From positions 1 through 64,000 of the forward strand of contig NZ_DASQNA010000033.1 in NCBI RefSeq assembly GCF_035645195.1: 64,000 nt of DNA, read 5' to 3'. Under the pieces are notes generated by a model, which saw nothing but the letters and a program-made list of their open reading frames with translations, was not told the origin of the DNA and did no database searches. Both the position numbers and the translations under genes were made by a program. The first letter of the stretch is position 1. Every line of letters starts with the position of its first letter. This DNA is from Paenibacillus sp. Lineage in GTDB: Bacteria; Bacillota; Bacilli; Paenibacillales; YIM-B00363. Below, piece after piece: positions 1 to 64,000 of this stretch.

Positions 1-90
1 ATTAACAGGTTAATTCACAAACCGATTGACTATAACAGACCGATTGATGTTTTTAAACAAGCCTTAAAGAAACAATATAATGACATTTAG
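1..90 (+). CDS. C-terminal end of an unidentified cassette protein (partial)
   Basis: The window opens inside an open frame that reads 29 residues to a TAG stop at 88-90. The tail is basic and probably helical (ends VFKQALKKQ then YNDI). It is AT-rich and on the same strand as the cassette genes to its right, and the first attC-like site begins 28 bases after its stop, so it is best read as the gene of the cassette whose start lies upstream of the window. No family can be assigned from so short a tail. Confidence 0.6.
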   Translation: MNRLIHKPIDYNRPIDVFKQALKKQYNDI

Positions 91-118
91 TAAGTATTTC
101 GAGGAAGGCACTGGCATC

Positions 119-233
119 ACATAACACCGCATTCACGCATCGGGCTGGCGCCCTCGGTCGCAGACGTGGATTCGAAGTAGTGGATGCTGCGACAACTCCC
201 TACGGGAGTTCGTGAATGCGAGAAACGTTATGT
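119..233 (+). repeat. attC-like site 1
   Basis: The site runs from ACATAAC (119-125) to GTTATGT (227-233). The inner boxes GCATTCACG (129-137) and CGTGAATGC (211-219) are complementary. Three inner arms are predicted: GGGC/GCCC, GTCGCAG (157-163) with CTGCGAC (187-193), and ACTCCC (195-200) with GGGAGT (204-209). Here both core boxes match because the flanking cassettes happen to start alike. Confidence 0.75.
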
Positions 234-273
234 GAAATGCGAAGTTAAAATAATAGATGGGAGATGTGTTCAA

Positions 274-792
274 ATGAAGTTTCTAAAAACCGATAGACCA
301 AATAATATTTTTTATGGAGATTTATTTGACATCAACGGGAAGGGATGTTTAATATTCGGATCCGGCAAAACAAAAGCATGTCGAGTGGCAGGAGAGGATA
401 TTGCACTAGATTTTGTTTGTTTAACGAGAGAAGGGGATGAGGTTTTTGGTCATTTTGAAATGTTCATGAAGCTTGATGGCTCTCCTGATCCAATTAATCA
501 AAGAAAGAGAATAGATTATTTTGTTAGAATGCTAGATCAAATTGAAACTTCTCAATCAAATAACGTCCATCATGGAAATATAATTTCAGTAAGCTATGAT
601 GAATTTGTAAAGCTTTCTAGGTTTAACATATGTTTTACTATAGGATTCGAAACCCTTGAAACGTCTCCTGAAAAACGTATTACTAATTTTCTTAATTTGA
701 CTAAAAATGCTGATATTAAAGAATTCATAGTTGTTCCTTGGAAATCATCCCATGAAGAAAAAGGGACGATCATTAAAAAACATATAAATTAA
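274..792 (+). CDS. Hypothetical cassette protein (172 aa)
   Basis: No family is recognised. The start is placed at ATG 274, behind a GGGAGATG ribosome binding site; a longer frame from 184 would read through attC sequence and is not credible as protein. The protein is soluble, with no signal peptide or membrane segment, and is rich in Lys, Asn and Ile like its neighbours. It is the only gene of the cassette that starts TTATGTGAA at 228 and ends TTCACATAA at 820-828. The codon use is AT-rich, unlike the GC-rich genes beyond 15 kb. Confidence 0.7.
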   Translation: MKFLKTDRPNNIFYGDLFDINGKGCLIFGSGKTKACRVAGEDIALDFVCLTREGDEVFGHFEMFMKLDGSPDPINQRKRIDYFVRMLDQIETSQSNNVHHGNIISVSYDEFVKLSRFNICFTIGFETLETSPEKRITNFLNLTKNADIKEFIVVPWKSSHEEKGTIIKKHIN

Positions 793-822
793 GACCATTT
801 GAGGGTAACTCTAAAGCACTTC

Positions 823-942
823 ACATAACAATGCATTAAACGCATCGGGCCTGATGGCCCTCGGTCCGCAGACATGATCTCGATGAAGCTAGAGCTGCGG
901 ACAACCTCCTACAGAGGTTCGTGAATGCAGGAGACGTTAGGC
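823..942 (+). repeat. attC-like site 2
   Basis: The site runs from ACATAAC (823-829) to GTTAGGC (936-942). The cores do not match each other, because the left one belongs to the preceding cassette and the right one includes the first bases of the next, as expected for G^TT crossover. The first arm reads GGGCC/GGCCC, and the third arm ACCTCC/AGAGGT differs from site 1 with mostly compensating changes. Confidence 0.75.
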
Positions 943-978
943 GAAAGATCGAAGATAAATTTAGTCAGGGCGGGTTCA

Positions 979-1530
979 ATGATGCTCGAAGGAAAACTAA
1001 TTGAAATTATGCTCATAAATCCCAGAACAGTCATAGATTTAGAAACGGTAAAGTCATTAGAGTTAAAGAACTGGTTCATTGCGGCCGGGTATGTCCGCAA
1101 TCAAGTTTGGGATCATTTGCACAACAATAAAAAGCCTTTAATCTTTGAGGATGTAGATATCATTTATTATGATTCAAGTGATATTACAGAGGAAACAGAC
1201 AAGAAATACGAGGAGCAGCTTAGAGCGAAAAATTCTAATTTAAACTGGTCAGTTAAGAATCAAGCAAGGATGCACTTAAGGAATAACCATGAACAATATT
1301 TAAGTATAGACGACGCAATGAGGCGATGGCCTGAAGCAGCAACAGCGGTAGGAATCAAGTTAACGGATCAGGATCGAATTGATGTAATCGCTCCACATGG
1401 ATTAGAGGATTTGTTTGAATTAAAGTTAAGGCAAAGTAGATATTGTAAGGATCGGGCTATTTTTATGAAGAGGATTTATGATAAGAAATGGTTAGATAGA
1501 TGGAACCAGTTAAAGATAGTGTTAGGGTAA
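979..1530 (+). CDS. Nucleotidyltransferase family protein (NTP_transf_6 / DUF925)
   Basis: The 183-residue protein matches the DUF925/NTP_transf_6 pattern closely: NWFIAAGYVRN then VWD near residues 33-46, an acidic D-x-D metal-binding pair in EDVDIIYYD, then WSVKNQARMH, a 'RRWPEAATAVGIKL' stretch, APHGLEDLF and a C-terminal KKWLDRWNQL. Members are predicted nucleotidyltransferases whose substrate is unknown. Start is at ATG 979 (an ATG at 982 is equally possible). It is the sole gene in a cassette whose ends TTAGGCGA (937) and TCGCCTAA (1543-1550) are complementary. A truncated near-copy of this cassette lies at 6590-6696. Confidence 0.85.
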   Translation: MMLEGKLIEIMLINPRTVIDLETVKSLELKNWFIAAGYVRNQVWDHLHNNKKPLIFEDVDIIYYDSSDITEETDKKYEEQLRAKNSNLNWSVKNQARMHLRNNHEQYLSIDDAMRRWPEAATAVGIKLTDQDRIDVIAPHGLEDLFELKLRQSRYCKDRAIFMKRIYDKKWLDRWNQLKIVLG

Positions 1531-1544
1531 CTCAGAGATCCTTC

Positions 1545-1660
1545 GCCTAACACCGCATTCACGCATCGGGCTAACGCCCTCGGTCCGCAGAAGAGATTCA
1601 GTGAAGCTAGTGCTGCGGACAACTCCCTACGGGAGTTCGTGAATGCAGGAGCCGTTATAT
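1545..1660 (+). repeat. attC-like site 3
   Basis: The site runs from GCCTAAC (1545-1551) to GTTATAT (1654-1660). The inner boxes CCGCATTCACG and CGTGAATGC pair; the middle arm is GTCCGCAG with CTGCGGAC and the last arm ACTCCC with GGGAGT. Confidence 0.75.
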
Positions 1661-1694
1661 GAAAGATATGCAAAGTCAAAAGGGGCGAAATAAT

Positions 1695-2297
1695 GTGATA
1701 TTTAATTTATTTCGTAAGGGTAAAACAGAATCGGTATCTTTAGAAATGCAAATTCAAACATTAATTGACCTAGGTGTAACTTTTAACTTGTCGGATGCAG
1801 AATTAATTAAGGGATTGACGGATCAATTTGATAGGCAAGTTTACGAAGAAGATCCGTACAGACTACTCATTTCCGTTGCTGGTACTGATTTGCTCGATAA
1901 TAACGGGAATGAATTACGGCTGTCATATGACATTTTAAGTTTTGATACTGAGTGCGTTGAGGATGAGTATATATACACAGATGTTATAACTCAGTTTTTG
2001 CGCCTTGCAAAATTGGAAAATTACATAAGTGAGTTAGACAGCAAAGTTAATTTTAATGAAGAAACTGCCTATATAACTTTCTTATTTGAGCAAAAAAGAT
2101 ATAAGTGGAATATAAGCTTTGACAGCGATTGGTTTGATGTTAGCGTCTTAGAGAGAATGGCGAGTGTGATTGAAAGGCCAAATATGAAGTTCATTTATTT
2201 TAATGATGGGCAGCATCTTACATTAATGTACTGTTCCAAAGCGGTATTTAAACAAATAAATAATCTAACAAAGAACAAATTCAGAATGTTAGCATAA
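1695..2297 (+). CDS. Hypothetical cassette protein (200 aa)
   Basis: No family is recognised. The chosen start is GTG 1695 after AAAGGGGCG; an ATG at 1659 lies within the attC core and would add 12 residues. The sequence is acidic and soluble (for example ECVEDEYIYTD) without signal peptide or membrane helix. Its cassette begins TTATATGA and ends TCATATAA (2316-2323). Confidence 0.65.
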   Translation: MIFNLFRKGKTESVSLEMQIQTLIDLGVTFNLSDAELIKGLTDQFDRQVYEEDPYRLLISVAGTDLLDNNGNELRLSYDILSFDTECVEDEYIYTDVITQFLRLAKLENYISELDSKVNFNEETAYITFLFEQKRYKWNISFDSDWFDVSVLERMASVIERPNMKFIYFNDGQHLTLMYCSKAVFKQINNLTKNKFRMLA

Positions 2298-2317
2298 TCG
2301 AAGAAGGCGTATCCTTC

Positions 2318-2436
2318 ATATAACACCGCATTCACGCATCGGGCCGAACGGCCCTCGGTCCGCAGAAGATCATTCGAGGAAGCGGGAGCTGCGGACAACT
2401 CCCTACGGGAGTTCGTGAATGCAGGGGACGTTATGT
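2318..2436 (+). repeat. attC-like site 4
   Basis: The site runs from ATATAAC (2318-2324) to GTTATGT (2430-2436). The first arm is GGGCC GAAC GGCCC, the middle arm GTCCGCAG/CTGCGGAC, and the last arm ACTCCC/GGGAGT. The inner boxes are intact. Confidence 0.75.
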
Positions 2437-2478
2437 GAAATCGGGCTAAGAACATTAAAAACAAAGGAGCTCATTAGA

Positions 2479-3108
2479 ATGGCTAGTAGGTTTGGTATCT
2501 TCAGGGAAGATGTAAGAAAAACAAATAAGGAATATTACTCATTAAGAGACAACAAAGTGAATTTTTATTTGATACCAGGAATGAATTTTATAGAATCTAT
2601 TGGGTCTGGAAAACGAGATATTTATAAAATGCATGATTATAAAGAGGTTTGGACAATCGGGCGATTTATTAACCGCGTAAAATACTATACGGTAAGAGAA
2701 TTAGGTAAAAACTTCAGTAGAATGCCATTAGAATTAGCTTGGGGAGATTCGGATAATGAATATAAAGCATCAATGTGGGTGCCTGAATATATATCTGATG
2801 ATTTATTTGAAGTGACAATGAGTGATCTCGGAAGAAAATATGATTTTGTAAAAGATCTGTCTATATCTCTAATCTTCAGGAAAGAAAGGAATTGTGCACA
2901 GCTACTTCACTTCGGAGAATATAACCAAATAGAATCGTCAAAACAATACCTCCTTGAAGGAATATATGCAGAAGGATTTACCCCGACGGGCAAACTTGGA
3001 GAAATATTTTTGAACCATCCGCACTGTAACCCACCGGATAAACTCCAGATACTCCTAAGACAAGAAATCGCTGATAGCAAACTCAAAAAAGCGCCCGACA
3101 TCACATAA
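2479..3108 (+). CDS. Hypothetical cassette protein (209 aa)
   Basis: No family is recognised. The start is ATG 2479 behind AAAGGAGC. The stop codon TAA lies inside the R''-like core ACATAAC of the following site, so the last residues (APDIT) are encoded by the cassette's terminal inverted repeat. The protein is mixed alpha/beta and soluble. Its cassette begins TTATGTGA-AA-TCGGGC and ends GCCCGA-CA-TCACATAA, a clear example of the extended end complementarity with a central 2x2 mismatch. Confidence 0.7.
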   Translation: MASRFGIFREDVRKTNKEYYSLRDNKVNFYLIPGMNFIESIGSGKRDIYKMHDYKEVWTIGRFINRVKYYTVRELGKNFSRMPLELAWGDSDNEYKASMWVPEYISDDLFEVTMSDLGRKYDFVKDLSISLIFRKERNCAQLLHFGEYNQIESSKQYLLEGIYAEGFTPTGKLGEIFLNHPHCNPPDKLQILLRQEIADSKLKKAPDIT

Positions 3109-3217
3109 CACCGCATTCACTCATCGGACTGACGCCCTTGGTCGCAGATGAGAATTCGAAGAAGTGATTGCTGCGACAACTCCCTGCGGGAGTTCGTGAA
3201 TGCAAGGAACGTTATGT
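3103..3217 (+). repeat. attC-like site 5
   Basis: The site runs from ACATAAC (3103-3109) to GTTATGT (3211-3217). The middle arm is the seven-base form GTCGCAG/CTGCGAC, as in site 1. The third arm is ACTCCC TGC GGGAGT. Confidence 0.75.
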
Positions 3218-3246
3218 GAAATTGCACGTTATTTAAGTGAAAGTCG

Positions 3247-3630
3247 GTGAAGTATATATTTAAAGATCATTGGAACCCAACTAAAGAAGAAATATACAAC
3301 TGGGCACTTGACGAAGATGCATTGTGTGACCAGGATTGGGAACTCGCAGTTGCCCAGTTTGAACATTTTGAGCTTATGGTTCAGTTGGCAAATGATAATT
3401 CATTGGCTAAGAGATATTTTTTTCTAGGTTGTTTATATGTATTTACGGGGGATATTGTTCGAAGTGAAAATCAAAGCGAAATCGAAAGACTCAAATCTTT
3501 AATTAATCAACTGAATTTAAAGAATGAGAGCAATGAAATAAAGGACTGGAGACTTCGTTCTTTGTATCTAATCCAAAACCCTAGTCAATATGATTATACA
3601 TATTGGGGGTTAAATTCAAAGTACATTTAA
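3247..3630 (+). CDS. Hypothetical cassette protein (127 aa)
   Basis: No family is recognised. The GTG start at 3247 gives MKYIFKDHWNPTKEEIYNWA. The ribosome binding site is weak (AAGTGAAAG). The protein is acidic and helical, without membrane segments. Its N-terminal pattern (W-N-P-T-x-E-E-I-x-x-W) is reminiscent of small antitoxin or immunity-like proteins, but that is only an impression. The cassette ends TTATGTGA-AA-TTGCAC (3212-3227) and GTGCAA-CA-TCACATAA (3657-3672) pair over 14 of 16 positions. Confidence 0.6.
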   Translation: MKYIFKDHWNPTKEEIYNWALDEDALCDQDWELAVAQFEHFELMVQLANDNSLAKRYFFLGCLYVFTGDIVRSENQSEIERLKSLINQLNLKNESNEIKDWRLRSLYLIQNPSQYDYTYWGLNSKYI

Positions 3631-3666
3631 CTTATTCGTAGGTATTTCAAAGAAGTGTGCAACATC

Positions 3667-3782
3667 ACATAACACCGCATTCACGCATCGGGCTGACGAC
3701 CTCGGTCCGCAGAGATCATTCGAAGAAGCTGGTGCTGCGGACAACCTCCTACGGAGGTTCGTGAATGTAGGAGACGTTGCTG
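3667..3782 (+). repeat. attC-like site 6
   Basis: The site runs from ACATAAC (3667-3673) to GTTGCTG (3776-3782). The right core lacks two bases compared with the GTTATCTG expected from the cassette's own 3' end (AGATAAC at 4315). The third arm is ACCTCC/GGAGGT, a compensatory change from ACTCCC/GGGAGT. Confidence 0.7.
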
Positions 3783-3816
3783 AAATCCTCGAAAATCAAA
3801 TAAAGGTGGTCACGCC

Positions 3817-4320
3817 GTGGGTCAACTCTCCCAAATAACCAAAGAGTTGTATTACAAAATATATAAAAACATTGATAACGGGCAAGATTACTTAAATTGG
3901 TCTTTTGCCTGTATAGATTATGGACTTGAAGGAAAATTCGTTTTGCAACTAGCTTCATTAAAAAGTACTGAGAGTTTGTTTATTTTTAAGGAGTATTTTG
4001 ATAGGGCAATGAGAGAGATGGACTTTGAAATCCCTACTTTCGAAGAATGTTCATTAGCCTATATGGTCAAATATTGTAATGAGATTCTAAGTAATACATC
4101 TAGAGATATTTTCGATATCGTAAAGGATATTTTTAATGTAGTTGTTCTGGATCTTGACCGGGCAGCGGAGTATTCGGTTTGGCTGGAATTAGATGATGGA
4201 ATAGATAGAATTAGGTACGATGATGAGTATTTCAAACCAGATGAAGAAGAACTTAAAAACCGAATAATAGAAGAGGCAAGAATTTTGTTAGCAACTCAAA
4301 ACGTCGAGGACTTCAGATAA
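3817..4320 (+). CDS. Hypothetical cassette protein (167 aa)
   Basis: No family is recognised. The start is GTG 3817 with AAAGGTGG upstream. It is an acidic, mainly helical soluble protein. The TAA stop lies within the core of the next attC-like site, so the C terminus (VEDFR) is encoded by the cassette's terminal repeat, as in the gene ending at 3108. The cassette ends CTGA-AA-TCCTCG (3780-3791) and CGAGGA-CT-TCAG (4305-4316) pair. Confidence 0.65.
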   Translation: MGQLSQITKELYYKIYKNIDNGQDYLNWSFACIDYGLEGKFVLQLASLKSTESLFIFKEYFDRAMREMDFEIPTFEECSLAYMVKYCNEILSNTSRDIFDIVKDIFNVVVLDLDRAAEYSVWLELDDGIDRIRYDDEYFKPDEEELKNRIIEEARILLATQNVEDFR

Positions 4321-4439
4321 CACCGCATTCACGCATCGGGCCAGCTACCGCCGTCCCTCGGTCCGCAGAAGATCATTCGGGAAAGCCGGAGCTGCGGACA
4401 ACCTCCCACGGAGGTTCATGAATGCGGAAGCCGTTATCT
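4315..4439 (+). repeat. attC-like site 7
   Basis: The site runs from AGATAAC (4315-4321) to GTTATCT (4433-4439). It is longer than the others (125 bp) because the first arm has gained bases (GGGCC AGCTACCGCCGTCCC). The last arm is ACCTCC/GGAGGT. Confidence 0.7.
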
Positions 4440-4485
4440 GAAATGACCGTATAAAAAACAATAAAGGCAGGCTTCGATAAATTTC

Positions 4486-4971
4486 ATGTTACCCTTACCT
4501 AAAGGAATTAGTGGATTCGGAGAAGTTGAAGGAAACAGAATAGAGCTAGATGAATTTAAACGAATATGTTATCACTTAATGATTGTGTTTCAATTTCAAG
4601 GTTTTGAATTGATAGATACTTATAGTGGTAATTATTATATTGGAAAGTTGATGAGAGCGGGCAATAACCGGGACATATTTATTCTAATGAATCAATGTTA
4701 TCCAATTCTTTCCTTTGCCGATGAGTATGAATACGGGAATATAAATTTTGTAGAAGAGAGCACAATTGCTGAATATCTTAGTAATTTAGAGTATCGGTTA
4801 ACTTCGATTGAAGGAGATCAAATAACTAATTACAAAGTAATAACTTTAGAAAAATTGAATGTAAGTTTAAGTGACTCGTTAATAGAAGGTTTACATAAAG
4901 AAGAGAAGAAACAAATTGATTATTGGAGACCCAGTAAAGTTAAAGATATTATCTTTAACAATTGGGATTGA
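4486..4971 (+). CDS. Hypothetical cassette protein (161 aa)
   Basis: No family is recognised. ATG 4486 starts MLPLPKGISGFGE; the region upstream has only a loose purine run (AAAGGCAGG), so the start is tentative. The protein is acidic and soluble. The cassette start carries TGACCGT (4444-4450) and its end ACGGTCA (4988-4994), but the end then reads CTAAC directly, so six bases of the expected TTCAGATAAC are missing. Confidence 0.6.
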   Translation: MLPLPKGISGFGEVEGNRIELDEFKRICYHLMIVFQFQGFELIDTYSGNYYIGKLMRAGNNRDIFILMNQCYPILSFADEYEYGNINFVEESTIAEYLSNLEYRLTSIEGDQITNYKVITLEKLNVSLSDSLIEGLHKEEKKQIDYWRPSKVKDIIFNNWD

Positions 4972-4992
4972 AAGTATATCGAAGAAGACGGT

Positions 4993-5101
4993 CACTAACA
5001 CCGCATTCACGCATGATGCCCTCGGTCGCAGACGTGGGTTCGGGGAAGCTGATGCTGCGACAATCTCCTACGGAGGTTCGTGAATGCGAGGAACGTTATG
5101 C
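4993..5101 (+). repeat. attC-like site 8
   Basis: The site runs from CACTAAC (4993-4999) to GTTATGC (5095-5101) and is the shortest clear copy. The first arm is shortened (GCATGATGCCC) while the middle arm GTCGCAG/CTGCGAC and the third arm CTCC/GGAG are kept. Confidence 0.7.
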
Positions 5102-5140
5102 GAAAACCTCGGAAAACAAATTATGTGGGTGATCACAAAG

Positions 5141-5569
5141 ATGAATAGAGAAAGAGCATGTTCTGCTATATTATTTAATGGAAAAATTATAATGGTAAAA
5201 GTAGTCGAGAAAGATCACAGTTTTTGGACTCTTCCAGGGGGTGGAGTAGAAGCAGGTGAGAGTCGAGAACAAGCAGCAATTCGTGAGGTAATGGAGGAAG
5301 TTAACTTAGAAATTAATATCGTAAGATATTTGTTTGAACGTAAGTATGCTGCAGGTATTGAATATTGTTACCTGGCTGAACCCAAAGATATTAAAAAATT
5401 AAATATTGAACTTGGGTATGACCCGGAGCTGGAGGATTATGAGCAGGTTTTAAAGCAGGTAGAATGGTTTGAAATCGATAAAGTTAGGGAAGATCTACAT
5501 GTTTCAAGAGTAATTGAATCATTAAGTCAAGAAGAGATAAATAAATACAATGTTAATGTGGTGAGATAA
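5141..5569 (+). CDS. NUDIX hydrolase
   Basis: The 142-residue protein carries a Nudix box near residues 34-56: PGGGVEAGE, then REVMEEVNLEI. The usual glycine of EExG is replaced by Asn (EEVN), while the metal-binding REVMEE core is intact. NUDIX enzymes hydrolyse nucleoside diphosphates linked to another group; the substrate cannot be predicted. Start ATG 5141 was chosen because upstream codons lie in attC sequence. It is a single-gene cassette with ends TTATGCGA-AA-ACCTCG and CGAGGT-CA-TCGCATAA. This is one of four NUDIX genes in the array. Confidence 0.85.
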   Translation: MNRERACSAILFNGKIIMVKVVEKDHSFWTLPGGGVEAGESREQAAIREVMEEVNLEINIVRYLFERKYAAGIEYCYLAEPKDIKKLNIELGYDPELEDYEQVLKQVEWFEIDKVREDLHVSRVIESLSQEEINKYNVNVVR

Positions 5570-5613
5570 ATAAAGAGATATTTTGTAAGTATATCAAAGA
5601 TGTCGAGGTCATC

Positions 5614-5730
5614 GCATAACACCGCATTCACGCATTGGGCCTAACGGCCCTCGGTCGCAGGCGTGAGTTCGAGGAAGCGGTTGCTGCGACAACTCCCTAC
5701 GGGAGTTTGTGAATGCAGGAGGCGTTATAG
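5614..5730 (+). repeat. attC-like site 9
   Basis: The site runs from GCATAAC (5614-5620) to GTTATAG (5724-5730). The arms are GGGCC TAAC GGCCC, GTCGCAG/CTGCGAC and ACTCCC/GGGAGT, and the inner box is GCATTCACGC with GTGAATGC. Confidence 0.75.
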
Positions 5731-5769
5731 GAGATGGCTGCAAATCGGATAAAACATTGGAGGTTATTC

Positions 5770-6447
5770 ATGGGCGTAGAGTGGTATGACATGATCGCTA
5801 GAAGAAATGGCGGATACCAGGGAAGATCTATATATACAATTGAAGGGAGATCAGCAGAGGATCTCTTTGAAGAACGGTTAATGAAAATGTTACCAAATTT
5901 TCGGACTGTACTGGATGCTGGGTGTGGCCATGGTGATTTTTCAATACGAATGTCCAAATACGCTAAGAAGATCATTGGTTTTGATAATTCAATTGAAATG
6001 ATCAAAATTGCTCAAGGATTATTAGATTCAAGTCAAGCGGATAACGTGGAATTTGTTTACGCCACGACAAAGTCAGAGCTTCCATTTACTGATGGACAAT
6101 TTGATCTAATTTACGATCGGAGGGGGCCAACTACAATCATAAATCACGGTAGGATATTAGCATCGGATGGGATCATATTTGGAATTCATAATAACGTAGA
6201 TAAAGTAAGAGAACGATTAGTTATGAATGGTTATAAGAACATTGAGATTGAAGAGTACAAAGAGGCTATATTTTATTTTCCTAATGATTTGGAGTTTGCG
6301 AGATTTCTATCTGACATTCCAGGAAACCCGGACTATACGTTGCCGGAATATAGGGAAAAACTTCAAGAAAAGTTGAATGAAAATATGATAAATGGAAGAA
6401 TCGGTTTTAGAGAACTGAAGTACATATGGAAAGCGGTAAAACCTTAA
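5770..6447 (+). CDS. Class I SAM-dependent methyltransferase
   Basis: The 225-residue protein has motif I VLDAGCGHGDFS near residues 45-56, followed by an acidic residue after beta2 (IIGFDNS) and a DLIYDRRGP stretch at motif IV. This marks a Rossmann-fold methyltransferase using S-adenosylmethionine; the methyl acceptor is unknown. Start ATG 5770 follows GGAGG; an upstream ATG at 5734 would add 12 residues from the cassette end. The cassette ends TATAGGA-GA-TGGCTGC and GCAGCCA-CA-TCCTATA match. Confidence 0.85.
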   Translation: MGVEWYDMIARRNGGYQGRSIYTIEGRSAEDLFEERLMKMLPNFRTVLDAGCGHGDFSIRMSKYAKKIIGFDNSIEMIKIAQGLLDSSQADNVEFVYATTKSELPFTDGQFDLIYDRRGPTTIINHGRILASDGIIFGIHNNVDKVRERLVMNGYKNIEIEEYKEAIFYFPNDLEFARFLSDIPGNPDYTLPEYREKLQEKLNENMINGRIGFRELKYIWKAVKP

Positions 6448-6478
6448 GTGTAAGAAACTCGAAGAAGGCAGCCACATC

Positions 6479-6595
6479 CTATAGCACCGTTTTCACGCAT
6501 CGGGCCTAACGACCCTCGGTCGCAGACGTGAGTTCGAGGAAGCGGTTGCTGCGACAACTCCCTACGTGAGTTTGAGAATGCAGGAGGTGTTAGGC
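6479..6595 (+). repeat. attC-like site 10
   Basis: The site runs from CTATAGC (6479-6485) to GTTAGGC (6589-6595). The left core and inner boxes carry point changes (ATAGCACCGTTTTCACGC; GAGAATGC), the first signs of decay along the array. Confidence 0.65.
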
Positions 6596-6696
6596 GAAAG
6601 ATCGAAGATTAATTTAGTCAGAGCAGTTCAGTGATGCTTGAAGAAAACTTATAGAAATTATGCTCATGAATCCCAGATCAGTCACAGATTTAGAAG
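6590..6696 (+). pseudogene. Truncated copy of the NTP_transf_6 cassette (cassette 2)
   Basis: About 105 bases after site 10 closely match the start of the cassette at 937 onwards, including TTAGGCGAAAGATCGAAGAT and the first codons of the gene (MLEENL against MLEGKL). A frameshift and single-base losses occur. The copy stops at the codons for TDLE, where a piece of attC-like sequence (CTCGGTCCGCA) begins. It indicates a second insertion of the same cassette followed by deletion. Confidence 0.8.
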
Positions 6697-6716
6697 GCAC
6701 CTCGGTCCGCAATGGA

Positions 6717-6806
6717 ATGAAGGCAGGAGAAACATTAAAACTTCAAGGGAAATCTAAATATCAAATGCAAGATGAGAAGTTAATATTGATTAAAGACCAT
6801 AGTTAA
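6717..6806 (+). pseudogene. Short orphan frame, probable gene fragment
   Basis: A 29-codon frame (MKAGETLKLQGKSKY...) ends in TAA and is followed by a degenerate attC-like right half (AGCGGACAAC to GTATATG, about 6828-6876). It lacks a ribosome binding site and is probably the remaining 3' end of a cassette gene. A real small protein cannot be excluded. Confidence 0.3.
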
Positions 6807-6919
6807 ACCATTTTGGGAGTGTTTTAGCGGACAACCGTACTGGCTAAGAGCTATCTGAATGCAGAAGACGGTATATGAAATCGTGGCAAAGTAATAAACA
6901 TAATATGGGGCTGATTGTA

Positions 6920-7402
6920 ATGGCTATAACTACACCTCTATTAAACATGAAACCAGTAATAATTGAACATGAAGAGTTAAAACTTATTGGGATCCCTTGT
7001 ATTAGTCTCACTAATATGAGTAGTAAATACCAGAACGCTAAAGAGAGTTTACTTTCTTCGACGAAATATTTTCCACAGGTAATCAATCATAAAATTCATT
7101 ATGGAATGTGGCCGACCGTAGATACACAGAATAATCCAGAAAGACATGCTTATATTCTTTGTGTCGAAGTCAGCACCTTTGAAAACATTCCCGCGTGGTA
7201 CATCAAGATAAGTGTACCAAAGCAAAAATGCGTAGTTGTTGCGAATGATCAAGGGGATTTTGATGCAGCTAGCAGACTTGTAGATACATATTTAAAACAA
7301 AACAAGATTAATGTAAGTGCAGTAGGCAGAGAATATATTATATGTGAAAAATATAATTATGAAGGGGAAGGTTTCTCAAGGTACTCATTACCTATTGTTT
7401 AA
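6920..7402 (+). CDS. GyrI-like / Cass2-type effector-binding domain protein
   Basis: The 160-residue protein begins with the family's EHEELKLIGIPCISL strand and ends with a C-terminal half typical of GyrI-like small-molecule-binding domains (YILCVEVSTFENIPAWY, then GDFDAASRLVDTYLK). The fold serves as the ligand domain of MerR/AraC regulators and as stand-alone binding proteins; the Cass2 family was named from integron cassettes. No DNA-binding domain is present, so it may sequester or modify a small molecule. ATG 6920 is preferred; ATG 6875 starts in the degenerate attC site. Confidence 0.7.
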   Translation: MAITTPLLNMKPVIIEHEELKLIGIPCISLTNMSSKYQNAKESLLSSTKYFPQVINHKIHYGMWPTVDTQNNPERHAYILCVEVSTFENIPAWYIKISVPKQKCVVVANDQGDFDAASRLVDTYLKQNKINVSAVGREYIICEKYNYEGEGFSRYSLPIV

Positions 7403-7409
7403 TAAAATT

Positions 7410-7617
7410 ATAGGGTATCTCAACCACGCATCGGGCTTACGCCCTCGGTCAGCCGAGGCATTTCAGTGAAGTTGATTCAGCGGAGAACCCCTCCACCACC
7501 TAGCCACATCGCGGCCGAAAATCCTGGGAGACTAAGATAAGAGCTATTCAAGTCTCCCAGGATTCCTTAAGGTGGTGGGGTTCGTGAATGCTGGCGCCGT
7601 TAAATGAAAGCTCAGAA
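7410..7617 (+). repeat. Enlarged attC-like site 11 with a long inserted hairpin
   Basis: The site retains ACGCATCGGGC TTAC GCCC on the left and GTTCGTGAATGC then GTTAAAT on the right. Its third arm is replaced by a nested inverted repeat: AACCCC (7486-7491) plus CCACCACCT (7493-7501) pairs with AGGTGGTGGGGTT (7570-7582), and inside it AATCCTGGGAGACT (7520-7533) pairs perfectly with AGTCTCCCAGGATT (7551-7564). The left core is lost. This could be a hairpin element inserted into the variable arm. Confidence 0.6.
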
Positions 7618-7668
7618 CTGGAAAATCTGGGGTTGAAATCATTTGATTTTTTCATACCGGAGGTTGTG

Positions 7669-8121
7669 ATGGTGAATAATGTTACGTATAAAAAACTACA
7701 AACCGGAGACGAATTGATATTTTCTGAACTAGTTCTGCTTTTCAATAAGGAGTTTGAATCACCTAATACGGACTACGTAAATAATGATAATATTGCTAGG
7801 CTTTTATCGAGCCCTTTTTTTGTTTGTATCGTTGCAATACAGGGTGACGAGGTTATAGGCGGATTAACAGGATACGAATTGGATATGTATGATCGGAAGG
7901 GATCCACTCTATATTTATACGACATAGCGGTAGGAACGAATTATCAACGTAAGGGAATAGGAAGTAGTCTTATTAGGGAATTAGTAAAATATTGTAAATC
8001 AAATGAAATACGAGATATCTTTGTTCAAGCAGATGCTATTGATCAACACGCGGTTGAGTTTTACAAAAATCTTGGTGGAGAGAAATCTAGTGTCTATCAG
8101 TTTACATTCGCTGTTGTGTGA
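7669..8121 (+). CDS. GNAT acetyltransferase resembling aminoglycoside 3-N-acetyltransferase AAC(3)-I
   Basis: The 150-residue protein has a LFNKEFE stretch near residue 26, a strand LYLYDIAV, the acetyl-CoA loop QRKGIG near residues 103-108, and FVQADAIDQHAVEFYKNLG. The same order (IYIYDLAV, RRQGIA, YVQADYGDDPAVALYTKLG) is found in AAC(3)-I enzymes, as recalled from the family. AAC(3)-I proteins transfer acetyl to the 3-amino group of gentamicin-type aminoglycosides and are classic integron cargo. Resistance activity here is inference. The ATG at 7669 follows GGAGG. Confidence 0.75.
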   Translation: MVNNVTYKKLQTGDELIFSELVLLFNKEFESPNTDYVNNDNIARLLSSPFFVCIVAIQGDEVIGGLTGYELDMYDRKGSTLYLYDIAVGTNYQRKGIGSSLIRELVKYCKSNEIRDIFVQADAIDQHAVEFYKNLGGEKSSVYQFTFAVV

Positions 8122-8176
8122 CACTTAAAAATACCAAAAAAATCTTGGTTCGTATTTCGAAGAAGGCAGTAACATT

Positions 8177-8304
8177 CTTTAACAACGCATTCACGCATCG
8201 GGGACATTCGTCCCCTTAGTCCCGGAAGTGAGGGTTGAGGAGTGGCTCCCGGGACACCTTCGGGCTTAAGGTGGTGGGATGTCGCAAATGCAACAACGTT
8301 ACAC
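8177..8304 (+). repeat. Divergent attC-like site 12 with covarying arms
   Basis: The site runs from CTTTAAC (8177-8183) to GTTACAC (8298-8304). The sequence of the arms differs from all others but the fold is kept: GGGGAC ATTC GTCCCC, then GTCCCGG pairing with CCGGGAC, then CACCTT with AAGGTG. The left box GCATTCACGC is conserved, while the right one has become GCAAATGC. This is the best single piece of covariation evidence for the fold. Confidence 0.7.
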
Positions 8305-8370
8305 ACGATATTCGCGAAAACCCAAAAACCCGAAAACCCGATAAAACTAATTAGAATAGGGGAATGACTC

Positions 8371-8742
8371 ATTATATCTCAAGCAGTAATAATTAAAGAC
8401 AAGCGAATACTTATGGTTAGGCAATATGTCGAAAGAGGGGATATTGTATGGAACTTTCCCGGCGGCGGAATCGAAGAAGGGGAAAGTGCTGAATTTTCAT
8501 GTGTGAGGGAAGTCAAGGAAGAGACTGGATATGATGTAGAAGTTCGGCGGTTGCTGTGTGAAGAGGATGATAAATATACATATATTGTCGAGATCATAGA
8601 CGGAGAATTACAACTAGATAAGAACGTGAAGTACGATGAAGATATCGTAGAAGTAGCTTGGATTGATGTTAATGACGAGGAGAAATTCGATACCTATACT
8701 CGACCTATAATAGATCGCTTGAAGAGGGAAGGGAGCTTGTAA
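8371..8742 (+). CDS. NUDIX hydrolase with ATT start or a frameshifted N terminus
   Basis: The Nudix box PGGGIEEGE followed by REVKEETGYDV is intact and the protein is about 120 residues. The first ATG in frame (8413) lies inside the first conserved strand (AVIIKDKRILMVRQ), so the true N terminus must be earlier. In frame only ATT 8371 is available, eight bases after AGGGGAATG. An ATG at 8364 with a good Shine-Dalgarno is one base out of frame and runs to a stop at 8396. Either the gene starts at ATT or it has lost its start frame. Confidence 0.7.
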   Translation: MISQAVIIKDKRILMVRQYVERGDIVWNFPGGGIEEGESAEFSCVREVKEETGYDVEVRRLLCEEDDKYTYIVEIIDGELQLDKNVKYDEDIVEVAWIDVNDEEKFDTYTRPIIDRLKREGSL

Positions 8743-9203
8743 GCAAACGCGCATTGGGCCAGCTACGCTGTCCCACGATACGGGGTGCTGCGGACAACCT
8801 CCGACGAGGTTTGTGAATGCAAGAGCCGTTCGACGAATATGTTACAAGTCTCCTGTTCGTAGTATTGTTACCAATTTACATAATTTAACAACTGACAACT
8901 ATCAAAAGTGTTGCCATTACTGATGATGTTAGTAGTGAGTTTAACACTTTGAACGAACTATAGGTGGTATCAACTTGATGGATCTGGTCAACAGGCAGCG
9001 TATGCAGTCTTAAAGCTATCAGCAGCTGATTTCGAAGATCACGCATCGGGCTGACGCTCTCGATCCGCGGGAAGTATTATTCGGATTATTTGGAAGGAAG
9101 TGGAAGTTAAAGAGTAGAATAATTATGAAGATGACGTAACCGGATGCGGTTCCGAATTTGTGAAAAAATCGGTGATAAGAACAAGTAATTGGAAGGTGAT
9201 TTT
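8743..9203 (+). repeat. Gene-poor stretch with two decayed attC-like sites and a gene fragment
   Basis: A degenerate site spans about 8745-8834 (GCGCATTGGGCC, GCTGCGGACAACC, GTGAATGC, GTTCGAC). A second remnant begins near 9040 (CACGCATCGGGCTGACGC). Between them a frame at about 8963-9054 reads WYQLDGSGQQAAYAVLKLSA without a start, probably the end of a lost cassette gene. No intact gene is seen. Confidence 0.5.
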
Positions 9204-9488
9204 ATGGACAATTTTAACACTAAGAACATCGTTAATTTCTTTGGAACCTGCATTGTTCTTTTATTGGTATTAGTAATATACCTGTTAGTAAAAGTTGAAA
9301 ATATAAGTATACCAGCGCCTCAAGCAAACGTTAATATTCCACCTGCTTCAATACCATTTCATTCAACTAGTTCTTACGGGGATGGGGGATATTGGATTTA
9401 CGATCAAAACAACGCGAGGGTAATCTTCCTTAGATATGATTCTGAACAAAACAAGATCATACAAATGGAGAAATATGTTAATGAGTGA
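9204..9488 (+). CDS. Small single-span membrane protein (94 aa)
   Basis: The start ATG 9204 follows GGAAGGTGA. One membrane helix (FFGTCIVLLLVLVIYLLV, residues about 11-29) is followed by a proline-rich linker and a Tyr/Gly-containing C-terminal part that is probably outside the cell. No family is recognised. A right-half attC remnant follows the stop. Confidence 0.65.
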   Translation: MDNFNTKNIVNFFGTCIVLLLVLVIYLLVKVENISIPAPQANVNIPPASIPFHSTSSYGDGGYWIYDQNNARVIFLRYDSEQNKIIQMEKYVNE

Positions 9489-9506
9489 ATATACATATGA
9501 AGCCGG

Positions 9507-9566
9507 CTGCGCATGAGCTGCGGACAACCTCCTACGGAGGTTCGTGAATGCGGGAGGCGTAATTCG
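9507..9566 (+). repeat. Right half of an attC-like site
   Basis: Only the right part is present: GAGCTGCGGACAACC, CTACGGAGGTTCGTGAATGC and GGGAGGCGTAATTC. The left core and first arm are missing, so the site is probably inactive. Confidence 0.6.
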
Positions 9567-9603
9567 GAAATATGGCAGTAGTAAGGTAGGAGGTAATTCG
9601 GTA

Positions 9604-10146
9604 ATGGAAGTTTTACAAGTACTCTTCATAAATATTCTTAGTGTTATTATAGGTGGATTAATTGCTTATCGAATTGCGAGATGGGAACATGATGCAAACG
9701 ATTCTTTTGAGGGTCGAAAAAATCAAGTTTTGCTTAGAGAGAATATTAGTAGAATAAGGGAAGAATTAAGAAAAAATCTCGGTATTGTAACCGCACTTAG
9801 TGGAATTCTTAATAAAAGTAAGGTTGCTCGAACGGACCTATTGGATTGGGGAATGACATATGTTGAATCAATTTCCTTTTTCACGTTCCAACATTTCAGT
9901 TCCTCTCGCCTTAATACATGTCTGCCGACATCTCTGGAAAGATACATTTTTAATTCATACAATGAATTGGATAGTTTATCAAGTTGGTATAGACAAGCAG
10001 CGAAAGGTTATGATTTCTATGCCGGGCTTCAAGGATCTCAAGAAGATGAAGCAAGTAAGGAATATGAGATGATAAAGAAGAAAATAGATCAAACAATTCA
10101 TAATTTAGAGTCAAATCTGAAGCAAATTGAAGAGTTTAAGGTGTAG
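9604..10146 (+). CDS. Membrane-anchored coiled-coil hypothetical protein (180 aa)
   Basis: ATG 9604 follows AGGAGG. Residues about 4-25 form a membrane helix (LFINILSVIIGGLIAYRIA), followed by an Arg/Glu-rich helix and a C-terminal coiled coil (IKKKIDQTIHNLESNLKQI). No family is recognised. The topology (short N-terminal anchor and cytosolic helices) resembles small accessory membrane proteins found in cassettes and prophages. Confidence 0.65.
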   Translation: MEVLQVLFINILSVIIGGLIAYRIARWEHDANDSFEGRKNQVLLRENISRIREELRKNLGIVTALSGILNKSKVARTDLLDWGMTYVESISFFTFQHFSSSRLNTCLPTSLERYIFNSYNELDSLSSWYRQAAKGYDFYAGLQGSQEDEASKEYEMIKKKIDQTIHNLESNLKQIEEFKV

Positions 10147-10391
10147 CTTATTCAAAAATGGCATCGGGCCGACTGCGCCGTCCCGCGGTCCGCCAAAAGT
10201 ATTTCGAGGGAGCGAAACCAGCGGACAACCCACGAAGTGTTCGGCATTATACAACACCGCGTTTACGCATCAGACTGAAGCCTCAGTCGCTATAACGTTG
10301 GCTTGGGGGCTAACGCACTCAGTCCGCAGGAGTCGATTGAAGAAGTGGGTACAAATTCCGAATGCAAGAGGCTTTACAAGGAAGTGAGAAC
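10147..10391 (+). repeat. Two decayed attC-like sites in tandem
   Basis: The first (about 10160-10240) keeps GCATCGGGCCGACTGC, GGTCCGCC and AGCGGACAAC. The second starts with TTATACAACACCGCGTTTACGC at about 10246 and ends near GAATGCAAGAGG at 10368. No gene lies between them, so a cassette has been lost here. Confidence 0.55.
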
Positions 10392-10700
10392 ATGAAAAGG
10401 GATTTTGAGGAAAAATGGAATAAAACAAGAGAAAAAGGGAGAAGTATCTATATCCTAAAGTATGGGATGTTAATGTACGGACTGCCTCTTGGTTTAATTG
10501 GGGCTTTAATAGCAAGATATTTCGAAAACGGTTTTTCCTTTGTCGGCTTTTTTTATTATGGTTTAGTTGGTGACATTATTGCTAGAGGTTTATTTACAAT
10601 GGTTTTTGCAGGGGGAGTATTCGGGTATTTAATGTGGAAATCAAACGAGGAGAAATACTTGAAAGAAGTTAGTATGCGGGCCAGATCAAGATTAAAGTGA
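10392..10700 (+). CDS. Small two-span membrane protein (102 aa)
   Basis: ATG 10392 follows AGGAAGTGAG. After a charged N-terminal helix, hydrophobic segments at about residues 23-42 and 49-82 (YGMLMYGLPLGLIGALIARYF; FFYYGLVGDIIA...) suggest two or three membrane helices, with a basic tail. No family is recognised. Confidence 0.65.
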   Translation: MKRDFEEKWNKTREKGRSIYILKYGMLMYGLPLGLIGALIARYFENGFSFVGFFYYGLVGDIIARGLFTMVFAGGVFGYLMWKSNEEKYLKEVSMRARSRLK

Positions 10701-10708
10701 AGAGTGAA

Positions 10709-10810
10709 GCAGGTGCTGCAGACAATTCCTCGGCAGAAAAGAAAAGAGGGGCCCATGCTGCAACAAAAGTTATTGCCCAACGAGTTTGTGAATGCAGGAG
10801 GTGCATGTGC
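10709..10810 (+). repeat. Decayed attC-like site
   Basis: GAAGCAGGTGCTGCAGACAA near 10709 and CGAGTTTGTGAATGCAGGAGG near 10779 match the middle and right parts of the array element; the third arm has been replaced by unrelated sequence. Confidence 0.5.
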
Positions 10811-10843
10811 ATTGCCGCGAAAACTGAATTGGAGGAGTATTCA

Positions 10844-11389
10844 ATGAAGAAGATCTACTTAGTCCGACACTGTAAAGCCGGAGGACAAGACCCCAGCGCA
10901 GAATTAACTGATGAAGGAATCGAACAAGCCGAGTTATTATCGGATTTCTTTTCTGATAAAGGTATCGAGGTTATTATTTCGAGCCCTTACACGAGGGCGG
11001 TATCCACAATTCGACCTCTTTCGGATAAAAGAATGATAAAAATTCAAATTGATCATCGGTTAAGCGAGAGAGTGCTCTCGTCAGAAGACTTGCCTGACTG
11101 GATGGAGAGATTAAACGATACGTTCTCGGATTTGGATTTGAAATTAACTGGCGGCGAGTCTTCAAGAGAAGCGATGATACGCGGTGCCGCTGTAATAACC
11201 GAGTTATTTCATAGACCGGAAAATAATTTTATTGTTGTTACTCATGGGAATCTAATGACCCTCATGTTAAAGCATTATGATCATAGGTTTGGATTTGGGG
11301 AGTGGAAGAGTTTAACGAATCCAGACGTATATGAACTCTGTAAGTCGGATTCAGCCGATCATATTGAAATAAGGAGATTGTGGAAGTAG
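10844..11389 (+). CDS. Histidine phosphatase family protein
   Basis: The 181-residue protein starts MKKIYLVRHCKAGG, the RHG/RHC phosphohistidine motif with the catalytic His near residue 9. The second half holds SSPYTRAVSTIRPL and VVTHGNLMTLML with the second catalytic His. The family includes phosphoglycerate mutases and small-molecule phosphatases; the substrate is not predictable. ATG 10844 follows GGAGGAG, and the longer frame upstream runs through attC remnant sequence. Confidence 0.85.
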   Translation: MKKIYLVRHCKAGGQDPSAELTDEGIEQAELLSDFFSDKGIEVIISSPYTRAVSTIRPLSDKRMIKIQIDHRLSERVLSSEDLPDWMERLNDTFSDLDLKLTGGESSREAMIRGAAVITELFHRPENNFIVVTHGNLMTLMLKHYDHRFGFGEWKSLTNPDVYELCKSDSADHIEIRRLWK

Positions 11390-11498
11390 CTGGAGAAGCC
11401 GGCAATAGCAGCTATCACGCATTTGCGGTGTGCGCCCATTTCAACTTCGAAGGCATTTACGATGTTTAACGCAAAGAAAGAATGAAAGGGGTTGCCCT

Positions 11499-11906
11499 TT
11501 GAAGGATCCAAGTCAAAATAAAATCTTGAAAGCAGTACCATACATATTGTCATTAGGGTTTATATTTACATTATCATTTATATTAGTTAATAAATTCAAA
11601 GAACTTAGCTGGGAGGATAAAACGGGATTTATTATTTTGATTATAGGTGCACTAATGAATTTACTATTTAATATATGGAATAGGGGACAATGGAGTTACG
11701 ATTATTTTACCCTTGGCTTTTCATTGTTTTTATTATTAAAATCAACGGTAATTTGTTACAATTATTTGTTTCATGATGGCATGTATTTATTTATTGATAA
11801 GGTTGCTTTTTCGTTTTTCTTGATTATGTATGGATTGGCCCTTTGGAATATAAGAAGAATAATCAAAGAGAGCAGGGTATTTGAGAAATTCCGAAGAGGG
11901 CACTAA
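11499..11906 (+). CDS. Four-span membrane protein (135 aa)
   Basis: The TTG at 11499 is favoured because GAAAGGGGTTG lies upstream and the longer frame has no plausible start. Four hydrophobic segments are visible at about residues 11-30, 42-60, 70-88 and 98-117, separated by short loops, with a basic C-terminal tail. No family is recognised. Confidence 0.6.
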   Translation: MKDPSQNKILKAVPYILSLGFIFTLSFILVNKFKELSWEDKTGFIILIIGALMNLLFNIWNRGQWSYDYFTLGFSLFLLLKSTVICYNYLFHDGMYLFIDKVAFSFFLIMYGLALWNIRRIIKESRVFEKFRRGH

Positions 11907-11967
11907 TTTGATATTAAAACTACCGATATAAGTTCACGTGAAGTTGCGGTGTGGAGGGAGGGAAGGA

Positions 11968-12270
11968 ATGCAACGCTGTAAGGAATGTTACGAGCCTTTC
12001 TTATACAAAGAACTATTCCTTTCTGGATTAACAGGCTATAAACCCATCTCCTGTGTGAAATGCAATAAAAAGCATACAGTTACTTTAAGCTCTCGTATAA
12101 GCTCATCCCTTCTAATCGTCGCTTTTCCCATGTCTCTATCGATGTACTTATTGAAAGATCTAATTCAGATTAATCCTGTAGTTATATATTTGTGCATTGT
12201 TATCCCAACATTATTTATTTTACCTTTCGTATTAAGATATAAACTTGAACAAAATCATAAAAGAGGATGA
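11968..12270 (+). CDS. CXXC-20-CXXC family membrane protein
   Basis: The 100-residue protein has C-x-x-C at residues 4-7 and a second C-x-x-C about 30 residues later (SCVKC), framing an aromatic YKPISC strand, then two membrane helices (LLIVAFPMSLSMYLL; VVIYLCIVIPTLFIL). This matches the small TIGR04104-type family of Firmicutes, likely a zinc-ribbon membrane protein of unknown role. ATG 11968 follows GGAGGGAGGGAAGG. Confidence 0.75.
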   Translation: MQRCKECYEPFLYKELFLSGLTGYKPISCVKCNKKHTVTLSSRISSSLLIVAFPMSLSMYLLKDLIQINPVVIYLCIVIPTLFILPFVLRYKLEQNHKRG

Positions 12271-12319
12271 GGCCTTCGAATAACTTTGTTCGAAGAAAAG
12301 ACATTGGAGGAGTAAAAAA

Positions 12320-12767
12320 ATGAGCTCACCTTAGCATATCCTTTCGGCTGCGGCGATTGTTGTGAATGATAGAAATAAATGAATTATTGCTTATAAAAGG
12401 TCCAAAAAGAGGCTGGGAGATGCCGGGTGGTCAAGTAGAGGAAGGAGAATCGTTAAGTCAAGCTGCAATAAGGGAGACGAAGGAAGAATCCGGTATAGAT
12501 ATTGAAATCATCAAGTTTTGCGGAATTTTCCAAAACGTGGGCAACTCGATTTGCAACACCCTATTTTTAGCAAAACCAATTGGCGGGGAATTAACTCCTA
12601 CATCTGAAAGCGTAGATGTAGGTTTTTTTCCGATCGAAGAAGCTCTTACGAAAGTCGAATGGAAAAATTTTAGACAAAGAATTGAGTACTGTTTAAAACC
12701 TGAGCTGCAACCATTTTGCATTGAGGTTACAGATGAAAAGAAAAGAGTGGGAACTCATGATCATTGA
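12320..12767 (+). pseudogene. NUDIX hydrolase gene with broken 5' end
   Basis: A strong ribosome binding site (TTGGAGGAG) and ATG 12320 open a frame that meets TAG at codon 5. It would otherwise continue as HILSAAAIVVNDRNK, the expected first strand of a NUDIX protein. The conserved remainder (ELLLIKGPKRGWEMPGGQ, EEGE, RETKEESGIDI) lies in another frame. The 133-codon frame from ATG 12366 keeps the whole Nudix box but lacks the first strand and a good ribosome binding site. It is either a pseudogene or a shortened, poorly expressed enzyme. Its 3' end overlaps the next gene. Confidence 0.7.
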
Positions 12768-13197
12768 AAAAGCAAAACCATCGAACCTTGATGAACTAAC
12801 TAATTTAGCGATGAAGCTTTGGCCAGAAAATTCATGGGACAACTTAAGAACGGAGCTTGAAGATTTAATACAATCTGAGAAAGATATCATTTATCTTGCA
12901 TTCGTCGAAGGAGAATGTATTGGGTTTATACATATGTCTTTAAGAGTTGACTATGTGGAAGGTTCTCGTTCAAGTCCAGTAGGGTATGTAGAGGGGATCT
13001 ACGTGGAGGAGAACCATCGAAGAAAAGGAATATCCAAGAAATTGGTTGAGGCAGGAGAACAATGGTCAAAGTCATTGGGATGTAATGAAATTGCGTCAGA
13101 TACTGAGGTAGATAATTATGATAGTCAGCAATTCCACAAAAAGATTGGATTCAGAGAAGCAGGAAGAATAGTTGCCTTCATTAAAAACATAGAGTAG
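12757..13197 (+). CDS. GNAT acetyltransferase resembling aminoglycoside 6'-N-acetyltransferase
   Basis: The 146-residue protein shows LAMKLWPENS near residue 17, FIHMSLRVDYVEGSRSSPVGYVEGIYV, the acetyl-CoA loop RRKGIS and EIASDTEVDN with a C-terminal HKKIGFREAGRIVAF. The same order (LWPG, SIRHDYVNG, SSPV, LEGIFV, ASDT, HQALGFEETERV) is the pattern of AAC(6')-Iy-type enzymes, as recalled. Such enzymes acetylate the 6'-amino group of aminoglycosides; activity here is inference. ATG 12757 overlaps the preceding frame by 11 bases; ATG 12733 is an alternative start. Confidence 0.8.
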   Translation: MIIEKAKPSNLDELTNLAMKLWPENSWDNLRTELEDLIQSEKDIIYLAFVEGECIGFIHMSLRVDYVEGSRSSPVGYVEGIYVEENHRRKGISKKLVEAGEQWSKSLGCNEIASDTEVDNYDSQQFHKKIGFREAGRIVAFIKNIE

Positions 13198-13352
13198 CTG
13201 TGTAGCGGAACCTTACGGGTTCGTGATAAAGCAGAAACCTTATCCTGAGGTGAACATTTTGGGGTACATAAGAGATCTTCGAAAAATTGTTGGTTCAAGA
13301 TCCCTTCGGACTCACGCTTAGATTGCCTCTGTAGAGGGAGGTAGTGTTCTCA

Positions 13353-13802
13353 TTGAAGTTTCAAACGAAAAGAGATCAATTCTTTATTGTTTTTTGGATT
13401 GTAACGCTAATCATAATAAACCTCGGATTCTTATTGCCGTTATTGGGCGGTGGAAAATCGTGGGGTGATACAATCGTTGTAATCATTTTGGATCTGCTAT
13501 TTACAGTTTTTTTTATTTGGCTGGCTGTGGACCTGAGTTACGTAATAAAGAATGATCACATACTCGTTAAAGGCGGGATCTTTAGGTCCAAAATCAAATA
13601 CGAAGATATCACCAAGATTAGCGGAAAACCGAATATTTGGGCAGGGTACCGAATGATTTTCTCGAGAGATGCTATTGAGATATTCTACAAAACTGGCTTT
13701 ATGGGGAGTGTAATCATTTCGCCGGTTAATAAAACGTTGTTTATTCAAGAGCTAGTTAGGAGGAATAATCAAATAAAAATCGAGGGATTTGATAAAGACT
13801 AA
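13353..13802 (+). CDS. PH domain-containing membrane protein (bPH_4 / DUF1200 type)
   Basis: Two N-terminal membrane helices (FFIVFWIVTLIIINLGFLL; VVIIILDLLFTVFFIWLAV) are followed by a C-terminal domain starting YVIKNDHILVKGGIFRSKI and KYEDITKIS, typical of bacterial PH-like bPH_4 proteins. Their function is unknown. The TTG start at 13353 is about 11 bases from GGGAGG; GTG 13344 is possible but too close. An attC right-half remnant (CTTACGGGTTCGTG) lies at 13212-13225. Confidence 0.7.
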   Translation: MKFQTKRDQFFIVFWIVTLIIINLGFLLPLLGGGKSWGDTIVVIILDLLFTVFFIWLAVDLSYVIKNDHILVKGGIFRSKIKYEDITKISGKPNIWAGYRMIFSRDAIEIFYKTGFMGSVIISPVNKTLFIQELVRRNNQIKIEGFDKD

Positions 13803-13839
13803 GTTCGAAGCTGCCTTGAGGGTTTGAGGAGGGAAGGAA

Positions 13840-14286
13840 ATGAACGATAGTCAGGTGGAAATTGTCGAATTGGAAGAAAAACACTTTGTCGGCATAGCCG
13901 TAACTGTTTCGTTCCAAAGACATGACCCCGAAAGAATAAGAGAGGCTAGTCAACTTTTTTACGCTAGAAGAAAGGAAATTTCCGGAATAGTCAACGAGCA
14001 ACAATATGTGTGCCCCCATTTTGCAAACGATCTCCTGTTTACCTACATATATTCCATGGAGGTGTCGGAAGTCAGGGATATCCCTAAAGGGATGATTGGT
14101 TTCAGCATTCCCAGCCAAAAATACGCGAAGGTGAGGACGAAGGACCAAGACCCTTATAAACTAATCAAGACCTACTTAAGGGATAATGGGTTTGAGAACA
14201 ACGAGAGGTCAGTAGCGTTAGAAATATTCAAGTTTGGCGAAGACCAGCATGTTAATCACGCGGATATCTTCGTGCCCATAAAATAG
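13840..14286 (+). CDS. GyrI-like effector-binding domain protein
   Basis: The 148-residue protein starts with the family pattern VEIVELEEKHFVGIAVTV, then two alpha/beta repeats (EVSEVRDIPKGMIGFSIPS; YAKVRTKDQDPYKLIKTYL). It has no DNA-binding domain. It probably binds a small molecule, like SbmC/GyrI or the ligand domain of BmrR. ATG 13840 follows GGAGGGAAGGAA. It is the second of three such genes in the window. Confidence 0.75.
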   Translation: MNDSQVEIVELEEKHFVGIAVTVSFQRHDPERIREASQLFYARRKEISGIVNEQQYVCPHFANDLLFTYIYSMEVSEVRDIPKGMIGFSIPSQKYAKVRTKDQDPYKLIKTYLRDNGFENNERSVALEIFKFGEDQHVNHADIFVPIK

Positions 14287-14334
14287 ATGAGGATGAAATG
14301 ATAAGTCAATAAAAGACTAGGAGACCCTAAATAA

Positions 14335-14790
14335 ATGAAACCTATTAGAAATTCGGCGAAAGCAATTATTGTGGATAACAACAGACTGCTTCTGACCAAG
14401 AATCAAGACAAACAGGGTTATTTCTACTTGTTCCCCGGAGGCGGACAAGAAAAAGGAGAAGAACTAAAAGCGGCAGTTGCTAGAGAGTGCATGGAAGAGT
14501 TGGGTTGTAAGGTATGGGTTGGAGATATCGTATTTATAAGGGAATACATAGGGAAAAATCATGAGTTTTCTGAGTGGGATTTCGATGTTCACCAAGTTGA
14601 GTTTTATTTTGAATGTGGGCTTGCCGAACCGAACGTAACCTTCAACGGGTCAAACCCGGACGATGACCAAGTCGATGTTGAATGGGTAGAGTTTGATCGT
14701 CTGAGTGACATAAGGATTTATCCGAAAAAATTAGTTGAACGGATCGTGGAGAGACAAGGGAAACCATGTTATATAGGGGACACCAATTAA
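14335..14790 (+). CDS. NUDIX hydrolase
   Basis: The 151-residue protein starts MKPIRNSAKAIIVDNNRLLL and has an intact Nudix box: FPGGGQEKGEE, then RECMEELGCKV (residues about 40-62). A following WDFDVHQVEFYF strand and a NPDDDQVDVEWV segment are typical of ADP-ribose-like NUDIX enzymes, but the substrate cannot be fixed. It is the last gene of the AT-rich array, and 18 bases after it GAAGTAGCGGGAGCTGCG resembles the centre of the attC-like element. Confidence 0.85.
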   Translation: MKPIRNSAKAIIVDNNRLLLTKNQDKQGYFYLFPGGGQEKGEELKAAVARECMEELGCKVWVGDIVFIREYIGKNHEFSEWDFDVHQVEFYFECGLAEPNVTFNGSNPDDDQVDVEWVEFDRLSDIRIYPKKLVERIVERQGKPCYIGDTN

Positions 14791-15041
14791 GAAGTAGCGG
14801 GAGCTGCGAAAAGCTTAAGAACCGTCTTTGACAGGCAAGAGGCGGTGGGTGCCCAATCCCAGGATTCTCGCTGACCAAGCAAGGGACCCCTGTTAGTGAC
14901 GAGCAGATTATTTTGGATTCGTTTATCTCCGGAGAAACTGCTGGATAACAATTATCAAATAAACGAAATTGAAGAGGTTGTGAAAACCCGGGGATCAGTA
15001 TAAATGGATCAGAAACGGAGTCAATGAAACGAGCATTCCAT
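14791..15041 (+). other. Array end: no gene seen
   Basis: This stretch contains a small attC-like remnant (14791-14808) and unassigned AT-rich sequence. Base composition changes to GC-rich shortly afterwards. No credible frame was found. Confidence 0.4.
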
Positions 15042-15055
15042 TGAAAGCATTTTCA
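15042..15055 (+). promoter_or_regulatory. cre-like site (CcpA) upstream of the glycan locus
   Basis: TGAAAGCATTTTCA matches the CcpA consensus TGWNANCGNTNWCA except A for G at position 8. It lies immediately before the -35 hexamer of the promoter below, a position that fits carbon catabolite control of a sugar-use operon. Confidence 0.45.
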
Positions 15056-15057
15056 AA

Positions 15058-15087
15058 TTGACCGAATTGGAAAGGCAATGATAAACT
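15058..15087 (+). promoter_or_regulatory. Candidate SigA promoter
   Basis: The -35 is TTGACC (15058-15063) and the -10 is TAAACT (15082-15087) with an 18-base spacer. It is the only good promoter seen before the first enzyme gene at 15700, about 600 bases downstream, with the decayed malate synthase sequence in between. Confidence 0.5.
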
Positions 15088-15097
15088 AAATCCAATC

Positions 15098-15124
15098 ATT
15101 ATCATGAACCACGTTCATAATAAT
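15098..15124 (+). promoter_or_regulatory. Candidate operator (27-bp inverted repeat)
   Basis: ATTATCATGAAC (15098-15109) and GTTCATAATAAT (15113-15124) are complementary at 11 of 12 positions around CAC. It lies at the expected transcription start, so it may bind a repressor. No LacI or GntR gene is in the window; the AraC-type regulator at 21839 is another candidate. Confidence 0.5.
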
Positions 15125-15169
15125 GAATATAAACGAAATTTTTAACTAGCATCTCATAAATTCTCTAGG

Positions 15170-15690
15170 AGGAGGAACCAGTGGGGTAATCATTTCGACT
15201 TCGAAGCTTATAAATCCTTCCTTCGGGAGATCGGCTATCTGGAGCAGGAACCGGAGCATTTCTAGGTGACGATTGAGAATGTCGACGACGAGATCTCCGT
15301 TCAGGCGGGGCCGCAGCTCGTTGTGCCGGTACGCAAGGTATGCGGTTAACGCAACGAATGCCCGCTGGGGAAGCTTGTACGACGCCCTTTACGGCACGGA
15401 TGCGATACCGGACGAGAACGGAGCGGACCGCCGCGTACAACCCGATCCGCGGAGACGCTGAAGATCGGCGTAATGGACGAGGAACGACGCAAGTCAATAA
15501 ACCTGAGGGCTTACGGGTTTCTTGGACCGGACCGGCGGCGAGAAGCATACGTCGATGGAAGCGGGACCGTTGATCCGCAAGAACGATATGAAATCGTCCG
15601 TATGGCTGCAGAAGAAGTCGAACGTGTATGCAGGCTTGGCATCGGATTGCAAGGAAGCTGAAGACGACTCAAAACGTATAACGCGGGAGG
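15170..15690 (+). pseudogene. glcB: Malate synthase G remnant
   Basis: Translations across three frames match malate synthase G in order. An N-terminal part reads FDFEAYKSFLREIGYLEQEP, an in-frame TAG, then [18 protein letters not shown]. After a frameshift come [20 protein letters not shown] and DAIPDENGA. After an internal deletion of most of the protein, a C-terminal block reads [17 protein letters not shown], then [19 protein letters not shown] and IRKNDMKSS. Malate synthase condenses glyoxylate and acetyl-CoA. The gene is clearly dead. A strong AGGAGGAGG sits just before it at 15163. Confidence 0.85.
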
Positions 15691-15699
15691 GAACGAAAC

Positions 15700-17754
15700 G
15701 TGGCAATCGAGGTGTTATGGAATACCGGCTCGAAGCGAATCGGGTTCGCGGTCGAGAAACTTCGGCAAGCGCTGCTTGACTTGGCAGCGTCTTCGGAAGG
15801 AACCGTACTCATCGCTCACAGGGAAGAGGACGCGCACGGTGTAGCGGTGAGCGAAGCGGTACGATCCGAAGGGTTCGAATTCCGTCGAGCAACCTTGCCA
15901 GGAAAGCAGGAACCGGCGCTTTGCGTTCTGGCGACGGACGAAACAGGAGCGATGTACGGCACGTTGGAGCTTGCGGAACGGCTGCGCAACGGGTCGTCGT
16001 TCTCTGAGGTGGAGGAGGGAATCGTGAACCCGCGATTCCCGTTCCGCGCCGTAAAGTTTAACCTCCCATGGTCCAGCTACCGAAAGAACGAATGCTTCGA
16101 GCTGCAGATGGAAACCGTCCGCGATTTGGAGTTTTGGCAAGGTTTTCTGGATATGATGGCCGAAAACCGATACAACGCGTTAACCCTCTGGAATTTGCAT
16201 CCGTTTCCTTATATGCTCCGTACCGCATCGTTTCCTGACGCCACGCCGCTTTCGGACGAACAGCTTGCGGAATGGAAATCGTATTGGACCAAGCTGTTTC
16301 GAATGGCGAAGGACCGGGGCATCGAAACGTACATGCTTAACTGGAATATTATCGTGTCCGAAGCGTTCCGTACCGCATACGAGGAGAATGCGGTGGACGA
16401 TACGATGTATCACTACGGGGACTCGTACGACAGCGAACGGATCCGGCGATACACGCGGGACAGCGTAACGCAAATGATCGACGAATATCCGGATTTGACC
16501 GGCTTCGGCTTAGCGCTAGGGGAGCGAATGAACGATATGACGCCCGAAGCCAGACAGGCTTGGATCGAGGATGTGTATTACGAGGGAATGAAGCGGGCAA
16601 GCCGCCCGATCAAATTCATCCATCGCGCGCCATTCTCCGTCGATCCGTCGATTACGCGAAGCTCCATCGAACAGAATGACTGTTTTATTGGACCTGTGTG
16701 GCTGGAGATTAAATTCAACTGGTCGCATGCGTACTCCGCGACGGAGCTGCTGCTGACGCACGGCGGCTCCAACGGCATGCAAGGCTATTGGGATCCGGCG
16801 CCGAGCAACTATAAAATTACGTGGATGGTCCGAAACGAGGATTTCTTCACGCTGCGATGGGCGAAGCCCGATTTTATCCGAGAGCATATCACGAGGAACG
16901 GCCAAGATTACGTTGGCGGGTATTACATCGGATCCGAATGTTTTATCCCGGGCAAAGATTACTCCCATATCCGGCCTCATCCGCATATGCACTGGAATTA
17001 TGCTTATGAGAAGCACTGGCTTTATTACATGCTTTGGGGACGGTTGTTGTACGAGCCTTCGACGCCGGACGGCATCTTTACGAAGGAGATGAATCGGCGT
17101 CTCGGGACCGAGGCGGGAGAGACCTTGTTGCGGGCATATGCGCTGGCTTGCGGCATGCCGATGGCGCTGGGGTCGTTTTATAAATTTACTTGGGATTTCA
17201 CGCTGTATGCGGAAGGCTTCCTATCGACGGGCGAGGAAGAATATAACGGCGGGAAAGCGTTCATCTCGCTCGAAGACTTATTGGAGAGCCAGCCGTTCGA
17301 TCCGTCGTATTTATCGATCCGCGAGTTCGTAGCGCGCAAGCGAAACGGCCAGTCGACGGAGGGACGAATCACGCCCTTGCAACTGGCCGAGCGGCTGGAA
17401 CGCGACGCGTCTCAAGCGCTCGAACTTGTCGGGGAGCTTCCGTCCGACTTGCCGGGTCTTCAATGCGAGATCGCCGACATTCAGGCATGGTGCTATCTAG
17501 GCATGTATTTCGCCTACAAATTGCGTGCGGGCGTTTCATACGAAATATACCGGGTCACCGGAGACGAGGGCGAGCGGGTGAAAGCGATCCATTATCTTCA
17601 GTCGGAGGGAGCCGCCGGACACTGGAGGGCGCTTGTCGAGGTCACGAAATCGCACTACACGGAGCAGCCGCTGATGCATCTCGGGAAGACGCCCTTCCAC
17701 TGGGAGCTGTTTTTGCCGCAGGTAGACGAGGATATTGCGTTCGTTAAGAAATAG
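15700..17754 (+). CDS. Putative glycoside hydrolase, GH20/GH67-like TIM-barrel protein (paralogue A)
   Basis: The 684-residue protein starts at GTG 15700 after GGGAGGG. Residues about 1-110 form an N-terminal domain ending [11 protein letters not shown], as in the N-terminal domains of hexosaminidases and alpha-glucuronidases. A TIM-barrel-like part (about 125-430) holds [23 protein letters not shown] and a conserved GERM with Glu near 275 and HRAP near 308. The rest is helical. There is no signal peptide, so it acts inside the cell. Paralogues lie at 29550 and 48923. The clan is inferred; the exact GH family and substrate are not known. Confidence 0.65.
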
Positions 17755-17888
17755 CGCTGCTCTAACGGTTATTTTGCGATCGAGGACAGTTCATGAACCG
17801 ACAGACAATATTTGTTCACCCCTTGGCCGGCCGCGCAGCATCAAAAACTGTCAGTACCAAGCGAGCGAAAACATCAATACAATCGGAT

Positions 17889-17902
17889 TGAAAGCGCTAC
17901 CG
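17889..17902 (+). promoter_or_regulatory. Weak cre-like site upstream of the solute-binding protein gene
   Basis: TGAAAGCGCTACCG keeps the left half and core of the CcpA site but has two mismatches on the right. It lies about 60 bases before the start at 17959. Confidence 0.3.
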
Positions 17903-17958
17903 GATTCGATGGGGACATCCGGTCTCGCCTTACGATCAGAAGATTAGGGAGGGTACAC

Positions 17959-19539
17959 ATGAAGGGTCGCAAAGTTTGGAGCATGACGGTTTCGCTGGTA
18001 CTGTCGCTAAGTTTGATTGCAGGTTGTGCCGGGGGAACGGGGACCGAGCCGAGCAACGACGGAGGAGGTCAGGCCGAAACGTCGAAAACGAACGAGCCGG
18101 CCGCTCCGGCGGCAGGAGGATCGGCAAGCGCGGAGCCTTTGGAACTCCAATTTATGGTGCCATCGTATTCCGACGTGCCGGACATGAACGACGAATATTG
18201 GTCGGAATGGCAAAAGCGCACGAATACGAAGCTGGATGTCGAGTGGATTCCGTCCGGAGATTACGACACGAAGTTCGACCTTGTCCTTGCATCGGGCAAC
18301 CTGCCGGAAATATTGGTAGCGACGAGCGCGACGCGGCCGACGCTGCTTAGCGCGATCAAGCAAGGCGCGTTCTGGGATTTAACGCCGTTCTTCGGGGATT
18401 TCAGCGAATATCCGAATCTGAAGAACAACAGCGAACCGAACGTATGGAACTATTTAAAGGTAGACGGCAAAATCTACGGCATTCCGCGGAACCGTCCGCA
18501 CATCGACGTGGCAATTAACATTCGGAAGGACTGGCTGGACAAGTTCAATCTGCCGGTGCCGACGACGATCGACGAGTATGCGAATGCGCTCAAGACGATC
18601 GTAAAGGGCGATCCGGACGGCAACGGGAAGAACGATACGATCGGCATCCTCGGTCACGGCTTCCTGCTGGACGACGGAGACAACAACTACATGGGTCCTT
18701 TCGGCGCGCTCGACCCGGTGTTTAACGAGCAAGGCGGTCTCGTCAAGGACAACTTGACGACGAATTACACCGAGATGGTCGCTTGGTTCCGCGATTTGTA
18801 CGCGAACGGCGTGCTTGCGAAGGAGTTCTCCGCGATAAAGAAGACGCAGGCGGAAGAGATGTTCGCCACGGGCCGCGCCGCTTCTTACGCGCGTAACATC
18901 TGGCGCGATTATACGTGGGAGCAGGAAATTCGCAAGGTGCAGCCGGAAGCGGAGCTGATCACGCTTCCTCCGCTCGAAGGTCCGAGAGGCAACAGCGCGG
19001 GGCTCGCGACGCCGTTCTTCGGCGCGATGTATATCTCCAAGAAGGTGCCGGAGGAAAAGGTGAAGCAAATCCTTGCGTACATGGATATGACGGCGACGCA
19101 GGAGTATACGGATTTCAACTACTACGGCATCGAGAACGTACATCACACCGTGGTCGACGGTCAGCCGCAGCTGACGGAGCTCGGCAAGAAGCAGGTGACG
19201 ACGAACGCGAACCAAGTATTCGCGATGGCTTATAACAACAAAATGAAGGTCGTCAACCCGTCGGCGCCGAAGGCGTACAACGACGCGAAAATGGAGTCGG
19301 TTAAGATATTCGCGGAGGTCGGCAAGATCAACATCTTCTCCGTGATCAGCTCCGATACGTGGACGGCGGAATGGCCGAAGTATCAAGCGGAATGGGAGTC
19401 GATGGTCGTCAAGGCGATCGTCGGACAAATTTCGATGGAAGAGTACCAAGCGTACGTCGACGGATTGAACGGTAAGCCGGAGATTCAGAAGGCATATCAG
19501 GAATTCGCGCAAGCGTACAAAGAAAAGATCGGTAACTAA
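17959..19539 (+). CDS. Extracellular solute-binding lipoprotein (LplA-type, sugar ABC importer)
   Basis: The 526-residue protein has a lipoprotein signal peptide ending in the lipobox LIAGC (Cys about 24), a Gly/Ser/Ala-rich linker and a family 1 solute-binding fold with FYLVLASGNLPEI-like and GDPDGNGKNDTIG motifs. It captures an oligosaccharide outside the membrane. Its permeases are probably LplB/LplC-like genes 27661 and 28630, 8 kb away in the same direction. ATG 17959 follows GGGAGGG; the frame upstream to 17812 is not coding. A hairpin follows the stop. Confidence 0.85.
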   Translation: MKGRKVWSMTVSLVLSLSLIAGCAGGTGTEPSNDGGGQAETSKTNEPAAPAAGGSASAEPLELQFMVPSYSDVPDMNDEYWSEWQKRTNTKLDVEWIPSGDYDTKFDLVLASGNLPEILVATSATRPTLLSAIKQGAFWDLTPFFGDFSEYPNLKNNSEPNVWNYLKVDGKIYGIPRNRPHIDVAINIRKDWLDKFNLPVPTTIDEYANALKTIVKGDPDGNGKNDTIGILGHGFLLDDGDNNYMGPFGALDPVFNEQGGLVKDNLTTNYTEMVAWFRDLYANGVLAKEFSAIKKTQAEEMFATGRAASYARNIWRDYTWEQEIRKVQPEAELITLPPLEGPRGNSAGLATPFFGAMYISKKVPEEKVKQILAYMDMTATQEYTDFNYYGIENVHHTVVDGQPQLTELGKKQVTTNANQVFAMAYNNKMKVVNPSAPKAYNDAKMESVKIFAEVGKINIFSVISSDTWTAEWPKYQAEWESMVVKAIVGQISMEEYQAYVDGLNGKPEIQKAYQEFAQAYKEKIGN

Positions 19540-19552
19540 ATCTATGATTAGC

Positions 19553-19590
19553 GGCCATGGAAAGGGCGGTTTAGAGCTCCTTCCATGGCC
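19553..19590 (+). other. Intercistronic hairpin after the binding-protein gene
   Basis: GGCCATGGAA (19553-19562) pairs perfectly with TTCCATGGCC (19581-19590). There is no T run, and the next gene starts 23 bases later. Such hairpins often stabilise the upstream mRNA and raise the amount of binding protein over enzymes in the same operon. A similar one lies at 40964. Confidence 0.5.
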
Positions 19591-19613
19591 CGCATTCACG
19601 ATTGGAGGCACTC

Positions 19614-21761
19614 ATGGGAAAAGCGGATTGGTTAGAGCAACGGTCGAGAGGCGTACATTTAACCATACGGGATATCGATGTCATCGACTTCGACGCAGAA
19701 CGGTTAGCCACCGATCTGAAGGCGATGAGCGTGAACGTGTTGTCGTTCTTTTGCGCAGGCTATGTCACCGTGCATCCGACGTCGCTGTCCATCCGGGTCA
19801 GTCCGTTTCTTGGAGACCGCGATTTAACGGGCGACATCGTAAAGGCGCTGCATGCGCAGGACATTCGTGCGGTTCCTGCGATGGACTTAAGCTTGATTCC
19901 AGGCAACGCGGCGGAGCTGCATCCGGACTGGTGCTCGCTTGACCGGGACGGACATCCGTATAAGGCAAACAAGGACTTAGGCAATTTCTATATCGCTTGT
20001 CCGTTGAGCGGATACCAGAACGAATACTTGTCGGAAATTTTGCGAGAAATCGTGACTCGCTACGATGTGGACGGCATTAAGTTCGGGGGAGGCAGCTACG
20101 GGTTCTCTTCGTATGGCAATGGCATTTGCTATTGTGCACGCTGCCAAGAAGCGTATAAGGAATACAGCGGCAATGAAGTGCCGGCGAACGACGATTGGAA
20201 CGACCCGAACTGGGGCGTATTTCAACGCTGGAGACAACAGCGCGTCGTCGATCGATCGAAGTTTCTATACGATCTCGTGAAGTCGCTTCGCGCGGATTTG
20301 CCGGTGATGTGCAACAGCGTCGCCTTCGGTGACCCGGGCTGGACGACGAAAGGCGCGCTCGACATCGAACGGATGGCGCAGTACATCGATGCCGTGCAGG
20401 TCGAAGCGCAGACGCGCGTTCGCGTGGAGGGCGACACGAACCACTGGGACTTCTTGATGATGCCGGCGGAGGAAGCGAACTTTCTCAATACGGTCAGCGA
20501 TCATCAGCCGTGGGTGCTGGCGTCGTACTTCCAAGCGTGGCCATGGCGCAGAAATGCGGTCCCTCCGGCGGAGCAGAAGGTCTATATGGCGCAGATTTAC
20601 GCGAACGGCGGCAATGCGATTTTGAATTTGTCCGGCGGTCCGCCTAAGGTACATGAAGACCAAAGGGGGTTCCCGGCGGTTGCTTCCTTGTATTCATTCG
20701 TGGAGAAAAACCAAGCGTATTTCGCAAACGACCGATCGGCGGCCAACGTCGCGCTTCTATACTCGCAGGACACTCTGTTTTATTATGGGAGAGACGATGC
20801 GAAGGCTCGTTACGTCGAGGCGATCCGCGGCTTCGAACAAGCGTTGTCGGATTATCACATTCCGTTCGATATCATCTCCGACAACTTCGTGAACACCGGA
20901 GATCTTTCGAAATATGCCGCGATCGTGTTGCCATCGGCCGCTTGTATGTCCGATTCGACCGCGGAAGCGTTGCGGGCCTACGTGAGCAATGGGGGAAGCC
21001 TAGTCGCAACCTTCGAGACGTCTTTGTTCGATACCGACGGCAACAAGCGCGACGAGTTCTTGCTCTCGGATTTGTTCCAAGCCGCGTATCAAACGACGGA
21101 ATCGGTCATGGGCGAAAATAACGGCGTGTTTAAACAGGCGTATATGAACATCCGAGACGCGTCCCATCCGCTCCTGAAGACCATTGGCGATACGAAGGTC
21201 ATCCCGGCGTCCAACCAGTTCTGCCGAGTAAGCGCGAAGAACGGCGGATCCGTACCGTTGACGTTGTCGGCCGCATTCCGCGTGTTCCCTGAGGGGATGT
21301 CGTACACGCAGCAACCGGACACCGGACATCCTATGGCGATTGCATCGGAGCACGCGTCCGGAGGAAGGACCGTGTACTTCCCGGGTCAACCGGATACGGC
21401 ATACCTGCGGGCCGGCTATCCGGACTGGGCGCTGCTGCTCGCGAACGCGGTCAAATGGGCGGTCAACGATTCGTTGCCGCTGCAGACGGATGCGCCGCAG
21501 ACGGTGCTGACGACGATTCGTTCCCTGCAAAACAAGCAGGCGGTGCATCTCGTCAACGTCAATGGCGGCCGGCGCATGTTCGCCGAAATCATCCCGGCAC
21601 GGGACATTACCGTCACGCTTCCGGCCACGGACGCGTTCCGTCCGAAGCGCGCGTACCTGCTGTCGGATCATGTGCCGTTAGCGCTGAAAACCGATGCGCA
21701 AACCGTATCGGTTACGGTGCCGGTTGTAATCGATTACGACGTCGTAGTATTCGAGGCGTAA
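19614..21761 (+). CDS. GHL6-like putative glycoside hydrolase with beta-galactosidase trimerisation-like domain (paralogue 1)
   Basis: The 715-residue protein has an N-terminal TIM-barrel part (about 1-330) of the GHL6 (hypothetical glycosyl hydrolase 6) type: SVNVLSFFCAGYV, then YDVDGIKFGGGSY and a CYCARCQEAY cysteine cluster. A second part (about 370-560) resembles the trimerisation/GATase-like domain of GH42 enzymes (NVALLYSQD, KYAAIVLPSAACMS, NGGSLVATFET). A beta-rich C terminus ends DYDVVVFEA. There is no signal peptide. ATG 19614 follows GGAGG. Activity is inferred from the clan only. Confidence 0.75.
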   Translation: MGKADWLEQRSRGVHLTIRDIDVIDFDAERLATDLKAMSVNVLSFFCAGYVTVHPTSLSIRVSPFLGDRDLTGDIVKALHAQDIRAVPAMDLSLIPGNAAELHPDWCSLDRDGHPYKANKDLGNFYIACPLSGYQNEYLSEILREIVTRYDVDGIKFGGGSYGFSSYGNGICYCARCQEAYKEYSGNEVPANDDWNDPNWGVFQRWRQQRVVDRSKFLYDLVKSLRADLPVMCNSVAFGDPGWTTKGALDIERMAQYIDAVQVEAQTRVRVEGDTNHWDFLMMPAEEANFLNTVSDHQPWVLASYFQAWPWRRNAVPPAEQKVYMAQIYANGGNAILNLSGGPPKVHEDQRGFPAVASLYSFVEKNQAYFANDRSAANVALLYSQDTLFYYGRDDAKARYVEAIRGFEQALSDYHIPFDIISDNFVNTGDLSKYAAIVLPSAACMSDSTAEALRAYVSNGGSLVATFETSLFDTDGNKRDEFLLSDLFQAAYQTTESVMGENNGVFKQAYMNIRDASHPLLKTIGDTKVIPASNQFCRVSAKNGGSVPLTLSAAFRVFPEGMSYTQQPDTGHPMAIASEHASGGRTVYFPGQPDTAYLRAGYPDWALLLANAVKWAVNDSLPLQTDAPQTVLTTIRSLQNKQAVHLVNVNGGRRMFAEIIPARDITVTLPATDAFRPKRAYLLSDHVPLALKTDAQTVSVTVPVVIDYDVVVFEA

Positions 21762-21838
21762 TTTTCAAAAACAGGGTATCGATCATTCGGGAGAGCAAAC
21801 GCTGATTCCAGGATGCAATCAGGTGGGGGTACGGAAAG

Positions 21839-24169
21839 ATGGCTAACTGGAAAACGTATTTGGGAATGGGTAATGTTAACAAAAAAACGGTGAATCCGCG
21901 GAAATACCTGCTTCGATTAATATGGCTCAGCTGTATTTCCGCCTGCATTCCGGTCATTCTCGCAAGCGCTGCGTACCACTATATTTCGATGAGCCGGATG
22001 GAGCAGTACATTCATGCGGAAAGCGACGCCTCGTTGCTTCTCATGAAGGACCGGGCGGAACGGGTGCTGCAAGGCATCGAACAGGAGTCGCTCCAGTTAG
22101 CCAAGGACCCGCTGCTCTCGAAGATGATCGGTCACCCGCATCATCCGCAATCGCTCATCTGGCATATCGAGCTATTGGACCGGCTGTCGGTGGCGAAAAA
22201 CATGAACGGCTTTATCAGCGAAATCTTCCTCTACCTGGACGCCGAAGGTTTAGTAGTATCGAACGAATACGGCGTAATCGCAAGGAATGAGTTCAAGCAC
22301 GAAAGCGATATCCAAGCCCTGATGCAAAGCGGCCGGCTGTCCCAATGGGCCCGGCTGCCAAGCAGCGGGAAGGACGGTTACATTACGTTCGCCCGTATGC
22401 TGCCGATGGTCGGCGGGGGGGAAGCGAAGGCCGTGCTAGCATTCGAGATCGAAGCCGCCTCGTTCGCTAGCTTCCTCGAAGCGGACACCGTCGTCATTCC
22501 CAGAGGCTCGGAACTGATCATCTTAAATTACCGTGAATTGTTCGGTACAAACGCTGAAGAGAATGCCCGCAAGCAGGAACTGGCCGCACAGCTGCAAGCG
22601 ATCGACAATATCGCCGCCGCCGGGAAAAACGAGGAGCGCTTCGTCGCTCCGGGCATTGACGGCAAGCCGGCCCACTACCATTACACGAAGAACATATTCT
22701 CCAGGACATATGTAACGATCGTCCCTGAGCACGTAATTACGAGCCAGTTCCGCTGGATCGGAGGCATGACGCTGCTTATCCTACTGTCGTTCATGGGGAT
22801 CGGAATGATCTTAACATGGATTACGGCGCGCAAGGCGTATAGTCCGATCGAGCGTCTAATCGATTACAGCCGGAGTTTGAATGCGGAGCGCGTCCCCGTC
22901 AAGGAGAACGAGCTAGAATATATTAAGGCCACGCTCGACCAACTCAATAAGGAAAAACATCATCTCTCGGAGTTCATGGAGAAAATCGAACCGTCCATGC
23001 GGGAGAAATGTCTGCAACAGCTGCTCGTCGGACAATATACGAATCACGCCAGGCTGCTGCAGGATTGCAAAAATTACGGAATCAATACCCAATTTACGAA
23101 TGTCGTACTGATTGTCCAAGCGGAAAATTTGCACAGCGATAAGCGGTTCCTCCCCGAGGAGCGCAGCATCGTAGCCTTCGCATTGGCAAACGTCATGGAG
23201 GAGATCTTGCGCGCGCAAGCGTCGCTTCAAGGCCATGTCGTTCCTTACCAAGGCGCCGGCGTGGCGATCGTTCAGTTTAATTCCGGTCTGGATCAGAACC
23301 ATATGCATGAACGCACGCTTGAGTATGCTCACGCGGTGTCGTCAGCGTTGAAAAGTGTATTGGCGTTCGATGTGACGGTCGGCATCGGGCGATATTACTC
23401 GCACATCGCCGATGCGAGGGTATCCTACAAGGAAGCGCAGAACGCGCTTCAATATCGGATCTTCCAGGATTCGGAGCGCATCCTCTTTATTGAAGATGTG
23501 GAGTCTGAGAAAAAGCAAACGATCCTCAGATATCCGCGCGAGCTGGAGGCGGATATGATCGATGCGCTTGATCGGGAGGACGCATCGATGGCCACGGAAC
23601 ACCTGCGTAAATTTGCAGATCTCTTACGAGGATCTCAATCATATGTGTTCATCCATCAGAGCTACCACCTGCTCTTGTCGTCGCTGATCGCGTCATTGGA
23701 TAAGCATAATGTAAACCAGATGGAACTGATGGAGCAAAATTTGTTCGAACAGCTGAAAACCAAGCAGACCTTCTCGGAAGTGTTCGGTTGGTTCGAACAA
23801 ACGGTATTTCCGCTCTACGTATGTCTTACCCGGAGCGAGCGCGAATCGGATAGCGAGACAGGAATACAGTATATTTGCAAGTACATTCGAGAAAATTGCG
23901 GAGAAGATTTATCGCTCGTGCAATGCGCCGAAATGATCGGGGTCAGTCCATCCTATTTAAGCCGTTTGTTTAAGAAGGAAATGGGTATGAATTTCTTGGA
24001 GTACGTCGTGGAATGCAAGGTGTCGGAAGCAAAGCGGCTGCTGCGGGAAACCGAGCGGAGCATCAGCGAGATCGCCTTGGCGGTAGGGTACTCCGAACGG
24101 AATTTGAACCGGATCTTTCAACGCCATATCCAGCTTTCGCCCGGCAACTACCGGGCTAAATATCGCTAG
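21839..24169 (+). CDS. AraC family transcriptional regulator with extracellular sensor domain
   Basis: The 776-residue protein has a membrane helix at about 27-48, an extracellular Cache-like region to about 300, a second helix (TLLILLSFMGIGMILTWITA, about 304-325), a HAMP-like and linker region, and a C-terminal AraC-type HTH pair (YICKYIRENCGEDLSL; then ISEIALAVGYSERNLNRIF). Such proteins are common in Paenibacillus next to sugar importers and act as membrane-bound regulators. It probably controls one or both halves of this locus. ATG 21839 follows GTGGGGGTACGGAAAG. Confidence 0.85.
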   Translation: MANWKTYLGMGNVNKKTVNPRKYLLRLIWLSCISACIPVILASAAYHYISMSRMEQYIHAESDASLLLMKDRAERVLQGIEQESLQLAKDPLLSKMIGHPHHPQSLIWHIELLDRLSVAKNMNGFISEIFLYLDAEGLVVSNEYGVIARNEFKHESDIQALMQSGRLSQWARLPSSGKDGYITFARMLPMVGGGEAKAVLAFEIEAASFASFLEADTVVIPRGSELIILNYRELFGTNAEENARKQELAAQLQAIDNIAAAGKNEERFVAPGIDGKPAHYHYTKNIFSRTYVTIVPEHVITSQFRWIGGMTLLILLSFMGIGMILTWITARKAYSPIERLIDYSRSLNAERVPVKENELEYIKATLDQLNKEKHHLSEFMEKIEPSMREKCLQQLLVGQYTNHARLLQDCKNYGINTQFTNVVLIVQAENLHSDKRFLPEERSIVAFALANVMEEILRAQASLQGHVVPYQGAGVAIVQFNSGLDQNHMHERTLEYAHAVSSALKSVLAFDVTVGIGRYYSHIADARVSYKEAQNALQYRIFQDSERILFIEDVESEKKQTILRYPRELEADMIDALDREDASMATEHLRKFADLLRGSQSYVFIHQSYHLLLSSLIASLDKHNVNQMELMEQNLFEQLKTKQTFSEVFGWFEQTVFPLYVCLTRSERESDSETGIQYICKYIRENCGEDLSLVQCAEMIGVSPSYLSRLFKKEMGMNFLEYVVECKVSEAKRLLRETERSISEIALAVGYSERNLNRIFQRHIQLSPGNYRAKYR

Positions 24170-24190
24170 CCGCGGAAGCGGCGCCGACCT

Positions 24191-24258
24191 AGAGACAGTT
24201 TTTGCTTTGACGGACCATTTTTGTACGAGGGACCGCATAGCGAAAACTGTCTCTTTCG
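24191..24258 (+). terminator. Rho-independent terminator after the AraC gene
   Basis: AGAGACAGTTTTTGC (24191-24205) pairs with GCGAAAACTGTCTCT (24240-24254) over 15 bases with one wobble. The loop is long (34 bases) and only TTT follows, so it is moderate. Confidence 0.6.
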
Positions 24259-24347
24259 TACCGTCCGCAAGAGACCATAAGATAAATTTGTAAGCATCGG
24301 CATCGTTCAGATTCATAATCATACGTGAAACCTAAGGTGGCATTGTC

Positions 24348-26522
24348 ATGAACAAAACCGAGCTCCCGCAGCTTCCGTACGGCAGCGTCTACTTTCGAAA
24401 ATCTAATCCGCCGGAAGCGGATTGGGAAAGGGATTATGCGCAGGCTCAGGCCGACGGGATGAACATGTTCCGCCATTGGTTCTTATGGGGGGCGATTGAA
24501 ACCGCCCCGGACCGATACGATTGGGACGATTACGATCGTCAGTTGGATTTGGCGGCTAGGAACGGAATCAAGACCATTATCGCGGAAATGATTACGTCGG
24601 TCCCGGAATGGATGGCCGCGGCCCATCCGGACGCCGTCTACCGACGGAGCGACGGAACCCGACTTCGGAGCCAGATGGGGGTGAGTTCGGCGACCGGCGG
24701 GTTCGGCAGCGGTACCTCAGGCCTGCTGTGCTTAGATCATCCCGTTGCAAGGGAACGAGCCGGTCGATTCCTCACAGCCCTTGCCGAGAGGTATAAGGAT
24801 CACCCTTCCGTCGTCGGCTACGATGTTTGGAACGAATGCAATTACGCGGCCGACATTTGCTATTGCGAGCATACGAAGGAACGGTTCCGCGCGTGGTTGG
24901 AGCGAAAATACGGAGATCTTGCCGCGTTAAACCGCTCCTGGCGGCGCTACAGCTATACGGCGTGGGAACAAATCGAGCCGCCGGTTACCCTTGCGCCTTA
25001 TCCGGAGTGTGCGGACTGGCTGCATTTTAAGAGGGAACATTTTTACGAACAGATGCAGTGGAGAATTGATCTCCTTCGCAAGGTCGATTCCCGGAGCTGG
25101 ATCACGGCGCATGGCATTGCCGGAAGCGTCAATCAGCTTGCGCTCGCCGGGGCGGACGATTGGGAGGCGGCGTCGCGAGTTGATCTCTACGGCTTTACAT
25201 GGGTCGCCTCCCGCAAGGGCAACGAACCATGGAAGCAGTGGCACGCGGTGGATCTCGTTCGCTCCGCCTCGCGCGGGAAGCCGTTCTGGCACGCCGAGGC
25301 GCAGGGAGGACCCCTATGGCTTCAGCCGCAAGTCGTCGGTCGGACGGAGGAGGACGGGAGAATCGCCGACCCGGAGGATCTTCGGGTATGGCAGATGATT
25401 TCTTTCGCCGGGGGCGCAAGAGGGTTGCTGTTCCCGAGATGGAGGCCGCTCCTCGACGGACCGCTCTTCGGCGCCTTCGGCCCGTACGGTATGGACGGCG
25501 CGCCGACGAAGCGTTCCGAGACGGCTTCGAAGATCGCGAAGTGGGCGAATGCGCCGGCGCGGAAGGAGCTGTGGGAATCGGCGCCCGTCAAGGGCGAGAT
25601 CGGGATTCTACTGCTGCCGGATTCGCAGGTATTCGACGCGCTGCTGAACGCCGAGAGCCGAGACGAGCATTATAGCCACGCCGCATGGGGCGCCTACCAA
25701 GCGTTCTTCGACGGCAATGTGCAGGCGGATTGGATTCGCTTGGAGCAAATAGACGACTACCAGACGGTCTATCTCCCGTATCCGATCATGATGACGGAAG
25801 CTGCCGCGGAGACGTTATCGGCATGGGTGCACCGAGGCGGCACGCTGATCAGCGAAGGGTGCCCGGCGTATTTCGGCGAAGGCGGCCGCGTCGGTACGAT
25901 GCAACCGAATTACGGATTAACCGAACTTTTCGGAGCGGTGGAAACGGACGTTCAGTTCATGCCGGACCGGTTCCGCGAATTGACCTTCGGCTGGAACGGC
26001 AACCGCGTTTATGGCGGCGTTTACAAACAGACGTTCCGCCCGACGACCGGCCGCACGGTGGGACGTTACGGCAACGGCTGCCCGGCGGTAATCGAGAACA
26101 GCTGGGGGGCAGGACGGACGCTGTTGATCGGCACGTTCCCTTCAGCGGCGTACTACCACGGAAAGCAAGGTACGAACGCAACCTTCTTCGCGAACGTGTT
26201 GGAATGGGCCGGCGTTGTGCCAACGCTGAGAATAGCGGGCAGCGGCTCGCTTCAGGCGAGAATGTCCTCCCACCCAAGCGGCGATATGGCGCTATGGATC
26301 GTCAATAGCGGCAGAACGCCGGCCGACGCCGAAATCCAAGTGACGCTCCGGAACGAGCAAAGACGATGGAGCTTGTCCAGAATGCATTGGGGGAGCGGGG
26401 AGCACTGCGAGCAGCGCGGCGACGCGCTTCGCGTCCATGTACCGGCGCGAGATGCGTTGGTCGTTTGGCTGACGATGAACGAGGGCGTAAACGATGACCC
26501 TGGAGCGGACGCAGATGGGTAA
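24348..26522 (+). CDS. GH42-type beta-galactosidase
   Basis: The 724-residue protein has the GH42 architecture: a TIM barrel with ADGMNMFRHWFLWGAIETAP near the start, the acid/base Glu at about 163 in VWNECNYAA, the nucleophile Glu at about 317 in FWHAEAQGGP, then a trimerisation domain (LLLPDSQVFDALL; TVYLPYPIMMTEAAAETL) and a C-terminal beta domain. GH42 enzymes release terminal beta-linked galactose or arabinose and act in the cytoplasm; no signal peptide is present. ATG 24348 follows AAGGTGG. Confidence 0.9.
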   Translation: MNKTELPQLPYGSVYFRKSNPPEADWERDYAQAQADGMNMFRHWFLWGAIETAPDRYDWDDYDRQLDLAARNGIKTIIAEMITSVPEWMAAAHPDAVYRRSDGTRLRSQMGVSSATGGFGSGTSGLLCLDHPVARERAGRFLTALAERYKDHPSVVGYDVWNECNYAADICYCEHTKERFRAWLERKYGDLAALNRSWRRYSYTAWEQIEPPVTLAPYPECADWLHFKREHFYEQMQWRIDLLRKVDSRSWITAHGIAGSVNQLALAGADDWEAASRVDLYGFTWVASRKGNEPWKQWHAVDLVRSASRGKPFWHAEAQGGPLWLQPQVVGRTEEDGRIADPEDLRVWQMISFAGGARGLLFPRWRPLLDGPLFGAFGPYGMDGAPTKRSETASKIAKWANAPARKELWESAPVKGEIGILLLPDSQVFDALLNAESRDEHYSHAAWGAYQAFFDGNVQADWIRLEQIDDYQTVYLPYPIMMTEAAAETLSAWVHRGGTLISEGCPAYFGEGGRVGTMQPNYGLTELFGAVETDVQFMPDRFRELTFGWNGNRVYGGVYKQTFRPTTGRTVGRYGNGCPAVIENSWGAGRTLLIGTFPSAAYYHGKQGTNATFFANVLEWAGVVPTLRIAGSGSLQARMSSHPSGDMALWIVNSGRTPADAEIQVTLRNEQRRWSLSRMHWGSGEHCEQRGDALRVHVPARDALVVWLTMNEGVNDDPGADADG

Positions 26523-26545
26523 CGCGAATCGAATGGAGGGCTTAT

Positions 26546-27631
26546 ATGAAAATCAAGCGAATTGAAACATTCTCTACAAGGATGCTTTCGATCGTCCGCG
26601 TGACAACCGAGGACGGCATGCAGGGTTACGGGCAGCTGGCTCCGTATCATGCCAATTTATCGGCGGCTGTGCTGCATCAGCAGATCGCGCCCCATGCGCT
26701 CGGTGCGGATGCGAACGACATCGGAGGACTCGTCGAGCGCTGCATTCGCAAGGAACACAAATTTCCCGGATCATACGTATGCAGGGCGGTAGGCGGACTC
26801 GATACGGCGCTGTGGGATTTGAAGGGGAAACGCGCGGGAAAGAGTGTATGCGAGCTGCTCGGCGGAACGCCTCGAGCGATTCCTGTCTACGGCTCCAGCA
26901 TGCGCCGGGACATCGCGCCGAAGGATGAAGCGGAACGGCTGCTTCGCCTGCAGGAGACGTACGGTTACGAGGCGTTCAAGATACGGATCGGCAACAACTT
27001 CGCCTACGACGTAGACGTCTATCCGGGCCGAACGGAGGATGTCGTGAAGGAAGTGCGCAGGGCGCTCGGGCCCGGCACGCACCTCTTCGTCGACGCGAAC
27101 AGCGGCTTCACCCCGAAACGAGCCATCGAGGTCGGGTACTTCCTTCAAGAGCAAGGGGTCACCCATTACGAGGAACCGTGTCCGTATCCGGAGCTGGAGT
27201 GGACGAAGCAGGTCGCCGACGCGCTCGACATTCCGGTTACGGGCGGGGAGCAGGATACCGATCTGGCACAGTTCCGGCGCATGATCGCAATGGGCGCCGT
27301 GGACGTCGTGCAGCCGGACATCTGTTACCTCGGGGGCATCGACCGCACGCTGCAGGTTGCGGAAATGGCGCGCACGGCGGGGATCCCTTGTACGCCGCAC
27401 GCCGCTAACCTCTCGATGGTCACCGTGTTTACGCTTCACTTGGTGGCGGCCCTCCGGAACGCCGGGCCTTATATGGAATTTACGATCGAACGCGATCCTT
27501 GGACGGAAGGGTTTCTAACGAAGCCGCTCGCCGTCGAGAACGGGGCCGTTCGGGTCCCGGAAGGACCGGGCTGGGGCGTTGACATTTCGCCGGAATGGCT
27601 GGCGAAAGCGGAATATGCGGTAAGCGAATAA
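26546..27631 (+). CDS. Enolase-superfamily (mandelate racemase subgroup) acid-sugar dehydratase candidate
   Basis: The 361-residue protein keeps the two-domain enolase fold. Metal ligands are seen at D183 (VDAN), E209/E210 (YEEPCP) and E235 (GGEQDT). Catalytic candidates are K145-x-R147 (FKIRIG) on one side and the D258/H285 dyad (QPD, TPHAAN) on the other, typical of the mandelate racemase subgroup that dehydrates aldonic or aldaric acids. The substrate is unknown, but the pairing with the dehydrogenases at 31652-35495 points to a sugar acid. ATG 26546 follows GGAGGG. Confidence 0.8.
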   Translation: MKIKRIETFSTRMLSIVRVTTEDGMQGYGQLAPYHANLSAAVLHQQIAPHALGADANDIGGLVERCIRKEHKFPGSYVCRAVGGLDTALWDLKGKRAGKSVCELLGGTPRAIPVYGSSMRRDIAPKDEAERLLRLQETYGYEAFKIRIGNNFAYDVDVYPGRTEDVVKEVRRALGPGTHLFVDANSGFTPKRAIEVGYFLQEQGVTHYEEPCPYPELEWTKQVADALDIPVTGGEQDTDLAQFRRMIAMGAVDVVQPDICYLGGIDRTLQVAEMARTAGIPCTPHAANLSMVTVFTLHLVAALRNAGPYMEFTIERDPWTEGFLTKPLAVENGAVRVPEGPGWGVDISPEWLAKAEYAVSE

Positions 27632-27660
27632 CGAATAAAGGAGAAGGCGGGTGGAAGCGC

Positions 27661-28614
27661 ATGTCATTGTCCCTATCGACGAAGAAGAATAAATCCCTGA
27701 CGCAGACGCGGTCGAGCCTACTGAATCGAATCGTTCAGCATCGCTGGCTGTACGTATTGGCGCTCCCGGGGCTGTTGTACCTCGTATTGTTTAAGTACGC
27801 CCCGATGTGGGGGTTGTCGATCGCTTTTAAGGAATATAACCCGTATGCCGGCTTCTGGGGAAGCGAATGGGTCGGCTTTAAACACTTCGCCGAGCTGTTC
27901 CGGAGCGAAAGCTTTTACATTATGCTGCGAAATACGTTCGCGATCAACATCTTCGGTTTAGTGTTCATGTTTCCCGTTCCGATCGTTCTCGCCTTGATGC
28001 TCAACGAGGTGCGGCATGAGACGTTCAAACGAATCAATCAGTCCATCGTATACCTGCCGCATTTCTTGTCTTGGGTCGTCGTGGCGAGTATGACCTTCTT
28101 CCTCTTGTCCACGGATGTAGGCATCGTGAATAAGATCATCACGGAGTACGGCCATGATTCCGTCACGTTCTTATCCGAGCCGAAATACTTCTGGGCGCTC
28201 CTCACGGCGCAGACGATGTGGAAGGAAGCCGGCTGGGGCACGATCATTTTTCTCGCGGCGATGGCTGGCGTCGACCCGGCCCGGTATGAGGCAGCCGTCA
28301 TGGACGGTGCGTCGCGCTGGAAACAGATCTGGCATATTACGCTGCCGGCGATCCGCCCGACTATCATCATTCTGCTCATTCTGCGACTTGGGCAAATGGC
28401 GGACGTCGGCTTCGAGCAAGTGATCCTGATGACGAACCCGCTCGTCACATCGGTGTCCGAGGTGTTTGACACATACGTCTATACGGTCGGCATTCTTCGC
28501 GGGCAAATCAGCGTCGGCGTCACGGTCGGCATGTTCAAAGGCGTCGTCGGACTCGTCCTCGTCGTCATCTCGAACTATATCGTCAAGAAGATGGGCCATG
28601 AAGGAATTTACTAA
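27661..28614 (+). CDS. Sugar ABC transporter permease (LplB type)
   Basis: The 317-residue membrane protein has about six membrane helices (ALPGLLYLVLFKYAPMWGLS at about 35-55) and the EAA-like permease loop (EAAVMDGASRWKQIWHITLP). It pairs with the permease 15 bases downstream and probably with the binding protein at 17959. No ATPase gene is in the window; shared MsmX-type ATPases serve such importers. ATG 27661 follows GGTGG, which itself lies beyond AAAGGAG. Confidence 0.9.
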   Translation: MSLSLSTKKNKSLTQTRSSLLNRIVQHRWLYVLALPGLLYLVLFKYAPMWGLSIAFKEYNPYAGFWGSEWVGFKHFAELFRSESFYIMLRNTFAINIFGLVFMFPVPIVLALMLNEVRHETFKRINQSIVYLPHFLSWVVVASMTFFLLSTDVGIVNKIITEYGHDSVTFLSEPKYFWALLTAQTMWKEAGWGTIIFLAAMAGVDPARYEAAVMDGASRWKQIWHITLPAIRPTIIILLILRLGQMADVGFEQVILMTNPLVTSVSEVFDTYVYTVGILRGQISVGVTVGMFKGVVGLVLVVISNYIVKKMGHEGIY

Positions 28615-28629
28615 ATGGGGTGACTATTC

Positions 28630-29514
28630 ATGAGCTTCGTAGCGAAGAAAAAAATAACGGCTTTCGATTACGTAAACTATTCCCTGCTCGGCATCATTTC
28701 GCTCGCCAGCGTCTTTCCTTTCATTTATGTGTTCAGCGTTTCGTTTACGGACCCGGAAGTGTACGTTCCGCTGAAATTTTATTTGTTTCCCGAACAATGG
28801 TCGCTCGCTGCGTACCAATACATTTTGTCGACCAACAGCTTCGTGAACGCATTCAAGAATACCACATTCGTCACGGTCGTCGGCACGATTCTCAGCATTC
28901 TCGTTTCGTTTACCTTTGCGTATGCGCTTACAAAGAAATCGATGCCGGGGCGCAATTTGATGATGAGCGCTGTCGTATTCACGCTCGTATTTAACGCGGG
29001 CATTCTTCCGAATTACCTCCTAATTAAAGAGTTGGGACTGCTGAATTCGCTGTGGTCGCTCATTTGGTCCGGTCTTACGAGCGCTTGGAGCTTGATCGTC
29101 ATTAAGAGCTTCTTGGAATCGTTGCCGCCGGAGCTGGAGGAGGCGGCCCGCATTGACGGGTGTTCCGAAATCGGAGTGTTTTGGCGGATCGTCATTCCGT
29201 TGTCGATGCCCGCGATCGCTGCGTTTACGCTGTTCTTCGCCGTCGCGTACTGGAATACGTACTTTAACGCATTAATCTACGTGTCCGACTCCGAGAAATG
29301 GACGCTTCAAGTGCTGGTGAAATCCCTCGTAATCGATTCCGACTCGAACGGCGTCGGCGCGGCCGGAGCTTCCGGCGGAGACGGAGCGTTCCTGCCGCAG
29401 GAGACGATTCGCATGGCTTCGATCGTGCTGGCCATGGCTCCGATTTTGCTCGTGTATCCGTTCTTGCAGAAGCATTTCGCGAAGGGCGTCATGCTCGGAT
29501 CCGTGAAGGGGTAA
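28630..29514 (+). CDS. Sugar ABC transporter permease (LplC/YtcP type)
   Basis: The 294-residue protein has about six membrane helices and the EAA loop EEAARIDGCSEIGVFWRIVI. It is encoded 15 bases after the first permease with a GGGGTG ribosome binding site. The C terminus HFAKGVMLGSVKG is the standard end of the MsmG/LplC type. Confidence 0.9.
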   Translation: MSFVAKKKITAFDYVNYSLLGIISLASVFPFIYVFSVSFTDPEVYVPLKFYLFPEQWSLAAYQYILSTNSFVNAFKNTTFVTVVGTILSILVSFTFAYALTKKSMPGRNLMMSAVVFTLVFNAGILPNYLLIKELGLLNSLWSLIWSGLTSAWSLIVIKSFLESLPPELEEAARIDGCSEIGVFWRIVIPLSMPAIAAFTLFFAVAYWNTYFNALIYVSDSEKWTLQVLVKSLVIDSDSNGVGAAGASGGDGAFLPQETIRMASIVLAMAPILLVYPFLQKHFAKGVMLGSVKG

Positions 29515-29549
29515 TTCAATCTATTGGAAAAAGGCAGGTGGCCTCGGTC

Positions 29550-31655
29550 ATGCAGCTGATTTACGATCATAAAGATCCGCTGGTGCGTTTCGGCATGCAG
29601 CAAATTAAGGCCAGCTTGGAGCGCAGGGGCATCGACTTTGTCGAGAAGTTCACGCAATACGGGACTACGCTCCTTCCGGAGCGCGGCATCGTCGTCACGA
29701 AGGTAACGGCAGTCAAGGGTGCCCCTGTTCCGTACGAGGATCAGTCATTTCTGATCGCAGAGAAGCGTCCCGGCCGCATCCACATCGAAGGGTCGGACTC
29801 CCGCGGCCTCCTATACGGCTGCTTGGAATGGGCAGAACGGCTGCAGCGCGGGCAAGACGGCCTCTCGGGGCTGGAAATTAGGCAAAAGCCGGCGCTAGGT
29901 ATGCGAGGGGTGAAGTTTAATCTCCCTTACGCGCCGTTCGACTCGGGGGACCCGTTCGTAAAGAACGAGGAGACGTGCCTTGACTTCGATTTTTGGAAGA
30001 ACTACATCGATATGCTGGCGCTTAACCGCTACAACTGTCTGAGCCTGTGGTCGGAGCATCCGTATCATATGATGGTCGTCTCTCCGAAATATCGAGCGGC
30101 GAATCCGTTCTCCGATCTTGAGATCGAGCGGAATATTCAACTGTTCCGCAACGTGTTTCGGTATGCGGCGGACCGCGGCATCGACGTCTATTTGTTTACC
30201 TGGAACATTCGAATTTTGCCATCCGTCGCCGCTGCTCTAGGCTTGCCGGAGACGGTCGGCGATTTCGGCAACATGTACGACGAGCTCATTCACCGCGTAG
30301 GCATCCCGTTGAACCGATTCCGCAGCCGCTCCGAGCCGATTCGCGATTACGTCCGGGAGATGGTGCTGCAACTGCTGTTGACGTACCCGGAGCTCAAGGG
30401 TCTCGGCACGTCGGCCAGCGAATGGATGGACGGCGACGGCTACGAGCGGGAGCAGTGGATCGTCGAAACGTACGTGGAAGCGATCAAGGAGTCGGGTCGG
30501 GACATCCCGTTCATTCATCGAACGAATATGCAGAATGCCGGGAAAGAAATCCGTGAGCTGGTCGCGCCGCTTTTTCCCAAAGATCGGTTCTTCATTAGTT
30601 GGAAGTACTCCAACGCGCACGCGTACTCGCACCCCGAACCGCAATTCGAGAAACTGTGGGGCGCTTGGGAGGGGATCGACCTCGAAAATACGCAGGTGCT
30701 GTACACGGTACGCAACGACGATGTGTTTACGCACCGGTGGGGGGACCCGGAGTATGTGCGCGCTTACGTGTTAGGGATGATGAAGCCTTATGTCAAAGGA
30801 TTTTACTGGGGCGCCGACGGTTATATCTGGGGCAATGATTTTCAGCACATCGATCATGGGCATAAAACATGGAAGTACGACTTCGAACGGCATCTGCTGC
30901 AGTTTCAGCTGTGGGGGAGGCTCTCCTACAATCCCGACGCCGGCGACGAGGTGTGGTCGACAGGGGGGAGACAGCAGTACGGACGCGAACACGCGCCGCT
31001 GTTCTTGGAAGGATTACGTCACGCTTCGAAAATCATTCCGGCCGTAAACCGGCTGTTCTGGATCGATTACGATTTCCAATGGCATCCGGAAAGCTGCTTG
31101 TCGCAGGTGAGCGGATTTAAGACAATATTGGATTTCGTCGACGGGTCCCCGATGCCGGGCGTCGGCGTGATGAGCTTGAAGGAGTATGCGGCCGCCGAGG
31201 CTGCGGGCGAACAGGTCGGTCCGCCGAATTCCGGCGTTGAGACGCCGGCGGACATCATCGGTTCGCTTCGGGACGCAGCGGACCGGACGGAGCAGACCGC
31301 TCTCAGGCTCCAGAGCGAGCTCGGAGAGTTGTGCGGCGGGCATGCGGAGTGTACGCTGTATGATTTATTCGCTTACGTAGAGATGGGACGTTACTATGCT
31401 TGCAAGTTTTCGGCTGCGCTGGAACTGAACCGTTACCGCCTTTCCGGGGAGGCTCATCTTCGCGAAGCCGCCGTCACGGCCTTGGAGCAGGCGGCACGGC
31501 ACTGGGAGAAGCTCGGGTATTATTGGAGCTTACATAATAAACCGTACTTCATGGCAAGGGTGAAACGGACGTTCGGTTACCCGTTCTACATGTTGGACGT
31601 GTCGGCGGATATCGAGCTCGCTCGTCGGTTTATGCGGGAGGGGGAAGACGCGTGA
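29550..31655 (+). CDS. Putative glycoside hydrolase, GH20/GH67-like TIM-barrel protein (paralogue B)
   Basis: The 701-residue protein has an N-terminal domain ending SRGLLYGCLEWAERL, then GMRGVKFNLPYAPF and RYNCLSLWSEHPYHM in the barrel, GLGTSASEWMDG (Glu near 290), IHRTNMQ near 322, and SWKYSNAHAY. It lacks a signal peptide. The ATG at 29550 follows GGCAGGTGG; the frame upstream to 29298 overlaps the permease gene in another phase and is excluded. It aligns by motif order with the protein at 15700, so the two probably act on related linkages. Confidence 0.65.
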   Translation: MQLIYDHKDPLVRFGMQQIKASLERRGIDFVEKFTQYGTTLLPERGIVVTKVTAVKGAPVPYEDQSFLIAEKRPGRIHIEGSDSRGLLYGCLEWAERLQRGQDGLSGLEIRQKPALGMRGVKFNLPYAPFDSGDPFVKNEETCLDFDFWKNYIDMLALNRYNCLSLWSEHPYHMMVVSPKYRAANPFSDLEIERNIQLFRNVFRYAADRGIDVYLFTWNIRILPSVAAALGLPETVGDFGNMYDELIHRVGIPLNRFRSRSEPIRDYVREMVLQLLLTYPELKGLGTSASEWMDGDGYEREQWIVETYVEAIKESGRDIPFIHRTNMQNAGKEIRELVAPLFPKDRFFISWKYSNAHAYSHPEPQFEKLWGAWEGIDLENTQVLYTVRNDDVFTHRWGDPEYVRAYVLGMMKPYVKGFYWGADGYIWGNDFQHIDHGHKTWKYDFERHLLQFQLWGRLSYNPDAGDEVWSTGGRQQYGREHAPLFLEGLRHASKIIPAVNRLFWIDYDFQWHPESCLSQVSGFKTILDFVDGSPMPGVGVMSLKEYAAAEAAGEQVGPPNSGVETPADIIGSLRDAADRTEQTALRLQSELGELCGGHAECTLYDLFAYVEMGRYYACKFSAALELNRYRLSGEAHLREAAVTALEQAARHWEKLGYYWSLHNKPYFMARVKRTFGYPFYMLDVSADIELARRFMREGEDA

Positions 31656-32848
31656 TTCATGAGGTAATGCTGCCAAGCCGCATCGTGTATGGGGTTGGTT
31701 CGTTCGCCGAGGTCGGTGCGCATGCGGCCGCGCTTGGGAGCAAAGCGTTGATTGTCAGCGATCCGGTGATGGAGCGAATCGGGCATGTCGCGGCGTGCAT
31801 GCGGTATTTGGACGAAGCGGGAGTCAGCTGCGCGGTTTATTCCGGGGTTCACACGGAGCCGACCGATCTTCATGTGGACGAAGCGATGCGAATTTGCTCC
31901 GAGGCGGAATGCGACGTCGTGGTCGCGGTCGGCGGCGGAAGCTGCATCGACGCGGCGAAGGCGGTCGCCGTGATGATGAACAACGAGGGACGAATTCGAG
32001 ATTACGTTGGAGGTAAAAAGCGGTTCGGCTCCAAGCCGCTTCCGCTGATCGCCGTCCCGACGACGGCGGGCACCGGCTCCGAGGTGACGAAGGTTACCGT
32101 CATCATCGATACGTCCGACGACGTGAAGATGATGATTTCGCAGCCGGAGCTGCTGCCCGCGGTTGCGATCGTCGATGCGGCGCTCTCGATGTCGTGCCCG
32201 CCTTCGGTCATCGCCGCATCGGGAATCGATGCGCTGTGTCACGCGATCGAGGCGTATCTCTCGAGGAAGGCGCAGCCGATGTCAGACGCTTGGGCGCTGC
32301 AAGCGATCGATCTGATTTATCGGAATTTGCCGGAGATTTATTCCGGACAGGGCGATACCGCACGCTTCGAGCAGGTCGCGCTGGGCGCCATGCTGGCGGG
32401 TGCGGCGTTCTCCAACGCCTCCGTAACGCTTGTGCACGGCATGTCTCGCCCGATCGGCGCGCTGTTTCATGTGCCGCACGGGATCTCCAACGCGATGCTG
32501 CTGCCGGCGGTGCTCGCGTATACGGCCCCGGCGGCGACGGGCCGGCTTGCGGACATCGCCCGCGTCATGCGCCCCGAATACGCGGACTTGAGCGTGGATG
32601 CGCTTGCGGAGCTTGCGCTCGGCGAGGTTCGCCGTCTGTGCGCGGAGCTTGACGTGCCGAACCTGCGCGACTGGGGACTCGACCGCGCCGCGTTCGAGGC
32701 GGCAATTCCGAAGATGGCCCTCGACGCGGCGGCAAGCGGAAGTCCCGCCAACAATCCGCGTTCGGTCACGGTGGCCGAGATCGAAGCGTTATATCGGATG
32801 TGCTATGAGTACAGCTTTGTAGATAGAGATCAGGAGGGAATTGTCTGA
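31652..32848 (+). CDS. Iron-containing alcohol dehydrogenase family protein
   Basis: The 398-residue protein has the NAD(P)-binding [14 protein letters not shown] near 93-106, TAGTGSEVT, and the metal-ligand segment [14 protein letters not shown] with a later [17 protein letters not shown], as in group III Fe-ADHs. These oxidise or reduce alcohols and semialdehydes, including sugar-derived ones. The GTG start overlaps the previous stop (GTGA), so translation is coupled. Placed between a hydrolase and an aldehyde dehydrogenase, it probably handles a sugar-derived intermediate. Confidence 0.85.
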
Positions 32849-34299
32849 TGACGGCAGCAGTTACAACGTTGCGGAATTATATCGGCGGCACATGGGTGGA
32901 ATCGCGGGGAGAGACGATCGACGTCCCGAATCCGGCGAACGGCGAGTCGTTGGCTCGGGTGCCCCTCTCCACGCGCGCCGATTTGGAAGACGCGGTCGAA
33001 GCCGCCGCGAAAGCGTTCCCGGGTTGGAGCTCGACCGCAGTTCCGAAACGGGCCCGCATTTTGTTTAAATACCAACAGCTTCTCGTCGAACATTGGGAGG
33101 AGCTGGCCCGCCTCATTACGTTGGAGAATGGCAAGAGCTACACGGAGGCTTACGGCGAAGTGCAGCGGGGCATCGAGTGCGTCGAATTCGCGGCCGGCGC
33201 GCCGACGCTGATGATGGGCGCACAGCTGCCCGATATTGCAACGGGCATCGAGTCCGGCATGTACCGATACCCGCTCGGCGTCGTCGCCGGCATCTCGCCT
33301 TTTAACTTCCCGATGATGGTGCCGTGCTGGATGTTCCCGCTCGCGATCGTATGCGGCAACACGTTCATACTGAAGCCGTCGGAGCGTACGCCTTTGCTTG
33401 CGAACCGGCTGGCCGAACTGTTTACCGAGGCGGGATTGCCGAACGGCGTATTAAACGTCGTGCACGGTGCGCACGAAATCGTCAATTCGGTGCTGGAGCA
33501 CCCCCGGATCCGCGCGGTGTCCTTCGTCGGCTCGCAGCCGGTGGCGGAGTATGTGTATAAGACAGCCGCCGCTCACGGGAAACGGGTCCAGGCGCTGGCC
33601 GGCGCGAAAAACCACAGCATCGTGCTGCCGGATGCCGACTTGGACCTCGCGGTCAGCAACATCGTCGGTGCCGCTTTCGGCTCCGCTGGAGAGCGCTGCA
33701 TGGCTTGTGCCGTCGTTGTTGCCGTAGGCGACGTGGCGGAGCCGCTTCTTGCGAAGCTGACCGAAGCCGCTCGCAGCATGAAGATCGGCGACGGTTTGCA
33801 GCCCGATGTCTTCTTAGGACCGGTCATTCGCGCCGAGCATAAAGCGAGGACGATCGGTTACATCGAGGCGGGCGTTCGCGAGGGAGCGACCGTCGTCGTA
33901 GACGGCCGCGAAGCCGCAGCGGCATCGGAAGAAGGCTACTTCCTTGGGCCGACGATCTTTGACCGGGTTACGCAGGAAATGAGTATTTGGCGGGACGAAA
34001 TTTTCGCTCCAGTGCTAAGCGTCGTTAGGGCGGACAGCTTAACGGAGGCGATCGCGATCGCGAATGCGTCGGAATTCGCGAATGGCGCATGTCTCTATAC
34101 GGACAGCGCGAAAGCGGTTCGTCAGTTCCGCGAGGAAATCGATGCCGGGATGCTCGGCATTAATGTGGGCGTTCCGGCGCCGATGGCGTTTTTCCCGTTC
34201 TCGGGGTATAAAAAATCGTTCTACGGCGATCTTCACGCGAACGGTCGAGACGGGGTGGAGTTTTATACGCGTAAGAAAATGGTGACGGCAAGATATTGA
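32848..34299 (+). CDS. Methylmalonate-semialdehyde dehydrogenase-like (CoA-acylating type)
   Basis: The 483-residue protein has the N-terminal YIGGTWVES, a [20 protein letters not shown] segment, the catalytic Cys near 284 in GERCMACAV, and a C-terminal [14 protein letters not shown] typical of MmsA/IolA. These convert malonate or methylmalonate semialdehyde to acetyl- or propionyl-CoA. ATG 32848 follows AGGAGGG and overlaps the ADH stop. With the reductase downstream it would form the lower end of the pathway. Confidence 0.85.
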
Positions 34300-34331
34300 T
34301 CTGGGCTCAAAATGAAAAGGGGATGGTTAGC

Positions 34332-35495
34332 ATGAAAATCGGATTTATCGGACTTGGGAACATCGGAATGCCGATGGCGCTACAGTTGGTGAAGGCAGGG
34401 TTTGAGGTTTACGGGAAAAATCGCAGCCCAGGCAAAGAGCAGACATTCATCGAGCGCGGTGGAAAGGCGGGGTTGTCGCTCGGGCAGCTTGCGGCGGAGA
34501 TGGACATCGTCATCACGTGCTTGCCGATGCCGGCCGATGTCGAAGAGGTGTATCTCGCGGAAAGCGGCTTGCTTGCAAACGCCCGGGAAGGCTTGATTGT
34601 AATCGATTGCAGCACCGTGTCTACGGCATTGAGCCGGAGGTTGTTCGAGCGATCGGAGGAAGCGAGGGCGAAATTCCTCGATGCGCCGGTCAGCGGCGGC
34701 ACGGCGGCGGCGGAGAACGGCACGCTCAGCATCATGGTCGGCGGTCGCCGGGACGTGTTCGACCGCGTGTCTGCCGCCGGGGTGTTCGACGCGATGGGGA
34801 AGAACATCTATTATGTCGGCGAAGCCGGCAGCGGTTCCGCAGTGAAGTTGATCAATCAGCTCATGGTCGGCATTCACACGCAGGCGTTCAGCGAGGCGTT
34901 CGCGCTCGGGCGGGCGTCCAACCTAGACCCGGATACTTTGTTTACGATCTTAAACAGCAGCTTGGCGCAAAGCAAAATTATGGAACGCCATTATACGTTA
35001 TACATGGCGAAGGATTCGTATGATCCGGGCTTCGCGATCAAGCTTCTATCCAAAGATTTAAATTTGGTGGCGGAAACCGCTGCAGCTTCCAATGTTCGCC
35101 TGCCGGTCGGGGGGCGGGTACAGTCGCTGCTCGGGCGAGCCGAGGGCGAATACGGCGCGCTCGATATGTCCGGGATGGCCGTGTACCAAGCCGACGGCGA
35201 CCGGCGTCTCCGCGAGGAGGGCGCATTGAAGCATTTCGCCGTGTTCTTGCCGATGCTCGATGCCGAGAAGAGCGCATTGTACCGCGAAGAGCATCTGCGC
35301 TTCTTGGATGAGCGCCGCGCGGCCGGCATGCTGCATGCGAACGGCCGTTTCGTCGACGGCGCGGGCGGCTTGGTCATCTACCGCGCCTCCTCCTACGACG
35401 AGGTCGAGCGTTGGGTGCGCCAAGACCCGTATATCGTGAAAGGCGCTAGACGATACGAAATCCACGAGTGGGATATCGTGTTGGCGGATCGATAA
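34332..35495 (+). CDS. 3-hydroxyisobutyrate dehydrogenase-like reductase fused to a YCII-like domain
   Basis: Residues 1-290 form a 6-phosphogluconate-dehydrogenase-like reductase: IGFIGLGNIGMPMALQLVKAG, DAPVSGGTAAAENGTL, and the catalytic Lys region GSAVKLINQLMV. A C-terminal part (about 300-387) is of the YCII type: KHFAVFLPMLDAEKSA, EEHLRFLDERRAAGML, then DEVERWVRQDPYIV. The fusion is unusual; the paralogue at 45948 lacks it. ATG 34332 follows GGGGATGG. Members reduce tartronate or 3-hydroxyacid semialdehydes. Confidence 0.8.
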   Translation: MKIGFIGLGNIGMPMALQLVKAGFEVYGKNRSPGKEQTFIERGGKAGLSLGQLAAEMDIVITCLPMPADVEEVYLAESGLLANAREGLIVIDCSTVSTALSRRLFERSEEARAKFLDAPVSGGTAAAENGTLSIMVGGRRDVFDRVSAAGVFDAMGKNIYYVGEAGSGSAVKLINQLMVGIHTQAFSEAFALGRASNLDPDTLFTILNSSLAQSKIMERHYTLYMAKDSYDPGFAIKLLSKDLNLVAETAAASNVRLPVGGRVQSLLGRAEGEYGALDMSGMAVYQADGDRRLREEGALKHFAVFLPMLDAEKSALYREEHLRFLDERRAAGMLHANGRFVDGAGGLVIYRASSYDEVERWVRQDPYIVKGARRYEIHEWDIVLADR

Positions 35496-35524
35496 TTTAT
35501 TCGAACAAAAACTTTGTTGGATGC

Positions 35525-35573
35525 ACTCCTTAGAACGGATATTTCGATGCCTTTCTAAGGGGTGTATTTTTTT
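35525..35573 (+). terminator. Rho-independent terminator
   Basis: ACTCCTTAGAA (35525-35535) pairs with TTCTAAGGGGT (35553-35563) with one wobble, followed by GTATTTTTTT. It closes the enzyme operon that ends at 35495. Confidence 0.75.
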
Positions 35574-35613
35574 GCGAATCGTCAAAATTTTGCAAATTTA
35601 TTGCATGGGCAAC

Positions 35614-35630
35614 TGTATACTATTTATACA
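35614..35630 (+). promoter_or_regulatory. Candidate -10 region and operator before yesM-like gene
   Basis: TGTATA (35614-35619) and TATACA (35625-35630) form an inverted repeat around CTATT, and TATACT (35616-35621) makes a good -10. No well-spaced -35 was found. It could drive the two-component genes. Confidence 0.35.
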
Positions 35631-35655
35631 TCCGACTTCCAAGGGAGTGTTGCCC

Positions 35656-35875
35656 TTGAAAAAAGATATCCGCCTCTACGCCGGCATCGGAGTCGTTCAT
35701 CATTCCGCATTCCGTAGCCGGCCCGGTGCGTGGAGGTGAAACTGCAACGCGCGGAGGAAGCCGATCAACCGAAGATTAACGCTGATAAATGCCGCGGCTG
35801 CGGCTTTTTCGCGTGGTTGGGATCGCTCGATAATATGAATAAAGTTTTGCGTCATACGATCAAATCCAAGATAGG
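35656..35875 (+). other. Leader with short frames, no confident gene
   Basis: A 27-codon TTG frame at about 35656 (MKKDIRLYAGIGVVHH) and an overlapping GTG frame at 35738 with a CRGCGFF cluster are seen. Neither matches a family by eye or has a convincing length. They may be remnants of a small gene or upstream peptides. Confidence 0.3.
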
Positions 35876-37642
35876 ATGTCGATGCCCATGCTATTCGGCT
35901 ATCACGCAAGCCGCAAAAGACTACTCTCCTATTTTTACGAAACGATGACGTTAAAACGTAGAATCATGATGTTATTTCTCATGAACTCCTTCATCCCCGT
36001 CGCGCTTGTCGGTATGATCTCATACGATTCCATTCATTCCATTCTCAATACGAAAATTCAAGACGGCATCCGCAGCAACTTAACGCAAGTCGTTGGTTCC
36101 ATGGAAAATGCAATCAGCAACTTGAACCATGTGTCGCAGCAACTGGCGTACGAGGGAACGATCGGCAAGAAGCTTAATATTATGCTGACTTCCGAACAGC
36201 CCTTCGAACGATCGCGGGTGGCCGCCGAATTAAAGAACGAGCTGAATTTAATCACGTTAACGAACCCCGGCGTCGGGCTGAATTTTTATTATTTTTCGGA
36301 AACCGGCAAGTTTGAGTTCGAGAGTTTGCCCGTCAAACCGGGAGCTGCTCCCGAAACCCTGCCGTTGCTGTTCGACTATTACGGGATGTCCTATTACGGA
36401 CCGCATGCGACCAATTACCGGTTGGGGGATCAAATCGTCATTTCTGCGCTTCGGAAGGTGGAGCTGCCGAGAAGGGACGACGTGTTCGTCTACCTGGAGA
36501 GCGGTTTCAATATTACGCAAAATATTATGGAATCCGGATACGGCGGGCAAAAGGCGTCGTTTCTGTTTTTGGACAATGCCGGAAATATCGTCTTTAGTCA
36601 GTTATCCGAACAGTTCCCGGCCGGCTCGGCATTCTCCGCCGCAGGCACTCAGGGCATGCGAAACGGATTTTACTGGTTTAAGGAAACCAGTAATCAGGGC
36701 TGGAGCGTCGTATCCGCCATATCCGCGGCGGACTATAACCGAGAGATCAATCTGTGGTATCGAAAATTTATGCTGTTCTCGCTGTTTGCGTTCGGAATCA
36801 GCTTGTTTACGGCATGGCTGCTTTGGAAGATGGTGTACAAGCCGCTGAAAGTATTCAACGCGGAAATCCGCCGCATGGCGAATCATCAGGCCGAAGCGGC
36901 TGTGACCTCGGCGCGGTGTCGCATTCCGGAATTCGATTATTTGTTAAAGAAGTTCAGTCTAATGAAGGAGCAGATTTGGGAGCTGTTCGCGGAAATCAAG
37001 CAGAAGGAAAAGCGCCGTTTGAATCTAGAGGTGGAAAAGTTGTTGTACCAGATCAACCCGCACTTCTTAATGAACACGTTAAATACAGTGCATTGGCTGG
37101 CTCTGGTCAACGGACAAACCGAAATCGACCGCCTGGTTCAAGCGCTGAACAAGCTGCTTCATTACAATCTTGGAAAACTCGGTGAATATTCGAACGTAGG
37201 GGACGAAATCAGTGCGGTCGAGCAGTATTTGATCCTGCAGCAAATTCGGTACGACTTCATATTCGATGTGAAAATCGACGTCGACGAAGACACGCTGAAG
37301 ACGCCGATGCCGAGGTTTATTCTACAGCCGCTCGTAGAGAATGCCCTCTATCACGGCTTCCGCGAGAACGGGTACGTTCGGCTCCAAGTCGCACGAAACC
37401 GGGATCTCGAGATTACGATCATCGACAACGGCGTAGGCATGTCGGAGGAGACGATCGAACGACTGCTGCATAACGAGCAGCCCGAGCACCGGAAGGTAGG
37501 CATGGGGATCGGCTTGAACTATGTGAAACGGATGATCGAAGCGCAGTACGATGGTAAGGCGAGTCTGGACATTCAGAGCGCGGAAGGCAAAGGCACCCGA
37601 ATCCATCTTCGGTTGCCGGTGACGGGAGGGGCATGCGAATGA
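35876..37642 (+). CDS. Sensor histidine kinase (YesM family)
   Basis: The 588-residue protein has a membrane helix at about 28-50, an extracellular Cache-like region, a second helix (FMLFSLFAFGISLFTAWLLW, about 298-318), a HAMP domain, the His_kinase motif INPHFLMNTLNT with H396, and an HATPase region (FILQPLVENALYHGF; DNGVGM; GIGLNYV). It senses an extracellular signal and phosphorylates the regulator encoded downstream, whose gene overlaps by 10 bases. The ATG at 35876 has a weak ribosome binding site; ATG 35945 is an alternative. Confidence 0.9.
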   Translation: MSMPMLFGYHASRKRLLSYFYETMTLKRRIMMLFLMNSFIPVALVGMISYDSIHSILNTKIQDGIRSNLTQVVGSMENAISNLNHVSQQLAYEGTIGKKLNIMLTSEQPFERSRVAAELKNELNLITLTNPGVGLNFYYFSETGKFEFESLPVKPGAAPETLPLLFDYYGMSYYGPHATNYRLGDQIVISALRKVELPRRDDVFVYLESGFNITQNIMESGYGGQKASFLFLDNAGNIVFSQLSEQFPAGSAFSAAGTQGMRNGFYWFKETSNQGWSVVSAISAADYNREINLWYRKFMLFSLFAFGISLFTAWLLWKMVYKPLKVFNAEIRRMANHQAEAAVTSARCRIPEFDYLLKKFSLMKEQIWELFAEIKQKEKRRLNLEVEKLLYQINPHFLMNTLNTVHWLALVNGQTEIDRLVQALNKLLHYNLGKLGEYSNVGDEISAVEQYLILQQIRYDFIFDVKIDVDEDTLKTPMPRFILQPLVENALYHGFRENGYVRLQVARNRDLEITIIDNGVGMSEETIERLLHNEQPEHRKVGMGIGLNYVKRMIEAQYDGKASLDIQSAEGKGTRIHLRLPVTGGACE

Positions 37643-39072
37643 TCAAGGTGCTCATCGTCGAGGACGACAAGCTCGTCCGAATGGGGCTCGTTCACGCGAT
37701 GCCGTGGAAGGCGTACGGTATGGAGGTCGTCGGCGACGTCTCGCACGGCCAAGAAGCGCTTACGTTCATGGAACATAGCGAGGTCGATTGCGTGATCACC
37801 GATCTCGAGATGCCGATCATGTCGGGGATCGAGCTAATGCATGTCCTTCGCAAGCGGTATCCGTCCGTTCAGATCGTCGTGCTGACGCTTCATAAGGATT
37901 TCGAATACATCCAAGAAGCGCTGCGATTGGGCGCTATCGACTATATCGCGAAAGTGCAGCTCGATAAGGAGCAATTCGAGGTAGTGCTGGAGAGACTGCA
38001 GCGGCTGATTGCGGAGAAGCGGCGGGCGGAACGCCCGGCGTCGCCTGCCGATATCCCGCAGGACGGGTTTTCGCTTGATTTCGGGTATGCGCTGTTTTCC
38101 CTGCAGGATACGAGCGATATTCGATGGCTGGAGTCCGTCGATGGCGCGCCTCCGTTCGACGAGATCGGCAATGCGGCGTGGTTTCTGGCTCCGGATAGCG
38201 AAGAAGGCCTTGACCGCGTCGCAGAAGTCGTTACGAAAGCACTTCGGAACAGGGCGGGGTGGACGCTGGTTCGAATCGAGGGGATTCGCGGTCGTAAGCC
38301 GCAGGAAGTTTACAGCAAGCTTCGAACGTATCGCGGTCGCGATTACTTTTATGATTTCGACGATGCCGTACCGGCGACGGCGATTTCATTCGACCGTATT
38401 GCGCCTCACGTCGACAAGCTGAGCGAAGCAGCATTCGAATCCCTGAAAGCCGGTTGGTTGTCCTTCGATTGGATCGCCGACGAGAAGCTCTTCGAGATAA
38501 AAAAGGAACAGCTTATGCGGCTGCGGCTGCCGAGCGAGAAACTGAATTATTTACTCTACGAAATCGTCTCGCAATGGAACCGGAGATATTCGACCGGGGT
38601 TTTGCCGTCCGAGCTGATCTTATCCGAACCGACGCTAAGCTGGCAGGAGACGGAACAGTGGCTCGCGCGGATTCGCACAAACACGATCGAACTGTCAAAG
38701 AAGCTTCCTTACTCGATAGAGGTCGTGTGCTGCATTACGAAGGCCGCGAGAATCGTGGAGGAGGAGCTCGAACGACCGTTGTTCGCCGTCAACGTCGCGA
38801 AACGCGTGAACATGAGCCGGAGCTACTTCAATCAATGTTTCAAGGACATCATCGGCTGTTCCTTCAACGAATATGTACGTGCGACCCGATTGGAAAAGGC
38901 GAAAAACTACTTGCTTCATACAACCAAGCCGATCCAGTGGATCGCCGAGCGGACCGGATACTCCGATGAGAAGTATTTCGCTCGCGTGTTCCGCCAGCTG
39001 CAGTCAATGACGCCCACAGAGTTCCGGAGTAAGCATCGAAGGGGAAGTGGAGAATCGTACGAAAATCGGTGA
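37633..39072 (+). CDS. Response regulator with AraC-type DNA-binding domain (YesN family)
   Basis: The 479-residue protein has an N-terminal receiver with the acidic pair EDD near residue 11, the phospho-acceptor D57 in DCVITDLEMP and the conserved Lys in YIAKVQ. A variable middle follows, and a C-terminal AraC HTH pair (AVNVAKRVNMSRSYF; then WIAERTGYSDEKYFARVF). It is expected to activate the importer operon that begins at 39228. Confidence 0.9.
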   Translation: MRMIKVLIVEDDKLVRMGLVHAMPWKAYGMEVVGDVSHGQEALTFMEHSEVDCVITDLEMPIMSGIELMHVLRKRYPSVQIVVLTLHKDFEYIQEALRLGAIDYIAKVQLDKEQFEVVLERLQRLIAEKRRAERPASPADIPQDGFSLDFGYALFSLQDTSDIRWLESVDGAPPFDEIGNAAWFLAPDSEEGLDRVAEVVTKALRNRAGWTLVRIEGIRGRKPQEVYSKLRTYRGRDYFYDFDDAVPATAISFDRIAPHVDKLSEAAFESLKAGWLSFDWIADEKLFEIKKEQLMRLRLPSEKLNYLLYEIVSQWNRRYSTGVLPSELILSEPTLSWQETEQWLARIRTNTIELSKKLPYSIEVVCCITKAARIVEEELERPLFAVNVAKRVNMSRSYFNQCFKDIIGCSFNEYVRATRLEKAKNYLLHTTKPIQWIAERTGYSDEKYFARVFRQLQSMTPTEFRSKHRRGSGESYENR

Positions 39073-39139
39073 ACATTTGTCTGAAAAAGCGAGCGGGCTT
39101 TCGGTCGAAAGCACACCCTCTTCCTGCCAATCATCTAAC

Positions 39140-39153
39140 GTAAAGCGCTTTCA
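39140..39153 (+). promoter_or_regulatory. cre-like site upstream of the second importer operon
   Basis: GTAAAGCGCTTTCA differs from the strong CcpA site TGAAAGCGCTTTCA only at its first two positions. It lies 75 bases before the binding-protein start codon at 39228 and suggests catabolite control. Confidence 0.5.
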
Positions 39154-39227
39154 CGTTTGGTACATTGAAATTACACCACGAAGCCGCTTTCGGTGAACTG
39201 AGAAAATGACGAGGGGAAGTGTTAGTG

Positions 39228-40955
39228 ATGTGGAAGAAAGGCTTTATGATCGCAATGGCCGCGATGCTCGTCTTCCTAAGCGCATGCGCCGATTCAGGCG
39301 GAAGCGGGGGGGCCGGCGAGTCGAACGGAGGTAACGATGGAACCGCAGCGGAACAGACGCCGTCCACCGGCGAAACGCCCGCCGCACCGGCAAATTACGA
39401 CCCGATGGGCAAATACCCCGAGCCGATCACGCTCACGACCGGCATCTGCGTCGATCCGGGAGCTCCTAAGGATTTGCCGGCAGGGGATACGCTCTCCAAC
39501 AACGCGTACACCCGGGCGGCGCTGAAAGATCTAAATATTGAGCTAAAGGAGCATTGGTCCGTCTCCTGTACGAACCTGGACCAAAAGATCAGCTTGTCGA
39601 TCGCCAGCAACGATTTGCCGGACGCGATGATCGTCGACCGCGTGCAGCTTCGGAAGCTGGTGGAGGCCGACCAAATCGCCGATATGACGGAAGCGATCAA
39701 GTACGCCCTGCCGATGTCGCAAGCCGCGTGGGAATCCTCGAAGGGAGCGGCGATCGAAGCGGCGACCTTCGACGGCAAGATCATGGCGATTCCAAGCTCT
39801 AACCACGCGGACGGCAGCCTGAAAAATATGTGGATCCGCAAGGATTGGCTCGATAAGCTTGGCCTCGAGCTTCCGGATACCCTTGAGGAATTAGAGGCCG
39901 TCGCCAGGGCGTTCGTCGAGCAGGACCCGGACGGCAACGGTCAGAAGGATACCATTGGAATTATGGGCATGGACGTAAACGACACGATGTACGCTACGTT
40001 CCTGCAGCAGAACGATAAGGGCCTCGGCAGCATCTTCTACGCCATGGGCGCGTTCCCGGGCTATTGGATCGAAGGCGCGGACGGCGCGACGTACGGCTCG
40101 ATCCTGCCGGAGACGAAAGAGACGTTGGCGCTGCTGCGGGATTGGTACGCCGAAGGCTTGATCGATTCGCAGCTTGGCATCCGCAAGGACGCGAACGAAC
40201 CGATCATCTCCGGCAAAGTCGGCATCTTCTTCCAATCGCTCTGGGCCGTCTACACGCCGCTCACGGATGCATGGAAGAACGATCCGACCGCGAACTGGCA
40301 AGCGTACGCGCTCCCCTTGGACGGCAGCGGCAAGTGGACGCAGCCGGTGAACGCGGCAGCGAACGACTTCATCGTCGTGCGGAAGGGGTACCCGCATCCG
40401 GAGGCGGCCGTGAAAGCGCTGAACTATCGCTTGACGTACGGGGACTATTACGAGTTCGAGCACGGCCTCGACGCGAGCCATATCCCGCTCCGGATCGATA
40501 CGCAGGAGCGTTATCAGATGAAGCAAATCGCCGAGCTGATCGAGAGAGTGTCCATCGGCGGCGAACCGAAGGAAATTCTGGACGTTCCGTGGGAGCCGTC
40601 GCTGTTCGACCAAGACTACGACTATTATCTGAAGGTGAAGAAAGAGCCTTACAACGAATACGACATTCAATACTGGAACACGGAAGATCTGGTGCAGATG
40701 CCGCGCATTTACGGCCGGATCGTAGGAACGAGACCGATCCGGGATCCGAATCGTAACGACCTCTCAAGCCTCGTGTACGAGCAAACGCCGACGATGACGG
40801 AGCGCTGGACGAACCTGACGAAGCTGGAGACGGAGACGTTCCTGAAAATCATTATGGGCGCGGCGCCGATCGAGGAGTTCGACAGCTTCGTGGAGAACTG
40901 GAAGCAGCAAGGCGGAGATCAAATCACGTCGGAAGTGCGGGAGATCGCGAAGTAA
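39228..40955 (+). CDS. Extracellular solute-binding lipoprotein (LplA type)
   Basis: The 575-residue protein has a lipoprotein signal peptide with lipobox LSAC (Cys about 22), a Gly/Asn-rich linker, and a family 1 binding fold (DQDPDGNGQKDTIGIMG-like, QSLWAVYTPL). It is the first gene of an operon that runs to about 48874. ATG 39228 follows GAGGGGAAG; the GTG at 39219 is less well placed. A hairpin follows its stop. Confidence 0.85.
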   Translation: MWKKGFMIAMAAMLVFLSACADSGGSGGAGESNGGNDGTAAEQTPSTGETPAAPANYDPMGKYPEPITLTTGICVDPGAPKDLPAGDTLSNNAYTRAALKDLNIELKEHWSVSCTNLDQKISLSIASNDLPDAMIVDRVQLRKLVEADQIADMTEAIKYALPMSQAAWESSKGAAIEAATFDGKIMAIPSSNHADGSLKNMWIRKDWLDKLGLELPDTLEELEAVARAFVEQDPDGNGQKDTIGIMGMDVNDTMYATFLQQNDKGLGSIFYAMGAFPGYWIEGADGATYGSILPETKETLALLRDWYAEGLIDSQLGIRKDANEPIISGKVGIFFQSLWAVYTPLTDAWKNDPTANWQAYALPLDGSGKWTQPVNAAANDFIVVRKGYPHPEAAVKALNYRLTYGDYYEFEHGLDASHIPLRIDTQERYQMKQIAELIERVSIGGEPKEILDVPWEPSLFDQDYDYYLKVKKEPYNEYDIQYWNTEDLVQMPRIYGRIVGTRPIRDPNRNDLSSLVYEQTPTMTERWTNLTKLETETFLKIIMGAAPIEEFDSFVENWKQQGGDQITSEVREIAK

Positions 40956-40963
40956 GCACTCGC

Positions 40964-40991
40964 AGAGGCGCGGCGAAAACGCGGCGCCTCT
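40964..40991 (+). other. Intercistronic hairpin after the second binding-protein gene
   Basis: AGAGGCGC (40964-40971) pairs with GCGCCTCT (40984-40991), followed by CTTTCC but no T run. The permease gene starts 36 bases later. It is placed like the one at 19553 and may adjust binding protein to permease ratio. Confidence 0.5.
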
Positions 40992-41027
40992 CTTTCCAAC
41001 AAGGTCCGGAGGGAGGGAGGGATCACC

Positions 41028-41993
41028 ATGTCCGTGGCCGAAAAATCCAACCTCAGCAGCAGCATCAACACCGACGCTGCAGTGTTAAAGAAACGCAGCG
41101 CGAAATCCAGGGGGTTCGGCAAGCATTATCTTCTGATGTTGCTGCCGGGATACCTCTGGGTGACCCTGTTTTGCATCGTGCCGATGTTCGGCATCGCCAT
41201 CGCCTTCCAAGACTTCAATCCCGCGAAGGGAGTACTCGGCTCCGAATTTGTCGGACTGAAGACGTTCGAATACATGTTTGTCCTTGAGGACACCGTAAAC
41301 ATTTTTTTGAACACGCTGTTTATTGCGGTGCTGAAGATCGTCGGACATTTGATCGTCCCGCTCGTGTTCGCACTCATGCTCAATGAGGTCAGGCATATGC
41401 TGTTCAAGCGCACGGTACAGACCATCGTGTACCTGCCGCATTTTCTATCGTGGGTCATTCTAGGCGGGATCGTGTTGGATATTTTCTCGTATGACGGACC
41501 CGTTAATCAGCTCCTGGCCGCGTTCGGCCTGCAGAAGCCGATCTTGTTCTTCGCGAAGGCGGAATGGTTTCCGTTCTTCGTAGCGGGCAGCGACGTGTGG
41601 AAGGACTTCGGATTCAACACGATTGTCTACTTGGCTGCCTTAACGGGCATCAACCCCGCCTTGTACGAGGCTGCGGGCATCGACGGGGCGAACCGCTTCC
41701 GGGCGCTGTGGCATATTACTTTACCCGGCATTCGGACGACGGCGGTGCTGCTGGCCGTGCTCAGTCTCGGTCAAATCTTAAACGCGGGCTTCGACCAAGT
41801 GTTTAACATGTACAATCCTTTGGTGTACTCCACGGGGGACATCATCGATACATGGGTGTACCGGGTCGGACTCTTGGACCTGCAGTATGAGTTAGCTACC
41901 GCCGTAGGTCTTCTGAAGTCCGTCGTAGGTTTTATCATGATCATCATTTCTTACGCTTTGGCTTATAAGTTCACCAATTATCGCATCTTCTAG
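41028..41993 (+). CDS. Sugar ABC transporter permease (LplB type)
   Basis: The 321-residue protein starts with a soluble N-terminal tail, then about six membrane helices (LLMLLPGYLWVTLFCIVPMF at about 33-53) and an EAA loop (EAAGIDGANRFRALWHITLP). It is paired with the next permease and the preceding binding protein. ATG 41028 follows GGAGGGAGG. Confidence 0.9.
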   Translation: MSVAEKSNLSSSINTDAAVLKKRSAKSRGFGKHYLLMLLPGYLWVTLFCIVPMFGIAIAFQDFNPAKGVLGSEFVGLKTFEYMFVLEDTVNIFLNTLFIAVLKIVGHLIVPLVFALMLNEVRHMLFKRTVQTIVYLPHFLSWVILGGIVLDIFSYDGPVNQLLAAFGLQKPILFFAKAEWFPFFVAGSDVWKDFGFNTIVYLAALTGINPALYEAAGIDGANRFRALWHITLPGIRTTAVLLAVLSLGQILNAGFDQVFNMYNPLVYSTGDIIDTWVYRVGLLDLQYELATAVGLLKSVVGFIMIIISYALAYKFTNYRIF

Positions 41994-42011
41994 ACGATTG
42001 GAGGGAGGACG

Positions 42012-42902
42012 GTGATTCGAAGCACGACGTTCGGTTCAAGAATGTTCGACATCGCATTGCTTGCGGCGCTCAGTCTCATCACGCTCTCTTGCATTCTTCC
42101 GATTTGGTATACGCTGGCGCTGTCGTTCAGCTCCAAATCGGCGGCGGCTGCCGGGATGGTATGGCTCTGGCCGGTCGACTTCAATGTCAATTCGTATCGC
42201 CAGCTGCTGGAAGACAGTCAATTCTTCCGCTCGTTCTGGACGTCCATCCAACGCGTCGCCCTCGGGGGAGCGCTGAACTTTATCGTCGTGGCGATGACGG
42301 CGTACCCGCTGTCGAAGAGCTCGAGGGAATTTAGGCAAAGAAACGTGCTGATGTGGATCTTGGTATTCACGATGCTGTTTCACGGCGGGTTGGTTCCCTT
42401 GTATTTAACCGTGAAGGCGTTAGGTCTCATTAACAGCATCTGGTCGCTGATCCTGGTAGCCGGCGCGCATGGGTTGGTGTTCAACATTATCCTGACGGTG
42501 AATTTCTTCCGGAATTTGCCGAGCGAGCTGGAAGAGGCCGCATTGGTCGACGGCGCGGGCCCGTGGCGGATGCTGTTCCAGGTGTTCATCCCGCTCTCGG
42601 TGCCGGTGCTCGCGACTGTCACCCTATTTAGCCTCGTGATGCATTGGAACGAGTTTCTGTATGGGTTAATTTTCATGACCCGGGAGGAATTTTATCCGCT
42701 GCAAACGTACATTCAGCAGATGGTTATCGTCTTCGATCCGAACATCATGGACGAGGAGCAGCTGAAGATGCTGGCGGAGCTGTCGAACCGGACGCTCAAC
42801 GCGGCGAAAATTTTCATCGCGATGATCCCGGTACTGCTCGTGTACCCATTCCTCCAGCGGTATTTCATTCATGGGATTACGCTGGGTTCAGTAAAAGAAT
42901 AA
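42012..42902 (+). CDS. Sugar ABC transporter permease (LplC type)
   Basis: The 296-residue protein has about six membrane helices and the EAA loop EEAALVDGAGPWRMLFQVFI, ending HGITLGSVKE. The GTG start at 42012 follows GGAGGGAGG, 18 bases after the partner permease stop. A multi-subunit importer without its own ATPase is implied. Confidence 0.9.
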   Translation: MIRSTTFGSRMFDIALLAALSLITLSCILPIWYTLALSFSSKSAAAAGMVWLWPVDFNVNSYRQLLEDSQFFRSFWTSIQRVALGGALNFIVVAMTAYPLSKSSREFRQRNVLMWILVFTMLFHGGLVPLYLTVKALGLINSIWSLILVAGAHGLVFNIILTVNFFRNLPSELEEAALVDGAGPWRMLFQVFIPLSVPVLATVTLFSLVMHWNEFLYGLIFMTREEFYPLQTYIQQMVIVFDPNIMDEEQLKMLAELSNRTLNAAKIFIAMIPVLLVYPFLQRYFIHGITLGSVKE

Positions 42903-42928
42903 TTTTTTCGGAAACGGAGGGGGCCCCC

Positions 42929-44935
42929 ATGCCATGGTGGTCGAACAATCGGCTGCGCTTGATTCAGAACAACCTGCGGGAGAGTGACGCGAACCTCGAT
43001 GTCGACGCGTTGATCAAGCAGTTGAAGGAGCTGCACGCTAACGTGCTTATGATCAACGCGGGCGGGATCGTAGCGTTCTACCCGACCAAATTGGAATACC
43101 AGTACCGGGCCGCCGGCCAGCAGAAGGACCTGGTGCGGGAGGCGCTCGACAAGGCGCATGCCGAGGGTATGAAGGTCATCGTACGATTCGATTTCAGCAA
43201 AGCGCACGAGAGCATTTTTGAGAAGAAGCCCGAATGGTTTTACCGAACGAAGGAAGGCCGGGAGGTCAATTACCATGGCATCGTGCATTCCTGTATCAGC
43301 AGCTATTACCAACAGGAATACTCGTTGAAGATTATCGACGAGGTGCTCACGAATTACGACGTGGATGGGATCTTCTTCAACTGGTTCGGCTACAACACCC
43401 GAGACTACAGCGGCAACGACCATGGGATTTGCCATTGCGAAGCCTGCAAGACGAAGTTTCGGGAGCGGTTCGGGCTGGAGCTGCCGGAACAGGAGAATCG
43501 AGATGACCCTGCGTTCCTGAAGCATCTGATCTACCGCGAGGAAACCGCGGCCATGATGCTGGATCGCGTCCATGCGCTGGTGAAGAGCAAGAACCGGGAC
43601 ATCGCCATTTCGACCTACAGCGATCACAAGGTGGATATTATTCGAGCCGAATCGAACACGGACAAGGCGCGTCCTCATCCGGTGTGGCTGTATTCGGCGT
43701 CCGAGAACGTGAAGGCGGTCGAGGATTCCTGGGACGATAAGCTGATCAGCAACTGCGTCATTAACGCCGTGGATTTGGTTCACCGGTTTAACGCCGTATC
43801 AAAGCACGAAATCAATATCCGGTTGAAGGAAGCGCTGGCCAGCGGATCGGGGTTGGACTTCTGCATTATCGGCGTGTTCGAGGATTATCCCGACCGGGAA
43901 AACTTGCCTATCGTTGCGGACATTTTCGCGTATCACGAGAAGCATCAGGAGTATTATGGAAATTTCACTTCCGTAAGCGAAATTGCGCTCGTTAAGCCGC
44001 GCAGGACGCAGTCGGCCGACTCGAAGGAATATGCCGGGTTGTTCAAGATGCTGAAGGAAGAGCATGTATTGTTCGATGTGGTTCAGCAGAAAACGCTGCC
44101 GGGCCGCGCGGAACGGCTATCCCGGTATAAGACGATCCTCATCCCGGATATCGCCGAGTTTTCGGCCGAAGAGCTCGAGGCGCTGGAGTCATACTCGGCG
44201 CAAGGAGGCTGCTTGATCGCGACGGGCCGCTCTTTCACGTCGGGCGAACCGAATCGCAGCTTCCTGCAGCGTACGTTCGGCGTGCAGGCGGAAGAGGCGG
44301 GGACGTTCCGGCGGCAAGCCGCATACTTGTACGTCGGGGACAAAGAGACGTTCCGGCGGTTCCCGGAGCGCGACTGGCTGCTGCTCGACGGCCACTTTGG
44401 CCGCGTCCGGTTCGGCGCCGCATGCCGCACCCACCTTCCGCTCGTGGAGCCGTCCACGTTCGGTCCGCCGGAGCGGGCGTTCGGGCATCGAATTTCGGAC
44501 GACGTCTTCGGCCTGGGCGTCCATTCCGACGATCGGCGCACGTCCGTCTACATGCCGTGGCAGCCGGGGCAGCTGTATTACAAGCACGGCTACGACGACA
44601 ATAAGCGGCTGCTGCTCGATGTGCTGGATCGATTCGTTCAGCTGGAATCCCCCGTCATCATCGAAGCGCCGCAAACCGTAGAACTGTTTTTTAACCGCTT
44701 GGACGACGAGACGTATATCCTGCACCTGCTGAACTTGTCCGGCTTCAACGGGGTGTCGTATTTCGAGCCGACGCCGATTCATAACGTTCGGGTTCGGCTG
44801 CCGCGCGTGGAGCGATGCAAGCAGCTGATATCTTTGGTCGACGACGCGACCCCGGTCGTCGCGGGCGACACCGACGGCGTGACGTTGACGCTGCCGGTGC
44901 TGCGGGACTTTGCCGCGGTCGTATTGAAGGTGTAA
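42929..44935 (+). CDS. GHL6-like putative glycoside hydrolase (paralogue 2)
   Basis: The 668-residue protein has an N-terminal barrel of GHL6 type (LHANVLMINAGGIVAFYPT; FDFSKAHESIFEKKPEWFY; YDVDGIFFNWFGYN; CHCEACKTKF), a trimerisation/GATase-like domain (SEIALVKPRRT; YKTILIPDIAEFSAEELEAL) and a beta C terminus ending DFAAVVLKV. No signal peptide. ATG 42929 follows GGAGGGGG; the frame upstream overlaps the permease gene. It resembles the protein at 46838 more than that at 19614. Confidence 0.75.
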   Translation: MPWWSNNRLRLIQNNLRESDANLDVDALIKQLKELHANVLMINAGGIVAFYPTKLEYQYRAAGQQKDLVREALDKAHAEGMKVIVRFDFSKAHESIFEKKPEWFYRTKEGREVNYHGIVHSCISSYYQQEYSLKIIDEVLTNYDVDGIFFNWFGYNTRDYSGNDHGICHCEACKTKFRERFGLELPEQENRDDPAFLKHLIYREETAAMMLDRVHALVKSKNRDIAISTYSDHKVDIIRAESNTDKARPHPVWLYSASENVKAVEDSWDDKLISNCVINAVDLVHRFNAVSKHEINIRLKEALASGSGLDFCIIGVFEDYPDRENLPIVADIFAYHEKHQEYYGNFTSVSEIALVKPRRTQSADSKEYAGLFKMLKEEHVLFDVVQQKTLPGRAERLSRYKTILIPDIAEFSAEELEALESYSAQGGCLIATGRSFTSGEPNRSFLQRTFGVQAEEAGTFRRQAAYLYVGDKETFRRFPERDWLLLDGHFGRVRFGAACRTHLPLVEPSTFGPPERAFGHRISDDVFGLGVHSDDRRTSVYMPWQPGQLYYKHGYDDNKRLLLDVLDRFVQLESPVIIEAPQTVELFFNRLDDETYILHLLNLSGFNGVSYFEPTPIHNVRVRLPRVERCKQLISLVDDATPVVAGDTDGVTLTLPVLRDFAAVVLKV

Positions 44936-44962
44936 ATCGAGTCGGAGGAGAGGGATCATTCG

Positions 44963-45928
44963 GTGAAAATGGTCACTACGTTCACATTCCTGCCGGAGCA
45001 GGTGGAAGCAATGCGCGCCAAAGGCGTAGATGTGCTGCAGTACAACTCCGAGCAGGCGCTGATTGACGGGGAAGAATACGTCGACGCCGACATTATTATC
45101 GCCAACCATCGCACGCTCCAGCGGGATTTCTTAGAGCGATGCAAGCGGGTGCGTTGGGTGCAGGTCGCGCATATCGGTATTGAACGGCTGCCGATGGATT
45201 ACTTGCAGGAGCGGGGCGTGATCGTCATTAACGCCCGGGGCGGTATGGGCGTACCGATTGCGGAAGACATCCTGTGCAAGATGCTGATGCTTTCCCGCAA
45301 GAGCGCCTCGCTCATGAAGCATCAATTCGAACGCGCGTGGACGAAGGCGAGCGGCATCGTGAACCTGAGCGGCAAGACCGTCGGCATCATCGGAGCGGGG
45401 GACGTCGGGACGGAAACAGCCATCCGGGCCAGAGCGTTCGGGATGCGAACGATCGGAATCAATACGGACGGGCGGCCGTCGCCCGATTTCGACGCGATCT
45501 ATAAGCCGGAGCAGCTGAACGAGGTGCTGGCGCAAAGCGACTTCCATGTCCTTGCGCTGCCTTTAACGGACCGGACCGTCAACCTGATCGACGAAGAGCA
45601 ATTCGCGGCAATGAGGCTGAGCTCCTTCCTCATCAACATCTCCAGAGGCGCGCTCATTAACGAGGCGGCGCTATTGGACGCGCTGCGGAACCGGAGGATC
45701 GCGGGCGCGGCGCTCGACGTATTCGTCGAGGAATTCAAGCTCGGGTATCTTCCGAAAGAGAGCCCGTTCTGGGATTTGGACAATATCATCATCACCCCGC
45801 ATTGCGCGGGCGCCGGGGATGGATTCGCCGCGCGGTTTACGAAGGTGTTCTTGACGAATTTGGACCACTTCTTGCAGGGGGACGTCGATCGCATGGTCAA
45901 CGTGCGGGAATTCGGCAAAGGGTATTAG
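44963..45928 (+). CDS. D-isomer-specific 2-hydroxyacid dehydrogenase
   Basis: The 321-residue protein has the NAD-binding GIIGAGDVGTETAIRARAFG near 140-160, the FHVLALPLTDRT and LINISRGALINEAALLDAL segments with catalytic Arg, and ITPHCAG with the catalytic His. It reduces or oxidises 2-keto/2-hydroxy acids. The GTG start follows GGAGGAGAGGG. Its place between two GHL6 genes and a 3-HIBADH-like gene links it to sugar-acid metabolism. Confidence 0.85.
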   Translation: MKMVTTFTFLPEQVEAMRAKGVDVLQYNSEQALIDGEEYVDADIIIANHRTLQRDFLERCKRVRWVQVAHIGIERLPMDYLQERGVIVINARGGMGVPIAEDILCKMLMLSRKSASLMKHQFERAWTKASGIVNLSGKTVGIIGAGDVGTETAIRARAFGMRTIGINTDGRPSPDFDAIYKPEQLNEVLAQSDFHVLALPLTDRTVNLIDEEQFAAMRLSSFLINISRGALINEAALLDALRNRRIAGAALDVFVEEFKLGYLPKESPFWDLDNIIITPHCAGAGDGFAARFTKVFLTNLDHFLQGDVDRMVNVREFGKGY

Positions 45929-45947
45929 AAGAGAGGGGGCGAAGCGG

Positions 45948-46805
45948 TTGAAGGTCGGGTTTATCGGACTGGGCATCATGGGGAAGCCGATGGCGAAACA
46001 CATTTTGAAGGCGGGATATCCCTTATCCGTTTACAATCGAAGCTCGGCGCCGGTGGACGAATTATCGGCGCTCGGCGCGCGCGCTTGCGGCAATCCGAGG
46101 GAGGTGGCCGAAGCGTCCGACGTCGTCATCACGATGCTGCCGGACACGCCGGACGTTCGGCTGGTAGCGCTGGGCGTGGAAGGCATTATCGAAGGGATCG
46201 CGCCGGGCGGCATCGTGATCGACATGAGCTCGATCAACTCGAACGCGGCCGTGGAGATCGCGGGGAAGTTCGCCGAGCGAGGGGTCTCCTTCCTGGATGC
46301 GCCGGTGAGCGGAGGCGAGATCGGCGCCGTGGAAGGGACGCTGGCGATTATGGTCGGCGGTAACGAGAGCGTGTTCGCGGCCTGCGAGCCCTTGTTGCGC
46401 TCGATGGGCAAGACCGTTACCCGGGTCGGGGGCGTCGGCGCGGGCAACACGGTGAAGCTTATGAACCAAATCATGGTCGCGATCCACCTGGCCGCCTTAT
46501 CGGAGGCGTTCGCCTTCGGGAAGAAGGCGGGGATCGATCCGAATGTGGCATATCAAGCGATTAGGGGTGGTTTGGCCGCAAGCCGGGTCATGGACACGAA
46601 GATCGCGAACATCGAGAAGGAGCGGTATGAGCCGGGGTTCCGGATCAAGCTGCATGCGAAGGATCTTCGCAACGCGATGGCGGTCGGCGAGGCGGCCGGG
46701 GCGGCATTGCCCTTCGCGGAGCAGGTGTTGGACTTATTCGCCGAGCTGGCCGAGCAGGGCTTCGCGGAGGAAGACCACAGCGCCTTGCATCGCTTATTTC
46801 GGTAA
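45948..46805 (+). CDS. 3-hydroxyisobutyrate dehydrogenase-like reductase
   Basis: The 285-residue protein has VGFIGLGIMGKPMAKHILKA, DAPVSGGEIGAVEGTLAIM, and GAGNTVKLMNQIMV with the catalytic Lys. The family includes tartronate semialdehyde reductases (GarR/GlxR type) and 3-hydroxyisobutyrate dehydrogenases. It lacks the YCII domain of its paralogue at 34332. The TTG start at 45948 follows GAGAGGGGGCG. Confidence 0.85.
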   Translation: MKVGFIGLGIMGKPMAKHILKAGYPLSVYNRSSAPVDELSALGARACGNPREVAEASDVVITMLPDTPDVRLVALGVEGIIEGIAPGGIVIDMSSINSNAAVEIAGKFAERGVSFLDAPVSGGEIGAVEGTLAIMVGGNESVFAACEPLLRSMGKTVTRVGGVGAGNTVKLMNQIMVAIHLAALSEAFAFGKKAGIDPNVAYQAIRGGLAASRVMDTKIANIEKERYEPGFRIKLHAKDLRNAMAVGEAAGAALPFAEQVLDLFAELAEQGFAEEDHSALHRLFR

Positions 46806-46837
46806 GCTGCAGGATCGCGAAACGAGGAGGTCGTACG

Positions 46838-48874
46838 ATGACGAGATGGTGGCAGGAGAAGCCGATGCGGCTCATCCAGACGAACCTGCGGGAAATCGAC
46901 GCTGCCCTTGACGTAGGGGAGCTGGTGGACAGCTTGCAGCAATACTCGGCGAACGTGCTGTTGTTTAACGCCGGGGGGATCGTGGCCAATTACGAGACGA
47001 AGCTTCCGTTCCATTATAAAAATCCGAATTTAAGGAATGACTTCTTGGGAGAAGTTGTCGAGGCCGCGCATCGAGCGGGCATCAAGCTCATCGCCCGTTT
47101 CGATTTCAGCCGGCTGAACGAACAGATTGCATTGCAGCACCCAGAGTGGCTCTACAAGAGCGTGAAGGGCGATATCGTCAACTATAACGGGCAGGTGCAT
47201 ACCTGCTTGAACGGCGCGTATCAGCAGGAGCGATCGATCGATATCTTAAGGGAATGCGCGGGCAATTATCCGATCGACGGCGTCTTCATCAATATGCACG
47301 GCTACGTCACGAGCGATTACAGCTATAATTACCATGGCATCTGCCAGTGCGGCAACTGCCGCGACAGGTTCCGGCAGATGTTCGGGCATGAGCGGCTGCC
47401 GATCGTCGAGGACGGGAATGATCCCGTCTTCCGCGATTATCAGAAGTTTCGCGAGGAAACCGTGGCCGAACTGTTCGTTCGCCGCTCGCAAGCGGTGAAG
47501 CGAATCAACGAGAATATCGCGATTTGCAACTATACGCCGGAAGGCACGGACATTTTCCGCAAGGAGTCCAATACCGGCATCGATCGCCCTCTGCCCGAAT
47601 TCAATTACGCTTCCAGCTATCACGTCAAGACGGTGCACGGCTCCTGGCCCGGCATGGCCGTCAGCAACTCCGCCGTGCACTTCGTCGATTTCGCGATGCG
47701 GCATTCCGCCGTGTCTCCGCACCTGACGGCGGTTCGCTTGGCCGAAGATCTCGTGCAGGGCGGCTGGCTCGACTTCTACGTCATCGGGACGCTGACGAAC
47801 CAGGACGATCGCCTCGTCCTCGACAGCGTGAAAGAGCTGTACCGTTTCCATGCCGAACATGAGGAACAATATAGGGGAATCGAGGCGGTGGCCGACCTAT
47901 GCCTCGTCGAGCCGCATCGCAGCGCAATGTTCGGCAGCATCAAGGAGTTCAGGGGCTTGTTCCGCATCCTCTCCGAAAGGCATCTGCTGTTCGATGTCGT
48001 GCAGGACAGCGTGCTTGAGGGGGAACGGGCGCTGGAGACCCTTCGGAAATATAAGGCGGTCGTCTTACCTGACGTAAGAGCGATGAGCCCGGAAGCCGTC
48101 TCCGCCCTGGACAATTACGTCCGGTCCGGCGGGAAGCTGCTGGCGACGGGCTTCTCGTCGACTTGCGACCGAAAGGGCAACCCGTTGGACCGGTTTCAGT
48201 TGGAGAGTCTGGGCGTTGCCGGCATACAAGCGCGACGGCCGCGGTCGCAGGGGGACTACTTCGCCTTCTTGCCGGGGGATAAAGAGCGGCTAAACGGGTT
48301 CGAGTCGGTCGATGTCGTGTACTTATCGGGAGAGATGCTCTGCTGCGAGCCTAAGGCGACCTCCACCGCTTACCTGGGATTGATCGATCAGTGCATGTTC
48401 GGCCCCCCGGAAAAGTGCTATTACACCGAGGTCAGCTCGGTTCCCGGCGTCATTCGTCAGGGATTCGGCAAAGGCGGAACCGTTGCGATCCCATGGGGCG
48501 TCGGGGCACACTACGAGCGGCTGAGCAACCATGGGCATTCGCTGCTCGTCGCCTCCGCGCTGCGCGACTTGCTGCAGTTGGAGTCTTCGATCGAGGTCGA
48601 GGCTTCGCCCCTGCTCGAGGTGTCGGCGCATCGCGGGCGGGACGGAACGCGGGATCTTGTCCACGTCGTGAACCACAGCGGCCAACTCGGAACGGCATTC
48701 CATGCTCCGCTGCCCGTTCGCAACGTAGCGTGCACGTTCGCTGCGGCTCGGAAGCCGACGGGGGTTCGCGCCTTGCGGAGCGCAGCCGATTTGCCCTTCA
48801 CGTGGTCGGATGACCGCGTCTCGTTTACCATTCCGGAGGTCCGACTCTTCGAAACGGTTGTTATCCGCTATTAA
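46838..48874 (+). CDS. GHL6-like putative glycoside hydrolase (paralogue 3)
   Basis: The 678-residue protein begins WWQEKPMRLIQTNLREIDAA, as in its neighbour at 42929 (NRLRLIQNNLRESDA), and keeps YSANVLLFNAGGIVANYET, FDFSRLNEQIALQHPEWLY and the cysteine cluster CQCGNCRDRF, then a trimerisation-like domain and beta C terminus. No signal peptide. ATG 46838 follows GAGGAGG. A bidirectional terminator lies 7 bases after its stop. Confidence 0.75.
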   Translation: MTRWWQEKPMRLIQTNLREIDAALDVGELVDSLQQYSANVLLFNAGGIVANYETKLPFHYKNPNLRNDFLGEVVEAAHRAGIKLIARFDFSRLNEQIALQHPEWLYKSVKGDIVNYNGQVHTCLNGAYQQERSIDILRECAGNYPIDGVFINMHGYVTSDYSYNYHGICQCGNCRDRFRQMFGHERLPIVEDGNDPVFRDYQKFREETVAELFVRRSQAVKRINENIAICNYTPEGTDIFRKESNTGIDRPLPEFNYASSYHVKTVHGSWPGMAVSNSAVHFVDFAMRHSAVSPHLTAVRLAEDLVQGGWLDFYVIGTLTNQDDRLVLDSVKELYRFHAEHEEQYRGIEAVADLCLVEPHRSAMFGSIKEFRGLFRILSERHLLFDVVQDSVLEGERALETLRKYKAVVLPDVRAMSPEAVSALDNYVRSGGKLLATGFSSTCDRKGNPLDRFQLESLGVAGIQARRPRSQGDYFAFLPGDKERLNGFESVDVVYLSGEMLCCEPKATSTAYLGLIDQCMFGPPEKCYYTEVSSVPGVIRQGFGKGGTVAIPWGVGAHYERLSNHGHSLLVASALRDLLQLESSIEVEASPLLEVSAHRGRDGTRDLVHVVNHSGQLGTAFHAPLPVRNVACTFAAARKPTGVRALRSAADLPFTWSDDRVSFTIPEVRLFETVVIRY

Positions 48875-48880
48875 TAAAAT

Positions 48881-48914
48881 TTAGGGCCGAACATCAACAC
48901 ATGTTCGGCCCTAA
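48881..48914. terminator. Bidirectional terminator between convergent genes
   Basis: TTAGGGCCGAACAT (48881-48894) pairs perfectly with ATGTTCGGCCCTAA (48901-48914) over 14 bases around CAACAC. It separates the + strand operon ending at 48874 and the - strand gene ending at 48923. T runs are weak (AAAATT before it on the left). Confidence 0.8.
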
Positions 48915-48922
48915 GCAACGCC

Positions 48923-51586
48923 TTATTTCCGTATACGGTCTTGATCGCGCAGCACGTAATACGGCTGATTCGACAAATCTTCCGAGAATCCCGGAGCGAG
49001 CCACGCATCCCCGTGGACGTTGCTCAGCTCGAACATATAGACAATCGGAAACGGAGAATCCGTATAATCTCCCGGAATGACAGCCTCATACCGTCCGCTT
49101 TCATCCGCCCGAATCATCGGCGCCGTCCGATACGCTTCAGACTGATTCGCGTGGCGGTACAGCAGCACCACTTTGGTCTCGGTCCCCAGGGCATTCTCCG
49201 CATCGGAAAGGGTCGCCTCCAGCTTCACCGGCTCGCCCCTGCGGAAGGATTGCGGATCCTCGTGCCGGAAGGCGGGGCGCTGTCGCCTGATCCCCGCCGT
49301 GCTTATGAAGGCCGCGGAGGATGCGGTTTCTTGGAATCCTTCGGGCGCTTTGCCTTCGCCGCCGGAAACGGCATCCGCATAAACCCGCTCCATTCTTGCG
49401 ATATCTTCCTCGATCCCCGCCAGCCGGTCTGACCAATGGCCTTTCATAAACGGCTTATATCCGAAGGGAATGTCATCGCGGTATACGTCCTTCGTGCAAG
49501 TTACAATTCGTTCCCAGGCGGATTTGGCCGTCCGGTAGCTAACGATCGCCTCCTGCAGGGAACCCGTATTTCCCGTCCGCTCGTACAACGCGTAAGATAC
49601 GCCGGCGCGCAGTTTATTCGCGAAGAAATGACCGAGCCCCGCTTGTACGGCAATATCGATCGACCAGCGTCTGAAAGTGGCGCCGTTCGGATCTTCCGCC
49701 GATGAAGCCGCCGCCGTCAGATGCTTTTCGGCCGTTTCCGCAAGCGCCTCCAGCCGATCGGCGACCTCAAGCGGCGAAAGCTTACCGCGCAGCTTGCCTT
49801 GCGACACATCGTCCGCAAATTCATTAATCCCGTAAAATAACGCCGTATCCAGAGGGCTGACCGCTCCGAATGTATGCGGTTCGGGGGTATCGAAATCTAC
49901 CTCGGACGGTCCCGAGCGTACAATAGCCAAGTTATTGTACATCTCCGGCCAGAAATAATTGTTCGATGCGGAAGGCAGATGAGCCGATGTGAGCAGAAGC
50001 AGAATCCTGCTGGCGTGGGCCAGCGCCTGCTCGCAGTCGGCAGCGGCTGACTGAAACTCGTGCCGCAAGTATCTTTGCCACTCTCCGGATTCGGCATCGG
50101 GATTGTACATCAATCTGCCCCATACCCGGTACGTGTACTCGTATTTTTGCCATTCCCGGCCTTTCATCTGCAACGACTCATCCTTGTACGGCTCTCGCCC
50201 GCCAGGTACGCCGCTGGTCTTCCGCGCCTTGAACGACATCGGCTCGCACAGCTCCACGCCGAGACTGCCGCAGAAGCTGCCGCTTCGCCCGTAGCCTGCG
50301 GCCATAGCCGGATCGCCCCATAACAAGACCCTTTGCGTCCCGGGCCAAATCCGATGGAGCACGCCGGTTTTCCGGTCCTCGTTCAAATAGTCGGCATAGC
50401 CGTATCGCGTGAAGCGCCGGACGGTTTGGGTGATCGCCATCAATTCAGGGCGCTCTGTCGTTGCCACCGGTAGTTCCTTGGCGCGAATTGCCCCTTGGTG
50501 ATAAGGCAAGCCCATATGTTCGGCCCAAAATTTCGGCGACACAATGACCGGCATACCGGTGCCCAAAGCGACCTCCAGCATCTGAGCGTCCACGCCTTTG
50601 GGATGCATGTCGATTTCAATCGTTCGTCCGCAAGAAGTTAGCCCTTTAAAGACCTCGTTCCAGAAGAGGTGGGACGGCTCGGGGATCCCGCCCTCGTAAT
50701 GGGTGCGGATCGTCACGCCGTCGATATCCGGGCAAGCCTTCAGCAAATAGCCGAGCGCATCGCGGCAATAAGCGGCATGGTTCGTTTCGTCTACGCCTTC
50801 AACCGTGTGAAGCTCTTCGGGACTGCGCTCCATCTTGTAGGCATGGTTCCACAATCCAAGTTGAAAATGAATCCCCCGGCGCTTGGCCTCCCGGCTGATG
50901 AACCGCAGCGTCTCCAGATTACGTTCCTGTTCCCCTTCCTCTAGTTCTTTCACACGAACCTGATACCCGGGAACGGACACGAAAAACGGGTAAGCAAACC
51001 CAAAGTAATTATCGCGTACATCCGGGTCATGCCCGTAATCGTACGATATCCCCAGCGTCAAATGAATCCTGTTGAAGCGGTGTGTTGCAAGCTCGGTCAA
51101 ATAAGCTTCCCAGAACGCCTTATCGTAAAACCAAGACTTATCCTCGATCTCACTGCAAAACGAGCGGCTGATGCTGCGGATCAGGTTGTGGGGTTGACAG
51201 CTATATGTATCTATATCCGTCAGTGCGGTCAGCGGATTTTCGCTATATCTCGCGCGGTCCGCCAGCTCCAGCAGACCATAGACCAAGCCTCGAGCATCCG
51301 CTCCGACCACGGTTATTCGGTCCGGCAAAGCTGCCGATTCCGCCCGATCGTTTTGGATAACGAATGATTCGGGAACGTCCGCCGACGCAGAACCCATAAT
51401 GTTCAGGCATAATTTTGCGCTTTGCTCTTCTGGGAGGCCGCCTCCGGTTGTCTCGGCAATGGTGATCCCTCGTTGTTCGAGCACACCGGATAAATAAGAA
51501 ACGGCCCAGGTTACCGGATCACTGGAAGCAATCGCATCCGAAGAATCACGGGCTACGATAACTTTTACATGTTCATCGTATTTCAT
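48923..51586 (-). CDS. Putative glycoside hydrolase, GH20/GH67-like protein (paralogue C)
   Basis: The 887-residue protein is the largest of three paralogues and the only gene of the locus on the minus strand. It has an N-terminal domain ending ARGLVYGLLELADRA, then barrel segments RFNRIHLTLGISYDYG, GVTIRTHYEGGIPEP (Glu conserved in the group) and MPVIVSPKFWAEHMGLPYH. A C-terminal extra domain, about residues 760-887, looks beta-rich (Fn3-like). Start 51586 follows AAGGAGATGG on the minus strand; longer frames are not favoured. No signal peptide is seen. Confidence 0.65.
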   Translation of the reverse strand: MKYDEHVKVIVARDSSDAIASSDPVTWAVSYLSGVLEQRGITIAETTGGGLPEEQSAKLCLNIMGSASADVPESFVIQNDRAESAALPDRITVVGADARGLVYGLLELADRARYSENPLTALTDIDTYSCQPHNLIRSISRSFCSEIEDKSWFYDKAFWEAYLTELATHRFNRIHLTLGISYDYGHDPDVRDNYFGFAYPFFVSVPGYQVRVKELEEGEQERNLETLRFISREAKRRGIHFQLGLWNHAYKMERSPEELHTVEGVDETNHAAYCRDALGYLLKACPDIDGVTIRTHYEGGIPEPSHLFWNEVFKGLTSCGRTIEIDMHPKGVDAQMLEVALGTGMPVIVSPKFWAEHMGLPYHQGAIRAKELPVATTERPELMAITQTVRRFTRYGYADYLNEDRKTGVLHRIWPGTQRVLLWGDPAMAAGYGRSGSFCGSLGVELCEPMSFKARKTSGVPGGREPYKDESLQMKGREWQKYEYTYRVWGRLMYNPDAESGEWQRYLRHEFQSAAADCEQALAHASRILLLLTSAHLPSASNNYFWPEMYNNLAIVRSGPSEVDFDTPEPHTFGAVSPLDTALFYGINEFADDVSQGKLRGKLSPLEVADRLEALAETAEKHLTAAASSAEDPNGATFRRWSIDIAVQAGLGHFFANKLRAGVSYALYERTGNTGSLQEAIVSYRTAKSAWERIVTCTKDVYRDDIPFGYKPFMKGHWSDRLAGIEEDIARMERVYADAVSGGEGKAPEGFQETASSAAFISTAGIRRQRPAFRHEDPQSFRRGEPVKLEATLSDAENALGTETKVVLLYRHANQSEAYRTAPMIRADESGRYEAVIPGDYTDSPFPIVYMFELSNVHGDAWLAPGFSEDLSNQPYYVLRDQDRIRK

Positions 51587-51778
51587 CTTTTCCATCTCCT
51601 TTTGCATCGATTGAATGGCATCCATAATTGAGCGTGACAGCGCATTCATAATAATTATAAGGCTCTCCAAACGGCATGTTAGCGACAATTTTAGCCGCGA
51701 CGGGCGATAGGAGGGAGAGAACCATTTTTGTCTTGTCGGCAAAAATTGTCCGTTTAACAGGATCAACCCAAGGAAGAA

Positions 51779-51820
51779 TCATAACAATACGGGAGTTCGT
51801 GAATGCAGGGGCCGTTATAC
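51779..51820 (+). repeat. Stray, internally deleted attC-like site
   Basis: CATAAC (51780-51785) is followed within six bases by the right part of the array element (GGGAGTTCGTGAATGC, then AGGGGCCGTTATAC). The middle of the element is missing. It is 37 kb from the array and lies just before a gene of a kind found in the array. Confidence 0.65.
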
Positions 51821-51960
51821 AGGGTTAACCAGAACCGTGCTCGAGAAGTGTCCCCCTAATCGTCTAAATATGTTAATATATGGGCATCACCTTGAGTTGC
51901 TCGGAACTTGTTTTGTTTGAGGAGCGAAAGGTGACTTTTTATTTATTGGGAGGTTATTAC

Positions 51961-52437
51961 ATGGAAGCAAGAGAAATTCGGTTGCCTGCGTTTACTGTTA
52001 TTGGATACCAAATTGAAGCTAACCTCGATGAGCTTGAAGCAGGATTAGGGAAACAAGCTTATAATTTGTTAATTTCGAGTAAGGATGAAATCCCTCACAA
52101 AAAAAATGAGAACGTTATATTGATGCAGATTTATCCTATGAAGCCTGGTTTTAGTCCGCGAGTTGACCGGTTTACTCAAATATTCGGCTATGAAACAGCT
52201 AGTACAGATGATGTTCCGTCGGGGATGATTCATCATACCGTTTCAGAAGGCAAGTATGTTACATACACTCACAGAGGATTGGAATCCGAGTTGGGCAAAT
52301 CCTACGATTATGTATATGGGAAGTGGATGAGAGAAACGAATAACGAACCCAAAGGATTTGACTTTGAAATCTGGGATCAGAGGTATCAACCCGATAGTCC
52401 AGAGAATGAAATTGATTTGTTTGTAGCAATAAGGTAA
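51961..52437 (+). CDS. GyrI-like effector-binding domain protein
   Basis: The 158-residue protein starts EAREIRLPAFTVIGYQIEA, with TDDVPSGMIHHTVSEGKYV and a C-terminal FEIWDQRYQPDSPENEIDL typical of GyrI-like or AraC effector-binding domains. No DNA-binding domain. ATG 51961 follows GGGAGG; ATG 51880 is unsupported. It directly follows a deleted attC-like site and is AT-rich, so it may be a captured cassette or a cassette relic inserted in the backbone. Confidence 0.75.
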   Translation: MEAREIRLPAFTVIGYQIEANLDELEAGLGKQAYNLLISSKDEIPHKKNENVILMQIYPMKPGFSPRVDRFTQIFGYETASTDDVPSGMIHHTVSEGKYVTYTHRGLESELGKSYDYVYGKWMRETNNEPKGFDFEIWDQRYQPDSPENEIDLFVAIR

Positions 52438-52526
52438 AGGTCAAGTTTACCAAAGGCGAAGGAATGGCGAGCAAGAGGAAGTTCGGCGGATGTGAATACT
52501 GTAATAGTAAAACAAAGGGGGCGAAC

Positions 52527-52985
52527 ATGAGGAAGGCAATCACTGCAGTATTGTTAACGATCATTCTAACAACAGGATTCATGATCTATGTAGACCGAAA
52601 CTATCTTTTTACTCCTTTCTCAGAGCTAGATCGAGATATTACCGTTCGCCCCTGGTACAAGTTTCGTAAACCATTGGAATTAGAAATCTCGTTAATTGAA
52701 CAAGGGTGGAAAAGTAAAAGGATACAAGATGAGGTCGAGATTATTCGAATTCTTGAAGACCTTGAGCAACTGGAATACAGTGGAACGGAAATAATTCAAA
52801 AAGGAAGGCATTTTGTAATTACATTACGGCAACCGGATACGAAAGATCATGCAGGCTTACTCCTGCAATTCGACGGCTACGAAGATGGAGACATAAGGAT
52901 CAATAATGGCAAGGCGAAACGCCTCTCGAACGACTTTAGAAACAAGATAAAAGGAATACTTGATGACATCGAAAGGGTGACTTGA
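52527..52985 (+). CDS. Hypothetical exported or membrane-anchored protein (152 aa)
   Basis: ATG 52527 follows AAAGGGGGCG. Residues about 2-21 (KAITAVLLTIILTTGFMIYV) form a signal anchor; the rest is charged and probably outside the membrane. No family is recognised. A second gene for a membrane protein follows. Confidence 0.65.
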   Translation: MRKAITAVLLTIILTTGFMIYVDRNYLFTPFSELDRDITVRPWYKFRKPLELEISLIEQGWKSKRIQDEVEIIRILEDLEQLEYSGTEIIQKGRHFVITLRQPDTKDHAGLLLQFDGYEDGDIRINNGKAKRLSNDFRNKIKGILDDIERVT

Positions 52986-53056
52986 GTTCCGCATGATGTC
53001 GTATGGTCGCTGCGAATCCCCCGGGGGCGTGAGTAAATGATGTGAGGGACAATCGT

Positions 53057-53527
53057 ATGGGAAACAAAACGCATTCCATCGGGGTCGTTATCAGTTCTTT
53101 ATTGTCGATATGTGTTGGTTACCTGTACATCCGTAATGTGTATTTTGATTTTTCGTGGTTAGGGGTGGAAACGGGATCGGAGAATGAGGCGGTTTCTCAT
53201 TGGTCGGTATTATCGATCATTCTTGGATTGGTTACGATCCTCAGTCTTTATTTAGTACCGTACAGGAGAATAAAGTTGTTTGCTGAGTCCTTCATTTTCG
53301 TTGGGATGCTGTTCTTGTTCATTTTGCAGCTGCTTCCCCTGACGGCTTGGATATTCGTTTTGTATTTTGTGGATAGAACTGCAGGTTACGTCGGAGTAAT
53401 ACCGCATTGCGGAATCATCGCTTCCATCATCGTCGGTTCGTATGGGCTATTTCAATCTGGCGTGTCGACTCGGCGCTCCGAGGAAGATGGTGAGCAGCTC
53501 GCATGTACGAAAGGGGAAAATCAATAA
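53057..53527 (+). CDS. Four-span membrane protein, hypothetical (156 aa)
   Basis: ATG 53057 or GTG 53042 starts the frame (161 residues from GTG). Hydrophobic segments at about residues 8-27, 46-66, 78-108 and 113-130 suggest four helices; the tail is charged. The stop overlaps the next start (AATAATGG region). No family is recognised. Confidence 0.6.
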   Translation: MGNKTHSIGVVISSLLSICVGYLYIRNVYFDFSWLGVETGSENEAVSHWSVLSIILGLVTILSLYLVPYRRIKLFAESFIFVGMLFLFILQLLPLTAWIFVLYFVDRTAGYVGVIPHCGIIASIIVGSYGLFQSGVSTRRSEEDGEQLACTKGENQ

Positions 53528-53919
53528 TGGTTGAATGCCCTTGGTGCAATAAGGAAGTAGTTATTACGAATCAAGTGTGTCCCGAGTGTATGCATGAAGT
53601 ACTGCTTGATGATCAAGGAAACGTCGTCTTTGGGGACGTTACGGAGCATGTAGAAGAAGCGGAAAGCGCGGAACCGGATCTTGAATCTCTAATCCACGAG
53701 CGGTATAAGTGCGTAAAATGCGGGAATGACGAATGCGAGATCAAAGAAGTGGCGATGACCGGTACGGGCTTAAGCAAAATTTTCGATGTTCAGTACAATC
53801 ATTATTTATTTGTGTCTTGCATGAGATGCAGTTACGTAGAGGTTTATAACCCTAATATATTAGCTAAAGGGGCGAGAGGATCGCTCGGTACGGTGATGGA
53901 TATCCTCTTTGGTAATTAG
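53527..53919 (+). CDS. Zinc ribbon protein (DUF2082 / Zn_ribbon_13 type)
   Basis: The 130-residue protein has an N-terminal CPWCNKE and CPECMHE zinc knuckle, an acidic linker, and a C-terminal ribbon YKCVKCGNDECEIKEV with MTGTGLSKIFDVQ and FVSCMRCSYVEVYNP, the signature of DUF2082 proteins, thought to be nucleic-acid- or protein-binding zinc proteins. ATG 53527 follows AAAGGGG. Confidence 0.8.
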   Translation: MVECPWCNKEVVITNQVCPECMHEVLLDDQGNVVFGDVTEHVEEAESAEPDLESLIHERYKCVKCGNDECEIKEVAMTGTGLSKIFDVQYNHYLFVSCMRCSYVEVYNPNILAKGARGSLGTVMDILFGN

Positions 53920-53980
53920 AACGGTTTGCATGACCGTGTGGTGTCGAATCGATTCTGCGGCATGCTGCCCGACATAAAGA

Positions 53981-54013
53981 AGGCTATGCCGAAATTGCGG
54001 CATAGCCTTTTTT
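53981..54013 (+). terminator. Rho-independent terminator
   Basis: AGGCTATGCCG (53981-53991) pairs perfectly with CGGCATAGCCT (53998-54008), followed by TTTTT. It ends the + strand unit and lies directly before the end of the convergent ABC-F gene. Confidence 0.85.
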
Positions 54014-54014
54014 G

Positions 54015-55952
54015 CTATCTCCCGTGCTGGGATTTGTTTTTCTCGATTTGTTCCGCGAGTTCGTTGAGATAGGCCCAACGTTCCATTTGCTCGTTCAGCT
54101 CTCGTTCCAAGGATTGCTGAGCCGCGGACAGCTCCTGCAGCCGTAGGTAGTCTGTTCCGGTTTCGGCGACGGCTTTGTTGATCTCCTCCAATCGCTGCTC
54201 TAAAGAGGCAATGCGATCTTCGATTTCTTCGTACTCCTTCTGTTCCTTAAATGAAAATTTCAACGGGCGCTCCTTTTTATCGGGACCCGGTGACGACGGC
54301 GCATGGGAGCCGGATTCTTTCTTGGTATGGCGAGGCTCCTCGGCGGCGGCGTCCAAGGCGGCACGACGTTCCATATAATCGGAATAGGTGCCTACATAGC
54401 GGTCGACCGTGCCGTCCGCTTCCAACGACCAAAGGCGATCCACCGTGCGATCCAAGAAAAAGCGGTCGTGAGACACGACAATTACCGCTCCCGGGAAATC
54501 GTCAAGGTAATCCTCAAGCACCGTGAGCGTCTGAATATCCAAATCGTTCGTCGGTTCATCCAGCAGGAGCACGTTCGGAGCGCCGATCAACACGCGCAGC
54601 AGGAAGAGCCGCCGCTTTTCGCCGCCGGACAACCCCGATATCGGAGTCCATTGGACCGCGGGAGGGAAGAGGAAGCGCTCGAGCATTTGCGACGCGCTGA
54701 TCGTGCTGCCGTCCGACGTTTCGACTTGCTCGGCGGCTTCTTTAATATACTCGATGACGCGCAGGCTGCCGTCCATTTCGGTCTGCTCTTGAGTAAAATA
54801 GCCGATTTTTACGGTAGGGCCGACATCGATGACGCCTCCATCGGGAGCAAGCCGGCCGGCAAGCATATTGAGGAGCGTCGATTTGCCGCTGCCGTTCGGG
54901 CCGATGATGCCGATACGGTCGTCGCGCTGCACGATTTCCGAGAAGCCGCGGATGACGGCGCGCCCCGCGTATCCCTTCACCACGTCATGGATTTCCAGCA
55001 CTTTCTTCCCGAGCCGGGAGGCGCTGAGCGACATATCCAACGATTCATTCCGTTCCGGTGCGGCGGATGCCTCCAGCGCTTCGAAACGATCGATTCGCGC
55101 TTTTTGTTTCGTCGTGCGCGCCTTGGCGCCTTTGCGCATCCAGGCGAGCTCGCTGCGGTACAAATTCCGGCGTTTGCGCTCGGCGGCCTCCTGCTGCTCC
55201 ATACGCTCGGCCTTCTGTTCGAGGAAGACGCTGTAGTTGCCGGTGTAGCCGTAAAGTTTTCCTTGGTCAAGCTCCAAAATCCGATTCGTAACGCGATCCA
55301 AGAAATACCGGTCATGGGTAATCATCAGGAGCGCCGATTTGGATTTTTGCAAATATTGCTCCAGCCAAAATACGGTCTCGGTATCGATATGGTTCGTCGG
55401 TTCGTCGAGGATGAGCAAATCCGCCGGTTGAATGAGGGCGGCGGCGAGCGCTACCCGCTTCCGCTGGCCGCCGGACAGGGTGCCCAACCGCTGCAGCACA
55501 TCGTCGATCCCGAGGCGGGACAATATTTTTTTGGCTTCGCTTTCGAGCTGCCAGACGCCTAAGGAATCCATTCGCGCCATGATTTCCGCAAGCCGGCGAT
55601 CCAACCCGGGCTGCGCCGCTCCGCGCTCGAGAGATTGAAGCACATGCTCGTACTCGCGCAGAAGCTCGAACTCGGGGCTGCTCCCCTTGAAGATGTGGTC
55701 GATGATCGTGGATTCGTTTTCGAAAGGCGGCTGCTGCGGGACATACTCGATGCGAATGCCGTTGCGGTACGCGATCGATCCGCTGTCGGGCTTTTCGATG
55801 CCTGCAATGATTTTGAGAAGCGTCGACTTCCCGGTGCCGTTCACCCCGATCAAACCGATCCGGTCCCGGTCGTCAATGCTGACGTCAATTCGGTCGAAGA
55901 GCGTCTTCATGCCGTAGCTTTTGGACAATTGGTCTGCTGTGAGTAAGTTCAT
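54015..55952 (-). CDS. ABC-F family ATP-binding protein (Uup/YfmR type)
   Basis: The 645-residue protein has two ABC domains: Walker A GVNGTGKSTLLK near 40 and GPNGSGKSTLLN near 352, signature LSGGQRKRVALA and LSGGEKRRLFLL, and DEPTNHID and DEPTNDLD at Walker B. The C-terminal part ends in a long coiled coil (about 560-645, FKEQKEYEEIEDRIASLEQR), as in Uup and YfmR. No membrane segment is present, so it acts on ribosomes, probably to relieve stalling. The start at 55952 (MNLLTADQLSKSYG) follows AAGGAATTGG; longer frames are excluded by domain start. Confidence 0.9.
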   Translation of the reverse strand: MNLLTADQLSKSYGMKTLFDRIDVSIDDRDRIGLIGVNGTGKSTLLKIIAGIEKPDSGSIAYRNGIRIEYVPQQPPFENESTIIDHIFKGSSPEFELLREYEHVLQSLERGAAQPGLDRRLAEIMARMDSLGVWQLESEAKKILSRLGIDDVLQRLGTLSGGQRKRVALAAALIQPADLLILDEPTNHIDTETVFWLEQYLQKSKSALLMITHDRYFLDRVTNRILELDQGKLYGYTGNYSVFLEQKAERMEQQEAAERKRRNLYRSELAWMRKGAKARTTKQKARIDRFEALEASAAPERNESLDMSLSASRLGKKVLEIHDVVKGYAGRAVIRGFSEIVQRDDRIGIIGPNGSGKSTLLNMLAGRLAPDGGVIDVGPTVKIGYFTQEQTEMDGSLRVIEYIKEAAEQVETSDGSTISASQMLERFLFPPAVQWTPISGLSGGEKRRLFLLRVLIGAPNVLLLDEPTNDLDIQTLTVLEDYLDDFPGAVIVVSHDRFFLDRTVDRLWSLEADGTVDRYVGTYSDYMERRAALDAAAEEPRHTKKESGSHAPSSPGPDKKERPLKFSFKEQKEYEEIEDRIASLEQRLEEINKAVAETGTDYLRLQELSAAQQSLERELNEQMERWAYLNELAEQIEKNKSQHGR

Positions 55953-56197
55953 CGTTCCAATTCCTTTGTTCTCGTTTGGTTCAAGCATACCATATGCCGC
56001 ACGGTTACACACGTTCGCAGCACTAGGAGCTCGTGGAAGGATGAACCATAGATTCATTGAATTGTTGAGGGTAAACCCTTACAATTGGATATTATTGTAC
56101 TTAATTCAGGAAGTTGGTATGTCATGAGAAATGCGGCATGGAAGAGGGGATAGATCAACGGAACTAGGGTTATATAGAAATATATGAATACAAACAC

Positions 56198-56227
56198 TTG
56201 TTCGCATACGCCTTAGTGAGGTAAACT
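56198..56227 (+). promoter_or_regulatory. Candidate promoter of the small toxin gene
   Basis: The -35 is TTGTTC (56198-56203) and the -10 TAAACT (56222-56227), with an 18-base spacer, 59 bases before the start codon. Confidence 0.4.
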
Positions 56228-56285
56228 GAGGAAGTACAACTGAATCTTGGGTGGTCCTGGTTTCCCTTCGGAAGGAGGTGAAGCC

Positions 56286-56381
56286 ATGGAAGTTAAAGAT
56301 GCAATAACTATCATGATCGCATTCGCAACGTTTGTCATTGCACTTTTAACATACGTCGGGAACAACTACAGGAGAAAGTAA
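56286..56381 (+). CDS. TxpA/holin-like type I toxin peptide (31 aa)
   Basis: The peptide (MEVKDAITIMIAFATFVIAL then LTYVGNNYRRK) is a short charged start, one membrane helix and a basic tail. This is the pattern of putative holin-like toxins of the TxpA/BsrG group, which insert in the membrane. A very strong GGAGG lies 11 bases upstream (GAAGGAGGTGAAGCC). A convergent promoter on the other strand and a shared hairpin 3' of the gene fit a type I toxin with antisense RNA. No toxin activity is shown. Confidence 0.75.
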   Translation: MEVKDAITIMIAFATFVIALLTYVGNNYRRK

Positions 56382-56418
56382 AAACCCACCCCAAGGTTCG
56401 CGGCCGAAGGTGGGTTTT
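56381..56418. terminator. Bidirectional terminator shared by toxin mRNA and antisense RNA
   Basis: AAAACCCACC (56381-56390) pairs perfectly with GGTGGGTTTT (56409-56418). On the + strand TTTT closes the stem; on the - strand the sequence continues TTTTTACTTT, a good T run. Confidence 0.75.
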
Positions 56419-56493
56419 GCCCGTTCAGCTCGGAAGGGAAACCCGTCCAAGCCAGTTGTACAGGCCAAGCGTTCCAGCGCTTGGCTTTTCTTA
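56384..56493 (-). ncRNA. Candidate antisense antitoxin RNA (about 110 nt)
   Basis: A - strand promoter has -35 TTGTTA (on + strand 56524-56529) and extended -10 TGTGATAAAAT (hexamer at 56500-56505) with an 18-base spacer. Transcription would start near 56493 and run left into the shared hairpin, overlapping the 3' end of the toxin mRNA. A stem GCCAAGCG/CGCTTGGC (56464-56485) would form near its 5' end. This is the RatA/SR4 arrangement. It is predicted only from sequence. Confidence 0.55.
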
Positions 56494-56499
56494 CACCAA

Positions 56500-56529
56500 A
56501 TTTTATCACAAGGTGTCGCTCGGTAACAA
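56500..56529 (-). promoter_or_regulatory. Promoter of the predicted antisense RNA
   Basis: The + strand carries TAACAA at 56524-56529 (reverse of TTGTTA) and ATTTTA at 56500-56505 (reverse of TAAAAT), with TGTG before the -10 on the minus strand. Confidence 0.55.
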
Positions 56530-56566
56530 CACGGAAGTGAACGGAACCGAAAGGAAGGTCGATGCT

Positions 56567-57406
56567 TTGAACATTCAATGGGTCGAACGGGTACAAGATA
56601 TGGTGGATGTCAACGCTCCGGAACATCGGATCGTCCCTTTAGCGCCGGGGCTCGAAGCGACGGTCGCGAAAGTGGACTCGGAGAACGGTTCTTACGTCCT
56701 CAAAGTTTGGAACAAACAGGCAAAACCCGATATTGGAAAGCAGTACAACCTACTATCCGCCCTTCATCGTCAAGGGTTATGCGTTTCCAAGCCTTACGGA
56801 TGGGGCATCGACTCGGATCACAATCAAGTGCTGCTGACCAGCTACGACGGCATCCCGATTTCAAGATTGGACAAAGAAAAACTGAAGCGCATCGCGCGGA
56901 TGTTAGTCGAAGTCCACCGTTGCCGCGTGAACGAAAGCGACTTCTCGAACCTCCTTCACCACGAATTTATCGCATATTTTTTTCCCGCTATAGAAATGCA
57001 CAACGATTTACATGATGTGTTGCTGCGCCTCCTGGAGAACGTGGAACTTTCTCAGGATCGTCTTATCCATGGCGATTATAACTTGGGAAACATTCTTGAG
57101 GAATCGGACCGATTTACGATCATCGATTGGACCAATGGACAACTGGGCGACCCGAGATACGATATCGCATGGTCGGTACTGTTAATGCGAGTTTACGTCG
57201 GGGAAAGGTATGGCGGTCTGTATTATAACGAGTTCTTGAAATTAGGGGACTACCGACCGGAAGATTTGGAAGTCTTCGAAGCGATTGCCAGCATCCGGTG
57301 GTTGTTATTGGACCGTATCGCCGGCCTGCCGAAAGGTCCAAGTACAATGAAGCGAATCAAAACGTTGGTTCGGAACAATCGTTACATACACGAAAACCTG
57401 ATATAA
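56567..57406 (+). CDS. Aminoglycoside-phosphotransferase-fold kinase
   Basis: The 279-residue protein shows the fold's nucleotide lobe (GSYVLKVWNKQ, Lys) and the catalytic HGDYNLGNILEE loop with IIDWTNGQLGDPRYDIAW (Asp metal ligands). Members phosphorylate small molecules, choline or sugars; the substrate is unknown. TTG 56567 is chosen because AAAGGAAGG lies upstream; the longer frame runs through the antisense RNA region. Confidence 0.8.
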   Translation: MNIQWVERVQDMVDVNAPEHRIVPLAPGLEATVAKVDSENGSYVLKVWNKQAKPDIGKQYNLLSALHRQGLCVSKPYGWGIDSDHNQVLLTSYDGIPISRLDKEKLKRIARMLVEVHRCRVNESDFSNLLHHEFIAYFFPAIEMHNDLHDVLLRLLENVELSQDRLIHGDYNLGNILEESDRFTIIDWTNGQLGDPRYDIAWSVLLMRVYVGERYGGLYYNEFLKLGDYRPEDLEVFEAIASIRWLLLDRIAGLPKGPSTMKRIKTLVRNNRYIHENLI

Positions 57407-57476
57407 ATTTGGGGAGAGCAAGATAGGTTGTGAACGGCGAAAAGGTAACTCATAGGGGGATCTGGAGGAAGTCGCT

Positions 57477-58328
57477 TTGCACCGGATATTCATTACCGAT
57501 CTCGACGGCACGCTGTTGCGGTCGGACCAGACGCTTTCCGATTATACGGTCGACGTACTGAACGCCGCGATGCAGGAAGAGGATTGCATCGTAAGTTTTG
57601 CAACAGCCCGAGGGTTCGTCAGCGCGATCGGCGTGGTGTCGCCTGTAGCTTGGAAGTACCCGGCGATTTTGTACAATGGGGCTCTCCTGTAGGATGTCGC
57701 AGGAAAGCGCGTGATCGACGGGTATTGGCTGGAGGAGGGGATTGCGAACGAAATCGTCGCCATCGGGAGAAACCATGGGGTTTCGCCGTACCTCTTTTTG
57801 CTGGACGCCGATCAACGCGAGCGCGTATACCATGAGAAGTTGGTTTCTTTCGGTATGCTGGAATTTCGGAAAAGCCGCCGGAACGATCCTCGGTTCCGCC
57901 AGGTAGAAACGGTCGAATGCTCGAAAGACGAATGTACATTGGCGCTGACGTATATCGACGAACTGGACCGATTGCTGCCGTTCAAAGAGGAAGCGGAAGC
58001 GGCTTTCGGCGGCCGGCTGCACTGCCATCTAATGAAAGATTACTATATCGAGAATCAGTATTTTCTAGAGTTCGGGCACCCGCTTGCGTCTAAGTCGGAA
58101 GGCTTACAGTTGTGGGCGAAGCATATGGGGGCGGATCCGGCGGAAATTTGCGTATTCGGGGACCATGTGAACGATCTTGGCCTGTTCGAAGCGGGTGGAA
58201 GAAGAATCGCGGTCGCGAATTCGCATGAGGAAATTTTAAAGCTCGCCGATGAGGTCATCGACAGCAACGACGAAGACGGCGTGGCGAAATATATCGATAG
58301 ATTTATGATAAGGCAGTTAAAGAAGTAA
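57477..58328 (+). pseudogene. HAD phosphatase (Cof type) with an in-frame amber codon
   Basis: The frame starts TTG 57477 with the HAD motif ITDLDGTLLRSD and would run 283 residues, but TAG at 57690-57692 interrupts it after YNGALL, exactly where family members read YNGA-x-x-Y/D. The continuation in the same frame keeps all further parts (DVAGKRVIDGYWLEEG, and EICVFGDHVNDLGLFEAGG with motif IV). A single base change explains the stop. The gene may be inactive or read through; no amber suppressor is seen in the window. Confidence 0.8.
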
Positions 58329-58435
58329 TTTACTTGCCTTGTAAGCCTCTGGTAAAATCTTGCTAAGAAATTCGGAGGGAAGGAACGGCTTTCAAGGCGC
58401 ACGCCATTCCAAGCACATCGTGAGGTGGGAGACGA

Positions 58436-58789
58436 ATGTTATTTTATGTCGGGTTGCTGACGATCGGCCTAGCGATTTGGTATGTATTCAAAGAAATCGA
58501 CATCGAATATCCGTTTTCCAGGGCCGTGCTGATGATTATCGTGTTGAATTTGATCGGCGGAATGAGCTTGGTCGAGAATATCGCCTTGAACATGGATCCT
58601 GTCGCGAACGACGGCTTATTCCTCTCCAATGCGGTCGTGAAGCTCATCCTTCGCGAAGACGGGTGGTCGCAAGAGTTGTACCGGCAGGCATTCCAGCATT
58701 CGGTTCAGATTACCTTCGGACTTCTCTTCCTTTATATTGTTGCGCTGGTTTTCGAATCCCGGCGGAAGACGCAGCGCGCGATCGGCTAA
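58436..58789 (+). CDS. Small membrane protein, hypothetical (117 aa)
   Basis: ATG 58436 follows GAGGTGGGAG. Hydrophobic helices occur at about residues 2-17, 29-48 and 91-106. No family is recognised. A + frame that begins at 58360 in another phase is an overlap artefact. Confidence 0.65.
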   Translation: MLFYVGLLTIGLAIWYVFKEIDIEYPFSRAVLMIIVLNLIGGMSLVENIALNMDPVANDGLFLSNAVVKLILREDGWSQELYRQAFQHSVQITFGLLFLYIVALVFESRRKTQRAIG

Positions 58790-58819
58790 CCGGAATGCGA
58801 ACAACGAGGAGGCGCTATG

Positions 58820-59032
58820 ATGCCGTATATTAACCTTCAAATTACAAAGGGCGCGACACGAGAGCAGAAAGAACAAGTCGTAAGGGAGTTTACAGACACG
58901 TTGGTGCGCGTGTTAGGGAAAAAGCCGGAGCACACGCATATCGTAATTCAGGAAATCGAAGAAGAAAACTGGGGCTTCGCCGGCATGCTGACGGACGATT
59001 ACCTGAAGTCGCTGAACCGGAAGGTCGATTGA
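58820..59032 (+). CDS. 4-oxalocrotonate tautomerase-like protein
   Basis: The 70-residue protein must start at the second ATG (58820), because removal of Met exposes the catalytic Pro of PYINLQITKG. The C-terminal part EENWGFAGMLTDDYL is typical of the family. It acts as a small oligomeric tautomerase with unknown substrate. GGAGG at 58809 serves the start. Confidence 0.8.
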   Translation: MPYINLQITKGATREQKEQVVREFTDTLVRVLGKKPEHTHIVIQEIEEENWGFAGMLTDDYLKSLNRKVD

Positions 59033-59113
59033 TGCGGGACGGAAGACGCAGGCTTCGAGACGCTGCGGGGAGCAACGGGAATATACGAGCCGGATGGAAA
59101 CAGGGGGAAACGT

Positions 59114-59515
59114 ATGACGGAAATTAGGAAGGTTTCGACCGGTTCGCCGTGGGAGCCGGTCGTCGGTTATTCCCGCGCCGTCCGAGTCGGGAACGTCGTC
59201 GAGGTAGCGGGAACGACGGCGATGAAGGACGGGGAGATCGTCGGGAAAGGCGACCCGTATCAGCAAACGGTCCACATACTCCGCACGATCGAAGAAGCGC
59301 TGCGCCAAGTCGGCGCCCGGCTGGAGGATGTGGTGAGGACGCGCATGTACGTGACCGACATTTCGCAATGGGAGCAAATCGGCAAAGCGCACGGCGAGTT
59401 TTTCCGAAACATTCGCCCTGCCGCGACGATGGTGGAAGTGAAAGCGCTGATCGATCCGGAGCTGCTCGTCGAAATCGAAGCGCAAGCGATCGTGCGCGAG
59501 GGCGGCAGGGGCTGA
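59114..59515 (+). CDS. RidA/YjgF family protein
   Basis: The 133-residue protein has the Rid pattern: GYSRAVRVGNVVEVAGTTA, then LEDVVRTRMYVTDI with the conserved Arg and PAATMVEVKALIDPELLVEI. Rid proteins hydrolyse reactive imines or enamines such as 2-aminoacrylate. The ATG follows AGGGGGAAACGT. It lies in a group of small unrelated enzymes, so context adds little. Confidence 0.85.
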   Translation: MTEIRKVSTGSPWEPVVGYSRAVRVGNVVEVAGTTAMKDGEIVGKGDPYQQTVHILRTIEEALRQVGARLEDVVRTRMYVTDISQWEQIGKAHGEFFRNIRPAATMVEVKALIDPELLVEIEAQAIVREGGRG

Positions 59516-59570
59516 AGGGCGGGACCGCGAAGTGAAGCGGGTCGATATCGTGTAAGGGCTGGTGAACGCG

Positions 59571-60116
59571 ATGTCCGAGGAGATCATCATTTGCGAATAT
59601 AGCGACGAATGGCCGCGCTCGTTTCGGGACATCGGGTCGAGGCTGCGAGCGTCGTTAGGGGAGGCCGCGCTTCGCATCGACCATATCGGCTCGACCGCTG
59701 TGTCGGGACTCGCGGCGAAACCGGTCGTCGACATCCAAATTACGGTTCGCCGGTTGGAGCCGATCGAGGCGTACAAAGCGGCGGTGGAAGCCGCCGGCTT
59801 CGTGCACAGGCCGGAGAATCCGGATTTGACGAAGCGGTATTTCAGGGAGTCGCCCGGAGACCGCAGAACGCATATCCACGTTCGCGCAGACGGAAGTTGG
59901 TCGCAGCAGTGCGCGCTGTTATTCAGGGACTACCTTCGGGTCCATCCGGAGGCTTGCGTCGAATATGCCGCAGCGAAACGAGAGCTCGCGGCCGCGTTCC
60001 GAGGCGACAGGTCGGCGTACGTCGAGGCGAAGGAGCCGGTCGTATGGGCGATCTTGCGCAAGGCGTCCGCTTGGAGCCAGCGCGTCGGCTGGACGCCGGG
60101 AGAGACGGATCATTGA
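59571..60116 (+). CDS. GrpB family protein (UPF0157)
   Basis: The 181-residue protein has EYSDEWPRSFRDIGSRLR, DHIGSTAVSGLAAKPVVDI and YAAAKRELAAAFRGDR, the pattern of the GrpB/UPF0157 family, a nucleotidyltransferase-like fold sometimes fused to CoaE. Activity is not established. ATG 59571 or GTG 59562 may start it; the latter follows AAGGGCTG. Confidence 0.85.
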   Translation: MSEEIIICEYSDEWPRSFRDIGSRLRASLGEAALRIDHIGSTAVSGLAAKPVVDIQITVRRLEPIEAYKAAVEAAGFVHRPENPDLTKRYFRESPGDRRTHIHVRADGSWSQQCALLFRDYLRVHPEACVEYAAAKRELAAAFRGDRSAYVEAKEPVVWAILRKASAWSQRVGWTPGETDH

Positions 60117-60135
60117 TCTTTCGGGGAGGGACGGC

Positions 60136-60930
60136 ATGAGACGGATCGGCAGCGGGCGTACGGCGGACATTTTTCTGCAGCAGGACGGCACGGCGTTGAA
60201 GCTGTTTCGCGCAGGGGTTCCGGCCTGGGCGGTGCAGGACGAATACTACAATGCGTTGGCGGCGTATCGGCGGGGCATCCGGAGTCCCGAGCCTCGGGGC
60301 ATCGCGGCGCTCCTCGGGCGGCGGGGGATCGTCTACGAGTACGTCCCCGGAGAGACGCTGCTGCGCGCCATGATGTCGGGGCACGGATTCGACCGCAACC
60401 CGGCGCGGACGATGGCGATCGTTCATCGCGAAATCCACGCGCAGTCGGGAGAGGGCATGAGACGGAAGCAGAAAGACGTCATGATCCGGCACATTCGGAA
60501 CGCCGCCGACCTGTCCGCCGAGGAGAAGGACGGCATCGTCCGGAGGCTGTCCGAGCTGCCCGACGGCACCAGCGTCTGCCACGGCGATTTCCACCCCGAT
60601 AACATCGTGGTCGGCGGGAGCGTGCGCGTCATCGATTGGATGACGGCCGTCGTCGGCAGCCCGGCGGCGGACGTCGCTCGGACGATGCTTCTGTTCGCGT
60701 ACGGTACGATGCCCGAGGAAGCGCCGGATGAGGCGAAAGCGTTCATCGAGCGGAATCGGAAGCGGATGAAGCATGAATACGCGGCGCAATATGCGGCGCT
60801 GTCCGGCATAAAGCCGGATGAAGTCGAAAGGTGGATGCTGCCCGTCGCCGCGGCGCGGCTGGACGAACGGATTCCGGCGAGGGAGCGGTCGGAGCTGCTG
60901 CAGCTCGTCAGAACGCTGCTTCGCACATAA
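60136..60930 (+). CDS. Phosphotransferase-fold protein
   Basis: The 264-residue protein has GSGRTADIFLQQDGTALKLF as nucleotide-binding start, catalytic VCHGDFHPDNIVVGG and VIDWMTAVVGSPAADVART, which fits APH-like small-molecule kinases. The substrate is unknown. The ATG follows GGGGAGGG; the earlier frame start at 59965 overlaps the GrpB gene. It is followed by a terminator. Confidence 0.85.
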   Translation: MRRIGSGRTADIFLQQDGTALKLFRAGVPAWAVQDEYYNALAAYRRGIRSPEPRGIAALLGRRGIVYEYVPGETLLRAMMSGHGFDRNPARTMAIVHREIHAQSGEGMRRKQKDVMIRHIRNAADLSAEEKDGIVRRLSELPDGTSVCHGDFHPDNIVVGGSVRVIDWMTAVVGSPAADVARTMLLFAYGTMPEEAPDEAKAFIERNRKRMKHEYAAQYAALSGIKPDEVERWMLPVAAARLDERIPARERSELLQLVRTLLRT

Positions 60931-60972
60931 CCGGGCGATTACGGAATATGGTTGCCCGTTAGAACCAATACG

Positions 60973-61012
60973 GCAACGCCATGGAGGCGCTCCTCTATGG
61001 CGTTGCTTTTTT
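60973..61012 (+). terminator. Rho-independent terminator
   Basis: GCAACGCCAT (60973-60982) pairs perfectly with ATGGCGTTGC (60997-61006), followed by TTTTTT. Confidence 0.9.
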
Positions 61013-61221
61013 AGTTCTTGTGGGTCAAATTGGAAACGGAAAGAGGAATTGGAGCCTAGCGTATCGTAATTAATAGATAAGGTTTTCCGGGAGGTGAGCG
61101 CTGCACTCATTCTTCGTGTCGAACGAATAGGTCGTGGACGGTATCCGCGTAATTGGCGATGTTGTTTCCGCGCTTGCGGTGTCGCACTGGTTTTGGTTCA
61201 GAGTAAACGGTAAGGGCTGGG

Positions 61222-61758
61222 ATGAGAAAGATGAGCGACGCTGCCGTTGTTTTAGTAAAGCCTAGCATGGAATATCGGGAAGAGTATCTCTCTTTTTATA
61301 CAGAATGGAAGGCGTCCGGCGAAGAGATGGTGCCGTGGGTGATCGAACGCGAACCGACCGATTTCGAATCGATGCTCGCGTTTCTATCAAATCACGAGAG
61401 AGGCGTCGAGTTGCCCGACGGATGGGTGCCGGATTCGACCTTGTGGCTGGTCGACGAACGAGGCCGGGTGATCGGCGCGGTCAATATCCGGCATCGCTTG
61501 ACGGAATGGCTGCTCCGCGCGGGCGGCCATATCGGGATGGGCATTCGACCTTCGGAACGGCGCCGCGGCTACGGCAAGGCGATGCTCGAGCTGGCGCTGG
61601 CGGAGGCGAAGCGGCTCGGCATCGAGCGGGCGCTGCTCGTGTGCGATGCGGACAACGCCGCCTCCGAGCGCACGATCGTCGGCTGCGGCGGCGTCCGCGA
61701 CGAGGATTTCGTCGAAGCGGACGGCAGGGTCTTCAAACGATATTGGATTCGGACGTAA
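61222..61758 (+). CDS. GNAT family N-acetyltransferase
   Basis: The 178-residue protein has the acetyl-CoA loop ERRRGYGKAML near 113-123 preceded by the beta4 GHIGMGIRPS, and the C-terminal DNAASERTIVGCGG. The substrate is unknown. ATG 61222 follows TAAGGGCTGGG. Confidence 0.85.
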   Translation: MRKMSDAAVVLVKPSMEYREEYLSFYTEWKASGEEMVPWVIEREPTDFESMLAFLSNHERGVELPDGWVPDSTLWLVDERGRVIGAVNIRHRLTEWLLRAGGHIGMGIRPSERRRGYGKAMLELALAEAKRLGIERALLVCDADNAASERTIVGCGGVRDEDFVEADGRVFKRYWIRT

Positions 61759-61831
61759 TTCGGCAGCTGCAAGAGGAGGATGTCGGCATTCGGGAGCAAA
61801 CTACGTTTCAAAAATCCAAGGAGGGAACATT

Positions 61832-62341
61832 ATGAAAACGGAAGTACGCGTGCAGGATGCTTTGAAAGCGGTTGTCGTCAACTCGAAACATCGAATGATC
61901 AGCCATTATCTTCCGAAACTGTTGATTTGTTTGGGCGAGCTGGACGATCCTATGCTGTGGTTCAAAGACCGGGAGAGCAACTCGATCGGCGGAATCGTGC
62001 TGCACATCTTGGAGCATGTTCGCAGTAATCGGGAATGGGCTGCGGACGGCGCAGTATCGTTCTCGACGGGCATCGAGGACTATTTTCCGGAACCGGACTT
62101 CTCGTGCGAAGAGCTGATGGACATCGTCAGCCGCGAATTCCGGGCATGGGGAGACGCGCTGGCGGCGGCCGATCCGTCGCGCATTCCGATCCATTCGCTG
62201 CTCCACTTGGTCGAGCATACGGGGTATCATTTGGGCCAAATCGTCGACCGCGCTCAGCGGTATTCGGGGAGCCGCTTCCAATTTTTCCAGAGCGGCATTA
62301 ACGAGAAGGCATTGCTAGCGGCGATCGAACGAGATTTATAG
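61832..62341 (+). CDS. DinB-like superfamily protein
   Basis: The 169-residue helical protein has the DinB-type metal-binding histidines in GGIVLHILEHVRSN and LLHLVEHTGYHLGQIVDR, which mark the four-helix bundle. Members include bacillithiol S-transferases and uncharacterised hydrolases. ATG 61832 follows AAGGAGGGA; the frame upstream overlaps the GNAT gene. Confidence 0.85.
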   Translation: MKTEVRVQDALKAVVVNSKHRMISHYLPKLLICLGELDDPMLWFKDRESNSIGGIVLHILEHVRSNREWAADGAVSFSTGIEDYFPEPDFSCEELMDIVSREFRAWGDALAAADPSRIPIHSLLHLVEHTGYHLGQIVDRAQRYSGSRFQFFQSGINEKALLAAIERDL

Positions 62342-62541
62342 AGTCGGCCGGCGATCCCGTTCGCCCGCTCCGTTCCGGAACGACTTGCCCGGGACAAGAC
62401 GGAAAGTTCGTGGTAAACTCAATTCGTCGGTCACCGGATCGGCGATTTCTTCTTGCAAACGTACTGGCAAACGAACGTCTGTAACTGTATTCTTTCTCTA
62501 CTCATCGGATATGGTATCCTTTCATAGGGAAGTGGAACGAC

Positions 62542-63234
62542 ATGGCAAGCCATGATGAGGTGTACGCCGCGCAAGCGGAACTGTACGACGCTATGATCCG
62601 CAGGCAGCCCGACGTGTCCGTGAAAATAAGAGACATTCGCCCGTACCGCGGCCTTGACGTACTGGATTTGGGTGCGGGGACGGGCCGGCTGTCCGTGCCG
62701 CTCGCGATGGAAGCGAAATCGCTCGTCTGCACGGATGCGTCGCGATCGATGCTGGACGTGCTCGAGCGGCGGCTTACGGAGAGCGGGGCGCCGAACGTGT
62801 GGACGACAGTCGAGGCGGATCATCGCCGGCTGCCGCTGCCGGATCATTCGTTCGACCTCGCGGTGTCGGGATGGAGCGTCTGCTACTTGGCGTCCTCGAG
62901 CCGCGCCGAATGGAAGAGCGATCTGGAGCGGGTGCACGCCGAGCTGTGCCGGGTCGTTCGTCCGGGCGGGACGATCATGCTGTTCGAAACGATGGGCACG
63001 GGCACGGCGACGCCGAATCCGCCGAACTTCTTAACGGATTATTACGGGGAACTCGTCCAAACTTACGGGTTCGCGCACGACTGGTTCCGGGCCGACTACC
63101 GGTTCGACAGCGTCGAGGAGGCGAAGCGGCTGACCGAGTTTTTCTTCGGAAGCGAGCTGGCGGCGGCGATCGAAGCGAACGGATGGTCGACGGTGCCGGA
63201 ATGCGCCGGCGTATGGTGGAAGACGGCATCATAA
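62542..63234 (+). CDS. Class I SAM-dependent methyltransferase
   Basis: The 230-residue protein has motif I LDVLDLGAGTGRLSVPLA, TDASRSMLDVLERRL, DLAVSGWSVCYLAS and VRPGGTIMLFETMGTGT. The substrate is unknown. ATG 62542 follows GGGAAGTGG. Confidence 0.9.
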   Translation: MASHDEVYAAQAELYDAMIRRQPDVSVKIRDIRPYRGLDVLDLGAGTGRLSVPLAMEAKSLVCTDASRSMLDVLERRLTESGAPNVWTTVEADHRRLPLPDHSFDLAVSGWSVCYLASSSRAEWKSDLERVHAELCRVVRPGGTIMLFETMGTGTATPNPPNFLTDYYGELVQTYGFAHDWFRADYRFDSVEEAKRLTEFFFGSELAAAIEANGWSTVPECAGVWWKTAS

Positions 63235-63268
63235 CTCATAACTTCGTTCAAGAAAGCAGGCGGAATAT

Positions 63269-63565
63269 TTGATCTTGGAGACGGCCGTATTGCACGTCAT
63301 ACCTGGGCAGGACGACGAGTTCATCGAAAATTTCAAGGCGGCGTCGAAGATCATCGCAAGCATGCGAGGGTATCTCGGGCACGAGCTGCAGAAATGTTTG
63401 GAGCGGGAGCATCAATATTTGCTGCTGGTGCGCTGGGAGCGGCTGGAGGATCACACGATCGGGTTTCGGCAGTCGGAGCCGTATCGGGAATGGAAGCGGC
63501 TGCTGCACAGGTTCTACGATCCGTTCCCCGTCGTCGAGCATTACGAGAACATCGATATCGAGTAA
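63269..63565 (+). CDS. Antibiotic biosynthesis monooxygenase-domain protein
   Basis: The 98-residue protein fits the ABM ferredoxin-like fold: ETAVLHVIPGQDDEFIENF, then YLLLVRWERLEDHTIGFR and the C-terminal RQSEPYREWKRLLHRF. Members are small monooxygenases or haem-degrading enzymes. TTG 63269 is the first plausible start; its ribosome binding site is AGCAGGCGG. Confidence 0.75.
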   Translation: MILETAVLHVIPGQDDEFIENFKAASKIIASMRGYLGHELQKCLEREHQYLLLVRWERLEDHTIGFRQSEPYREWKRLLHRFYDPFPVVEHYENIDIE

Positions 63566-63583
63566 CGAAAGGGCGGAACGTCG

Positions 63584-63946
63584 GTGTTGCGGAGCAGGGA
63601 GACGTCCGAGCATTATGTTTGGGGCGACGGCTGCGACGGCTGGCGGCTTGCGGACCACGGCCGGCTCAGCGTGATCGAGGAGCGCATGCCGCCGGGCACG
63701 TCGGAGATTCGCCATTACCATGCGGCGGCGATGCAGTTTTTCTACGTGCTGCGAGGGGAACTCCACATCGAACTCGAAGGGCGAACGTTCGCGCTTCGCG
63801 AGCGGCAAGGTTTGGAAGTCGCGCCGCTGCGCCCTCATCAAGTCATGAACCGCGGGGCGGAGCCGGCGGAGTTCTTGGTCGTGTCGCAGCCGGCGACGAA
63901 GGGCGACCGTTACGAAGCGAAGGCGGAGAGGAGCGGAATCGATTGA
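63584..63946 (+). CDS. Cupin domain protein
   Basis: The 120-residue protein has a cupin core: EIRHYHAAAMQFFYVLRGEL (metal-ligand His pair and beta strand), GRTFALRERQGLEVAPLRPH and FLVVSQPATKGDR. It may bind a metal; role unknown. Its stop overlaps the next start. GTG 63584 follows AAAGGGCGG. Confidence 0.8.
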   Translation: MLRSRETSEHYVWGDGCDGWRLADHGRLSVIEERMPPGTSEIRHYHAAAMQFFYVLRGELHIELEGRTFALRERQGLEVAPLRPHQVMNRGAEPAEFLVVSQPATKGDRYEAKAERSGID

Positions 63947-64000
63947 GGATCTTTATTGTTGACGCATTTACTGATCAACCGTATAAAGGAAATCCGGCGG
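63943..64000 (+). CDS. PhzF family protein, N-terminal end only (partial)
   Basis: A TTG frame at 63943 reads MRIFIVDAFTDQPYKGNPA to the window edge. The strong match to the start of PhzF-like isomerases (VDAFTxxPFxGNPAA) supports the call. It overlaps the cupin stop by four bases, so the genes may be co-translated. Confidence 0.8.
   Translation, partial: MRIFIVDAFTDQPYKGNPA

Follow-up and report, generated by a model that had tools for sequence, protein, structure and literature searches.

Background

The closest described systems are the IntI integrons. In the account of Larouche and Roy (2011, PMC3053210; the part cited here), IntIs are characterised by an additional domain, and the cited sections of Smyshlyaev (2021, PMC8138268) describe an 'integron-like' subgroup in which the insertion in the catalytic domain is incompletely conserved, while calling this insertion essential for integron function. 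Escudero (2016, PMC4792948) discusses, in the passages used here, a gain of the I2 insertion by a Xer-like ancestor, permitting the recognition of single-stranded substrates. As for the cassette ends, self-pairing reaches 9-11 consecutive nt in most cassettes according to the cited part of Bouvier (2009, PMC2727003). The cited portions of the IntegronFinder 2.0 article (PMC9024848) call Firmicutes integrons extremely rare, a single one being complete, and also report a few CALIN, in different genera across this group. From the part of PMC11089894 used here, an integron screen of genomes has included Bacillales. Within titles and abstract openings, drawn from few subscription journals and without bioRxiv, we found no system like the one below in Paenibacillus, Cohnella or Bacillota.

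Results

Outer boxes in the window

The window, i.e. the whole 64-kb stretch of DNA analysed, carries a chain of cassettes with attC-like sites (Table 1). Ten cassettes lie between recognisable sites and were taken as bounded; the cassette from 6590 has no R'' box at its end and was left uncounted. In eight of the ten a further complementary box, specific to the cassette, lies beyond the R box, the ninth (c1) is weak, and the cassette from 7600 is a counter-example with no outer box. In c6 and c7 the box is clear on direct reading of the sequence, with a small register shift. The own match summed over the ten cassettes in the strict register is 45, a value reached by only 8 of the 3,628,800 re-pairings of starts and ends. 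The five box pairs listed in the preliminary description are all present, with coordinates correct within one base, although the 2x2 mismatch given for the pair 937/1537 is actually 1x1. A scan of the window against Rfam gave nothing at gathering thresholds.

The private end tag was also of practical use, as with it the contig of the window could be connected, over an assembly gap, to the contig that bears its recombinase. The cassette start on contig C13 (TTATGTGAAACCAGTGC) and the window end (TTATGTGATGCCAGTGC) match at 7/7 outer box positions, and judged from these letters it is most likely within a single cassette, the halves of which match 7/7, that the array meets the contig of its recombinase.

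Table 1. Cassettes and attC-like sites of the window. Outer boxes are given as start-side / end-side positions, and fractions are matches out of seven in the strict register.
Feature	Positions	Strand	Remarks
attC-like site 1	117..235	+	model match; 5' R box and outer box 108-114 (CCAGTGC, bottom strand) close the cassette starting on contig C13
cassette c1	228..936	+	weak outer box 238-244 / 812-818, only 3/7
attC-like site 2	821..944	+	includes model match
cassette c2, nucleotidyltransferase PF06042	937..1654	+	outer box 947-953 / 1534-1540, GATC, 4/7
attC-like site 3	1543..1662	+	includes model match
cassette c3	1655..2430	+	outer box 1665-1671 / 2307-2313, GATAYGC, 6/7
attC-like site 4	2316..2438	+	includes model match
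cassette c4	2431..3211	+	outer box 2441-2447 / 3092-3098, TCGGGC, 6/7
attC-like site 5	3101..3219	+	includes model match
cassette c5	3212..3776	+	outer box 3222-3228 / 3656-3662, TTGCAC, 6/7
attC-like site 6	3665..3784	+	includes model match
cassette c6	3777..4433	+	outer box TCCTCGA 3786-3792 / 4304-4310; start R box one base shorter
attC-like site 7	4313..4441	+	includes model match
cassette c7	4434..5095	+	outer box TGACCGT 4444-4450 / 4988-4994; end-side R box shorter
attC-like site 8	4991..5103	+	includes model match
cassette c8, NUDIX	5096..5724	+	outer box 5106-5112 / 5603-5609, ACCTCG, 6/7
attC-like site 9	5612..5732	+	includes model match
cassette c9, methyltransferase	5725..6589	+	outer box 5735-5741 / 6468-6474, TGGCTGC, 7/7
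attC-like site 10	6477..6597	+	includes model match
degenerate attC-like site	7408..7607	+	model match 39.3 bits
GNAT-gene cassette	7600..8306	+	weak site 8175-8306; no outer-box match, 2/7

Outer boxes across the order

At E 1e-6 the attC model matched in 228 of the 392 genomes of one Bacillota order, a figure for presence and not for copy number since only nine candidates were scored per genome, and a close relative of the recombinase was detected in 122 of the 392 at E 1e-55. The outer box was present in 174 of 225 model-found cassettes from 24 genomes, and also on a named Cohnella plasmid. For 83 cassettes of five genomes (9 of 92 were dropped, the GTT anchor being missing) the own-match sum was 445, compared with a maximum of 241 in 20,000 permutations, none of which reached the own value. 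Together with the re-pairings in the window this rules out chance as the source of the outer boxes and substantiates them as a real, cassette-specific feature.

In an independent 142 cassettes from 19 further genomes (7 of 149 dropped for the same missing anchor) the own match was 77-89% at positions 11-16, against 25-42% for others. A larger set of 310 cassettes from 63 loci, which partly overlaps the two former sets, gave 65-79% for own ends against 29-45% for the next cassette at these positions, and the match to the next cassette is at the level of random pairs. As the boxes match their own cassette and not the neighbour, pairing is expected only in the free circle. The partners being exactly both ends of one cassette would also fit an event within the array, where the start pairs with its own end in single-stranded DNA and the cassette-spanning stem joins the flanking attC cores and promotes excision. 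Such a stem requires hundreds to more than 1,000 bases of single strand and would have to draw the R strands away from the local attC fold, and we find it hardly probable.

The complementarity ends sharply at position 17/18, and the offset and length of the box are fixed. Fewer than 5/7 matches were seen in 51 of the 225 model-found cassettes, some of them mis-joined or shifted and some true exceptions, and 7 of 58 loci held no cassette with at least 5/7. A decay of the outer match with distance from attI, which one would simply expect, was not seen (Spearman 0.07, p 0.34, n=208). It should be noted that, of 287 model-found sites, our own site finder picks up only 186, hence its cassettes include some fused pairs, and that it takes spacer asymmetry as the strand rule, the site being palindromic, so that the rule itself accounts for part of the asymmetry in its sites.

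Conserved wobble and covariation

The fixed 2x2 bubble postulated between the two boxes stood only in part. Position 10 is A at the start and C at the end in 205 of the 225 cassettes and reversed in none, which is a conserved A.C on the top strand and a G.T wobble on the bottom strand (257 in this orientation and 2 opposite in the 310-cassette set), but position 9 is paired in about half of the cassettes (104/225). Wobble mismatches inside the outer box are spread over the strands without bias, 72 on the bottom and 70 on the top, hence outside position 10 the sequences are silent on which strand pairs. For R box positions 3-8 we counted 33 bottom and 15 top wobbles in the 83 and 142 sets (binomial p 0.013) and 45 and 48 in the larger 310-cassette set, and because of these latter sums we claim no R-box strand bias.

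With forward genes both boxes would be transcribed, so the ends could in principle pair in the cassette mRNA and close the transcript for stability or translation control. Still, the conserved position reads A.C in the RNA sense and is G.T only on the bottom DNA strand. Moreover, the boxes persist by a crude ORF rule in 27 of 37 unique cassettes with no ORF of 60 aa (at least 5/7 kept) and in 11 of 12 cassettes with a reversed ORF. On these grounds we reject mRNA pairing as extremely improbable.

Cassette ends of related genomes had been suggested as a check for covariation, and compensatory changes among homologous cassettes were indeed detected. Of 25 unique pairs, 10 had a member with fewer than 4/7 and were left out; the remaining 15 held 6 compensatory and 11 one-sided positions at the nucleotide level, and 26 compensatory and 2 one-sided positions from protein-level homologues, the boxes of which mostly differ. 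The pairs share cassettes and are non-independent. Near-identical cassettes keep identical boxes, and there are hybrid cassettes whose boxes do not match (L190, L192), which is what one would see if the outer boxes were a relic of cassette birth, e.g. from a longer perfect hairpin, or of hairpin-templated copying, with no present function. Copying should have erased the A.C/T.G mismatch too, yet it is kept as described above, and both the compensatory changes and the sharp stop at 17/18 speak against a relic, which we consider improbable.

Predicted folding of circle and array forms

We compared predicted folds of the bottom strand for 247 sites (the 310 cassettes minus 62 with an unmatched R box, which leaves 248, minus one more). 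The predicted energy was -42.5 kcal/mol in the circle form and -34.2 kcal/mol in the array form, the circle form being lower by more than 0.5 kcal/mol in 220 of the 247, and replacing the outer box alone had a mean predicted cost of 4.5 kcal/mol. The advantage of the bottom strand over the top strand was only 2.8 kcal/mol when the outer region was included and 2.1 kcal/mol when it was left out. The proposal that the joined ends of a circle would form one extended hairpin is thus in accordance with the match to own ends and not the neighbour's, and with a predicted circle fold about 8 kcal/mol stabler.

attC core, attI-like site and recombinase

The attC sites of the order have complementary R and L boxes and AAC/GTT ends, the features by which an IntI-type integron is recognised. 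The spacer of the window sites is asymmetric with 3 and 7 nt, canonical sites having mostly 3 and 3. No extra base is found in the L stem of 253 of 310 order sites by our own finder, which favours unbulged stems, and of 185 of the 212 alignable model-found sites (51 of 263 scored too low to align), while all 61 measurable of 68 canonical sites carry one or more. Immediately before the first cassette, 32 loci have an attI-like consensus GAAGTTCGTAAATAAGACG with G|TT; they were selected by hand among 50 candidates for lying near the gene with no attC core before. By a simple pattern, a second copy lies about 36 bp upstream in 18 of the 32. Several duplicated cassettes keep their start and end while the flank before or after G|TT differs. 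The cassette starts (TTATGTGAAAT) resemble what we take to be the XerD arm of dif.

The I2 insertion is absent from all 24 order recombinases examined, chosen from those collected (segment of 14-15 residues), and present in all 22 IntI chosen from the retrieved loci (54-56 residues). Two order recombinases score 212.1 and 196.5 with TIGR02249 (cut-off 265). The recombinase of the window genome reaches 221.8 with NF040815 (archaeal XerA-type), just above the cut-off of 220 and the only NCBIfam model passed, and the G002 homologue falls below it with 208.5. In a tree with midpoint root, long-branch warnings and no archaeal XerA, from which the broken-recombinase fragment L050 was dropped, the IntI clade (100/99) excludes the order's recombinases, which group with support 64/81, and a 100/100 branch splits both from Xer. 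The first batch of recombinase neighbourhoods had attC matches in 19 of 20, the exception (L070) being a 4-kb piece truncated where its contig stops. For the second batch, also of 20, our own, less sensitive finder gave none in L171 and L180. The recombinase gene lies on the same strand as the array, and from reading their protein sequences we take the adjoining genes to be polC and proS.

In the two recombinases scanned, about 100 residues before the SAM-like domain are unassigned by Pfam, one of the two having a sub-threshold HARP match. The outer stem might then be an arm site held, independently of sequence, by this extra N-terminal region of about 95 residues, stability being secondary; the fixed offset and length of the box and its sharp end would agree. 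Against it, the sequence of the box is almost free, so that nothing but a shape could be read, and a distant homologue on a Chryseobacterium plasmid aligns from residue 8 onward with no attC-model match nearby. We judge the arm site unlikely, if less so than the other alternatives.

Control with IntI integrons

As control we took 68 cassettes of IntI integrons, selected by an R-box filter from 131 candidates and leaning on two cassette-rich loci (L135 and L140). The match was 72, 51 and 41% at positions 8-10 and then 16-29% at positions 11-17, which is chance, as were the 19-27% at 11-17 for the unfiltered 131. The outer box is thereby ruled out as a general integron feature and, as had been supposed, goes beyond known sites in being missing from these sampled ordinary IntI integrons. 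The accompanying view that a canonical attC stem ends at the R box does not hold, given the self-pairing in the cited part of Bouvier (2009, PMC2727003) and the fading of the match over the same positions in our control.

Discussion

Judged by its sequence features, the array supplies the cassettes of an integron-like platform, made up of tyrosine recombinase, attI and attC array, that is widespread in the order. We suggest that the outer box probably forms a stem specific to the circle, by which an enzyme without I2 is helped to insert cassettes. The suggestion draws on what is read in the sequences, namely the boxes, their covariation and restriction to the own cassette, the missing I2, the few L-stem bulges and the conserved attI-like sequence, along with the predicted folding energies. 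Points against it are the missing decay with distance from attI, the cassettes with fewer than 5/7, the absence of a strand bias inside the outer box, the small advantage of the bottom strand and the NF040815 score. Each cassette has, at either end, an R-box partner and an outer box of its own, and excision to a circle would bring both ends together around the attC core. The single bottom strand, on which recombination would take place with crossover at G|TT, could then fold into the L stem, the asymmetric spacer, an R arm of some 8-9 bp, a weak step of T.T or T-A followed by the conserved T.G wobble, and an outer stem of 6-7 bp. In the array the other R strand would come from the neighbour, and the outer box, along with the variable R bases, should mostly stay unpaired; hence, owing to the outer box, the free circle would be a substrate folded far better than the array junction. 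This may tip the balance from further excision towards re-insertion at attI, and may offer a longer double-stranded arm to hold for an enzyme without extrahelical-base recognition.

The integron-like cassette chains, next to a recombinase without the domain regarded as essential to integrons, suggest a branch of gene-capturing machinery in Bacillota that has been overlooked; Firmicutes integrons are called extremely rare in the cited text of PMC9024848, yet the attC model matched in more than half of the genomes of this order. It is a tentative possibility that this is a separate, widespread Gram-positive branch, without I2 and extrahelical bases, in which the outer stem and the bottom-strand G.T step do the strand choice and mark the free cassette as insertion-ready, and which may preserve a pre-I2 stage of integrons. 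With a recombinase that has no I2 beside attC sites of which most have no extrahelical bases, the system lends itself to testing the I2-gain idea in the passages of PMC4792948 used here, and the outer box is a simple handle on what sets a free cassette apart from an array junction.

Comparison with known systems

The extended R-box pairing in the cited part of Bouvier (2009, PMC2727003) likewise passes the 7-nt R boxes, whereas here the pairing crosses a conserved G.T step and adds 6-7 bp, up to position 17. The 'integron-like' subgroup of Smyshlyaev (2021, PMC8138268) is similar by description, and the cited sections tie no cassette array to its insertion-less members. The window genome's recombinase shares with the XerA of archaea the match to NF040815 ('site-specific tyrosine recombinase/integron integrase'); in the tree, which included no archaeal XerA, the recombinases of the order are neighbours of IntI. 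CALIN are clusters of attC without integrase in the cited portions of PMC9024848; here a recombinase is adjacent, one scoring below the NCBIfam integron-integrase cut-off. CTXphi integration by XerCD likewise uses a single-strand hairpin without extrahelical bases and a recombinase without I2 in the passages cited from PMC4792948, but CTXphi has no recombinase of its own, while here a recombinase, an attI-like site and cassette arrays are found. With the IntI integrons (class 1; chromosomal in Vibrio, Shewanella and others) the present system shares the array, hairpin attC sites, R and L boxes, GTT/AAC ends, within-cassette R-box complementarity, an attI-like site by the recombinase and varied small genes. 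It differs from them in an I2-less recombinase outside the IntI clade, encoded on the array strand, in L stems mostly without extrahelical bases, in the asymmetric spacer and in the presence of the outer box.

Array and attC-like sites

Over its first 9 kb the window carries small genes in an array, and the spacers between them are imperfect palindromes of about 120 nt. The sites follow the layout of an integron attC, with R'' (TCnnnTAAC), a short spacer, L'' (GCATTCACG), a head, L' (CGTGAATGC), a longer spacer and R' (GTTAnnnGA), and the head folds as three hairpins. Four sites folded as DNA were more stable than their shuffled versions, whichever strand was folded (z -6.4 to -3.2). The stretch rich in remnants looks as if it were an older, decayed portion of the array, and the isolated half-site may be a stray insertion into a secondary site.

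Coordinates of the features described
Feature	Sequence	Positions	Description
Clean attC-like sites	window	117-6597	ten sites; degenerate sites beyond
Further small genes	window	8700-15100	many more small genes; attC-like sites as remnants only
Isolated half-site	window	51795-51830	GTTCGTGAATGCAGGGGCCGTTATACAGG; distant from the array
Recombinase homologue (L087)	Chryseobacterium oryzae plasmid NZ_CP094530.1	11968-13011	nearly full-length, 36%, from residue 8

A covariance model built from the ten clean sites matched 17 places in the whole window genome at E of 1 or less, and it found matches in 5 of 8 genomes of the family and in 228 of 392 across the order. As the Cohnella herbarum plasmid NZ_CP051681.1 (Paenibacillaceae) has an array of the same kind, we infer that the hosts of such arrays are the Paenibacillaceae and their relatives. 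Another genome, G032 (loci L189-L192), has a long array of few cassettes in many near-identical copies (at least eight of one) along with hybrids of homologous cassettes.

Matching of a cassette's own ends

We aligned each cassette start (from the TT after the G) with the reverse complement of the end of the same cassette. Positions 1-3 read TTA, 4-6 are cassette-specific, 7-8 are GA, 9-10 correspond to a bubble noted in the preliminary description, and 11-17, beyond the R box, form an outer box. From position 18 the start is A-rich, the end is mostly CTTC and complementarity ceases. In 83 cassettes from five genomes, carrying 74 distinct outer boxes, the mean match was 5.36/7 for the own partner and 2.34/7 in other pairings. 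The 142 cassettes of 19 other genomes, which were fetched for their recombinase homologue, gave 77-89% own match against 25-42% at positions 11-16. With both sets together, at least 5/7 positions matched in 174 of 225 cassettes, and for the window alone the own match sum was equalled or passed by 8 of 3,628,800 permutations. Of 14 adjacent site pairs on the Cohnella plasmid 13 were anchored, all with A/G at position 10, and 10 of the 13 matched at 5/7 or more. The cassette-specific outer boxes of the preliminary description are a sound observation, and a stronger one than its reader could know.

The outer boxes of homologous cassettes were found altered on both sides together. Two families of one genome that are 85-86% identical (e.g. 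L190/L192) differ by three compensatory positions, the locus pairs L034/L184 and L034/L076 by one each, and in the protein-level homologues L084/L184 9 of 10 positions are compensatory. One-sided changes are present too, as are hybrid cassettes with unmatched boxes. Several duplicated cassettes stand in new neighbourhoods, with a different flank before G|TT or a different next cassette, and have kept their start, end and own attC end.

As a control we used 80 IntI loci from a genome-collection scan, searching the array side of the 45 with sufficient flank, which left 68 cassettes passing the R-box filter. The match was 91% at position 7 and 72, 51 and 41% at positions 8, 9 and 10, a fade-out that agrees with the self-pairing length of 9-11 nt given for known cassettes in an excerpt of PMC2727003. 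At positions 11-17 these 68 cassettes matched at chance level (16-29%) and showed no outer box, hence we rejected the outer box as a general integron feature.

Circle form, array form and strand

The end of a cassette matched the start of the next one at random level over outer box positions 11-16 (29-45%), and the variable R bases also matched the next cassette little (38-49%). As judged from sequence, the matching ends would meet only in the circular form. For known integrons, an excerpt of PMC5371416 states that complementarity of the variable R bases is not required in the array. When the joined ends were folded as single-stranded DNA, the bottom strand was predicted to be stabler in circle form (mean -42.5 kcal/mol) than in array form (-34.2). 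Swapping the outer box alone for that of another cassette cost a mean of 4.5 kcal/mol, with a change above 0.5 in 213 of 247 sites. It should be noted that these energies are predictions on isolated strands.

The fixed 2x2 bubble is a reading of the top strand, and integrons recombine the bottom strand. In 205 of 225 cassettes the start carries A at position 10 opposite a C of the end, giving A.C on the top strand and T.G, a wobble pair, on the bottom strand. At position 9, 104 of the 225 are paired and the remainder are mostly T.T on the bottom strand, which thus usually has at most one mismatch plus the wobble. The original interpretation is right about the boxes and needs correcting in this part. 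Within the outer box wobbles showed no strand preference (72 vs 70). In the canonical control cassettes, position-9 mismatches were bottom-strand G.T in 14 of 68 and top-strand in 2 of 68; a bottom-strand wobble bias at this position is possible in ordinary integron cassettes as well.

From sequences and folding models, we think that the outer box may favour insertion of the free circle, which would fold better as a substrate than the array junction. A fall of outer matching with distance from attI, the putative insertion site beside the recombinase, was not seen, and this counts against the simple form of such an insertion bias. The box might also lengthen the double-stranded arm for an enzyme without the usual reader of extrahelical bases, and the weak step with its conserved bottom-strand G.T may aid strand choice; the predicted bottom-strand advantage is 2.8 kcal/mol with the outer region and 2.1 without, a modest effect. 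The boxes could instead act at the mRNA level, which we disfavour because ORF-less and reversed-gene cassettes retain them.

Recombinase and platform

Contig C13 encodes the strongest integron-integrase match of the window genome, a tyrosine recombinase of 384 aa, next to what we take to be polC; its homologue in G002, another genome, adjoins genes that are presumably polC-like and proS-like. An attC lies downstream of the C13 recombinase on the same strand. The cassette cut by the C13 end starts TTATGTGAAACCAGTGC, and the one cut by the window start ends, in reverse complement, TTATGTGATGCCAGTGC. Since their seven-base outer boxes are identical, the window array most likely continues from this recombinase across an assembly gap. 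In a first batch of other genomes attC matches were found in 19 of 20 recombinase neighbourhoods, the exception being a 4 kb contig end. Directly 5' of the first cassette, 32 loci selected from 50 candidates share the consensus GAAGTTCGTAAATAAGACG|TTA, each position being conserved in 56-97%, and in 18 of the 32 a simple pattern finds the motif again about 36 bp further upstream. The position and sequence of the consensus point to attI.

The order-wide search also returned a number of recombinase homologues with stop codons or a partial match only; platforms may decay frequently. Outside the order, Persicobacter psychrovividus plasmid pPP2 (NZ_AP025294.1, L088) encodes a recombinase 43% identical to that of the order over the matched part, preceding same-strand small genes (DUF6678, DUF4272) divided by units that are highly repeated and contain imperfect palindromes. 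This may be a cassette array of similar kind in Bacteroidota; the attC covariance model R1 gave no site at this locus. The L087 homologue includes the N-terminal region and is without I2, the insertion found in IntI integrases, and no attC-model match was found near it.

By NCBIfam the window genome's recombinase scores 212.1, below the integron-integrase cut-off of 265, and 221.8 against a cut-off of 220 for the archaeal XerA-type model 'site-specific tyrosine recombinase/integron integrase'. The tree groups the IntI proteins as a clade (100/99), with the recombinases of the order adjoining it and the Xer-type proteins from those genomes set apart (100/100); as one group the recombinases of the order are weakly supported (64/81; midpoint rooting, long-branch warnings). 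At the I2 place 24 of 24 recombinases of the order have 14-15 residues compared with 54-56 in 22 of 22 IntI, and the match to solved IntI4 (2a3v) is interrupted there. Of 310 attC sites of the order, 253 have an L stem free of extra bases, whereas in all 61 measurable canonical sites L'' contained between one and three. By anatomy the system is integron-like; judged by I2 and the extrahelical bases it does not belong to the IntI integrons.
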